Source: Gracilaria domingensis (Eukaryota; Rhodophyta; Florideophyceae; Gracilariales; Gracilariaceae). From it: a stretch of 50,645 nt of DNA. This document shows, piece after piece, positions 1-50,645 of the stretch (positions are counted from its first letter, which is position 1; every line of letters starts with the position of its first letter). The notes below the pieces were generated by a model that was not told the origin of the DNA, did no database searches, and saw only the letters and a program-made list of their open reading frames with translations. A program made the position numbers and the translations under genes. Where the stretch lies: contig VCMS01000464.1 of assembly GCA_022539475.1 (NCBI GenBank), positions 1 through 50,645 of the forward strand, read 5' to 3'.

Positions 1-488
1 TTAGAAAAAGAAAGCGTTCTCCGTGACGATATGTTATGAGTATGAAGTTCTGTGGCTAAGGTGAGAATAATAAATTGTGGTGTCGTGTCAATGATACTTT
101 CCGGTGATAGGCCTCAACTAAGCTACTTCCGAAATCGTTTTCGGAACTGCATGGCACGGCGATCTCGTTATCTTCTGGTTCGTTGTTGATGCTCTCATTG
201 AAGAATTGTTCTGCGTGACGAACTGAACTGGGTGTGCTGTAATGATACTGATTGCCCCAACCTTGATGGGTGAACCTATGAGTCATCGTGTTTCCCGACG
301 CTCGACAAGTCATCGTCCACAGGCATAATTCTTCGTGATGAATGCGAGAACCACTAGAATACGAACATGTTTGGTTATGAGGGGGGATACGTTGTGCTCA
401 GCTTTGCATACATCCTTACCAAAACAAAAGCTCTCTCTACTCGCGACAGACTATCAAGCAGCTCGACGCGCCATGGTACGGTTCTCTA
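1..488. other. No recognisable gene
   Basis: Short open frames exist on both strands here, including an 85-codon one on the minus strand at 56-313, but none shows a motif or composition that I can tie to a protein. It lies just beyond the 3' end of the seryl-tRNA synthetase relic. Confidence 0.4.
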
Positions 489-1929
489 CTACTGACACTG
501 CTGTGCACATTTCCGCCTGATCTCTCCATCCTCCATAAATGGTCTCAATACCTCAGGAATGCGAATAGATCCATCTTCCTGCTGATGCGTCCAGAATTGC
601 AATCACATTCTAGGAACAGCACATGCAGTCGCGTTTAAAGTATGTACATACCGATTATCCCTTGGCTCTCTTATACCTTATGCTGAGCCGCCGCGCTTGA
701 TATCAGTGCAATTCGACGCTGAGGAAATTTCTCCGTAAGATCCGACCTGGCATCCACGCTTCAATGTCATACTTTCTATATGCTGGATTCCGAGATCCTC
801 CGATGGATATCCAGAACCTTAAAGTGCAACCCAATGAGCTATACATATCCTCTCTAGCGTTCGAAGCTCTTCATGAATCTCTCAGAGTCATCAGGATGAC
901 ATAGAATGAACATCTCCACCTTGGAAACTGGTGAACACGATACAGTCCTCGTGTTGTATCTTCCCGCCGCACCAATTCGCGTCTGAAACAGTGGGAAATG
1001 CCGCCATCTTGATGGGCAGCTGTTGCTTGTCCAAAATCTGACAGCGTAGTACCCACCAAAGGATTTCGGCAGTGCAACCAAACAAAGGTCAGAGTCTTCA
1101 ACACGATACACTTGGCTGCCTCGCGCGAGGCTGAAATCCACAACCAGCGACAATTTCTTCTCGCGCCACGTCGGGAGTGGTATATGTGAATCCATGCTTC
1201 GCAGCAGCGTCATGGCCCAATTCACGAGAGCCAACTCCAAAAGCGCCCCAGCATTTCTCAAGTAGTAGACTTGTTTCCGCTCACTCGCGCTGCGTTTCAA
1301 AGTCGACCATGTCAGATCAGTAGCTAGTTCAAATGAACTTCAGAGTGATACCAGCCGTTTCAGACGTGCGCTTTCTTCCGTGGGTGCTGATCACAGTTGC
1401 ATTTTCCTCAGAGCCTCTAGGAACGGCAGATGAGTCATATTCGGGATTTCGCTGCTCAACTTGAAAGCTGTTGCTCAGCTTCCACAAGTTGGATTTCAAG
1501 TTCTGCAACTTTTGCTTTTAGCTCTTTGCCTTCTGCGATGCATTTCTGGCGTTCATCCGGGGACATCTTCCCCGCGGATTTCATTCGTTTCGCGTTTTCA
1601 TTTCGTCTCTTCCTAAGACCGCCGATATCGATAGACAGCGCAACAAACTGATCATATAGCTGGACAACAAGACCGGCGTCAGCAGACACACTTCTATCAG
1701 CGATATTCTGTGTCACGGCTGGAAGATTCTCTTTCACAAACTTGAGATCAATAGACGCAGAGGCGATCACTTTTCCGGAACCCGGGCGTCCAAGTCGATG
1801 ACGCGTGGAACAAAACCGTGTGGAACGCAAGAAGCTGTTGACATACGCGCATGGAGATGAGAGTGTGTTTCGCACTTTTGTGAAGGAGGGGAGGGCAGGA
1901 TTGACAAATGCATGATTCCGTATCATCAT
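489..1929 (-). pseudogene. Seryl-tRNA synthetase pseudogene (organelle type)
   Basis: Seryl-tRNA synthetase charges tRNA-Ser with serine. Reading down the minus strand, a basic, Ser/Arg-rich N-terminal stretch of about 50 residues looks like an organelle targeting peptide. The tRNA-binding coiled-coil arm follows (SIDLKFVKENLPAV to about 1456). The catalytic core is then split among frames: YYLRNAGALLELALVNW, the motif-2 region (RGLYRVHQF), YDIEAWMPG, GEISSASNCTD, and near 560-660 the class II motif-3 region (HTLNATACAVPRM) with the family C-terminus (EDGSIRIPEVLRPF). At least six frame changes and several stops interrupt it, yet every family block is present in order, so this is a full-length decayed copy rather than a fragment. 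Known introns do not explain the breaks. A functional copy should exist elsewhere in the genome. Confidence 0.88.
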
Positions 1930-2881
1930 TGACAGTGGCCTGCAGAAGACGGCATCTGGTGATTATGGATAATTGCGAAACGGTTTGGGCTGACGCACTT
2001 CTGGTCATATTCACTATCTACGTGCAGCTCAACACGAGATCAAGTGATGATGTGGTGACCTGCTGGCCGGAACACGCGTTGTAGGTACGACGGTACTCTT
2101 GACCAGCTGCACAATAGACTGGCGGTGTAAAAGTATTCTTCCAATTTTTCATTCCTCGACCTGCTTTTTCTTCAGCTTTTCATCGCTTTTGGTTTTGTTG
2201 TAGAGCACTTTCAAAATATCCAAATTCTATTGTTCGCCCAACAATGAAACGGCGAAATGGGTTTTTAAGAGTGAGGCCCGTTTTAACAAGGCGTGAACGT
2301 GAATGCGTGAATGCGTGAATGATGATAATTTGAGTGTTTCAAAATATTAGAGACTGTAAAGTAGTACACGTCTCTCAGTTGTACTGAGCACAGCCCGCGC
2401 CAGGGATCGGGTCGAATGTACTCTCCACGCATTATGCACACTAGCTATATGGCACGCAGCTGCAGTATGGCACGCAGCGGCAGCAATAGCTCGACACCTA
2501 GTCGATGAAGGCGAAGAGCCGCCTCCGATCCTTTCGTGGCGGTCAGCTGCTTCTGCGCTTAGATCAAGACCTTTTGCGTCGCCTGATCGAAAGGCGTATC
2601 AAAGACGCACCAAATTGGCCACAATGCCGTCCCAATTCGCCCTTTACACTACAAAGTCTACTTTAGCACGCCGCCGCCGCCGTCGATGTTGCACCGTCTT
2701 CGTCCATCTCTGCACACCACTCCACTTGTCCTCATCTCTTTCTTTTACTTTTCATATTCGTCCATCAACTCCTTCGTCTCAACTAGCGTGCTGTAGAGAT
2801 CTCAGCTCACTTGATTCCCAAATGTAGTACCACCATCCCTATTCCAGCAAATCGCGAACACTGCGATCACCACGACACACA
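1930..2881. other. Intergenic, no gene seen
   Basis: I see no convincing coding signal. Two small direct repeats stand out: three copies of a GTGAATGC-type unit near 2300-2321, and a doubled 18-bp unit starting TATGGCACGCAGC near 2451-2488. A 70-codon frame at 2615-2827 is simple in composition and not called. Confidence 0.4.
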
Positions 2882-4077
2882 ATGTCAGCAATTAAATCAT
2901 CGAATGCCAGCATGTGCATTGCAATGCAATCGGCAGTAGTGCTTCAGCTTTACAAGCATTCTCTCGAAATAGCCGAACGATCACTTATTGTACAAAACCA
3001 CGACGTCACCGATCTTCGATAATCCAACGTGTTCAAACATTTGAGACGATTGCTCCTGGTTTAAACGACAAAGCTTTCAAACGCGCCTTTCGTGCTTCGA
3101 AAGAAACATTCAATATGTTGCATGGAAAAGTGTCCCCGTTTCTACAGAAGAACAAGGGAATGGTTTCTAGGGCTGGTCGAGAAGTGATAACATCCCAAAC
3201 AAGACTTGGAATAACGCTTTGAATTGGCTGGTGCGACTTACTTGAATATGATGATTGGCTTCTCCATTGGAGAATCAACTTGCTATGCTGTATTTCACGA
3301 GACCCGTAGGGCCTTGATGAGGATTTTAACTCGCGGGATTCCCAAGTCGTTTAAGAACTGGAACAAATGTTTTTGCTTTAAACATTCGAGGCGCGCAAGA
3401 AGGAGCCCATTGTCTGGCTGTATCGGCGCCATTGATGGCATAGCTGTTCGAATTCGGCGCCCGAATTGTCCTCATGCAGCAGCGTTCTACTGCAGGAAAG
3501 GATTCTACTCCTTACCGGTACAAGCAATGGTGGATTCGGACTATCGTTTCAGAGATGTCTCAATCAGATGTGTAGGCTCAACTCATGATGCTCTAGCTCA
3601 TGCAGTCTCCAGATTAGGTAAGTATCTGAAGAAGGTAATCTGCTCTATCAGTTTGGATAGCAGGAGACGAGACTTATATATGTACTGAGAGCCTCATTAC
3701 CCCGATACCTTTGTCGCAACTACAGTATTGGTATGAAGATGGCTTTAACTTTTTCTTGTCTTCGCTTCGTATTCACGTGGAACAAGCTTTCGGCATGTTG
3801 GTTGCCAGGTGGCGGATTCTAAGTAAGCTGGAGTTTGATGTCGGCATTTGTGCAGAAGTTGTTTCTCTTTGCATGAAGCTCACAATCTTGTTTGGACAGC
3901 AAACCAGGTCAAGACTACGATATTTCTGCTGACGAGATTTGTGACAGGAACGCTGAAGTTAGAGCGTGGTACGATATGTGCAAAGATCGTCACTCGTATT
4001 GGGAGAATACTGCTCCTTTGGAAGGCGAGGCAGGTGGGGATTCGACATCTAAAACGAGAGCTGACCTTGTGAGGTAA
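2882..4077 (+). pseudogene. PIF/Harbinger transposase (DDE_Tnp_4 type), frameshifted
   Basis: Harbinger transposases move their element by DDE cut-and-paste. The middle reads CIGAIDGIAVRI (first Asp), FYCRKGFYSLPVQAMVDSDYRF, then GSTHDALAHA (second Asp). The C-terminal part has HVEQAFGMLVARWRIL, whose Glu is the third catalytic residue. An N-terminal helical part (AFRASKETFNMLHGKV) precedes it. One apparent break near 3618-3663 is a spliceosomal intron; removing it joins L-G-D-E in the order the family expects. Two other breaks, near 3220 and near 3880, look like single-base indels, and the last segment up to the stop at 4075-4077 is again in frame as a normal C-terminus. The partner Myb/SANT-like protein of Harbinger elements is not evident. 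Terminal repeats were not located. Confidence 0.85.
3618..3663 (+). other. 46-nt spliceosomal intron in the Harbinger transposase
   Basis: It starts GTAAGTAT and ends GGATAGCAG. Excising it restores one frame from HAVSRL into GDETY, exactly where the DDE_Tnp_4 family expects Gly-Asp. A stop in the unspliced frame lies just after the intron. This supports active U2-type splicing in the host and short introns. Confidence 0.85.
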
Positions 4078-4636
4078 TTCGTTCAAAGGGTCTAAGGCGC
4101 CCGGAGGTTACAGGAGTACCGGGTTCGAGATGTTTCAGCTGAGTAGTAGGACGGAGGAAAGCTGTAGGGAATGATTTAAAGGCTGTTGGAACAGGGCAGG
4201 TGATCTTTAGTAGTATTGATCAACATCACATTCGAATGGATGCCTTTGCCGTCGACACTAAAGTGTGAACACGCTGCAAGAACTGGGAGGTCGTCATATT
4301 AGTGAAAAGATCGGTCAGCTTGCTGGTCGTTTCCATGGACCTTGTCGGGACTTCGGTTAACTACCAGGCTGGTTCCCGCCACTGATCTCTCAACGATTGT
4401 CCACTACAGGAGGCAATAAATACATCTTCTATATTATCCTACACGTGCTTCACTTTCTGTGCGTATTCACAAGCGAGATTCATGACCTAAACATTGACTA
4501 TCTTGATGCGCCCATCAAGATGCTCGTTATTAATCATGAACCTTGCTTGTGAACGTTTCCACCCTTCTTCGAGTACTGTTGTTCCCCACTACTTAAGAGC
4601 CTGAAATCTCGGCTCTTTTCCGAAGTTTCAAGTGCT

Positions 4637-4668
4637 CTGAAGTATCACCTGCTTCCGTGATACTTCAG
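4637..4668. repeat. Perfect 12-bp stem with 8-nt loop
   Basis: CTGAAGTATCAC at 4637-4648 is followed by an 8-base loop and its exact reverse complement at 4657-4668. Confidence 0.9.
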
Positions 4669-4669
4669 T

Positions 4670-4768
4670 TAGTTGGACTGCACGAGAAATGAATCGCATC
4701 GAACTCCAGTTCCGCACAGCTGACGGATCTGAAGTTCGAGGCGATTCATTTCGCGTACAGTTCAACTA
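4670..4768. repeat. Long imperfect inverted repeat (about 36-bp arms)
   Basis: The arms are 4670-4705 and 4733-4768, with about four to five mismatches and a 27-base centre. It starts two bases after the 4637-4668 stem-loop, so the two form a tandem foldback structure. This resembles the end structure of a small DNA transposon, but no target duplication was identified. Confidence 0.8.
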
Positions 4769-5278
4769 CGCATATGGAAAGGAACAGAGTAGCTGAAATG
4801 TACGTGAAAGACTGGATGGGGACTGAAGGGAGTATTTCGCGCGATGAACGAAGAGAATGAACGAATAAGTTGGAGAGTCTCGTGGAGGATGCGAGTAGTT
4901 TTCAAAGAGAGGCATTTAAGAGTGCAATTGTAGGCGTAAAGAAGACAGAAGACTGTGACCGTACCCTCCCCCACCCGGTGACATTTTGTTGAGCTTCAAC
5001 AGTCACCACGATCACATGTAAGAAATTAATAAAGAAGACAGAAGCTATAAACCTAAAACAAAGCAAGAGAGATATGGTGCAAATGGAGACTGTCAGTTAT
5101 TATCATCCTTGTCCTTAATGCGTCCGTACCTCTCTTGATAACGTTGTAAACGTCTCTTGTTCCGCGCCAATGTCGTTCGCGCAAGTTCTCGTATTTCCTC
5201 ATCGTTTGACTTCATTGCCGCTCGTACCGGTCGGCACTGTCCAAGATCTGTTCCACCAATTCATTCTCCTGCTTTGCT

Positions 5279-6301
5279 TCAAAAAACGCCCTCCTCGTCC
5301 GTGTCCTTGTATGATCGAACACTGTTGGATCTCTGAATGTCAAGCTGTTCTTTCATTATGCTCTGGAAGGCATCAATTTGTTTAGACACGTTTTCCATGC
5401 TTTCAGTCATATCTCCGCTCTTTCTTTTCCGCACCGAAGGCTTCTTATCTCTAGAGTAGTCTCCATCATACGAGCCAAGGCCTTCATCCAAACCTCCATT
5501 CTCCTCCCCTATTAGCTTGGACATAGCTTTCAATAAATTTGTACCTTCATCCGGTGTCCCCACTCTGCAAACCGAAAATAAAACCAAAGTGCGCTTAGAC
5601 TTCATACTGTACTGCCCAGATGCGATATAGCTTAGAAAGTTACAAATCCGCTTTGGGTCATTCTGCCCCGATGCAGACCATCGGTTGTAAACCTCTGTAA
5701 AGTGCTTCTTCGCCGCGTAGAAAACCTCCTTCAGCTGCGCAGCTCCGCGTTTGCAAAGAGCCGACTTTCCCGAATCAACGTCATCCAATACGCCTCCAAA
5801 GTCCCACTTCGACTGTACATTAGCATCATTGAACCGCAGCGCAATTCCTGTCCAAAACGACTCTCTCGTAACATGCACGTCCTGCTCCTTCCTTCTCAAG
5901 TCCTCCCCCGATTTCAATAATAAAAACTTACATCGCTCGTCGTCACGAAGCAGCACTATCAATCTTGCAAACTCATCCAATGTAAAATTGGAAGCTGTCT
6001 CCTTATCATCATCTTCTTTTCCTTCTTTGCTCGCTTTCTTCATTGCGCCAATAACCGCATTGCGATCCGCTGCATTAAGCTGCTCTACCAGACTCCCTAC
6101 TTCCGGCAATATCTCCCAAGTAAACAACTGACTAGATGCCTCTTGCTCCCACCGTGGAAAATCCTCCAACATTGTGTTATTCGCAAGTAGCTGAGAGAGT
6201 GTAATTCCTTTGCTGTTTTCCATAACGATATGGAGCAACATTCGTGCGATTAGTTGACTTCTCGAACGATTATGAATCTTGAGCTTCCATGGCCTACTCA
6301 C
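5279..6301 (-). CDS. Hypothetical protein, about 340 residues
   Basis: I do not recognise this gene. The frame is open for 340 codons and its composition is that of a real soluble, charged, mostly helical protein. The centre (about residues 100-190) has an Asp/Glu-rich helical stretch, then RESFWTGIALRFNDANV. The C-terminal third has a basic patch (SVRKRKSGDM) and a likely coiled coil (MENVSKQIDAFQSIMKEQL). No ATG lies at the 5' end of the frame: it opens with GTG and the first ATG is at codon 21. The GTGAGT at 6301 could be a 5' splice site, so upstream exons are likely. Element 1 begins 182 bp upstream and may have cut the 5' part of the gene. Proteins of this look are often transposon-associated, but that is inference. 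Confidence 0.6.
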   Translation of the reverse strand: MSRPWKLKIHNRSRSQLIARMLLHIVMENSKGITLSQLLANNTMLEDFPRWEQEASSQLFTWEILPEVGSLVEQLNAADRNAVIGAMKKASKEGKEDDDKETASNFTLDEFARLIVLLRDDERCKFLLLKSGEDLRRKEQDVHVTRESFWTGIALRFNDANVQSKWDFGGVLDDVDSGKSALCKRGAAQLKEVFYAAKKHFTEVYNRWSASGQNDPKRICNFLSYIASGQYSMKSKRTLVLFSVCRVGTPDEGTNLLKAMSKLIGEENGGLDEGLGSYDGDYSRDKKPSVRKRKSGDMTESMENVSKQIDAFQSIMKEQLDIQRSNSVRSYKDTDEEGVF

Positions 6302-6482
6302 ATGCTGGAGTTCCTTAACTTTAAGCTGCTGTAAAAATGAAAAAGGCGCGTAACTCTGCCTTCGTCGTCAAATCGGTAATGAGCAAGAAAGGAATGGCTT
6401 TCGTTAGCTTCTGCTTGGTTTGGTGGAAAAGAAGGAGGTTTAGAATTCAAATTAGAGCTGGTTGATCTTTGTTCCACAGCGG

Positions 6483-7029
6483 TGTCAGTGCGATATAGTA
6501 CGTATCGGGAGAAAACCCGAAGCGGTCTTGAGGCGACGGAGTTAGCTGCGGCTCGAGGGAGCGACTGTAATGAATCCGTACGGGGAGTAAGGAGGAAGCA
6601 CCGGGCGGTCAGGGGGGAGAGTGGGCGGTTGGTATCACCAATCACGTTCAGGAGCGTGCAAAAGGGTACGAACGGCCTAATAAACCTTGTAGTACTTAGC
6701 TTAACGGCCTGTCGGTAGCGCTACTTGACGAGCAAGACGTACGGCAAAGGGTGCTTGGTGTTTACAACGTGAGGTCATGGCGAGGTTGGGGTCTACCTAA
6801 ATATCGGGTAAACCCGCCTCTGTGCAGCCTCTAGGTAGCAACTTACAGTACTATATTACGCCTGTCACCGTCCGACCGGCACACCTGTCCTACGTACGTT
6901 TGGGACCGATATCCGATGCGGGGACAATCACGCGTACAACTATCCGCTCGGGCCAGCCCGACACGTACGACACGGCACTCCTCTCAATCCACTCCGTCCG
7001 TGCGGTCAGCCAGATCGTGCTATACGACA
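6483..7029 (-). repeat. Element 1 LTR (3' copy), 547 bp
   Basis: On the plus strand it begins TGTCAGTGCG and ends ATACGACA, giving TG...CA ends. The first 140 bp match 16963-17100 with small indels, for example GACGGAG...GCGGCTCGAGGGAGCGACTGT. It is followed at once by a polypyrimidine run that is a polypurine tract on the coding strand, which sets the inner border. Confidence 0.75.
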
Positions 7030-7043
7030 GATCCCCCTCCTTA
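7030..7043 (-). other. Polypurine tract of element 1
   Basis: The plus strand reads GATCCCCCTCCTTA, a purine run on the minus strand directly before the 3' LTR. This is the expected plus-strand primer site for reverse transcription. The 10-mer CCCCTCCTTA recurs inside the elements. Confidence 0.7.
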
Positions 7044-7861
7044 GATTGCACTCCGTCCTCGGAGTGCAGCCCAGTGCTGCGCCCAAGTCCGTTCGGCTGA
7101 GAAGAAGCCACCGATCGTTTCTTTCACAGAAAGTGCCCGCCACGGGCGGGGCGAAGCCATGTGAGAATTACACGCATGGCGTGGGGGAGCGGCGGAGCTA
7201 GTAGAACTGAAACAGACCGCTGGCGACAAGGGCGCTATGGGTGGCGCGTGGCCCGTGTCCGTTCATGGAACCGCCAATGCGGCGACCGAGGGAAAAGCTC
7301 GCGTGAAGGCGGCTGCGCCCGACTATGAGGGACACCGACCACCATGGTGGTAGGTACGCGGTCAGAACTGACACTTCCGCGTCCCAATTCGCGAAGCGAC
7401 GGAAGCGCCCGATGGTGTGCAACCGAGCGGTCACGGGGGCGCACGAATCCTCCTCCTTCGCACGCTACGGCGCGTTCGCGGCCGGTGAGACGCGCTCATG
7501 TCCGTTTCGGGTCGGTACCGTGTGGTACGCGCGGTGCGCGCGCCGCGGCGGACACTGTCCCGCCTTGCGACCTTCCGACGATAGTGGCGACGACAGCGAA
7601 GGCCGATAGTGAGGTTGTGCGCGTACTGGCTATGCGACTGCGCTCGCGGCGCGGCGACTACCACGTCGGATGCGTTCCGAGCGGGAATGGGCTTTAGCCG
7701 TCACGGAAAGGGGTGGATGTACAGTGATCATGCCCGCTCGGAAATAAATTGAGGTGTATGAGGCCTCAAAGTGTACGTATCGGTACGAGCGATATCGCTT
7801 TTCGCGAGGTCCCGAACGCCGTCCGTCTTAGCCCGTGCATCTCCGTGTCGTACCTCGCGGC

Positions 7862-7867
7862 TATAAG
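7862..7867 (+). promoter_or_regulatory. TATA box of the antisense gene
   Basis: TATAAG in the context GGCTATAAGAGC lies 33 bp before the first ATG (7900) of the plus-strand gene, a plausible core promoter distance. It points the opposite way to gag-pol. Confidence 0.55.
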
Positions 7868-7899
7868 AGCTCCCTTCCACCCGTCATCCGTTGCCCCCG

Positions 7900-10200
7900 A
7901 TGGGTTCGCAATCAAGCCAGTCGTCCGCCTCGCCGTCTGCGATGGCGAGTAATCCGAATCAACCGAGTGTGTCCGGTGGCGGCGGTCCGTTTCGGTCTAT
8001 GCCGCTTCCTGGTCAGCACTTCGACCATCGTAGTCGTCGTACGAGCCAGGCCCCGGTTCGGTCGAAGCAGGTTCCGATCACGGTCAACGAGTACATTCAG
8101 GACAATGCGGAGTACTTCGATGCGCGTCGCTTCGCAGCCATTCCGGTCTCGCTCCCATTACGTGAGGTGGCGAGCCGTAACCCAAAGCGTACGCGAATGG
8201 AAGCTTGGCAGGCACGTTGGAATCACCTTCCTGGAATCGTCGTCGTGCGGACGAAAGGACGTTCGGGATAGCCGATATGGCGTACTTAAGGTGCCCCGAG
8301 GAGCGCGAGTATCAACGCCGCCTTCAGAGCCTGATGCACCGGCTCAATTCCGACGCGAACTTTCCGCCCGAAAACGGTAACCCTCTCGCGTTGGTGATGT
8401 TCGAACCGCCGTACGACAGCTGTACTGGTTAGACCGCGAGCATTGGGGGAGCAACGCCGCGACGGAAGCCCGCATCCGGGGTTCACACCGTTTCTTCTAC
8501 TCCTGGCACAACGTCGAGTACTTCGACGTCACGAAGAACGACCGTACGACGGTATACTACGGTATGACCGAGGCGTGGAAGTCTGTGGAGGTCGAACGCA
8601 ACCTTTCCGTACCGACGCCGTCCGTGGTGGCATACCATTCGCGGGAACTGCTATCCCAAGGAGCGTTGAGCCGTGCGGTCTTGCAGATCCTGTACGCCGA
8701 GTGGGCAGTTTTCGCTTTCATGGCGTTCCTCCAGGCGGCCAGCGACGGTGTGGAAGTCTTCACCCGTGCGGGCGATCAGCGCCTGTACAACACGGACGAT
8801 TCGCCGCAGTACGGACGTTGTTCCCTCTCCCGTACAAATTGGTATGCATCTTGGCCGAAATGGGGTTGCAGAACATCCTGCGGGGGACCTCTTACCCCCC
8901 TGCGGTCGGTGAGAAGCTCCTTCAGTACTCTTTGGAGACGGACTGGTCGCAGACGCCGGGGTTCCTCTGGTACGATTACTTTGAGGACTCGTTCCCTACT
9001 ATGCCCGCATCCGGTACGGGCGCGTTGCCGATCGACCGAGTGCTATTGCCAACGGGACAGCTTCCGCCTTGGCCATTCGCGGATAGGCCGAACTACTTCC
9101 CGCATGGGTACATGGAAGAAGACTTCGAAGCCGCTCCTCCAGTGCCGAGGCGTGAGAGCGGGGTCCAAGCCGGTCTGCCTCAGTTATCCTCTGCGGCCGA
9201 GCCGGAGCCTGATCCGGAGATCGTGGAGGTACCTGTGCGTACGGAGCGAGAGGTCCAGGTCGGGTTCCCAGGCCGCCAATTGGACGCAATGGGTGTCGAA
9301 GTCTCTGGCGAGCGCCTCCAGACGTTGCTCAACGCCTTGCGGGCTGTATGCGTTCCGCGTGGGATTCCGGAGCCGACTGACGTGCTGGGCGCCCTGACGG
9401 CTGCGCGTACTTGGGTGCGTCGCGCGGCGAACTCCGAAGCGTGCCTGCGTGAGCAGGCTCAGGGCATGTTGGACCTACTCGGTTACCTTCGCGAACACAG
9501 CCTGCGCGTTCTCGGTTCGTACGAGCAGGGTATGCTGGCCGGTTTCGGGGAGGGTACTGCGCCGGACGGACAGGTTATGGAGACGCAGGCTCCGACGTTG
9601 GACGAGTTGGTCGGTGAGTCCTATCAAGGGTTGCACGACCAGGCCACGGTGGAGAATCAGGTCAACCAGATCGTTCAGAACCTGAGACGGGCGCGTGCGT
9701 CCATGTTGGACGGGGTCACTCTGAACCCTCCAGCACCTCCGGTGAGTCCGGAAGGAGCTGGGGGAGACGGTGGTGAGGCTGTCGCCGGTACGGAAGCTGT
9801 CGCTGCGACGGGGGACGGTGGCGCTCAAGCGTCCGGTGGCGGTGCTGTAGCAGTTGGTGACGACGTGGAGCCCGGGGATACCCCAATGGCGGAAGTTGCG
9901 TCCGGTGTGGAAGCTCCTAGCGCTCCTGCTCCGGTGACGCCAGGTACCGGTGCGGGTGCGTCAGGCGTGGTTGCCAGTGACGTTCCGGCGGCGAGCGCGC
10001 CTAGTCAGCCGCAGTCATCCGTAAGGGTCGTGGTAGCCAACGCTCCTTGGCCGGGTACTTCAAGTCCGTTCCAGCCGGTCAGTTCCCGAGGGGGCTCAGC
10101 GTCGGCCTACCGTTCGGGCATTCCGACACCTCGTGGGGGGCGTGGTCGTGGTGGTACGCGTGGCCGTGGTCGTGGCGTATCCAGACGTTGCCGGCAGTGA
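7900..10200 (+). pseudogene. Antisense accessory gene of element 1 (RGG-box protein, frameshifted)
   Basis: I do not recognise the family. A protein of about 765 residues can be followed on the plus strand, opposite to gag-pol, through three single-base frame changes near 8235, 8400 and 8820. It starts at ATG 7900 with a Ser/Gln-rich tail (MGSQSSQSSASPS). A structured part follows with many Tyr, Trp and Phe (RFFYSWHNVEYFDV, LQILYAEWAVFAFMAFLQ, WYDYFEDSFPTMP). A helical part with a Glu/Asp-rich flank comes next, then a Gly/Ala/Pro/Val-rich linker, and finally an RGG box (RGGRGRGGTRGRGRG) typical of RNA-binding proteins. A TATA box lies upstream and AATAAA 168 bp downstream. Codon usage is protein-like throughout, and the long reading cannot be a shadow because pol does not overlap it. 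The breaks may be decay or sequence error. Confidence 0.7.
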
Positions 10201-10460
10201 AGAGTATCCAGAAGAAGGGACCGGGTGGTGCGTAGACGGTTCCAATGTCGTGCGTGTCCTTGAGTAAACTTGTGTTGTTGTGTGCATTCTTCCTTTGCGT
10301 ACGTCAGGTTGAATCCGTTGACGTAAAGTGCCGATATCGGAAAAGGCGTCGTTTCACTAGATCGAAAAATAAAGGGGGTGAGCCAATGAGCGTACGGTTA
10401 GGGCGAATATCCGGCCAACCGTCGCGCGTCAGTGGTCGTATCCGTGTCGGTTGGAGCCCG
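10201..10460. other. Convergent gap between antisense gene and pol
   Basis: The 260-bp gap separates the stop of the antisense gene from the stop of pol, tail to tail. It contains AATAAA at 10368-10373 for the plus-strand gene. No further ORF is called. Confidence 0.6.
10368..10373 (+). terminator. Poly(A) signal of the antisense gene
   Basis: AATAAA sits 168 bp after the stop of the plus-strand gene and is followed by a GGGGGTG run. The position suits a polyadenylation signal. It is a six-base match, so chance remains possible. Confidence 0.45.
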
Positions 10461-13400
10461 TCACGTGCTTGGGGAGTAGGTGGCGTTTTGTCCGGCCGAC
10501 GGACTTCCGTCTGCTTCTCTCCCCCTCCTTAAGGGTGTTGCCGATGTCGTACGACTTCGGCGACGCCAGTATCGTGCGACAAAGTGCTGCGGGATGTTGG
10601 AAGGGGGTTCGTAGGTGTCGGATTCGGCGGTGTAGCCGTACCAGCGTACGCGGTATTGGACTCCGTCCGGCCTATCGCGGTGCGCTACGACGCGTTCCAC
10701 GACGCAAGGAACCGTATCGGGTGGCGGTAAATCGTCGCGGTCGACGACGTCGTCCGCGAATGGTCCCTCCGGGTCAGCGACGGGTTCCTCCCGTGTACGT
10801 TCGGTGGTAACGGGGCTACTCGTAGGCCGTGCGGACGGGGCGCGTGTGACGCGATCAATGGAGACGGTGTGTTCGATACCGTTTTCATCGATAGTAACGG
10901 TAGTGTCCGTTGTGGCTTTGACCTTGAACGGACCGGTGGTCTTCGGCAGTAGTTTCCGAAGAGTTCGTTCCTGTTCCGTTAGGTCCTCTTCCGTGCTTTT
11001 GTAATTGGGTCGGTCAATGTACACTTCCTCGCCTTCCGCGAACGTAGGGCGAAACCGGACGGTCCTATCGAAGTCGTCCTTGTAGCGCTGCTGTGCGCGT
11101 GTCAGCTTTGTCCGCGCGGTCTGAAGCGTCGCCTGTAGGAGTTTGAGTGTGTATCGCTTCAACTGGGCTGCGGACGGCTGAGTCGGTGTTGCAGGGTCCA
11201 AGGACGTACTGGGTTCGTCGATGAGGACGCTGGGGGGTGTCCTCGTTAGTGCGACCGCGAACGGGGTGGTTCGATGGACCTATGGACCTGGAGGTTATAT
11301 CCGTACGTAAGGGGTTGGACATATGCGTGCCACGTCCTTTGGTGGTCTGCTACGTAGTGGCGGAGGCGCTCCACCAGCGTCTTGTTGAACCGTTCGGCCT
11401 GCCCGTTTGTCTGGGGGTGATACGCAGTGGTCGAAACGTGCTTCGTGCCCAGTGCGGAGCAGACGGCCTCGAAAAACGTCGACGTGAACTGCGGTCCGTT
11501 GTCGGTTAGTAGGCAGTTCGGGATGCCGTACGGGTAAACCCAATGTTCCAAGAACGTTTTGGCTACCACTGGGGCGGTGGTTGACCGCAGCGGTATGGCT
11601 CGCGAGAGCTTGCTAAACCGATCGGTCATTACCAGGATATACTGGCATCCGTTAAGGGATCTGGTAAAGGGTCCCACTATGTCCATGGCAATAAACTCGA
11701 GCGGACCAGCTGCTGGGAAGAGCTTCAGCAGCTTCTGGGACCGATAACGGGTTCCTTTGACGGCTGGGCATGACCGACAATCCCGTACGGTCTGGAAGAC
11801 GTCGTTGGCCATGTGGGGCCAATAGAAGTCCCTCCGTAGTGTTTCGTACATTCTGGTGGCACCAGGGTGTCCGACCAAGCGGGGATAGTGCGCCAGGTAA
11901 AGAACGCGTGCCTGCAGGGACTCGGGGACCACCTTCTGTAGGGCGCCGTCCAAGCGTGAGCGTCGTATGAGTACTCCGTTTCGGTCGACATCGAACAAGG
12001 TAACCCCGTTGCCGACATCTCTCCGTACGGATTGGCAGAAAGGGTCCTGCGCCTGAGCTCGTACGAGTTCCTCGAGCGTGATGGGTACGATTTCGGTTTC
12101 TTCCGTGGCAGTGCCAGCACTTCCGGTATTCCTGGTGATTCCCGTTCGGGTCTTGGCCAATCTATGCAGACGTTCGTATATTCTTGTCCGTCTACGGTGA
12201 TGTTGGCTTTAACGAGGCCGTCGTCCGGACGGTCGTCGATGAGGAAACAGGGGACCTCGTCGTCTAGCGCTGAAGTGTCCTCTCCGTCCGTTTGGATTCG
12301 TGAGAGTGCATCTGCCGCTCGGTGTTTGATACCCGGTCGGTGAATGACGTCGAAGTCGTACTCCATCAGGCGTAGGCGCCACCGTGCGAGTCGCCCTGAG
12401 GCGTCCGCTAGGTTCAGTATCCACCTCAACGAGTGGTGATCCGTGCGAACAGTGAACTTCTGTCCTTCCAAATACGGTCGGAGGTGCAGGATAGCCATAC
12501 TACAGCGAGGCATTCCCGTTCGGTCGTTGAATACTTTCGCTCGGTCTTGGTTAGCGAGCGGCTCCAGTATCCGATTGGGAGAAGGTCCCCATCGGGTTGC
12601 CTCTGGAGGAGGGCACAGCCAACCTGACGGTCACACGCGTCGGTGTCCAGTACGTATGGATATCCTTGTTTCGGGATAGCCAGTATCGGGGGCCGTACCA
12701 GGCGTTGGCGAAGTTCGTCGAATGCCTCGTATTCCGTATCGGTCAGGGTTTCGAAGCTAGTAGGCTGCCCCTTTTCCAGTTTCTGATTCAGGGGAGCCGC
12801 TATCCGTGCGAAGTTCTGTACGAACCGGCGGAAGACGTTGCAAAGACCCAGGAACGAGCGGAGTTCCGTTTGCGTAGTGGGCGGCTTCGCCTGCTTGATG
12901 GCCTCCTGCGTCTTCGTAGACACCTGTAGCTTGCCCGGACGGATGATATGGCCGAGATAGTCGACCGTTCCACTAAAGAAATGACATTTGTCCAGTCGTA
13001 GGGTAATTCCTGCGGAACGTAGCATGTCGAGGATTGTCCGTACGTGTTCGTAGTGTTCTTCTATCGTTCTGGAGTAGATGATCACGTCATCCAGGTAAAC
13101 CAGTGCGTACTGCCACTTAACACGTGATAGGATGATGTCCAGAGCCCTCTGGAACGTAGCCGGGGCGTTCTTGAGTCAAAAGGCATCCGTACGTAGCGGT
13201 AGAGGCCCATGTGGGACGTGAAGGCTGTCTTGTCCCGGTCGGCTTCGTCCACTTCGGTCTGCCAGTATCCGCTATTGGCGTCCAGTGTGGAGAATATCCG
13301 TGCGTCTCCTAACGAGTCTATGCACTCGTCCATTCTTGGCAGAGGGTATGTATCCCGTACGGTCACGGCATTTAAATGGCGGTAGTCGACGCAAAAACGT

Positions 13401-13790
13401 AGGCTTCCATCTTTCTTCTGTGCAAAGACGACCGGACTGGCCCATTCTGCGGACGATGGTTCTATCACCCCTGCTGCCAGCTGTTGGGTTATCTACTTAC
13501 GTTCAAGTTCCCGTCGGGCGGGTCCTGCACGGTAAGGCATCTGGAATATCGGCTTGGTGCCGGGTTCCAGCTGTATCCGATGCTTTGCGGCGGAGATCTT
13601 GCCTAAATGGCCATCCCACATGTCCTTGAACGGTCGGAGGAGTTCAATGACTGTGTCGCGTTCTTTCTCATACTCGGGGCTGATTTGAACGCGTTGGGGC
13701 CAATCGGGCTGGTCAGAACGCCGTGGAGGTTGGTCCAAAGCGGTATCTTCTAAAGCGGTATCCTCCCCTCCTGAGAGTCGTCGCTCCGCG
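10461..13790 (-). pseudogene. Element 1 pol: RT, RNase H, integrase, chromodomain
   Basis: The reverse transcriptase part runs from about 13738 to 12900: FCVDYRHLNAVTV, STLDANSGYWQ, and the catalytic YLDD at 13086-13097. RNase H follows (DTDACDRQVGCALL; EREC). The integrase (12160-11246) has the HHCC finger and the three acidic residues in AMDIVGPF, LTDNGPQF and GQAERFNK. The C-terminus (11201-10461) ends in a chromodomain (CVVERVVAH, VQYRVRWYGY) that may target heterochromatin. Breaks: TAG at 13493-13495 just before the RT, and frame changes near 13150, 12500, 12160 and 11250. Continuations are clear on both sides of each. It belongs to the same clade as elements 2 and 3 (shared PIT-EELVR and DPFC motifs), with a much shorter integrase-chromodomain linker than element 3. 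Confidence 0.88.
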
Positions 13791-14018
13791 GCCTAGCTGG
13801 GTGAAGGGGGGTGATTAGTGCTATAGGGGACGGGAGGGCGAGACCGATGACGGTACGTTTGTGGAGGTGCACCGGTCGGTCCGAGACGTTAGCAACTTGA
13901 ACGAAGAAGGGAACGTCCGGACGTAGATCCATGACGCCGTTCGCGAGCAGTGTTAGCTCTAACGAACTGCCCGTGCGGTGGTGTGATTGTAGAAATACCA
14001 GACCGGACGCCTTGGTTG

Positions 14019-14480
14019 TTACTTGTACCCTGGTTTCGGACATGGGGGGTAACGTAACAGGTCGGGCGACGTGTATCTTGTTAGAGGGCACATTCCGCTC
14101 CGGTTCGACTGGGTATTTCCGTACGGACGTGGCGTGTGGGGACCGTACGCGTGGGACAATATCGAGACAGGCCGTGAATGGCGCAGGAGGATCGTCCGTT
14201 TTGGGGGTAAGATTCCCAATACGTATCGATCGATAAAGGACGTGCCGAGTAGGACGCTTGTGGCGAGGTTCGATACCACAAGGAATTGTACTCGTACGTG
14301 AAGGTCTCTAATGCGGACAGCAAGCGGGAGAACACCCACGACCTCCATACGGTTGCGTGAAGCGTCCGTAATGCGTGGCTTTACGTCTGTTCGGAGACGA
14401 GATTGCCATCGCGGTGGAAGGTGCCGCTCGTGGATCAGACAAGGACCGGCTCCGGTATCTAGAAACCCGTGAGCGGATAC
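14019..14480 (-). pseudogene. Element 1 retropepsin (aspartic protease)
   Basis: The active-site loop reads LDTGAGPCLI in the frame entered near 14460, and the body continues as RMEVVGVLPLAV, VRVQFLVVSN and TSVLLGTSFIDRYVLG, the usual flap and second half of a gypsy protease. It processes the gag-pol polyprotein. A frame change separates the active site from the gag side. Confidence 0.75.
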
Positions 14481-14639
14481 ATTAGGGTAGATGTGAGGCC
14501 CACGGAAAGGTGAACTTTGTAATTTGCACTCGCGAATAAAACAGTGTCGTCCATACGTTCTGGGGTGTCGAGAATCAGTTCTGTTCTGTCCGCACTGGTT
14601 GGTTTGGGCTTGTCGCCCGGTGTGGCGAGGCTATCCGGC

Positions 14640-16255
14640 ATCGGAGGAGACGACGCCCCTACGCATCCTCCGGCTCGTTTTCCTGTTCCGAAACGGTCTC
14701 TTCCACCAGCATGGCTGCCTGCCGAGGCTGGGCGTAAGAGGTACGAGTCGGGCCAATATTACGGAAACCGATATTGGATGGCGGTGGCGTGTTTCTCCGT
14801 GTGGATATGCCGGTGCCGTAGTACCCTTCGTCGCGCCGGCGTTGGTAGTTTTGCTCGCGGATTGCGAGGAGTTTAGCTTTAACGTCCGGTGGGAGAAGTT
14901 GACAGCAGTTCGGCTCTCGCGAGAGGCAAATCCTGCACGGACGGTCCCTTGACGCCGCGCCAGGGGGGTTGCTCGATCTTTGGCCGGGCGTACTGGGGAA
15001 TGACCGTGCGGAAGTCGCTGGGGTGGTTGCACTTGGTGTGGTGGGTGGTGACGGCATGGAAGACCCCTGGGAAACGATGAGGACATCTTCGCCGTCGTCG
15101 TCCGACAGGGAATACGTCGAGGCCGAGGGGGACTCGACCTGGTGCACCTTCCTTATCGTACGAGTGGCACGAGGCCGAGCAGACGTAGTCTGCGTGTCCA
15201 CCCGAACGGACTGGCGGCGTGAGGCGCGGTGAGTATCGCCGTACGATTCCGCATAACGGGCGAGCGCGTCGTATCCGATACTGGGATGGGTGGTGAGGTG
15301 ATTCCGCACCTTTGACCGTATGGCGGGCAAAAGTCCTTCGACAAATAAGCCCTTCAAGTCCCGATCGGTGTATACGTTACCACAGCGGAGGGCTTTCGTC
15401 CAGAGCTTCTGGGCGAATTCCGTTTCGGACATCCCTGACGACTGGGTGTAAAACGTCACCTCTGCGGACGCCGTGGCGATGACTTCATCCGGGGCGTAGG
15501 TGGTCAGTAAGAAATTTACTACCTCTTCGTACGTATGGAGCGCTTCATCGCGAGGCCTGTCGACCGCTCCCGACTCACCGATGAGGCGGGATTGGACAGA
15601 GCGTGTGCGGGCCCGGTTAGGTAGAACTGGAAGCACCACAGTGCCGCTCCTTCTGTCAGTCCGTTATGGTTGCAAGCGGTTTTGAACCGCTGCAAGAAAT
15701 TGAGAACGGAGATGGGATCCGTTCCGGAAAATGAATGTCCTTTCATCTGGACGTTCAATTTCTTTTGATAGCGCGCGATCTTGCGTGCTACCTTCGAGTC
15801 GTACTTATGGCTGCGCCGAATGAGCCGGTACGTACGGTAGTCCACAACCTTGGTGAACTTGACGTTCAGAGGTCGGAGGCGCTTAAGCGTCAACTTGTCC
15901 GATCGGGAACGTCGCCGTTCGGACTTGCGTTTTCTTCGGGGGCTTTGAGAGTCCCCAGAGTCATCGAGTCCGGTCTGCTCATCCTCTGATGATGAGCGCG
16001 AGGACGCGGAGTCAGTATCTGAATGTCGTCGCCCTCTGCGGCGGCGACGATTCTTCCGTCTAACGTAGCGGAACTGTCCGGAGATCGAAGTGCTTGGCCC
16101 GGTTTACCGCCTCGATTGCGGTGATTCCTCCCGTCGTTCGAGGATCGCTGGCGAGCTTGCCGCTCCGGGTCACCCCTGAGGGGTACTGGCTGGAGATAGA
16201 CGACCGAGTCGGATCCTCTGCTGGATCCTGTCTCCACTTTCGTCCTGTCTCTCAC
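14640..16255 (-). pseudogene. Element 1 gag
   Basis: Gag forms the particle that packages the RNA. The N-terminal part is Ser/Arg/Asp-rich and leads into a helical capsid domain: ARYQKKLNVQMKGHSF, PISVLNFLQRFKTACNHNG, and after a frame change near 15630, SSGMSETEFAQKLWTKALR and DLKGLFVEGLLPAI. This is the retrotransposon gag pattern. The C-terminal part has a Cys-rich motif (PCRICLSREPNCCQLL) that is not a canonical CCHC knuckle. The 5' end is set approximately. Confidence 0.75.
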
Positions 16256-16943
16256 CGCGACTAGGTGCGCTTGTCCGTTTGGTCAGTGGTCAAAACTTTT
16301 GGGGTTGGGGGTGAGTACATTAGCTACCAAAGCGGCCAAGGTGTTACTAGCATCTCTTGCATCCGCACTTTCGGTACGTCTGGATACCGCGCAATCGTTC
16401 ACGTATGCGGGGTTATGAGTGGATGTCACGCGCAATCGCAATTGCCGGATACGGTTCCTTGAGATATAATTTCCGACCGCCAGGTACATGAACCTCCGAT
16501 CTCCGTGCGAAAGTCCCTCCAGGGCGTACGGGCATTATTCGGCCATGTATTTCGTGGGGAGGGTGGTTTCTCCGTCCGGTCTGAAGGTATTAGGCGGGCA
16601 GGGCCGCCGTCCAGGTGGTACAATCTCAGTTCTCAAAGGGGCCGGATTCTACTGCCTCTCTTCTTCGCTTCGACCGCCACCCCTTGGTTTGCCCAAGTTG
16701 CCTCACGGATTACCGTCTCGGGGCTCTGGTCTGAGGGGGTCACGTTTAGGCCGTCGGTATCTTACGGTGCTCCGGCGGCCTACCGAGGCAGTGTCCGAAC
16801 GCGGCGCGATGGGGCGGCCAAAGTGGAACTGCGCATTGTCTATCTGCGACCTGCCGTTCTCTATATCCGTGTGGGGACGTTCGAGTCATCTTCGAGTATC
16901 GTTTCCATTCGGTGCTGTAAACTCTGCGGATCTCGAGTTCCCT

Positions 16944-16961
16944 TCTAGGTCCGGGCGACCA
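16944..16961 (-). other. Primer-binding-site candidate, element 1
   Basis: On the minus strand the site begins TGGTCGCCCGGACC one base after the 5' LTR, as a site pairing with a tRNA ending CCA should. The plus-strand core TTCTAGGTC...GACCA matches the equivalent site of element 2 closely. The tRNA was not identified. Confidence 0.6.
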
Positions 16962-16962
16962 G

Positions 16963-17100
16963 TGTGATAATCGTACGGTAATCGGGAAAGAAGACGAACG
17001 GTCTGAGGCGACGGAGTGCTGCGGCTCGAGGGAGCGACTGTCATGAATCCCGTACGGGGAGAGTAATGGAGGAAGCACATGGGCGGATCAGGGGGGAGAG
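16963..17100 (-). repeat. Element 1 LTR (5' copy), interrupted
   Basis: It starts TGTGATAATCG and matches the first 140 bp of 6483-7029, then stops abruptly at GGGGGAGAG where another LTR (TGTTGTGCAG) begins. The rest of this LTR is not found anywhere in the window. Confidence 0.7.
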
Positions 17101-17970
17101 TGTTGTGCAGAAGACCCAGGGCGATGGGGATAAGACACCGGCAAGGCGGTGTCAGACCCCGTCTCGATGGCGAGCAAAGAGACATGACAGCGCTCGCTCA
17201 GCAAGGTAGACACGGCATCTGCCGGGTAAAGACGGGGTCGTACTCACTTCACAGTAATGGTAGGGAGCGAACGCGGGAAGCAAGACGCGTCCGAGCGTTT
17301 AGAGAACACACGACACAAGTCGGCAGTGGCGTCACGTGGTAGCACACGGTACCACGAGTGTGGCGATGACAACGCCGAAGAGGCAGGTAATTTAGCACTC
17401 GCGACGCGAGTGTGGTCGAGCCAGACGAACGGTATGCACGGTAAGTCCAAGTAGTGCTACCTGTATACTGACAGGGGACAGAATAAAAGAAAACACACAG
17501 CAAAGTACACAGCAAAGCGCGTAGTGGTGTTTATGAATGCACGCGAGCGGATGATGAGGCCCTGCACAATGGTGGCGACTCTCCCGGGAGGAGGAATATC
17601 GTCACAGGGTGAAAACATCAGAGCAACACCTCGGTTAGTCCGTTGTGACTTCCGACAATGGGTGCAGCTGCTAACCTACTATGATGTGAGAGTGCCAACC
17701 CACTGTGAAGCGGTGTAGCGAAAATATCTAGAATAAACATCTAAAATACCCCAACTAATGGGTGCAAACTTCCCACACGTGTGTGACCCACCGGCTAAGC
17801 CGTGCGCTTCATAACACTAATTCTAATAGTTAAGTAACAAGAATGGGCAAGATCTCCACCAGTTATTCTGCATCACCGTTGTGCCGAGCACTCTCCGGCA
17901 AGTCCGGTGCCGTGCCGAATTGGTATGAATCGCCATCAGCGAGCGAGTCCCGCATCGCGTTGTCACTACA
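17101..17970 (-). repeat. Left (3') LTR of element 2, divergent
   Basis: It begins TGTTGTGCAG and ends GTCACTACA, followed by a polypyrimidine run. It aligns along its length with 29311-30069 (GAGAACACACGACACAAGTC shared) but with many extra bases and substitutions, and the last 250 bp differ strongly apart from AGCGAGC and CCGCAT blocks. Confidence 0.7.
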
Positions 17971-17983
17971 TTTCCCCCTCCTG
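17971..17983 (-). other. Polypurine tract of element 2
   Basis: The plus strand reads TTTCCCCCTCCTG directly inside the left LTR, matching in place and sequence the tracts of elements 1 and 3. Confidence 0.55.
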
Positions 17984-18225
17984 GGTGCGAGATCGACAAC
18001 GCGAGCGGTACGCTTACCTCCTCTGGAGTGTATTCTAAGCACGTCGGGAGTATGAGTGAAGGTCAGGCCAGATCCAGGCTCCCCGGTCTCTTACTAACGG
18101 CGACCGGTCACCGTCTCTCCACCCGTCAGCTGCGGTAGTGTCTGTCTCCGTAGCATACTCCGCGTTCGCTTCCTCCTCTCTCGACTTCCAGCGTTTCTTC
18201 TCTCCCTTCGCGGCCGCTTCCGGCG

Positions 18226-20290
18226 ATGCCTAACCACAATCAGGGTAACGATCAACCGCCTGGCGGTCCCAAAACCAATACTTGGTGGTGGTGTTGCTGT
18301 GTTTTCACACACTTCCTCCTGCTGGAGGATGGCACCCCGTTCACAGAGCGTCTTACCGCTGCGGTTCCGCTCCCTAACGGTCACATCCCGGATTCGGACA
18401 TATCTGCGCCTCTTCCCCAAACGGGGTGGCTCAACTGGTCCACGGTCCGGCAGACTTTTACCGCAAGTGGAACTGGGATGTGCTCCTGCGCGTTCGGTTC
18501 AACAGGTATGGTCAAGCCGCAGCGCGCCTTGGCAGTCGTACGGAACGAGACTCGACAAAACGTCGACCCGCACGCACTAAATCCACAGCCGTTTCTTAAC
18601 GAGGGGCGGGGCTCCGCTGGCCTCTCATCCGCAAGGCGTGACAAACCGTTCCCTCGTCGGGCGTATGCTGTAGTGGCAGCCGGCCAACCTCCCAGGGGCG
18701 TTTCACGTCTGGATGACGGTGACGTTTTCGACTGGCATTACCGGATTACCGTGCTACGCAACGCCCTCGTCAAATCGTGAGTCAGTCGCACAACTCCGCA
18801 AGACGGCTATGGTCCGCTCAGCGCACATGCGGAATGTATCGCATCCTACTCTGAGCGTCCCGATTCCGCGAAAAACTTCCGGGTTTCGACGTGGCCGTTC
18901 TCCGAACACCGGCGAAATTCCAATATGGAGGAATCTGCCCGGCGTCGCCGGTTGTGGTGAGCGTGTACCGAACGGTCTCGCGTTTCACGTGCAGGATCGT
19001 CCTGGTGCTGCACCCGTCCGCTCTTCCTGCGTGCAAGAATATTCGATATCTCCAACGCGTAGCGTCGCGGGTCACTACCTGTCAAGAAACAATGAATCTC
19101 GGAGTCCGCCGAACGACGGGCCCGCTTCCCGATAGGTGGTTACCCGTCAGTCCCGTAATCAATGATACAGCGGTACGTCGACGAAACCGGATGTCCGGTC
19201 CGCGCCACAATGCGTGGGTAGATATGTTTCTCTCCCTTTGTGTGGGGCGTCCGTGGAGGTCTGGTCCGTGGCTGTGTACGTGGCAACCTACACCCCCCTG
19301 TCTCAGCGTATGTGGTGTAGTAGGCTTTCGTGACAAACCGCGTTTGCAGCGGGATGGTGGAGCGTTGTCCTGCACGGAAGTGGGCTGGCGCGAACAGCGT
19401 GTATGTCTCTCGAACGAGGTTAAATACGGTGACCATATCGAGACTGTGGGTTCATGTCCCCGCGCTTGCGGCAACTGCAATCCGTGGAGCCTTGGATCTT
19501 CACTATCGCGCTTCGCGCGTAGCGAGAACTTCTCGGAAAGTGGGTATGCCTCTTGCGTAGTGATTGATGAGTCGACTGAACCAGGGTCCTCGTTCGCAAG
19601 AGCGCGCACGACGAAGCGATCTTGCCATTGAACGTCTCCGGGTCGCAGGTCCCCACGGTCGGGTGATTACATCTACTAACGACCCTGGACACCGGGTGAC
19701 CGATTACAAAACGCGAGGCGGAACTTCTTCGGAATGCGAGGCGAGTCACACTCCGGGGCACCGCAACGGGTTTCAATCATGACTGATGGTTTTTCACCCT
19801 GTGGGGATCAAAACATCATGGTTGTGACGCTCCGTATGACGGTGACGATATTGGCTGAAACCACTTCGCAGCAGCTCCGGTGGGAGGGCACGTAACCTGC
19901 TCAGCATGCCAGGTCCCCCAGCGGTGTCAACGCGTAGTCTTTCCCGACTCCGGTGAATGTTTCCCTCTAACGCCTCTAGCGCTCTGGCCCGGTAGTGGCT
20001 CCTGTTCCTACGCCTGTTGGCGGTTTCCGACTTCCAGCAGAGAATGTTGCTTCGCCTGCGAGGCGGCGTCGCGCTACGCCGAAGCGAACCGCGAACGCGG
20101 GACTGTACACGACGAAGCACGGAGCTGCCGCGCAATACTCAATTCCTCAGCGAGCTGTATCTCCGATCTCGACATCTGGCGACTGTCTCGCAGATGCCGC
20201 GACGCGCTAAGCGGCAGCTGCGTAAACGCTGGAGACCAGCAGGAATCCGAAGTAACTTCGTGCAGTTCTCCTCTAGGAGTCCTCCCTAGC
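18226..20290 (+). pseudogene. Antisense region of element 2 (broken plus-strand gene)
   Basis: An ATG at 18226 opens a Asn/Gln/Gly/Pro-rich start (MPNHNQGNDQPPGGPK), comparable in style to the start of the element 1 antisense protein. Protein-like stretches follow in changing frames, for example DFYRKWNWDVLLRVRF near 18450 and a Pro/Ala/Arg-rich stretch (PTPVGGFRLPAENVAS) near 20000. The region has the same place and direction as the antisense gene of element 1. I cannot follow one continuous protein because indels are dense, and I see no clear sequence match between the two proteins. The function is unknown. Confidence 0.4.
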
Positions 20291-20435
20291 TGATGACGCG
20301 CATATTAATCTTGGGCCGTTGTGTGCTCGACTAAGCGAGCCACAACATAAGTAAGCATGACCAGTGAAACTGGTGAACTTCTCTTGACTCAAAGACTTTC
20401 CGCTTCTTCCCCAAAGGTGTATACTTCTTGAACTC

Positions 20436-20690
20436 TCCCTCCGGGTGATCTTCCTCTTTACAGGGCTTCTTCTCTTACGAGTGCTTCTTCTCTACGAGTA
20501 TTCATTCCTCTTAACGAGTGCTTCTCTCTCATCTGAGCTTTCCTTTTCTCTTCATAGAGTCTGTTCCTCTTGCAGAGTCGTTCTTAACTTCTCCTCTTCC
20601 TCGAGGGCGTTACTATTCGAACTTCACTGATGCCTCTCAATAGAGTGTCTCCTCAACCACGCCGAGTAGCGGTACAGTACTCCTCTTGAG
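20436..20690. repeat. Array of mini-hairpins after pol, element 2
   Basis: At least eight short inverted repeats of the form CTC(T)-N2-6-(A)GAG occur every 15-35 bp, for example CTCTTACGAG, CTCTACGAG, CTCTTCATAGAG, CTCTTGCAGAG, CCTCGAGG and CTCTCAATAGAG. They lie between the pol stop and the end of the antisense region. A matching array is present in element 3. Confidence 0.65.
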
Positions 20691-20783
20691 GTGTCGCAGC
20701 GGTTCCTCGATTGAGTGTTGTGGTTCGTAGCAACGTTCGTGCGCGGTACGCGATAAGCTTCCGTCTCCAGTCGACGTGTGGTT

Positions 20784-23700
20784 AACCGACATCGCTTGGA
20801 TGTAGATTGAGCCGCACGCCGTGTTAGTACACGGGTGGTACTGCCACTGATATTCGATCGGGGGTAGGATCTCCACGGGTGATTATAGTCCGAGTCCGCC
20901 GTCACGGCGGATAGCCATACCAGCGGTACCTGGTACTGAGCATACCCCTTCGGGTTTCCAACTCGTGGGCGCCGACTTATGTGGTCGACAACGACTCTTT
21001 CGAGTAAACTCCCTGCTCGACTATCCTGCGAAGGCGTCGCGTGCGCGCGGTGCCGTTAACAGTAGTCACCAGCGGTGGCTGTGAGTTTTCTCTGAGCTTA
21101 ATGCGGTAAGTGTGTCCCTCGCTGAGTGGTCCGCTTCGCGGAATCCGGGTCTTCTCAGGAGCTTCGCCGCCTTCCGGCGGGTCCGCCTCGTGATACGCTA
21201 AGGTGTCATGGCCGGTAGTGTCCCGTCTGACGGTGGAAGGCGGAAGCGACGAGGCGGATTGTTCACCATCGCAACTGCCGGTTCAAAACGGTGACGACAC
21301 GCGACGTTTTCGCGTGGTGCACTGCACGAGGCCTGGATTGGCCCATGTGGGCGCGCGCTGCGTTCGCACCCCAAGATTTTGGTGGCAAGCGCTCAATGCA
21401 GACTGCATGTGCGTTTTCCCTAAATCAGGGCTGTAATCTGACTCTCCAACGAGCGTGCGGCCCGTCATGACTTGTGAAACGTCATGACTGCGACCTGCGA
21501 CTTCCCCAAAGCTGGGCAACGGTAACACTACCATTACGCCGAACGGGTGCTTTGATCTTCGCTTCAAGCGGAGCGTTTCTCGTTCTTCGCTGCTTGCAGT
21601 GTGCAGACGATACCGGATCTGCGTGACTACCCCTACAGCGCGCCTCGCGAAGTGGCGGTTTGCCGGCGCGTGCAGCGGCGGAATGGGGCCGCACCTGCGC
21701 GTCTCGAATACTCCGTATTAGCAGTATCCAGCTGTCGTCTGTAAGCCCTTCGCTCTGCCGAGAAAGTCGGTTGTACCTCCTTCGATCAACTGTTCCGGCC
21801 TTGCCGTGGCAAAACGTTCGCGGAACGAGGCATGCTCTCCGCGTGTCCTCGTCCGTGCGACGAGGGGCGCGTGTTCCATTGTGAACATTCCCAGTTGGGT
21901 GAAGCAATACCAGTATCCTGGGACAACCTTGAGTCCGTTCTGTTGGCGTGCGGTGTCCTTCTCTGAAGGTCGCGATCCTTCGTGGAAGGTGTGTATCTCT
22001 CCGCAAGTTCTGCGCGACAGCGGCGACTGTCGGCGCCCGTCCTTCGCGACCTTCAACACGCGACCGCGGTGCTGATACTTCCCCTGTTTTTACAGTGGTG
22101 TTCCGTAGCAACTACGTTCTTCGACGGTGTTCCTGGAGGCGACTCTGTCCTCCTGCTTCATGTAACTTTTTCCCGTGAGATCACGGTGCTGCGACGGTGC
22201 GACACCCGGGACTCAGCTCTCCGCGAACAATACGCGTGAATGTCCTCCCCCCCTTAGGTGGAGCGTTACGGGGATGCATCCATCACGTCAGTTGACGGTG
22301 TGCCAACAGACGCTGTGATAACCGATTTCAGCCAGCGGTGTAGTGTTCCGATACCCTCGGCTTGCGACGATATAATCGGTCCCATCTGCGAGAACGCCGT
22401 GTGTGGGTGACGGAGCCCCAACAAGTGGGTGAGTGTTTCTGCGACGAGGTTCCTCGGTTTCTCTGTTCTGGAGTCCAGCTTCCTACTGTTGTGTCCGAAA
22501 GACTCCGTGTGAACGGGTGTGGACCTCCTTAACCACGCGACGCCGGGGATTGAAAACGCTCATGAGCGTCACTCAACTCCTCCAGTGACGGCCTTGTCCT
22601 TGTTCAGCTTGACAACGCGGTACGGGACGCGATCAGCGATGGTGAAAGCTGGTGGCGGCCCGCTCCTTTTCAGGTTGTAGTAACTGCTCTTCCTGAAAAG
22701 GACGAGTTTCCCACTTTCAGTGCGGTAGTGTCTCCGTACCCGGCATCAAAGTTCCGCTTGTAAGCGTGCTTGGCGTTTCGGCCCTTGACGAGCGCTGGAC
22801 AGTACATTGCGGATAACCACTGCTTCATTTGCTAAGTAGGCATCCCGTATTGCCGGTACGTATCTCAGCTTTGCCTGATGGTGTCAAGAGCTGCCGCAAC
22901 TGGCGGTGGGTGTCCGTGAGATCCTCGGCACGAGGCTCCAAAGGGCGATAAACTCAGTTACTCCTGGTGAACTTGCGTATTTATACGCAATACGTCACGG
23001 TATCCGTGTAGAGATCCCAAAGTTTTCGGGTGTTCAAGGCTGTATAAGCCCGCAACCGCGGAGCATTGTCCGGCTTAAGACCGTTCGACTTGCCCATGTG
23101 CATTGGGATGAATACGTCGTCGGAAGAGATTCTTTACACGTCGAGTATCCGACGAATCTCTGGAAGAACGTGCAGTAACTGCGCGACCATTATATATTGA
23201 GAGGAGATCTGACCGGGGGACGTAGACCTAACCCAATGGCGACCGAATGACTCTGCAAGCACTGCGTGCTGTAATCGCTTCAACGGAACTGTCCGGATAG
23301 CTATGAATCTATCCGTAATACGAGTAAGGAACCGATCCCTCGGAGTACGCAGAACTCGGCCGTAGTATGACGATGCAATATAAGCCCAACGGCGCGCACT
23401 GCGGGGAAGAAGTGGTAGTTTTCGCATGCGACTGGCTGTTTAACTCGCTCTCGAGCTGACACTAATGTGTAGCACGCCTTCCACGGTGGTGTAGCAGTCC
23501 CAACGCTAACGGGGCCAGTAGAAATCCGACGCGTGTCGTGTATAACCGCGTGTAGCAACCCGAGAGGGGAGCCATCGCGGAGTGATTGCGCGAGAGATGT
23601 AATACCTGGTTTGTAGCACTGAGGACCTAAATCTGTGGGGTAGAACGAACCACTTCTGACGAGGTAAACCTTAGTGTGTGTGACCTCGAGACGGGAATGT

Positions 23701-25580
23701 TAGGCACACCATTAATTTGGAGCGTAGATGACCTCGTACAGAAAAGGTCAGATTGGCTTGTTCAGCCGCACCGCTCTTCTGGTGTAATGGGGACGAATGT
23801 ACCGGAGTTCCGGTCTTCACCTGTCTGCGACGAGCAAATCATCACAGATGTCGGTCCGACACGAATGTCGTAGTCTTCACCTCCTCCAATGAAGGAACAG
23901 GGGAATCTCATTCTCGTCATCGACGGGTAAATGCTTCACCTTCAGTTCCTAGATCGTAAAGTAGACAAGTCCGGTGCGCGTTTAACAACTCCTTCTTACT
24001 AGTGACCTCTGGTAGTCAAACTCGGGCAAGCCGAAGACGCAACGCTATTAAGCGTCCGGACAGCTCCGTGACTGACATTAACCAACGCAAGGCGCGAATG
24101 GAATCCGTATTGACGGTTAAATGCAACACCGCAAAGAAGTATGGTCGTAGAGCTCTGCATGCCCATACATGGCGAGCACTCTTCTCGGAGTACGAGTAAT
24201 TGCGCTCGTGCACGTTGATGTACGAGACAATAGCAAATTTTTGCGTTCCCCTCTTCGGGTGTAGCTGAAAGAGAGCCGCAGCCATTTGGTAATCGCTCCG
24301 ATCGTATCCACGTGTACGGCAACCGTTCCTTCAGCACGCTAACACGGGGCCGGGTAACAGCCTCTTTAAGTAGAGTTGAAAGCCTCCACTGCGTGTGGGG
24401 TAAGTGGTCCCGAATTTGGCGGTTTCACTTGCTTCAGATTGTGTTGAGCGGTGCCGCGATCTCGCGAAAGCGAGAATGAACCGTCTATAAACGTTGGCAT
24501 AGCCCAAAAGGAGCGTAGCTCGTGTCTGTGTAGTGGTGACTTCGCCTCTTGAGGGAACTTATCACGCGATCTTGCCCTCGAGTCAGTCAACCGTCTCGGG
24601 AGTATGAATGGCCAGATGACGTTCATGAGTCAGTGGAAATACTCACACTTCCTCAATTTTGAGAAGTAATAGCCAGCATCCAAGCAAAGCGGTCATTATC
24701 TTCCGGAACATGTCGAGGTGATCAGTCACCAAATGTATCGGAAGAAACACGATGATGTCATCGAGGGTCATAGGCACAAGCAAGCTGACCGCCATTGTTG
24801 AAGCGAGCTAACAAAATGTCCAGAGCACGCTGAACGTGATAGCGGGCGTTTCGGTAACCCATACGGCAATACGCTTAAAGCTGTGTTTATATGTCCTGAA
24901 TGACAGGTAACGCGTCTTTGCACGGTCTTCCGGTCTAACTGTACACTTGCCAGTAACCCCAGTTTGCAATCCAAAGTGGAGAAAACAGTAGCATCGCCAA
25001 AGCGAGTCGAATATACTCGTCGATACGAGGTATGGGTATCACGTCTTTGAGCGGTGAAATCGTTCAAGCGACGATGTCGATACAGTAGAAGCGCCGAAGG
25101 CCCGTCGGTTCGGAGCCAGTATCAACTGGATGCCAGCGGCGACTGAGCGGGGTCTATCACCGCCAGGCGGAGGCATTTTGTGATCTGAAAACATCTTCGT
25201 CTTCCCGTGCTTCGGGCCTGCCTGGTAAGGGTGCTGAGGCAATCGCCTTTGTCTCCGGCAAGGAGGTCGAATCCGTGTTTCCGGTAGTTGAAACTCTCGA
25301 GGGAACCCATCGACATTGGTGTAAACTCTCGCAACTGTTGCGGCAAGCTTCTCAGGTGTCGCAAACCGGTACATGACCCGAGATTCAATCTTCTAACTCT
25401 GTAGATAGGGTCATCTTGTCATAGACTCGAGTAGTGACGGTCCTAGCTGTCGGCGAGTCATTTCGTTAGCTGTGTGTCGACCGTTTGGGACGGGTCCGAC
25501 GCAGAACGGAGCGCGCGACGTTCTCCCTCCCCTCCTTAGGGTGAAATAGCACCCCAGTGCGTTCTTCAGCGAAGCCAGAG
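20784..25580 (-). pseudogene. Element 2 pol, frame-broken throughout
   Basis: Alignment by eye with the intact pol of element 3 places chromodomain near 20.8-21.0 kb, a long linker to about 22.6 kb, integrase near 22.6-23.8 kb (pieces RTVPLKRLQHAV and RILDV), RNase H near 24.0-24.4 kb (DSIRALRWLMSV) and RT near 24.7-25.4 kb (FGDATVFSTLD). No frame stays open longer than about 100 codons of the right protein. Most differences from element 3 are single extra bases rather than substitutions. Confidence 0.8.
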
Positions 25581-25839
25581 CAGCTCGCGGCGATCACCTT
25601 GTGTTAGGGATAAAGGACGCGTAGGTGCGCTAACGACGAGTACCGACGTACTTGGTTGCTTCAACCGATGACTGGTGGCTGTGTCTGCTCAAAGTTGGCC
25701 ACATAACCCTGGCGGCAAAGGGTGTTCGGCTGTTGATTTGAAGAGGAGCTCGCCTGGCCGGAACGCGAGCCTGATACTTCCTCGTATAACGAGTTCATGG
25801 TTGAATCGAACCCGCGAAACTCACGCGTGCGGCAGTTCA

Positions 25840-28370
25840 AAATCAGACCAGACCTGGAGTCTGGCGGAATGAGATAGTGGCACGCGCTACGCGAGCTTTC
25901 GGCGACTCCTTCGGAGTGAGGAGATCACTGTAGGATGCAGAGGCAGGGTAGTGTACAGCTTCAGTGAGCGCTCGGCGTAATGAGCGACGAACATTATCGT
26001 CACGCGAACCATCTTCCATTTCCAACTCAAGCCGCAGCGCATGGCGTTCCGTAGCGCTTCGACATATGTGTACGCGAGAAGATTCACAACCCTAGAACTG
26101 ACAGGGGCGAGCGAGCGTCTTGCGAGACGATGAATTTACTGCTCGATTGCAGTGTACCATCCTGGACAATCAGTGAAATACATTGCCAGGCCGTTTGTAA
26201 CGGTTATTGTTAGCACTCTGCCACGTCCATGACGGGTCCAGAGCGGACTGACAACCGAGTTCCGCGTAGTAATGACATCATCAATGATGTTGGTTCTTAG
26301 TCTACCTGTATTTCTTCATATGAGCACGCAGAGGATGACGCACGCATTACTGGGTGGATATTGGGGCGGCAAGGTCAGCAATTGAGTCTTGTAGTCTTCG
26401 CATGGCCGATTACGCATGCACCTCGATCCGAGGGATCAGGGTTGCTGTCGCTGAAACCGTATCCCGACGGGCGACGTAACACTATGAGTGGTGGTAGAGT
26501 CGCACGTCCAGGAGAGACGGTCTGGTTGTCCTAGAAAGGATTTGACGTGTGGAGCGAGGCGGTGACGCTCTCGGGCGCCGTAGACATCGACTCGGGCGCT
26601 CTCCTTGGAGATCTCTCCGTAACGTCAGTTTTAACTGAGTTCCATCCGTGTCTAACGGGGAACGCGTCCCTGTGCAGGCAGGCATTTCACAAGATTGGCG
26701 GTCGAACCAGCGACAGAACTATCCGCAAACACAGCGGTTGCCGCCTACGGTGTGAGCGGGAAACAGGTGACCTGCGGTGCGAAACCAGAGTGCAGGTAAC
26801 GCAGCCAATTAACTTGCAGGCGACACTCCTACGGGGTACTTCACGTCTGGTTCCGCACGCAAGAATATGCGGTTACACTGGCTACTGACGGCCTGTTCGG
26901 GCGGGGGTCNCACGCAGATATGCGGTTACCGGCACTACGCCGTTCGGCGGCGTCAGCGCCTTCAAAATTCTCCACAACGTGGGCATTTCCCTCATCGAGA
27001 GGTTGCAGTTCGGAGCTGCATGACCGTAGGTTTGTAAACAACGATGAAACAGATCAGGGGTGTCTTCCGGGATAACTCCGTTGGTCTTGGGAACTTCACC
27101 GTTACGCGGGTCTACCCAACCAGGTCGTTGTAACGACTCCCTGGAATAGGGTTACTTGAAGGACCGCGAACCGCGTGGACGGTCTGCGTAAAGCAGCGCA
27201 TCTCTCCGTCTTCGACGAGGCTCTGAAGTAGAAGGCAACTCCCTAGTCGGGAATAGATCCAGGTCCACCTTGCTTTGAGGTGTGTGCGAGATGTAAGTTA
27301 TCCACATCGTGGCAACAGAAAAGTCCTGCGTAGCAGTGAAGCTGATGGACGACCCCTCCTTCGAGGTTGCAACCTTTGGGTTGAACCCGGTATACCGATG
27401 CGTGCGGCAAGGCGTCTCCCTCCGCCGTCGCGTTACTGCACTAACTCCAGATAGGTAGTCGTTCTTCCGGTCTCCCGTCGCTGGGCAAACCAGGTGCGAA
27501 TAAGGCCGGATTCTAATTCCGCTTGATAAACAGGCGTACAGCGGCTCGTTGAGGAGTAACATTTGCCACAACGGTGGAATGCCTTATTCAGGGCGTACCG
27601 AAGTACTCGGTTTCCGGAACTCCTTTTCGGGCGTGTTTTCGTCTCCCGCAACGCGGTGATTGCTGCCTCGATAGATGGTATTTGTCGCATACGAGGCGCA
27701 ACAAATACTGCACGCTGTTCGGGCCAGCAGGTGACCCCCTCCTTCAGAGGCGCGAGCATGAAACCTCTTACAGCATTATGATGATCTTCAGCGAGTCCCC
27801 GATAGAAAATACGAATGGAACATAAAGCTTGCCCCTCACTCATGCCGAGGATGTCAGCTTCCGCCTACAAAGCGTGAAAGAAAAGTCAAGCACCAGATGG
27901 GATCCTTCCCCAACCCAGTGAACAACTGGTTGCGAAAGGTTAAGGACATGCGTTTTGATGCAGTCCTTCACCTTACCGCATGCCACGGGCGTCCTGGTTT
28001 CAGACTGACATCTTCCAAACGGTAAAATACCGCGTAAGATAAAACAACCTTTGAACAATTGGATTTCGTCGGCTCCAGTTCCCTCAAACCTGAGTGCTTT
28101 CGCCCCCGTTTCCGGGGTACCAACAACACCATAGTGTGGACGTAGAGAACTCGCGAACGCGTAGAACGAGCGCGACGTTCACCGTTCACTTTGACTAGCT
28201 GCATGATAAGGAAACCGCGAGCGGTTTGAAAATACCAGAAGAGCTGTTGGACGAATCCGATCATACTTCGTCGACATTCCTCTTCTTAGAGGACTCTTCC
28301 CGACTCCGGTCACGTGTACCACAAGACACTCCCGCAGAGGCGGCAGCAGGGCGTCATCCTTCACGGATGG
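25840..28370 (-). pseudogene. Element 2 protease and gag, broken
   Basis: Bases 25.8-26.5 kb align with the retropepsin region of element 3, and 26.5-27.2 kb with its gag part up to the window edge. Further upstream, a gag-like piece reads IFYRGLAEDHHNAVRGFML at 27433-27843, comparable to the helical gag region of element 1. One undetermined base (N) lies at 26910. Exact limits are uncertain. Confidence 0.55.
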
Positions 28371-29290
28371 TGCCTTTCTAACGTCTCAAGACGGCAAGGA
28401 TCCGAATGAACTTGTGTTAACTCCTCGGTGAAACTGAGATATCTTGAAGAACTCCAAGAGGCATTAAACATCCGTCCGCTAAAATAGTAGATTCCTCTGA
28501 TACACCTCCGTGAGGGCTGCGTCAACGCTTCAACTGAACCTGGGGTCAGTGTGTCCGACCCTCGGAAAACGAGTGCTTCATGAGAACTCCTTCGATTGAC
28601 AGCAGTCTTGAGCCTCAAGCACACGAAACTTGAGTCTCCCAACTCGTTTTACGAGCGCATCCTACGCCGCGCAACGGGTAATAAGACCCTCCAAAGGAGC
28701 AGATGAGGGCCCAGCCCACTGGCGGCGTCAGACGACTTGTCAGGCTGTTTCCGGTTTCCGGGTTTCTTTCCATCACCCTGTAGGGTCAGGAAACAGACCG
28801 CCAGACGTGGGGGCAAGCCAGAGCCAACGGAGCGAGACTTCGTAGGGCTCGAGCGCTTGCCCGACACCATCGTCCACGACGAGATACAACCAGAAAACTG
28901 GGACCAGGAAAGCAAAACAACAAATTAACCTCGAATGAGTGTAGCGTCCTCACGCGAGTGACGATAACCGACAAATCGGACGAACCGACCGTACCAACGG
29001 GAACAGCCGTATACGGAATTAGGGCTGATTCGACCAGATTGCTGGGAACGGTAGACAACCCAAACGGGGTGACAACAACCGTACCGACGGGAATCACACA
29101 CTACGGAAATAGGTAGTGCCACCGGTAGTAAACCGTGTCCAAACAACAACCCCAAATGAAGAAAGCAGTACCAACACGACGTCTGTCGGCAGAGCCTTCC
29201 AGTAGAAACTGTGTAGTGTATCTCCACGACCAGATACGAACCGGCAACCGGAAATTGATCAGAAAACCAACTTGCTGGATCAACGCGACT
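28371..29290 (-). other. 5' leader of element 2
   Basis: About 0.9 kb lies between gag and the 5' LTR with no convincing coding frame. The 291-codon frame at 28925-29800 crosses into the LTR, is rich in Cys, Ser and Arg, and is not called. Confidence 0.4.
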
Positions 29291-29308
29291 TCTAAGTCGG
29301 GAGACCAA
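29291..29308 (-). other. Primer-binding-site candidate, element 2
   Basis: On the minus strand it reads TGGTCTCCCGACTTAGAA, two bases after the LTR. Its plus-strand core TTCTAAGTC...GACCA matches the site of element 1, which supports a shared tRNA primer. Confidence 0.55.
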
Positions 29309-29310
29309 TT

Positions 29311-30069
29311 GTTGTGCAAAACCCAGCGATGGGAAAGACACGCAAAGGCGGTTCAGACCCTCTCTCAAGAGGCGAGCACAGCAGTAGAGCGCTCCCACAG
29401 GTACGACACGGCAATGCCGGGTGTAAGACCGGGGTCGACCCTTCCCAAGTAATGGAGGGAGCGAAGCGGCGAAGAAGAAGCGTCCAGCGGTAGAGAACAC
29501 ACGACACAAGTCGGCAGTAGCGTCACGTGCGTAGCACGCGGTACCACGAGTGTGGCGATGACACGCGAGAGCGGTAATAGCCCGCGCGAGTGTGTCGAGC
29601 CACGAACGGTATGCACCGGTACACCAAGTAGTGCTACCTGTATAACAGGGACAGAATAAAGAAAACACACACAAAGTAAAACACGCGAAAGCGGTAGTGG
29701 TGTTAATGATGCCGCGAGGCGGATGATGAGCCCTGCACAAGGTGCCGACTCTCCGGAGGAGGATATCGGTCACCAAGGGTGAAACATCAGAGCCGAACAC
29801 TCGGTTGTTCGGTTTACTTCCCCGACATGGGTGCAGCTCAACCTACTAAGTAGTGTAGAGTGCCACTGTCAAGTGTGCAACCGGGCTAACTAAAATAAAA
29901 TAATAAATATCTAGAATATCCCAAAGTTGGCTGCCAACCGTCCATACACGTGTGTGGCCATCCAGCAATGATGTGCCAACCTCACCAGAGTCCTTGACCT
30001 CCACTGCACTGCAGGGGCAGTGATTTCACACCAAAAGCGAGCAAATACCGCATAAAGCGTGGCTCTACA
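29311..30069 (-). repeat. Right (5') LTR of element 2, 759 bp
   Basis: It begins TGTTGTGCAA and ends GGCTCTACA. I counted about a dozen differences from 41320-42082, most of them single-base indels, so the two LTRs are about 98% identical. Its right end interrupts the 3' part of a host gene. Confidence 0.9.
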
Positions 30070-30731
30070 GGCGGATGCTTGCTGGCGGCGGGCGTTGGTG
30101 TTGCGACGGGGGCGACGTTTGACGCAGACGGTTGATGTGGGTGTGGGGCGCGCGACGGTTGCAGTTGTTGAGCTTGTTGCGGTTGTTGAGTTTGCTGCTG
30201 CTGCTGCTGAAGATCTGGTGGGATGGGATACTGCGGCACGAAGTACGACGGGCGTTGTTGGGCGGTTTAGAGATGCAAATTGGCGGCGTCCAACGGTACG
30301 GGATACGACACGAGCTGCACAGGGAGATGCAAGGCACTAGAAGTAGGGAAGGACTGCACAGGCAAGGGCAGCACGGTCTGCACGGGCAACATAACCTGCG
30401 GCGGCGCCCTCACCTGCGCGACGTTGGCGCCGACAGGCAAGATACGTCTATGTTGCGTGTATCTAGTAGCACGATCCTGTCCGTTGTACCGCTCGCAATG
30501 CGGGTGTTTACGCAGATACTCGTCGAGGTTCTTCTGCAAGGGGGCGGCATTGCCGGCGATTTTACGGCCCTGAACGCGGTTCCAAATGGAGACGCGCTTG
30601 TGATCGGGGGAGGTATTCTTGGCGCGCTTGGCGACGCCGGACGGGGCGGCGCCTTCGCCGGACGAAGCTGGCGAGGGGGAGGCGGGGGGCGCCGCGGAAG
30701 GGGGGGCGGCGGGCGGCGGCGGCGCGGACAT
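30070..30731 (-). CDS. Unknown host protein with GNAAP-type motif, 3' end cut by LTR
   Basis: Starting at ATG 30731, a Pro/Ala/Ser-rich start ([13 protein letters not shown]) leads to a conserved-looking block: [19 protein letters not shown], then [21 protein letters not shown] have a vague memory of similar blocks in plant and algal nuclear proteins of unknown role but cannot name the family. The frame meets TAA at 30267-30269 and then goes on in the same frame as a Gln/Pro-rich stretch ([16 protein letters not shown]) up to the LTR at 30069. Either an intron spans the stop or it is a true nonsense change. Insertion of element 2 removed or displaced the rest of the 3' end. Confidence 0.5.
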
Positions 30732-30965
30732 GACGGACGTGGAAGCTGCGGAGGGGGCGGAGGCGGTGGGGAGGGGGGGGGACGAACGCGGAAAGCGCAC
30801 GGCGGACGCAATGGCAGCTGTAGTCGATGGCGGATGGCGCACACCAGCCGCGGCGCAGCTCGCAAAAAGCGCGCCGTTGCGCCGGCGAAAAAAAGCAAAA
30901 CTGCACGCCGGGACGGCGCGCTGGCGCGTGCGCGCATCATGCGGCGCGCACGCCCGCCACTCACA

Positions 30966-32135
30966 TCACCAACATCGCGCGCGCTGCGCGTCGTCGCGCC
31001 CGCGCGCGGGCGCCGCCGACCGCGCCGCCGCCTTCTCGCGCGGCGGCGGCGGCGGCGATGCGCGCGCGCTGGTGGCGAAGGTGAGGAAGCTGGTGTGCCC
31101 CTTCATGACGGAGAACGGGCGGCTGTGCAGCGGCACGGCCGCGCGCACCACGCGCCCGACGTGGCGCTGCTCGCCGAGCGCAGCCACGGCCACGCGCTCC
31201 GCGCCCGCGCTGCGGCGCCCGGCGCCGTCGGCGTCGGCGTCCGAGGCCGCGCGCTGCTCGGCGGCGCTGGGCGAGCCGTCGTCGCCGCGCCTTCTCTTGG
31301 CGACGCGCGACGCAATCGACGACGGGCGCGCGTGCGCGCGCGTCCTCTTCGCGCCGACGGGCGGCGACGCGGCGGCGAAGCCCGGCGCGCCGTCGGCGCG
31401 GCGCCTGGTCTCGAAGGTCTTCACCGGCGCGGTGAGCGTTCTGACGGCGTAGAAGCGCGCGCGGCGTAGCTGCTCGCACGTTCTTGCCACCTGCTCCACG
31501 CACGGCGAGAAGGCGCAGAGCACGCCGTTGTTCTTGAGCACGCGCTTGGCCTCCGCCACCAACGCATACGGGGCGGGCACATCCAGGAACACGGCGTCTG
31601 CGCTGGCGTCGTGCACGCCCACAAAGCCCTCCTTGACGGCGTCCACGCCGGCGGTGACGCTGACGATGTGCGCAATGCGCAGGCGCTCAAAGTGGCTGGC
31701 GGCGGCCTCGGCGCGGCCGCGATGAAACTCAAAGCTGAGCACGCGGCCGTGCGGCGCCACGGCGGTGGCAAACGCGGCGGCGGCCGAGCCGGAGCCCGTG
31801 CCGCACTCGACGACGACGCAGCCCGAGCGCAGGCGCAGGAACGCGGCGACGACGAACGCGTCGTGCGGGTACACGATCTGCGTGCGGTGCAGCATGGCGT
31901 ACGCCATCAGCGCCGCGTTGGGCTGCAGCGCGTGCACAAAGCCGGCGCAGCGGCGCGCGTCGCGCGAGACGGCGCGCCAGCGCGTGCCGAAGCCGGCGCG
32001 CAGCGCGTCGTCGTGGCGGAAGCGCCCGTAGCGGTTGTCTAGGTGCGCGCGCGCGCGCAGCGTGACGGCGCTGAGCGAGGTGTACTTCTCGTGCACCACC
32101 ACCCAGGCGCGTGTCGCTGATATCGACGCGCTCAT
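30966..32135 (-). CDS. tRNA (adenine-58-N1)-methyltransferase catalytic subunit, TRMT61A/Trm61 type
   Basis: This enzyme makes m1A at position 58 of tRNAs together with TRM6. The start chosen, ATG at 32135, gives 389 residues and fits the family N-terminus (VVVHEKYTSLSAVTL, LDNRYGRFRHDD). Next come HRTQIVYPHD, the SAM-binding motif I (VVVECGTGSGS), FEFHRGRAE, ADAVFLDVPAP and FSPCVEQVARTCEQL, all diagnostic of Trm61. The conserved end MKGHTSFLTFAT follows a Arg/Ser/Ala-rich insertion of about 90 residues, and a Pro/Ala/Arg-rich tail ends the protein. The frame is also open upstream to 32594, but that part belongs to the neighbouring zinc protein. Catalytic motifs look complete, so the gene is probably active. 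Base composition is very GC-rich. Confidence 0.9.
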   Translation of the reverse strand: MSASISATRAWVVVHEKYTSLSAVTLRARAHLDNRYGRFRHDDALRAGFGTRWRAVSRDARRCAGFVHALQPNAALMAYAMLHRTQIVYPHDAFVVAAFLRLRSGCVVVECGTGSGSAAAAFATAVAPHGRVLSFEFHRGRAEAAASHFERLRIAHIVSVTAGVDAVKEGFVGVHDASADAVFLDVPAPYALVAEAKRVLKNNGVLCAFSPCVEQVARTCEQLRRARFYAVRTLTAPVKTFETRRRADGAPGFAAASPPVGAKRTRAHARPSSIASRVAKRRRGDDGSPSAAEQRAASDADADGAGRRSAGAERVAVAALGEQRHVGRVVRAAVPLHSRPFSVMKGHTSFLTFATSARASPPPPPREKAAARSAAPARGRDDAQRARCW

Positions 32136-32447
32136 CCGCCGCCACTGTGAGCGCGCCGGCACACACGGCGCAGACGCTGCGCTCGCTCGCGCACGCGCTG
32201 CACAAGGTGTGGTACGCGCTAAGAACGCACTTGTGGTGGCAGCGATTACATCGCCTTGGTGCCGAAAGCGGCTTGTACTTGCGATACTTTTCCTCCACTC
32301 GATCTTGCTTGCGCACGCGTCGCAAAGACCATTAGTATCGACCGCGCGCTCAATCCTGGCCGACAGCGCGGACCGCCGGTTGTGCCGGAACGCAACCGCG
32401 TTCTGGTGCGCCAGCGCGCGGCTCCTCGCTCGGCCGGACGTGCTCAT
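32090..32447 (-). CDS. C9orf85-like small zinc protein (one frameshift)
   Basis: From ATG 32447 the protein reads MSTSGRARSRALAHQNAVAF, then NGLCDACASKIEWR. In the next frame KYRKYKPLSAPRRCNRC and YHTLCSACASERSVCAVC follow. This is the pattern of human C9orf85 and its eukaryotic relatives: HQN start, paired CxxC motifs and the YKPLS block; the function is unknown, and the Cys pairs probably bind zinc. The frame change sits in a run of four A near 32265; one more A would restore a single frame. The end is uncertain because the second frame runs open into the TRM61 gene, whose ATG (32135) lies inside it. Confidence 0.7.
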
Positions 32448-32612
32448 GGCGTCCGCGGCGAAGCCGCGCCCGTGCGCCCGCGCATGCGCACGCGTGTTGC
32501 CCCCAAAGCGGCTGCTCGCGCGCCACGTGTGCACACGTCGCCAACAATGCGGGCCGCCATGGCGCGTCAAACCTTCAAACCAAAACGCACCCAATAGCCC
32601 GCGCTCCGCCGC

Positions 32613-33680
32613 GTGCCGGGCCCCCCCGCGCCACCGTCAGCGACTCGCCACAATGACCGCCGCCTCGCCCTCACCGCCGCGCCGCCATCGCCCGCCGCGT
32701 CGTCGTCGTCCACCAGCACCAGCCCGCTGTACACCACTCCGCCGCACATCCCTCTGCGCCGCCGCGCACCCGACACCGTTCTGGATATGTCGTGGCCGCG
32801 CGTCCAGCAGCTCGACATCTAACTAGATACCGCCTACACGCCGTCGCGCCTGACCGCCTCTACCTTCTGTTCGCAATCGTCCATCTTTGACTCTGCGCAG
32901 CTCTCCGTGCATTCGAATGCATCACCGCCGCCATCGCCGCCGCCGCCCACCCCGTCACAGCCGCATTCTCAGTCGCAGCACTCTCACAACCACGCGACTC
33001 CAGGCCCGCAGCCACGCGCTTCCATTCTGTCGCGCGCGTAGTACACTTTCTACGCCGCCTTTCGTAGACCGCCTGCGCGCGCGTCGCAGCCGCTCCCCGC
33101 AGCCAAGATGGCTTCGTGACCATCTGCTTCCTCCACACGTCCGGTGTCACAACTGCTGGACGCGCAGCTCTCCGCGCTGCGAGGCGCCAAGGCCGGCTGT
33201 GTCGATCTGTCCGTGTTGGTTGCGCTCACGCAACGCACGCTACATTCTAACAATCAACACGCGCTTCCCGCGCTCAGGGCGCACAAGACGTTGCATGTGC
33301 GCCGCGCCATGCTGGGGTCCAAGGCGTCGAGTAATGCGCGCAACTCTGATATAGCTGATAAGGAGCGACTGCTGGTGCAAGCCAAGCTGTCGGGGGCCGA
33401 AGCGTCGGACTGTGTGGAGCGTCTCAAGCCGAAAGTGTGGACGAACGGTGCTACAAGCACAAAGAATTACAAATCTAAGCCCACACTCGTGCCTTTGCAA
33501 ACTGTACCGACCGCTGCGATGGAAGTTCGCAACCATGAGCTACTTCTGATGTGCACTTTTGTGATCTCCATCAGTACCCAACTGATTCAGATACTGTCTC
33601 TAACTCATACTCCTACAGCACACTCGCACATACCGTCATCGGCGGCTGCGTACGTGCATCGAATTGGAAGGACGATATGA
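32613..33680 (+). CDS. Hypothetical GC-rich gene, frame interrupted by three stops
   Basis: I do not recognise the protein. One plus-strand frame reads protein-like over about 1 kb: DTVLDMSWPRVQQLDI, then after TAA at 32820 LDTAYTPSRLTASTF and a Ser/Pro/His-rich stretch, then after two more stops near 33039 and 33117 QLLDAQLSALRGAKAG and KERLLVQAKLSGAE. All segments share the same frame, which suggests either introns whose length is a multiple of three or nonsense mutations. It is divergent to the C9orf85/TRM61 pair. GC-rich DNA opens frames by chance, so confidence is limited. Confidence 0.35.
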
Positions 33681-33947
33681 AACAGGGAATGAGAAGAAGC
33701 AGGTGCCTGGCGGATAAGGCTGGCACTCGCGCTCGGTGCCGCCCCAGGAAGTGTTGAGATAGCACTTGCAGATGGTATCCTCTAAGAACGGGAGGACGTT
33801 GGGCGAACAGGTCCCTCACTTTTCGTCTTTGGCGTTTGGCATGAAGGCAAATAGAAGAGCGAAATGGGGGGGGGAGAGGCTACACGCGCTCGACTTACAT
33901 TAGTTGAGAGTGAACGTCTCCTTCATCGCGCAACGAAAACGGTTTTT
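33681..33947. other. Short intergenic gap
   Basis: I see nothing beyond a G run near 33866. It marks the step from the GC-rich island to the AT-richer block. Confidence 0.4.
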
Positions 33948-35207
33948 TTATCTTTCTGTTCTACGTTTCTTATGAACTACGAGAGCAACAACATCATCGA
34001 AAACTTTTAAGTTGTCGTCGAGGATGACATCCAAAAGGAGAAAAAAGTAGTACAGCTCACGTAGCTCATCCTTGATAACATTAAAAGAATTCTTCAATGT
34101 CAAAGCGTTCCTTCCTTTCTCAGTAACCGGCTCCAGGCCATGTTTTTGAATTATACGCCGGAACATAGGGCTCGCCATGTAGCTTAATATCTCCCAAAAA
34201 CGACAAACTTCGTCGAAAGTTCTCGGCTCCGGACGCCCAGACAAGCCAGATGCCACAGCGTGCTCCAAGATAGCAGCACTCATAACTTTTGAAACCGTTC
34301 CTGAGGTCAATTGTCGAAGTTTGTCAAGAAACGGGTAACAGCATCCACATTTGTCATATGCTTTATCAACAACTGATTCCTTCGATTTTCGTTTCACAAT
34401 GTTTTTTGTTGAGAGAACAACATTGTCCATTCTCAACCAGCAGTTTGCAACATTATTTCTCCTGAATCCTGACATAGCCATTCCAAAAGGAATATAGGCA
34501 CACATATCCTGGAGAAGTATTGTACATCTCTCAAGATTTTTACGACCCTCGCCCGAGAAAGCAGAACATGTGGACGATGGGTGGGATATATCTGCCACGA
34601 CCACGCTATCAAATCCGTTTTGATGAATTCTTGGAATGTATTGTTGAAAGGTGGTTAGAAACGTCTTCATGTAATCTTTCTCTTCTTTTGCGTTCAATCT
34701 GGCAAGCCAGAGAAGCTTCTTGTTTCCCTCTTCTGGCGGAGACACAGCTATTTCACGATGCATATGGGAAAAAATGTACCACTGAAATCCTATTGACGTG
34801 AGTGAGAACAATACTGGAAGCTCGGTAATCCAAGGTGGCATCATGCGGTGGATTTCGTGGATCAAGGGTATAGTTTCGGCTGCCTTGCGGGCCAAAGCGC
34901 GAACACCGGCATCTTCGTCGCCTCTCAATGAGGTATTTAATCCCCTCAGACCCCGCCAAAACGTACCCAGATTCTCATGCAGAGCCTTCTTAACCCGATT
35001 AGATCGGGCTGATCTAGAATGCAGATTACGAAGCTCTGATTGTATACTCTCGGGTAGATCGTTCACAACACCAGATGCACGGAGACGAAGACGTTCAAAA
35101 AGGTTATCGCCGCTTTCGGAAACATTGAGACTCACTAGACGATCATTCAGAGTCGCTATACTCGTTCGCAGATGCGTTGATTTTAGTGCGTCTTGATACC
35201 TTTCCAT
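33948..35207 (-). CDS. Hypothetical protein, 419 residues
   Basis: I do not recognise it. The ATG at 35207 directly follows a TAA, and the frame is clean to 33948. The protein is mostly helical and charged, with an N-terminal Leu/Arg-rich helical part, a central hydrophobic segment (WITELPVLFSLTSIGFQWYI), a Cys-containing middle (DKCGCCYPFLDKLRQL) and a basic C-terminus (HKKRRTER). The frame upstream of the stop (35474-35208) is in the same frame and also protein-like (MHDEQDVLDEASKNAIDF), so the true gene may extend upstream with the TAA lying in an intron or being a mutation. It sits in the block with the tyrosine recombinase and the iterons. Confidence 0.6.
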   Translation of the reverse strand: MERYQDALKSTHLRTSIATLNDRLVSLNVSESGDNLFERLRLRASGVVNDLPESIQSELRNLHSRSARSNRVKKALHENLGTFWRGLRGLNTSLRGDEDAGVRALARKAAETIPLIHEIHRMMPPWITELPVLFSLTSIGFQWYIFSHMHREIAVSPPEEGNKKLLWLARLNAKEEKDYMKTFLTTFQQYIPRIHQNGFDSVVVADISHPSSTCSAFSGEGRKNLERCTILLQDMCAYIPFGMAMSGFRRNNVANCWLRMDNVVLSTKNIVKRKSKESVVDKAYDKCGCCYPFLDKLRQLTSGTVSKVMSAAILEHAVASGLSGRPEPRTFDEVCRFWEILSYMASPMFRRIIQKHGLEPVTEKGRNALTLKNSFNVIKDELRELYYFFLLLDVILDDNLKVFDDVVALVVHKKRRTER

Positions 35208-36271
35208 TTAGTAAGAATGCTTACTAAGCGCTGAAGAAGTTGAGATCCGAAGTATCCTAGCTCTTTGTCGTACCTCACTATGAGACTTGAACACATCGTG
35301 CGCCAGGTTCATATGCCATGATTCGGAAAATTCAAATTCGCACTTTATTGTTGCGCTTAATCGCTGCAGCCCTTGATACATGTCGAGGATGAAGTCGATT
35401 GCGTTCTTGCTCGCCTCGTCAAGCACATCCTGCTCGTCATGCATTTGCGACAGCAGCGGCGTGATGACGAGCACAATGCCCGGAGCAGCGCCACCGGCAT
35501 CACAACTCGTTAGAGTTGTAAAGTTTGATCATGGCTGTCAAACATCTTGGACTACCATTCACATCATAAACTCTATGATATGCCTCTAGTGCTGCGCTCC
35601 AGGACGACATATTGATGTCCTCGTATATGTTCAGAGTGAGGGGCGCAAATTCAGACACACACAGAACAAGCTTCTTGTATCTTTTGAATGCGCTTTTCTG
35701 TCCACCATTAGACCATACATTGTTTGAATACCACCGTAAGAGTTTAGATCTACTTTTCGCATCACGTAGCAGACGCAAAGGAAGAACTCCTTGAGAAATA
35801 ATCCCGTGGTTCCATATTTCAATTACTTTCTCGATACTATTCGGTAGTCCAGGAATGAAAGGCTTGATCAGAGATGCATCGGTACGATTCTTACCTACCT
35901 TCTTCCCTTCAGCAGCTACGGTGGTATTTCTCCGAACCCTATCCTTATCGACTTCATTACTACTCTTGTCGTGAAAATCTGCATCCCCACCTCCACCCTG
36001 AACAGTCAGGCAGCTCTCAAACGATTGGTTTCTTCTTTCCATTAGATGCCTAAGCCTCCTCTCCAGCAATCGCAAGTGGACTTCATCATGCCTTACCTGG
36101 TTTTCCAAATTGACTTCTTCTTCGAATTCCAATGAAAGCTGACGATCTGCCACCCATCCGTTCGCAGATTTCAAAATGTGCCTAACGATTCCAGGACCTG
36201 TTTCCTTCTCAGCTTTAATCTGGACTGGAACCACAAACCCATTCCCTTTTCCTCCTCCTTGGGTAGCAGAT
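35208..36271 (-). CDS. Hypothetical protein, weakly GCR1_C-like; probable 5' part of the preceding gene
   Basis: Two frames make up this stretch: 36271 to 35500 and, after a frame change near 35500, down to 35208. The first has a Arg-rich coiled region (ERRLRHLMERRNQSFES) and then PGLPNSIEKVIEIWNHGI with LLRDAKSRSKLLRWYSNN and FKRYKKLVLCV. That spacing recalls the GCR1_C DNA-binding domain carried by many Crypton recombinases, though the match is weak and from memory only. No ATG starts the frame, so an upstream exon is likely. Together with the 419-residue ORF it could form one protein of about 760 residues. Confidence 0.4.
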
Positions 36272-36548
36272 TAAGTACCATTTCTTTCCATTAGCAAAGC
36301 ACCGGGACGTCAAAATACACCAAACTCACCAAATGAGGTCAAATGCCAAAACAAACGTGAACATGGGCAGATCATGGTAGTCTTCTCTTGAGTATCTATG
36401 AAAACGTCGAAGTAAAATTTTTTCCCAAATTTCCAAAATGTTTTACATGCTTTTTGAGTACATAAGATAATTTTAAAACATTAAGATCTTTTCCTAACAT
36501 TGAATAGTCATGATTGTTCTAGCTGTAAGTTAGCCTTGAACGCTCGCC

Positions 36549-36626
36549 GTGAACGTTCACAGTGAACGTTCACAGTGACGTTCACCGTGAACGTCAAAGT
36601 TCACCGTAAACGTTTACCGTAAACGA
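36549..36626. repeat. Palindromic iteron cluster 1
   Basis: GTGAACGTTCAC occurs perfectly at 36549 and 36562, then shortened or altered copies at 36575, 36587 and 36604 and beyond (GTAAACGTTTAC). The step is 12-13 bp. Confidence 0.9.
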
Positions 36627-36851
36627 TTATGGTGCCACCATCAGTGATGCCATCTGACAGTTAAGGGCAATACGCCATTTTTGTGTCTAACGAAAACCTT
36701 TACCAATATTACAGTACATATATACCATAAACAACTCATCCAAAAGAAAAAAGTTTAATTTTGATGCCAAGGTCTAGAGGTGGATGACTGAGTTTGAGAA
36801 CTCAAAAAGTTTTAGAACTGAAACACAACCTAGCTGCGCTTCCATGGTGTG

Positions 36852-37601
36852 TGTAGTGCAAACCCCTGTAAAGGAAGGCACAAAAGGCGTACGGGACCTT
36901 CCCTCCAAGAGGTAATCAGAGCAGATAGAGCGCTGCTAGAAATAGTGCAACGAGTTGGGTGTAAGCCGAGACCAAACCGTCACTTCGGGCGTATAGAGCT
37001 CAAGAGAGTCTGCCTAGAAGTCTGGGATGTTTTGTAGACAACGGCGATGCTGGGAGTGAGATGTCACGAGACACACACACAGACACTGATGTAGCACGGG
37101 CCGTGACGATTCCGGGTACTCGGACGGTATGGGTATTGGCCCACGGATGGGATGCTTTCGGCGGTATTGAGGTACGGTACCCTGAGGGTCCGGCCACGAC
37201 GTGGCGCAGATGAGTGTTGGTCGCGTGTACGCGTGTGTAGGAATGGGTGTGTTCACACATGTTTTTTATGCTTGTCGGATATTTTACTGGCCGCTGCCGC
37301 GGCTTGTCACGCGTACCACGTGTATGGACCTGCTTAGGTGTGCACTAGATTACTTAATTTACTTAATTTATCGATTACGATATTCTAAATATCTACAAGG
37401 TTACAAATAATACTAGTTCTCCCTATGAATGGACGTGGCAAGCACTACATGTGAGTGAAGAATTCAGCAAGGCTGTGTATACGACCGTGACCAATTCCCA
37501 TTGTGACCATTCCCAAGTAATTGGCAAACCATCGTACAACTCATAAAGAGCTTTACCTCACCTCCGTACGGGAGCGATCAGTATGAATCACAAAAGCTAC
37601 A
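36852..37601 (-). repeat. Probable solo LTR, related to elements 2 and 3
   Basis: It starts TGTAGTGCAAACCCC and shares spaced blocks with the LTR of element 3: CCAAGAGG, AGAGCGCT and GGGTGTAAG in the first 130 bp, TAAATATCTA near the end, and a CACAAAAGC block before the terminal CTACA. Length (750 bp) is also right. No internal retrotransposon sequence adjoins it, and I could not find a target duplication. It is considerably diverged. Confidence 0.5.
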
Positions 37602-37822
37602 AAGTTGCACGAAACGCGTTTTTCCGCAGTGTGCTATATGTTAATATCCAAATCATGCTACATTGTTGCAATGTAAGCTGTGATGGAACTTCTGCTGTCG
37701 AAATGGACACGATCTTTTACAAAACAAAAAGAAAATAAAAGGAGAGGACGAAAATGGCATGAATAGATATTTTTCTACATGAAATACAGAAAGGTTTCAT
37801 TTCATCGCCCCAGTTAAGTCTG

Positions 37823-37910
37823 GTGAACGTTCACGGTGAATGTTCACGGTATAGTGAACGTTCACGGTGAATGTTCACGGCTACGGTGAAGGTTCATGGT
37901 GAATGTTCAC
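37823..37910. repeat. Palindromic iteron cluster 2
   Basis: There are six copies: GTGAACGTTCAC at 37823 and 37854, GTGAATGTTCAC at 37836, 37867 and 37899, and GTGAAGGTTCAT at 37886. They come as pairs with a 13-bp step. Confidence 0.9.
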
Positions 37911-39063
37911 GTCTAGATGTGGGACAGGAACGTGAGGGTTAAAGTCACTCTGAGATTTTTGTACAAATAATGACAACAGAAGTCAACCATCGTCAAATGT
38001 ATCTACCTCATGAAACAGTGAACACCTGTTTGTCTCACAAAAGGCATTCAGTTCTATATCGTGCTTGTAAAATTATATATTCTTTCTGGCTGTAAGGTTT
38101 TTTTCGTATTCTTCTACCTTTGTAATATTTGTTATAGAGCTTTGTAAGTTAGAGCACATCCCTCTTGCCTTTGACTACCAGATATGTATCCTTTTATTCG
38201 ACGATGAAGACAAATACCATCATGATTTTCTGTCAAATAATTCCAGAAACTCGATCTCCTGTGCAGGATTCCATTTCATCATCAGTTCCCGCAAACATGT
38301 CTGATGGAAGAGGAAGTACGAACGGTTGAGTCAGTTAAAGAAGTAAAAAAAAACGTTCCTACCAGTCAGAACGCTGAAAAGTTTTTTTTTTCAAAGCCCT
38401 TTACCACCTGTATTCTCATGGAGAACATCCGACTAAATTTGCCTTGGTCAAGGTGGCACTATGGTTGATCTTATAAAAAGATGAACCAACCTCGGCGTAA
38501 GTTGCACGAGCGCGTTTGCGGCACTATATGGATGGTCGAGCGGACATATGTCTGTTTTCGATCTAAGAAAGATCAACGCGAGAATTTTCTATGTTCTTGT
38601 TGTCTTGATCCATGAAATTCTGTTCGGAAACATTGTGCAGATCTTTTAAACACGTTTTGCATGGCAACCGCTGCATCATAATCCATGTTTCAGTCAAAAA
38701 CGTTTAAGTTTTTAGAAGTAGTATCTTTATATTGTTTATCGAGGTTTTGCTTTCATATATATCTGCCATTATGTCTGACGTTTTACATACATTTATGAAT
38801 TTAAGGCTGGAGCTTTTCGTGAAAAGCAAGTGGCATTGCTTCACAGAGAATCAATATAATAGGAAGAGAATGGGCATTCAGACATCATTAATCAATATCT
38901 CTAACATCCCTATCTTGCAATAAATTTATGTCACCGACGTAGACGGACTAGGTGTAGAATTGAAAAGCTAGAACTTTTTTATTGCCATGTGTTGGTCTGT
39001 GCTAATGGACAAAGTTTTGCTATGTATAATCATCGTGAGCAGGTGACACTATGAACGTTAACT

Positions 39064-39145
39064 GTGAACGTTCACGATGTACGTTCACGGTGTACGTTCA
39101 CGGTGTACGTTCACGGTGTACGTTCACAGCGAGCATTCATGGTTT
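39064..39145. repeat. Palindromic iteron cluster 3
   Basis: GTGAACGTTCAC at 39064 is followed by four copies of the form GTGTACGTTCAC at 39077-39127 with a strict 13-bp step, then a weak copy. The cluster lies about 180 bp upstream of the tyrosine recombinase frame. Confidence 0.9.
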
Positions 39146-39322
39146 ACAATCCATTCAAATTTTAATTCATTTTCGGCACAGAAAATGTTTTGATGATGTT
39201 TTCACGAATTTGGAGTAAGTATCTTATTGGAACCAAAATGGGCCTGATAACCAACGGATAAATAACCTGTTACTAGACGTCTGAGGTTAGTGTTCCGATC
39301 TTGGGCTCAAAACCTCTTCTTC

Positions 39323-40528
39323 ATGGAGACTAGGTCTGGTACTCGAAATAGGATCACTAAACGCAATACACGTAAGCGTGCAACCTTAAACTTTGAAAGT
39401 CCGATTCCAGTCGAGAAACTGATTCACACCGCTACAAGCGAAGCATCGAAGGCGAACGCAAGGAAGGCCGAACGTGTACTGCAGACTTATGCTCAACAAA
39501 TCAAGGCTAATGATCCTCGTGAGGTAAGTGGCTCAAGCTCAGAGCTGATTATCAATTTAATTGCGCAGCATTGTAACTATGGACGAAATGACATGCTTGG
39601 ATATGACTCTGTGCTGGCGCTTTGTCAAGGGTTGCGCATCGTGTACTCGAATTATGGTCATCGCTCTTCATGGAACCCATCTCCTGGTTCCGGGAGTTTT
39701 GGGAACCCTCTCATACAAAATGAGGACTTGAACAATTTTAGAAGAGCTTATAGGGTTACGTTGAGTCGCAGCGGAGATATAAAGATGCGCACAAGGCCTC
39801 TATCTGTTCATCTAGCCTGTGACCTTGCAGAGCAATTTTGGTTTGGCAATGGTAAGGTTGTTAAGCCTACGGACGTTTTGTTGCATACAATTATTGTGGT
39901 TGGCTTGAACTTGGGACTGCGGTATGATGAAGTTACCAAACTTTCTTACAAACATGTTTCAACTACCAGCAATACTATCACGCTCACTATACCGGTAGCG
40001 ACTAAAAACTGTACCAGGGAAAGAACCTATAACATTCAGGAGTGGTGTGGTAGTCTGTGGTTACGATATTCTATCATCATGGATCCTTTTGTTGCCATTT
40101 TGGTTTGGCTCTGTTCGCGTGGGCCGTTTGAGGGATATCTCTTCTGCAACTTGAAAAACACGAATGCCGGGTGTATTTTGCAGTATAACACACCATTTTC
40201 CGTCAAGAGCTTTACAGATCTATTACAAAGTAGATTACAATCTATCGGTGTTGGTGAAGGAGATGCTTCGGCGTACTCCGGCCATTCTTTGAAGAGAGGT
40301 GCTGTACAGTTATATCGTTCTTTGGGATATAAGGATGAGTTTATCATGGAATTGGTGAAGTCGTCCGACTTTGCGTCATACGCAAACTATTGTGAGGTCT
40401 ACAACGACTGTCAAACCAGTCTACCTCGCTTTAATGGAGCCGAAGCTTTCTTGAACCATGCCATTACTCTTACCGAAGAACAGATAGATGAACAAGACGA
40501 AAGTGTAATGCGCGAGATCTACAAGTAA
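39323..40528 (+). CDS. Tyrosine recombinase (Crypton-like)
   Basis: Tyrosine recombinases cut and rejoin DNA through a covalent Tyr link; in eukaryotes they drive Cryptons and DIRS elements. The frame opens at GTG 39290, and I chose the first ATG at 39323 (METRSGTRNR), giving 401 residues with a basic N-terminus. The catalytic domain shows the first Arg in LGLRYDEVTKL, then SGHSLKRGAVQLYRSLG (His and Lys-Arg), then VKSSDFASYANY, whose first or second Tyr is the likely nucleophile. The core is intact, so the gene may be functional. No reverse transcriptase adjoins it, which favours a Crypton over DIRS. The three iteron clusters lie upstream, and a divergent minus-strand gene lies beyond them. 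Confidence 0.78.
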   Translation: METRSGTRNRITKRNTRKRATLNFESPIPVEKLIHTATSEASKANARKAERVLQTYAQQIKANDPREVSGSSSELIINLIAQHCNYGRNDMLGYDSVLALCQGLRIVYSNYGHRSSWNPSPGSGSFGNPLIQNEDLNNFRRAYRVTLSRSGDIKMRTRPLSVHLACDLAEQFWFGNGKVVKPTDVLLHTIIVVGLNLGLRYDEVTKLSYKHVSTTSNTITLTIPVATKNCTRERTYNIQEWCGSLWLRYSIIMDPFVAILVWLCSRGPFEGYLFCNLKNTNAGCILQYNTPFSVKSFTDLLQSRLQSIGVGEGDASAYSGHSLKRGAVQLYRSLGYKDEFIMELVKSSDFASYANYCEVYNDCQTSLPRFNGAEAFLNHAITLTEEQIDEQDESVMREIYK

Positions 40529-40668
40529 ATGGAAGCTACGCTAAATTGCAAGAGCTTTGGTTCGTTTGCGCCCGACGTACCTACGCGTTTGACCGTTCTT
40601 CGTGCCTCATCAAATGTTCTTGGTCTTGCATCAATTGTCCTGCTAATCAAGCCTTGATGAAAGATAGT
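40529..40668. other. Gap between convergent genes
   Basis: Only 140 bp separate the stop of the recombinase from the stop of the coiled-coil gene. Nothing else is seen. Confidence 0.5.
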
Positions 40669-41319
40669 TCACGTGCCGCGTGCCGTACATACATTGAGCT
40701 GCTTGCTACCCGTCCCGTTCCCTCGCCTCCGTTTGGATGTGACATTGGGCTGTTTAACCTTCCTCTGATTAACTGATGCGACTTCCTCGACTTTGACTTT
40801 TGCCTTCATCGCTCCAATAGCTACCATCAGTTCATTCTTGCTGAGCTTTTGCACTACCTCTACCTCATTAGCACTCAGCCTGGGAACAATCACCTTATCA
40901 TATTCTCTAACATCATCAACGTTGATTGATTCCGATCGCACAACTTGCGATGGAGAAGTCTCAGCACCAGGAACTTTCATCCTCCCCAGCTTTTCCGTCT
41001 CGCGGCCTGCGGCCTGCGCAGAACCACCACCTTTCTGCATCGCCCGAATAACTTTGGCGATTTGTTTCTTTGCCTGCTTCACTTCGAGTTCCATCGCACT
41101 CTTCTGGTCCTTTCTGAGCTGCGCCTCATTCTCCCGTAATCGATGGAGACAACCCTCCAACTCAGAACGCATTGTCTTCGATTCTCGTAAAGCGCGTTCC
41201 GTATCCTCGCGTGCAGCTTCAGCCGCGTTCTTATCACGCTCGAGGCTTGGTATCATCTTCTCAATGTCCACCCGTGAGCTGTCCCCGTTCTCGCTATAGC
41301 CTCCTTTCAAAAGAAAGCG
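40669..41319 (-). CDS. Coiled-coil protein, 5' part cut off by the LTR of element 3
   Basis: The frame encodes about 216 residues with strong heptad-like helix (RDKNAAEAAREDTERALRES, then SAMELEVKQAKKQIAKVIRA), an acidic-basic middle and a basic Lys/Arg-rich end (KQPNVTSKRRRGNGTGSKQ). It lacks its own start: at 41319 the sequence passes directly into the LTR, where the frame stays open to 41685, giving a 338-codon LTR fusion. The original 5' exon should lie beyond the far end of element 3, outside the window. The protein is not recognised; the C-terminal basic region suggests a nuclear role, by inference. It could belong to the same mobile element as the recombinase. Confidence 0.6.
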   Translation of the reverse strand, partial: RFLLKGGYSENGDSSRVDIEKMIPSLERDKNAAEAAREDTERALRESKTMRSELEGCLHRLRENEAQLRKDQKSAMELEVKQAKKQIAKVIRAMQKGGGSAQAAGRETEKLGRMKVPGAETSPSQVVRSESINVDDVREYDKVIVPRLSANEVEVVQKLSKNELMVAIGAMKAKVKVEEVASVNQRKVKQPNVTSKRRRGNGTGSKQLNVCTARGT

Positions 41320-42082
41320 TGTTGTGCAAAACCCAGCGATGGGGAAAGACACGCAAAGGCGGTTCAGACCCTCTCTCAAGAGGCGAGCACAGCAGTAGAG
41401 CGCTCCCACAGGTACGACACGGCAATGCCGGGTGTAAGACCGGGGTCGACCCTTCCCAAGTAATGGAGGGAGCGAAGCGGCGAAGAAGAAGCGTCCAGCG
41501 GTAGAGAACACACGACACAAGTCGGCAGTAGCGTCACGTGCGTAGCACGCGGTACCCACGAGTGTGGCGATGACACGCGAGAGCGGTAATAGCCCACGCG
41601 AGTGTGTCGAGCCACGAACGGTATGCACCGGTACACCAAGTAGTGCTACCTGTATAACAGGGACAGAAATAAAGAAAACACACACAAAGTAAACACGCGA
41701 AAGCAGTAGTGGTGTTAATGATGCCGCGAGGCGGATGATGAGCCCTGCACAAGGTGCCGACTCTCCGGGAGGAGGATATCGGTCACCAAGGGTGAAACAT
41801 CAGAGCCGAACACTCGGTTAGTCCGTTTACTTCCCCGACAATGGGTGCAGCTCAACCTACTAAGTAGTGTAGAGTGCCACTGTCAAGTGTGCAACCGGGC
41901 TAACTAAAATAAATAATAAATATCTAGAATATCCCAAAGTTGGCTGCCAACCGTCCATACACGTGTGTAGCCATCCAGCAATGATGTGCCAACCTCACCA
42001 GAGTCCTTGACCTCCACTGCACTGCAGGGGCAGTGATTTCACACCAAAAGCGAGCAAATACCGCATAAAGCGTGGCTCTACA
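41320..42082 (-). repeat. 3' LTR of element 3, 763 bp
   Basis: It begins TGTTGTGCAA and ends GGCTCTACA with TG...CA borders. It is about 98% identical to 29311-30069. A polypurine tract on the coding strand adjoins it inside. Confidence 0.9.
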
Positions 42083-42094
42083 TATCCCCCTTCT
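42083..42094 (-). other. Polypurine tract of element 3
   Basis: The plus strand reads TATCCCCCTTCT immediately inside the LTR, which on the minus strand is the plus-strand primer site. Confidence 0.7.
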
Positions 42095-44140
42095 GAGGTG
42101 CGAACACTACGTCTTCATGACGGTTGAAGCACCGGACAAACCAACAACGTTGTGCATCCAACCGCAAGAGCGGTATCTGCGAGCGATCGTGATGAATTTG
42201 CGCCATCTTACCCGTTTCTGGGTCTATATGCGTCGTCCTGTACCTCCTATGAAGTTGCGATCACCGTCTATCGACGTGCCATAACGTTCCCGACATCGTC
42301 GTGAAAATGGTTGCAGCACGCCCAGATTGGGGTTCACTGCGTTTCATTCACGCCCAATAACGGTCCTGGAGCCCGCGCAATATGCGTTTGGGCTTCTCTA
42401 GTGGGTGCGCAACCAACGTCCTTGACGGTGCCCTTGCCCGCAGTACGGCGAGCCGACTTCCTGCCAAGCAGTGCTGCAGCAACGCTCGACACACCCGAAC
42501 GGGAGCGGTCCTCCTGAACTTCGTTCACTGTCCCGGGGTTCCGGTGCTATACTTCTCTGAGGCGCCTATTTTCCCTTTCAGGGGCGGTTGCCACACTGTG
42601 GAATCGACAAGCGCGATCCAAGGTCACCCAGTACAGTAGCGACCTTTTCCTGCCCAATTCCTTCCTCTCCGAGGTCCACCGTCCCGTTATACGGTCGCTC
42701 ACATCACGCAATCAAGCGGCACGTAGTCTCTAGATGGGTTCAGAAGTTACGACATTGTCGAATCAACGCTGCCGACGACGTTTCGGAAACTTCACACAAA
42801 GAAATTGGGAATTTGACATACCCGAAAAATTGTAGTCGCCATAACTTTTGAACCAGCTACGCTCTGAACAAACCCAATACATCGGAGAACTCCTGAGAAT
42901 CAGAGCTTTTATTTGACAACAAAACTGTTGGGATTGAACACCACTAAGTGGGAAAGCCCGACCCATTTCAGTTGACAAAAATGCGGTCTAAAAATAGATT
43001 GTTGAACCGAAACGGTGCCGTAGCTCCAAAGTTCTTCAAGACAATTGCGTTCGGTTTCCGCCAAAGTGTTTGTATACATCCAGTGACTACTGGTACAAAA
43101 CCGTTGAAGAAACGAGCCAGTATTCACCGAGTTACGGGTCTTTTGCAGATGACCCTCGCAAGGTACTGTAGAGGTGATACACCCGACATCGGAGAACCGC
43201 GAAAAAGACCAGAAACGACTGGTAATCGATACCAACGCCTTGTGCGGCTGTACCAGAGACCGCAGAAGCGTAAAAGACGGCCTCCACAACGGAGTGAACA
43301 GTAGTAGACGTGGTCGAAAGTCGTTGACAGCAGCAATTAAACCGGTAATCCGTGAAAACGTTCAACCGGATGACGGCGTACTAGACCTTAATCAAGGTTC
43401 AACCTCTACCGAGGGCAGTCACTAGACCTCACAGAGGGTTCGTGAAACCCAAAATCAAACACACCAGCAAGGCTGAGACAACAAATGACACCATAAAAAT
43501 GGGTCGCAAAACAACAATGATCCTTCAACAAGATGTGTATCTTCCGGTCCCGTACCGTGCAGAACTCACGAGAACGTCTCGGTAAGCTTTCGGAAACCCG
43601 TGCAAACGGTGAGATGGAATGATAGGCCGCAGTGCGGGCGCAAACGAAGCTCCAGAGATATCGGTTAACCAGAAACTATCCTCGACCACGAGAGTGACGA
43701 ACCCTTACAAAGGTGATGATAACCGATGAAGATCGGGGTTCTTCCGCAATATGCGTGACGGTTTCGAACCTCGGCCGCATGTGGCGTGCAGTGAGAACCG
43801 TGAAACGTGCAAAGACCGTCACTGACGAGAACGAACCCTGTTCAACGTGAAAGCCAAACGAACGAGCGGTGCTCCTCGAAAATGGCAAAAGGTGATCAAA
43901 CCGGTAGATACACATGATGTACACGGAAATTGTACACCCTTCTGCTAGGGAAAAACCGTGATTGCGGTCCACTATGGTAGTAGCGAACCCGCAAGCTGGA
44001 CAAAAAACCTAACAGGTAAACAACATCGAAAACGATTGAATAGCGATTAGACACGACATGAGTCGGATTCCAACCGCAAAATGCGAGCAACCAAGTGACC
44101 CCACATGGGTGAGAGTCACATGTGAAACTCCTTCTTCATA
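42095..44140. other. Region between 3' LTR and pol, element 3
   Basis: In elements 1 and 2 this place holds the antisense gene. Here I see only short frames (up to 126 codons) on both strands with no clear protein, so the gene is lost, replaced or unrecognisable. Confidence 0.4.
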
Positions 44141-44149
44141 ACTTCGCAT

Positions 44150-44332
44150 CTGAATGACAATTCCTCTCCATAGAGTCTTCATTCTTCTTCCGAGTGTACT
44201 TCATCCTCTTCAGAGTGCAACTAAACTTCTCCTCACCTGAGGGCATAACTGATCTTGAACTCAACTCTCTTCTTCCTAGAGTGTCTCCTCACCACGCGAG
44301 TAGCGGTACAGTACTCCTCTGGAGGTTGTCGC
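44150..44332. repeat. Array of mini-hairpins after pol, element 3
   Basis: Short inverted repeats CTCTCCATAGAG, CTCTTCAGAG, CTCTCTTCTTCCTAGAG, CTCCTCACCACGCGAG and CCTCTGGAGG follow one another within 180 bp just after the pol stop, as in element 2 although the spacers differ. Confidence 0.65.
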
Positions 44333-44413
44333 AGTGTTCCTTGATTGAGTGTTGTCGTTCGTAGAACCGTTCGTGCGCGGTACGCGATACGCCTCCGTCT
44401 CCAACGACGTGTG

Positions 44414-47400
44414 TTATCCGACCATCGCTTGATGTAGGTTAGCCGGCAACGCCGTGTTAGTTCGACGATGGTACTGCACGATCTTCGATCGGGGTAAGTG
44501 CTCCACGGGTTCGTCCGAATCCCGCGACGGCGGATAGCCATACCAGCGTACCTGGTACTGAACATACCCCTTCGGATTCCAACTGTGTCCCACGATGTGG
44601 TCTACGACGAACTCTTTCGAGTATACGCCCCGCTCGAGCTCTTCCTGCGAAGGGTCGTCAGCGCGCTGCGGCGGTGCCGTAACTTCGTGACCAGCGGTGC
44701 TGTGAGTTTCTCCTGACGCCTTCGGCGGTGGATTTGCCCTCTGCTGAGTGTTCGTTTCCCGTTTCCGGGCTTCTTCAAGCAGCTTCGCCGCTTCGGCGGG
44801 TCCGCGAACGGCTAGTTCACGGGATAGTTCCCGTCTTGACGGTGAAGGCGGACGCGGAGGCGGATTGTTCACCACGGCACGTGCCGGTTCACGTGAAGAC
44901 ACGCGACGGTTCGCGGTGGTGGCACTGCCACGAGCTGTGACTGGCCTATTGTGTGGGGCGCGCTGCGCGCCCCAAGATTTGTGGTGCGCAAGCGCTCCTG
45001 CAGCTGCAGTGTGCGTTTTCCCTAAATCAGGGCTGTAATCCGTATCTCCAAAGAGCGGTGCGCCGTCATGACTTAGCGAAACGTCATGACGTGCGACTTG
45101 CGACTTCCCCACGGCTGGGTGCAACGGTACACTACCATTACCCGAGCCGGGGTGTGTGATCTTCGCTTCAGCGAGCGTCTCCTCTTCTTCCTGCTCTGCA
45201 GTGTCTAAGGTACCGGGATCTGCCGTGACTTCCTTAGTGCGCGCCCGCGAAGGCGGTATGTGGCGGTCGTCAGCGACGGTTTGCGGCGACTGCGCGTCCG
45301 GAATACTCCGTGATACACTATCCAGCTTCGCTGTAGCCTCACTCTGCCGAGAAGTCGAGTGTTCTTGATCAACTTCCGGCCTTGCCGTGGTAACGTCGCG
45401 AACGAGAGCATGCTCCGCGTCCTGCGCCGACGAGGCGATGGGCGCGTGTTCTGGCCACGATTCCCCCAGCGGATGAGCGATACCAGTATCCTGGGACAAC
45501 CTCGAGTCCGTTCGTTGCGTGCGGTATCCTTCAGAAAGGTCGCGATCCTTCGTAGAAGGTTGTGCATCCTCCGCAGAGTTCTGCGCGACAGCGGCCGACT
45601 GCGGCGCGTCCTTCGCGACTTCAACACGCGACAGCGGGTGATCCTTCCCACTGACAGTGGTGTCCGTAGCAACTACGTCTTCGACGGTGTCCTGAGGCGA
45701 CTCTGCCTCTGCTTCATTACTTTCCCGTGAATCACGGTGCTGCGACGGTAGCGACACCGGTGACTCACTCTCCGCGACAACGCGTGAATTCCCCTCCCCC
45801 TCCTTAGGTGGAGCGTTACGGGGAGCAGTCATCACGTCTGTTGACGGTGTGATAGACGCCGTGAAACGCGATTTCACCAGCGGTGTATGTTCCGATATCT
45901 CGGCTTGGGACGATATAATCGGTACCTCTGCGAGACCCCTTGCAGGGTTGCGAAGCCCCACAGTAGGTGTAGTGTTCTGCGACGAGAATTCTCGGTTCCG
46001 TGTCTGTCCAGCTTCCTGCTGTGAATCTGAAACTATTTCCGTGTGCACGGTTGGGCCCTGCACAACGCGATCGCGGGAGAAACGCTCATGAGCGTCGCCA
46101 ACTTCCAGTACGACTGTGTCCGTATTCACGCTAATAACGCGGTATGGACCATCAGCGATGGGTGAAAGCTTGTGGCGCCGCTCTTTTTCAGGGTTGTAGT
46201 ACTCCTTCCTGACAAAGGCGAGGTTTCCCACTTTCAGTGGCGGTAGTGGTCTCCGTACCCGGGCATCAAAGTTCCGCTTGTAAGCGTGTTGTGCTTTCGC
46301 CATTGACGACCTGGCGACAGGTACCATTGCGGATAACCACTGCTTCCATTGCAAGTAGTGATCCCGTATTGACGGTGACGTATCCAGCTTTGCTGATGGT
46401 TCAACCGCAACTGGCGGTGGTGTCCGTGAGAGCACGAGCTCAAAGGGCGATAAACCAGTTACTCTGTGAACTTGCGTATTATACGCATACGTCACGGTAT
46501 CCGTGTAGAGATCGCAAGTTTTCGGGTGTTCAACTGTATAAGCCCGCAACGCGGAGAGCATTGTCCGGTTAAACCGTTCGACTTGCCCATTGCATTGGGG
46601 ATGATACGTCGTCGTGAAGAGATTCTTCACGTCGAGTATCCGACAGACATCCTGGAAGAAACGTGCAGTAAACTGCGGACCATTATCTGAGAGGAGATTG
46701 ACCGGGGGACCGTAGACCATAACCCAATGGCGAACGAATGCCTCCGCAACACTGCGTGCTGTAATCGACTTCAACGGAACTGTCCGGACTAGCTTACTGA
46801 ATCTATCCGTAATAACGAGTAAGAACCGATTTCCTCGGGAAGTACGCAAGAACTCGCCGAGTATATCGATGGCAATAAACTCCAACGGCGCCCTTGCGGG
46901 GAAAAGTGTTAGTTTCTTCGCATGGCGACGCTGTTTAACTCGCTCTCGAGCACAATGTGTACACGCCTTCACGGTGGTGTAGCAGTCCAACGCTAACGCG
47001 GGCCAGTAGAAATCCCGACGCAGTGTCGTGTATAACCGCTTAGCACCCGGATGGGAAGCCATCCGCGAGTGATGCGAGAGATGCAATACCCTTGTTTGTA
47101 AGGAGTGAGGAACCACAATCTGTGGGGTAGAACGAACCACTCTGACGAGGTAACCTTGTGTGTTGACCCCGAACGGGATGTTAGCACCACCACTAATTTG
47201 GGAGCGTATCCTCGTACAGAACGGGTCAGATTGCTGTTCCCGCACCAGCTCTTCTGGAGTAATGGGGACGAATGTACCGGATTCCGGGTCTTCACCGTCT
47301 GCGACGAGCAAATCATCACAGATGTCGTCCGACACGATGTCGTAGTCTTCATCACCCTCCTCCATGAGGAAACAGGGGATATCTTCATCCTCGTCATCGA

Positions 47401-48970
47401 GGGGTAAAGCTTCACCTTCAGTTCCTAGACGTGAAAGAGCATCCGCTTGCGCGTTTAAACAACCCTTCTTATAGGTGACCTCGTAGTCAAACTCGGCAAG
47501 CCGAAGACGCCAACGCATTAAGCGTCCGGAAGGCTCCGTGACTGACATTAACCAACGCAAGGCGGAATGATCCGTATTGACGGTAAAGTGCACACCCATA
47601 AGATATGGTCGTAGAGTCTGCAAAGCCCATACCATGGCGAGACACTCCTTCTCGGATACCGAGTAATTGCGCTCGTGCACGTTGAGTGTACGAGACCAAT
47701 AGCCAATTGGTTTGCGTTCCCCTTCGGGTGTAGTCTGAAAGAGAGCGCAGCCAATTTGGTAATCGCTCGAATCCGTATCCACGGTGTACGGCAACCCGTT
47801 CTTTGGTAACGCTAACACGGGTGCCGTGGTAACAGCCTCTTTAAGAGAGTTGAAGGCCTCCACTTGCGTGGGGGTAAGTGGTCCCAATTTGGGCGGTTGT
47901 CCCTTCTTCAGGAGTTCGTTGAGCGGTCCCGCGATCTTCGCGAAGCGAGAAATGAACCGTCTATAAACGTTGCATAGCCCTAGAAAGGAGCGTAGCTCTG
48001 TCTGTGTAGTGGGGTGCTTCGCCTCTTTGAGGGACTTCACGCAAGCTTCCTCGATCAGTAACCGTCCTGGACGTATGACATGGCCCAGATACTTCACTGA
48101 GTGAGTGAAAAACTCACACTTCCTCAATTTGAGAGTAATTCCAGCATCCCGCAAAGCGGTCATTATCTCCCGAACATGTTCGAGGTGATCGTCCAAACTG
48201 TTGGAAAACACGATGATGTCATCGAGGTATACCAAGCAACTCCGCCATTTGAAGCGAGCTAACAAAATGTCCAGAGCACGCTGAAACGTAGCGGGGGCGT
48301 TCGTTAACCCGAACGGCATACGCTTAAAGCGGTATAGTCCTGAATGACAGGTAAACGCGGTCTTGTCACGGTCTTCCGGTCTAACTGGTACTTGCCAGTA
48401 ACCCCAGTTTGCATCCAAAGTGGAGAAAACAGTAGCATCGCCAAGCGAGTCGATATACTCGTCCATACGAGGTATGGGGTACACGTCTTTGACGGTGACA
48501 TCGTTCAAGCGACGATAGTCGATACAAAAGCGCCAGGACCCATCGGGTTTCGGAGCCAGTACAACTGGAGATGCCCACGGCGACTGAGCCGGTTCTATCA
48601 CGCCAGCGCGGAGCATTTTGTTGATCTGAAACTCTTCCTCTTCCCGTGCTTTCGGGCCTGCCCTGTAAGGGTGCTGAGCAATCGGCTTGGTCTCCGGCAG
48701 GAGGTCAATCCGGTGTTCCGTAGTTGAAACCTCTCCGAGGGAACCATCCCACATTGGTGTAAACTCTCGCAACATGTTGCGCAACTTCTCACGGTGTGAA
48801 ACCGGTACATGACCGAGATTCAATTCTTCTAACTCCTTGATAGGGTCAATCTTGTCATAACTCGTAGGAACGGTCCTAGCTTCCGAGTCATTCGTGTGTT
48901 CAACCGTCTGGACGGGCACCGTCTGGACGGGTCCGACGCAGACGAGCGCGACGATTCTCCCTCCCCCTCC
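44414..48970 (-). CDS. Element 3 pol: RT, RNase H, integrase, chromodomain (open)
   Basis: Residues are counted from GTG 48919. RT about 95-275: FCIDYRRLNDVTV, STLDANWGYWQ (Asp169), YLDD 231-234 at 48218-48229. RNase H about 375-500: TDSSD (Asp383), Glu423/425, TDHS (Asp450), ADALSR (Asp493). Integrase: HHCC finger with His616/623 and Cys653/656, then Asp685, Asp745 and Glu781, a D-D-35-E triad. A hydrophilic linker of about 450 residues, rich in Ser, Glu, Ala and Thr, separates the integrase end (about 960) from a chromodomain at 1427-1495 (FVVDHIVGHSW, YQVRWYGYP). All catalytic residues are present. The frame has no ATG at its start and begins after TAA 48971-48973, so it needs a frameshift or fusion from the protease frame. 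A 15-bp tandem duplication (48905-48934) lies at the 5' end. Confidence 0.92.
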   Translation of the reverse strand, partial: GGGGRIVALVCVGPVQTVPVQTVEHTNDSEARTVPTSYDKIDPIKELEELNLGHVPVSHREKLRNMLREFTPMWDGSLGEVSTTEHRIDLLPETKPIAQHPYRAGPKAREEEEFQINKMLRAGVIEPAQSPWASPVVLAPKPDGSWRFCIDYRRLNDVTVKDVYPIPRMDEYIDSLGDATVFSTLDANWGYWQVPVRPEDRDKTAFTCHSGLYRFKRMPFGLTNAPATFQRALDILLARFKWRSCLVYLDDIIVFSNSLDDHLEHVREIMTALRDAGITLKLRKCEFFTHSVKYLGHVIRPGRLLIEEACVKSLKEAKHPTTQTELRSFLGLCNVYRRFISRFAKIAGPLNELLKKGQPPKLGPLTPTQVEAFNSLKEAVTTAPVLALPKNGLPYTVDTDSSDYQIGCALFQTTPEGERKPIGYWSRTLNVHERNYSVSEKECLAMVWALQTLRPYLMGVHFTVNTDHSALRWLMSVTEPSGRLMRWRLRLAEFDYEVTYKKGCLNAQADALSRLGTEGEALPLDDEDEDIPCFLMEEGDEDYDIVSDDICDDLLVADGEDPESGTFVPITPEELVREQQSDPFCTRIRSQISGGANIPFGVNTQGYLVRVVRSTPQIVVPHSLQTRVLHLSHHSRMASHPGAKRLYTTLRRDFYWPALALDCYTTVKACTHCARERVKQRRHAKKLTLFPARAPLEFIAIDILGEFLRTSRGNRFLLVITDRFSKLVRTVPLKSITARSVAEAFVRHWVMVYGPPVNLLSDNGPQFTARFFQDVCRILDVKNLFTTTYHPQCNGQVERFNRTMLSALRAYTVEHPKTCDLYTDTVTYAYNTQVHRVTGLSPFELVLSRTPPPVAVEPSAKLDTSPSIRDHYLQWKQWLSAMVPVARSSMAKAQHAYKRNFDARVRRPLPPLKVGNLAFVRKEYYNPEKERRHKLSPIADGPYRVISVNTDTVVLEVGDAHERFSRDRVVQGPTVHTEIVSDSQQEAGQTRNREFSSQNTTPTVGLRNPARGLAEVPIISSQAEISEHTPLVKSRFTASITPSTDVMTAPRNAPPKEGEGNSRVVAESESPVSLPSQHRDSRESNEAEAESPQDTVEDVVATDTTVSGKDHPLSRVEVAKDAPQSAAVAQNSAEDAQPSTKDRDLSEGYRTQRTDSRLSQDTGIAHPLGESWPEHAPIASSAQDAEHALVRDVTTARPEVDQEHSTSRQSEATAKLDSVSRSIPDAQSPQTVADDRHIPPSRARTKEVTADPGTLDTAEQEEEETLAEAKITHPGSGNGSVPLHPAVGKSQVARHDVSLSHDGAPLFGDTDYSPDLGKTHTAAAGALAHHKSWGAQRAPHNRPVTARGSATTANRRVSSREPARAVVNNPPPRPPSPSRRELSRELAVRGPAEAAKLLEEARKRETNTQQRANPPPKASGETHSTAGHEVTAPPQRADDPSQEELERGVYSKEFVVDHIVGHSWNPKGYVQYQVRWYGYPPSRDSDEPVEHLPRSKIVQYHRRTNTALPANLHQAMVG
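45791..45806 (-). other. Internal polypurine run in pol
   Basis: The plus strand reads CCCCTCCCCCTCCTTA, containing the same 10-mer CCCCTCCTTA as the polypurine tract of element 1. It could act as an internal plus-strand primer site. It also encodes PKEGEG in the pol linker. Confidence 0.4.
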
Positions 48971-48973
48971 TTA
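48961..48973 (-). other. Internal polypurine run at the protease-RT border
   Basis: The plus strand reads CTCCCCCTCCTTA, the same 10-mer again, at the frame border between protease and RT. Element 2 has an equivalent near 25.53 kb. Confidence 0.4.
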
Positions 48974-49850
48974 GGGTGAAGCAAACCAGTGCGTTCTTCA
49001 GCAAGCCCGAGCATCTCGGCGGCAGTCACCTTTGTAGGGATAAGCGCCGTAGGGTGCGGTAAGACCAGTACCAATTACTTGGTTCTTCACCAGATACTGG
49101 GGCTTCTTGCCAAAGTTGGCCAACATAACCCGAAAGGGGTGTTCGCTGTTGATTTGAACAACTCCGTTCGCCAACGCGACCTGATACTTCTCGTATAACG
49201 AGTTCAATGGTTGAACAACCCGCAAACCACGCGGTGCGGCAGTAACATCAACCCAAACCTGGGATTCTGGCGGAATAGAAATTGCACGCGCTACGCGGAG
49301 CTTCGGCGACTCCTTCGGAGGTGAGGAATCCTGTAGAGGAGCGGGTAGTGGTACCAGCTTAGCTGACGCTCGGCGTAATGAGCGACGAACAATCGGTACA
49401 ACCCGAACCATCTTCCATTTCCACTTCACGCGCACGCCGGTCGTATGGCTTCGACATATCTGTCGCAGAAGTCACACCCTAGAATGACAGGGGCAGCGGA
49501 GCGTCTTGCAGACGATGAATTCTACCTGCTCGATGCAGTTACCAATCCTGACAATCAGTGAACCATTCCAGCCGTTTGTAACGGGTTATGTTGCATCTGC
49601 CACGTCCATGACGGGTCCAGAGCGGATTCGACAACGGACTTCCGGCGGTAGTAACGACTCAACAATGAAGTTGGGGCCAGCACCTGTATCCAAGACAGAG
49701 AGATGACGCACCATATACTGGGTGGATAGGCCAAGGTCAGCAAATATCTTGTAGTTTCGCTTGGCCATTACCATGACTCGATCCGGGATCCGGTTGTTCC
49801 TGAACCGTATCCACGGGCGACGTAACACACCGATGGTGGTAGAGTCCACG
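48974..49850 (-). pseudogene. Element 3 retropepsin and linker to RT
   Basis: The protease active site reads SVLDTGAGPN with DTGA at 49679-49690, in the frame 49849-49586. The body continues in other frames (YQVALANGVVQINSEHPF, then LPHPTALIPTKVTAAEML) down to the start of pol. At least two frame changes are needed. Either they are mutations or base errors, since pol itself is clean, or one of them is a programmed frameshift. Confidence 0.65.
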
Positions 49851-50645
49851 TCTAAGACGGTCTGTTTCCTCGAAAGGATTTGACCTGGGAGCGAGCGGTG
49901 ACGCCTCGGGCGCCGTAGACCTCGACTCGGGGCGCCTCTCCATTGGCAGACTTCCCGTACTCAGTTTAACTGAGTTTCCATCCACGTTCTAACAGGGAAC
50001 GGGCGTCCTGGGTGCAGCAGGCATCTTCACAGATCTCCTGTGGAACAGCGACAGGAACTACCCGCAACAGCGGTTGCCCGCCACGGCTTTGAGCCGGTTG
50101 AAACATTGACCTGGGATCGAACCAGAGTTCAGTTAACGCAGCAATTCTGCCAGCAGACACCCTACGGGGGGTACTCAGCCTATCGCACGCAGAATTATTG
50201 GCGCGTTACCGGCACTGACGCCTGTTCGGCGGGGGTCAGCGCTTTCAAATTCTCCAACAACCGTGGGCATTAGCCCTCATCGAGAGCGTGCCAGTTCGGA
50301 GCTGCATGCCGTGCATCGAAGGTGTGGCAGGGTTCGGAGCTGCGCGATGCTTCCGTGCTGGTGGGTAACTAGGCGTGAATACGAAGTCAGCGGGCGGTGG
50401 GTGTCTTTCCTCGGAACTCGGTGGGTGCGCTGTTGGGCAACTTCACCGTTGCCGCCGGGTCTATCCCCAACGCACGGTCGCTGGGCGGTACGACTCCCTG
50501 AAGTAGCCGGGCCGGGCGCGGCTACTTGAGGACCGCGACAACGCGTGGCGGTCTGAGCGTTTAAAGCAGGCCGGCATCTTCCCTCTTCGACGAGGCGTTC
50601 ATACAGGTCGAGAAGGCAAACTCCGTAGCTCCGCGAATAGAATCC
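49851..50645 (-). pseudogene. Element 3 gag, partial at window edge
   Basis: This stretch aligns with 26.5-27.2 kb of element 2 (shared GCAGTTCGGAGCTGCATG type blocks) and lies upstream of the protease, where gag must be. No frame is long, and I see no clear zinc knuckle. Only the C-terminal part of gag is inside the window. Confidence 0.4.

What the first reader, a model, noticed from the sequence alone, without database searches (positions are those of the whole stretch)
7862..10373. Self-contained antisense gene inside a chromovirus
Opposite to gag-pol, element 1 carries a TATA box, an ATG 33 bp downstream, a protein of about 765 residues ending in an RGG box, and AATAAA 168 bp after the stop. 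Element 2 has a plus-strand region in the same place. Some plant gypsy elements are known to carry antisense ORFs, but a long aromatic-rich protein with an RNA-binding tail and its own promoter is not one I know. It might control or package the element RNA.
Basis: partly seen in the sequence, partly recalled or inferred. Interest (0 to 1): 0.78.

Follow-up and report, generated by a model that had tools for sequence, protein, structure and literature searches.

The report
Conserved antisense gene in seaweed retrotransposons
Jumping genes in what is probably a red seaweed carry an extra protein gene read backwards from the rest of the element; natural selection has preserved its protein, which matched no known domain or solved structure in the searches made here, and its job is unknown.

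Summary
The antisense gene is real. It does not lie opposite gag-pol: it sits between the chromodomain end of pol and the 3' LTR, tail to tail with pol. The window copy has four 1-bp gaps but no substitution against the C104 copy, so its broken frame looks like assembly error. Five copies carry it complete, as one frame of about 779 residues. Between subfamilies dN/dS is 0.19-0.37 (15 pairs), and 0.13 for the first 303 codons of a more distant copy; pol and gag give 0.12-0.48. A second chromovirus family, represented in the window by elements 2 and 3, carries a remotely homologous gene in the same place (hhalign E 6e-15). Homologues occur in the red alga Gracilariopsis chorda and unnamed sources. 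No convincing Pfam, PDB or fold match. The RG-rich tail is limited to family 1. Antisense 3' ORFs are known in plant elements and fungal Boty; this is a new protein family of that kind. Transcription and function are untested.

The parts
6489..7029 (-). 3' LTR of element 1 (the element reads on the minus strand)
   Evidence: 98.9% to the 541-bp LTR of the C41 copy, whose two LTRs are identical and flanked by a 5-bp repeat
7033..7044 (-). polypurine-tract-like stretch next to the 3' LTR
   Evidence: CCCCCTCCTTAG on the plus strand; role inferred from position
7731..7754 (+). 24-bp conserved non-coding element, candidate promoter or regulator of the antisense gene
   Evidence: 34 genome hits at up to 3 mismatches, 0 for the reversed control pattern; 33 of 34 lie 710-753 bp before a match to the gene on the same strand
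7861..7867 (+).
   Evidence: CTATAAG 39 bp before the ATG; TATA-like in 9 of 10 comparable sequences
7900..10235 (+). antisense gene, family 1 (about 779 aa in intact copies); this copy carries four 1-bp gaps
10368..10373 (+). AATAAA, possible poly(A) signal of an antisense transcript
   Evidence: lost in 2 of the 8 copies that reach this far
10461..13085 (-). 3' part of pol (RT-RNase H, integrase, chromodomain), in several frames
   Evidence: Pfam RVT_1, RT_RNaseH, Integrase_H2C2, rve, Chromo
10560..10703 (-). chromodomain at the C-terminus of pol
   Evidence: PF00385 E 4.9e-11; coordinates computed from its residues 167-214
14631..15639 (-). gag region, two ORFs without a convincing Pfam match
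   Evidence: assignment as gag from position relative to pol
16963..17102 (-). remnant of the 5' LTR of element 1, ending where the LTR of element 2 begins
   Evidence: 84% to the LTR; 17097 starts the next LTR-like repeat
18143..20251 (+). antisense gene, family 2, in element 2; full of short gaps, likely raw-read quality
   Evidence: tblastn of L036, E 6e-55; DNA alignments
44414..48919 (-). pol of element 3 (1501 aa, chromodomain); its family carries the family-2 antisense gene, this copy shows none
   Evidence: Pfam; pol end and LTR shared with family-2 copies

Best explanation
It is a conserved accessory gene of chromoviruses in a (probably red-algal) genome, carried on the opposite strand between pol and the 3' LTR. 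Shown: the frame is open in many copies, evolves under purifying selection between subfamilies to a degree comparable with gag and pol, and has a remote homologue in the same place in a second chromovirus family of the same genome. Inferred: because it is on the wrong strand of the genomic RNA, it must be made from a separate transcript of integrated copies, probably started near the conserved element at 7731-7754, and so works in trans and apart from the gag-pol ratio. Most likely job (inferred, about 0.35): a regulator or chaperone that binds the element's own RNA or DNA. It has a helical core homologous in both families, a low-confidence, probably disordered linker, and a family-specific tail (RG-rich in family 1; a short acidic helical tail in family 2).
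For: At 15 places the match lies, without a stop, in an open frame of 744 aa or more (C434 left out because its frame runs into withheld letters). Of the copies read, five contigs (C104, C2, C185, C336, C91) have both the conserved start and the conserved end. dN/dS: 15 pairs between subfamilies 0.19-0.37; L009 vs L013 0.225, differences 31/24/83 by codon position; the C20 copy 0.13 over the first 303 codons at dS 0.77; 500 neutral simulations never below 0.47; family 2 0.14-0.19 in the 12 most divergent pairs printed. Same elements: pol 0.12-0.26 (3 pairs), gag 0.12-0.48 (10 pairs). Homology of the families: hhalign Prob 98.4, E 6e-15, 215 collinear columns. Tail-to-tail place beside the chromodomain end of pol visible in 8 of 10 family-2 loci; the other 2 show none in the stretch held. 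LTR pairs in 7 of 10 stretches, 5-bp target duplications in 4 of those 7. Upstream element. AlphaFold of family 2: residues 92-470 mostly pLDDT 71-93, pTM 0.59. RG-rich tails in 4 of 4 family-1 sequences.
Against: No transcript or protein data. Among the four near-identical copies L005, L009, L011, L017 dN/dS is 0.43-1.06 on 9 to 19 changes a pair, as expected of recent copies but no support for selection there. Two long open frames (L005, L029) lack the conserved start codon, so an open frame is not always a working gene. The stretch at columns 660-770, between core and RG end, is weakly constrained (0.46-0.57). No fold or Pfam match gives a biochemical activity, and family 1 itself gave no usable model. 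Family 2 has no RGG tail, so nucleic-acid binding is not shown to be general. Element 3 in the window has no detectable copy of the gene.
Confidence: 0.72

Rival explanations
1. The protein is a structural or nucleocapsid-like partner of Gag: the elements' Gag lacks a CCHC zinc knuckle and the antisense protein supplies RNA binding in trans.
For: A regex for CCHC knuckles found none in the window and one hit in 11 fetched loci, that one beyond the element's LTR (L016:4068); 4 of 4 family-1 sequences end in an RG-rich tail; a 655-aa Gag frame has no Pfam match.
Against: Gag itself has long arginine-rich stretches that could bind RNA; family 2 has no RGG tail; the regex is a crude test and some stretches are withheld.
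Confidence: 0.12
2. A host gene captured by an ancestral element and kept as a passenger, or as an effector aimed at the host (for example against silencing).
For: Extra ORFs of plant elements are highly heterogeneous and thought to come from many sources (PMC6317226 passages).
Confidence: 0.12
3. The antisense RNA, not the protein, matters: convergent transcription makes double-stranded RNA that silences the element.
For: Gene and pol are tail to tail; antisense RNA control is discussed for other elements (PMC7264820).
Against: Codon-level purifying selection between subfamilies points to a protein product; the gene does not overlap pol.
Confidence: 0.05
4. Chance open frame or assembly artefact.
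For: The window copy is broken and element 2 is full of short gaps.
Against: Intact frames in other copies, selection, homologues in another genome.
Confidence: 0.01

Closest known systems
Antisense 3' extra ORFs (aORF-3R / eORF-3'R) of plant LTR elements: Grande gene23, RIRE2, Retand, PvRetro13
   Same: Gene between pol and 3' LTR, antisense, no determined function; Grande gene23 is reported to have its own promoter and a nuclear product (PMC7264820, parts 1-2 read)
   Different: Here the elements carry a chromodomain and the host is probably a red alga; the protein has no match to Transposase_28 (PF04195); Retand is described as a non-chromovirus lineage (PMC11963269, abstract listing and passages)
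Boty antisense gene brtn (Botrytis)
   Same: Additional antisense gene in a fungal LTR element (PMC7264820 and the title of Zhao et al. 2011 in its reference list)
   Different: Sequence not compared here; the original paper was not sought by id
Antisense genes of HTLV-type retroviruses (HBZ; name recalled)
   Same: Antisense gene expressed from the integrated copy; HTLV has an antisense promoter inside the 3' LTR (PMC7264820)
   Different: In family 1 the ATG is about 870 bp from the LTR with its own conserved upstream element; no Pfam domain found

Membership tests
Chromovirus (chromodomain Ty3/gypsy) | Chromodomain at the C-terminus of integrase | tested here: met
   PF00385 E 4.9e-11 in element 1, 2.5e-6 in element 3
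Chromovirus (chromodomain Ty3/gypsy) | LTRs and target-site duplication | tested here: met
   LTR pairs in 7 of 10 stretches; 5-bp duplications in 4 of those 7, read by eye
Chromovirus (chromodomain Ty3/gypsy) | Place in an RT tree with chromoviruses | not tested
   No tree was built
Antisense 3' extra ORF (aORF-3R) | Between pol and 3' LTR, opposite strand | tested here: met
   family 2
Antisense 3' extra ORF (aORF-3R) | Sequence conservation like that of other element genes | tested here: met
   dN/dS
Antisense 3' extra ORF (aORF-3R) | Present in most copies of the family | tested here: inconclusive
   Copies were found through the gene itself, which is circular; element 3 shows none
Antisense 3' extra ORF (aORF-3R) | Transcribed from an own promoter (as Grande gene23) | not testable with these tools
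   No RNA data
Retand TRP28 antisense protein | Transposase_28 domain PF04195 | tested here: not met
   0 Pfam families at E<=1 in 4 of 4 family-1 members; not among the two weak hits of 9 family-2 members
Env-like extra ORF | Sense orientation downstream of pol | tested here: not met
   Antisense
Env-like extra ORF | Transmembrane segments | not tested
   No predictor was run

The most novel reading that the evidence does not exclude
Red-algal chromoviruses have a standard third gene, read from the opposite strand by its own promoter, that encodes a protein with a new fold; in family 1 an RG-rich tail lets it take over RNA binding or packaging that a zinc-knuckle-less Gag cannot do, or shields the element from silencing. 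It would be an ancient accessory protein of these elements rather than a passenger.
Probability: 0.15. Interest if true: 0.75.

Novelty: new variant of a known kind. Interest (0 to 1): 0.56.

Why it matters
[quoted passage not shown] Here one antisense gene family spans two chromovirus families whose pol proteins are 51-53% identical and has relatives in a named red alga, with dN/dS values that say the protein itself is selected. That makes the open question of what antisense retrotransposon genes do testable with one protein family. It would also extend the arrangement to red algae, where the listings of my searches showed no report of it.

Tried and rejected
Rejected: chance ORF; gag duplication (hhalign of family 1 against gag: Prob 0.4, E 0.14); Transposase_28 kinship; viral relatives (family-2 alignment only: 0 confirmed of 53 pattern hits in viral contigs); solved-structure relatives by sequence (0 for family 2; one at E 0.75 for family 1). 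A first reading that window element 2 is only a 37% relative of family 2 was dropped when the DNA alignment showed that short gaps cause the divergence.

Limits of the selection counts: only copies with long open frames were used and degenerate ones left out. One search took 12 loci, printed only pairs with more than 60 differences, and for some rows included codons before the start; its values run from 0.19 to 0.81 (highest: L029 vs the partial frame L021). One search repeats 7 loci trimmed at the conserved start: 15 pairs between subfamilies 0.19-0.37, 6 pairs inside the youngest subfamily 0.43-1.06. The C434 frame (L021) was meant for the pol set but did not enter it. In one search, 12 loci entered and 12 of 66 pairs were printed.

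Full report
WHERE IT LIES. The window is contig C464 of a 77.9-Mb, 680-contig genome. The only organism-named relatives of the antisense proteins are from the red alga Gracilariopsis chorda, and a 78-Mb assembly is cited for Gracilaria domingensis (PMC10388701, passages); a Gracilaria-like host is an inference. Element 1 reads on the minus strand: remnant of a 5' LTR at 16963-17102, gag region 14631-15639, pol pieces down to 10461 ending in a chromodomain, then the antisense gene on the plus strand at 7900-10235, then a polypurine-like stretch and the 3' LTR at 6489-7029. LTR pairs were found in 7 of 10 stretches; in 4 of those 7 I read a 5-bp target duplication (C41, C2, C91, C20), in the other 3 none. 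The C41 LTRs are identical over 541 bp, so the family has moved recently.

THE FRAME. The window copy is spread over three frames. Against the C104 copy it has 0 substitutions and four 1-bp gaps in 2371 columns. Other stretches behave alike: window element 2 against a family-2 copy shows 61 substitutions and 223 gap runs, and the LTR pairs of C104 and C185 show 11 and 15 substitutions but 40 and 52 gap runs, while the pairs of C2, C41, C20 and C91 show no gap. Long-read assembly errors are the simplest reading; raw reads would decide. The genome search listed 91 matches from 75 scored of 201 candidates; at 15 places the match lies, without a stop, in an open frame of 744 aa or more (C434 left out because its frame runs into withheld letters). 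Not all of these start at the conserved ATG: L005 and L029 do not. Five contigs (C104, C2, C185, C336, C91) have both conserved ends, 779-780 aa.

SELECTION. Nei-Gojobori dN/dS from the conserved start onwards, 7 loci: 15 pairs between subfamilies 0.19-0.37; 6 pairs within the youngest subfamily 0.43-1.06 on 9 to 19 changes. L009 vs L013: 0.225, differences 31/24/83 by codon position. The C20 copy gives 0.13 (first 303 codons, dS about 0.77) and 0.30-0.36 (last 249 codons, dS 0.86-1.01). 500 random-substitution controls with the observed transition share gave 0.47 to 1.45, median 0.79. In the same elements pol gave 0.12-0.26 (3 pairs) and gag 0.12-0.48 (10 pairs). Along the gene, values are lowest at alignment columns 110-220 (0.06-0.10) and at the RG-rich end (0.05-0.18) and highest at columns 660-770 (0.46-0.57).

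A SECOND FAMILY. The plus-strand region of window element 2 led to a second gene: of 72 listed matches to its first ORF, 22 lie without a stop in an open frame of exactly 721 aa. In 8 of 10 of its loci the end of pol with the chromodomain stretch is visible on the opposite strand downstream; L045 and L047 showed none in the DNA held, and L040 has withheld letters there. That pol end and the LTR are those of window element 3 (by eye; LTR 88-95%). Family-2 dN/dS is 0.14-0.19 in the 12 most divergent of 66 pairs. Its homologues are G. chorda BWQ96_10156 and six proteins without an organism name, 35-48% identical; family 1 has G. chorda BWQ96_10536 and one without a name. Profile comparison of the two families gives Prob 98.4, E 6e-15, 215 collinear columns. 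The pol proteins are 51-53% identical over 713-951 columns. So the arrangement is either ancestral to both element families or was passed between them; I built no tree.

PROMOTER. In the 260 bp before the ATG, the stretch TGCCCGYTYGGAAATAAATTRAGG is kept even in the C20 copy. With up to 3 mismatches it occurs 34 times in the genome, 0 times for the reversed control; 33 of 34 lie 710-753 bp before a match to the gene on the same strand, one of them a copy whose protein match is only 39% identical (C518:30147). The exception (C6:495658) has no gene match within 3 kb in the capped list. In family 2 both possible start codons lie within 250 bp of the polypurine-like stretch beside the LTR, with TATTTAAG 176 bp before the ATG that the relatives share. 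None of this proves transcription; the element could instead act on the sense RNA.

PROTEIN. No Pfam family in 4 of 4 family-1 members at E<=1; two weak single-member hits (E 0.045, 0.092) among 9 family-2 members. The family-2 model has a confident helical core (92-470, with dips near 250-270 and 420; pTM 0.59) and no match in PDB or the viral library; absence of a match does not prove a new fold. The family-1 core is rich in aromatic residues (13.3% F+W+Y over residues 31-420). RG-rich tails are in 4 of 4 family-1 sequences; none of the nine family-2 rows has an RGG tail, though P0008 ends in a basic stretch (by eye).

CONTEXT IN PRINT. [quoted passage not shown] In Retand, 97% of clusters carry a TRP28 protein (PMC11963269, passages). 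A survey of green plants reports eORFs in most Ogre-Tat-Athila elements and their proteins as highly heterogeneous (PMC6317226, passages). From memory, a survey by Steinbauerova and colleagues found chromovirus extra ORFs rare and on the 5' side; that paper was not held under the DOI I gave. My searches for red-algal cases listed no title or abstract start that reports one; I read passages of three of the listed or related papers, not whole texts.

VERDICT. Observation partly confirmed, interpretation partly supported. This is a new protein family of a known arrangement, in a host group and element lineage where I found no report of it. Its most likely role, a trans-acting binder of the element's own nucleic acid, is an inference.

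Noticed in passing
7900-10235 and 18143-20251: Differences to other copies are mostly 1-bp gaps, with few or no substitutions: probable uncorrected long-read errors in this contig.
   Followed up: partly
29310-30069 and 41320-42082: 98% identical direct repeat 12 kb apart: apparently two left ends (LTR plus about 110 bp of interior) of the element-3 family.
   Followed up: partly
42082-44414: Element 3, with a 1501-aa open pol, shows no trace of the antisense gene that other copies of its family have in this place.
   Followed up: partly
30966-32594 (-): Ordinary gene in a GC-rich island: tRNA methyltransferase complex GCD14 subunit, Pfam E 2.7e-58.
   Followed up: yes
39290-40528 (+): 412-aa ORF with a likeness to tyrosine recombinases that is recalled only; no Pfam match at E 0.01.
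   Followed up: no
L012:2054-4018 (-): Gag frame of 655 aa without Pfam match or CCHC knuckle but with long arginine-rich stretches.
   Followed up: partly
L040:666-2549, last 60 residues of the protein: Family-2 proteins end in a short acidic, helical segment; one family-2 member has a sub-threshold hit to Ish1 (E 0.092).
   Followed up: no
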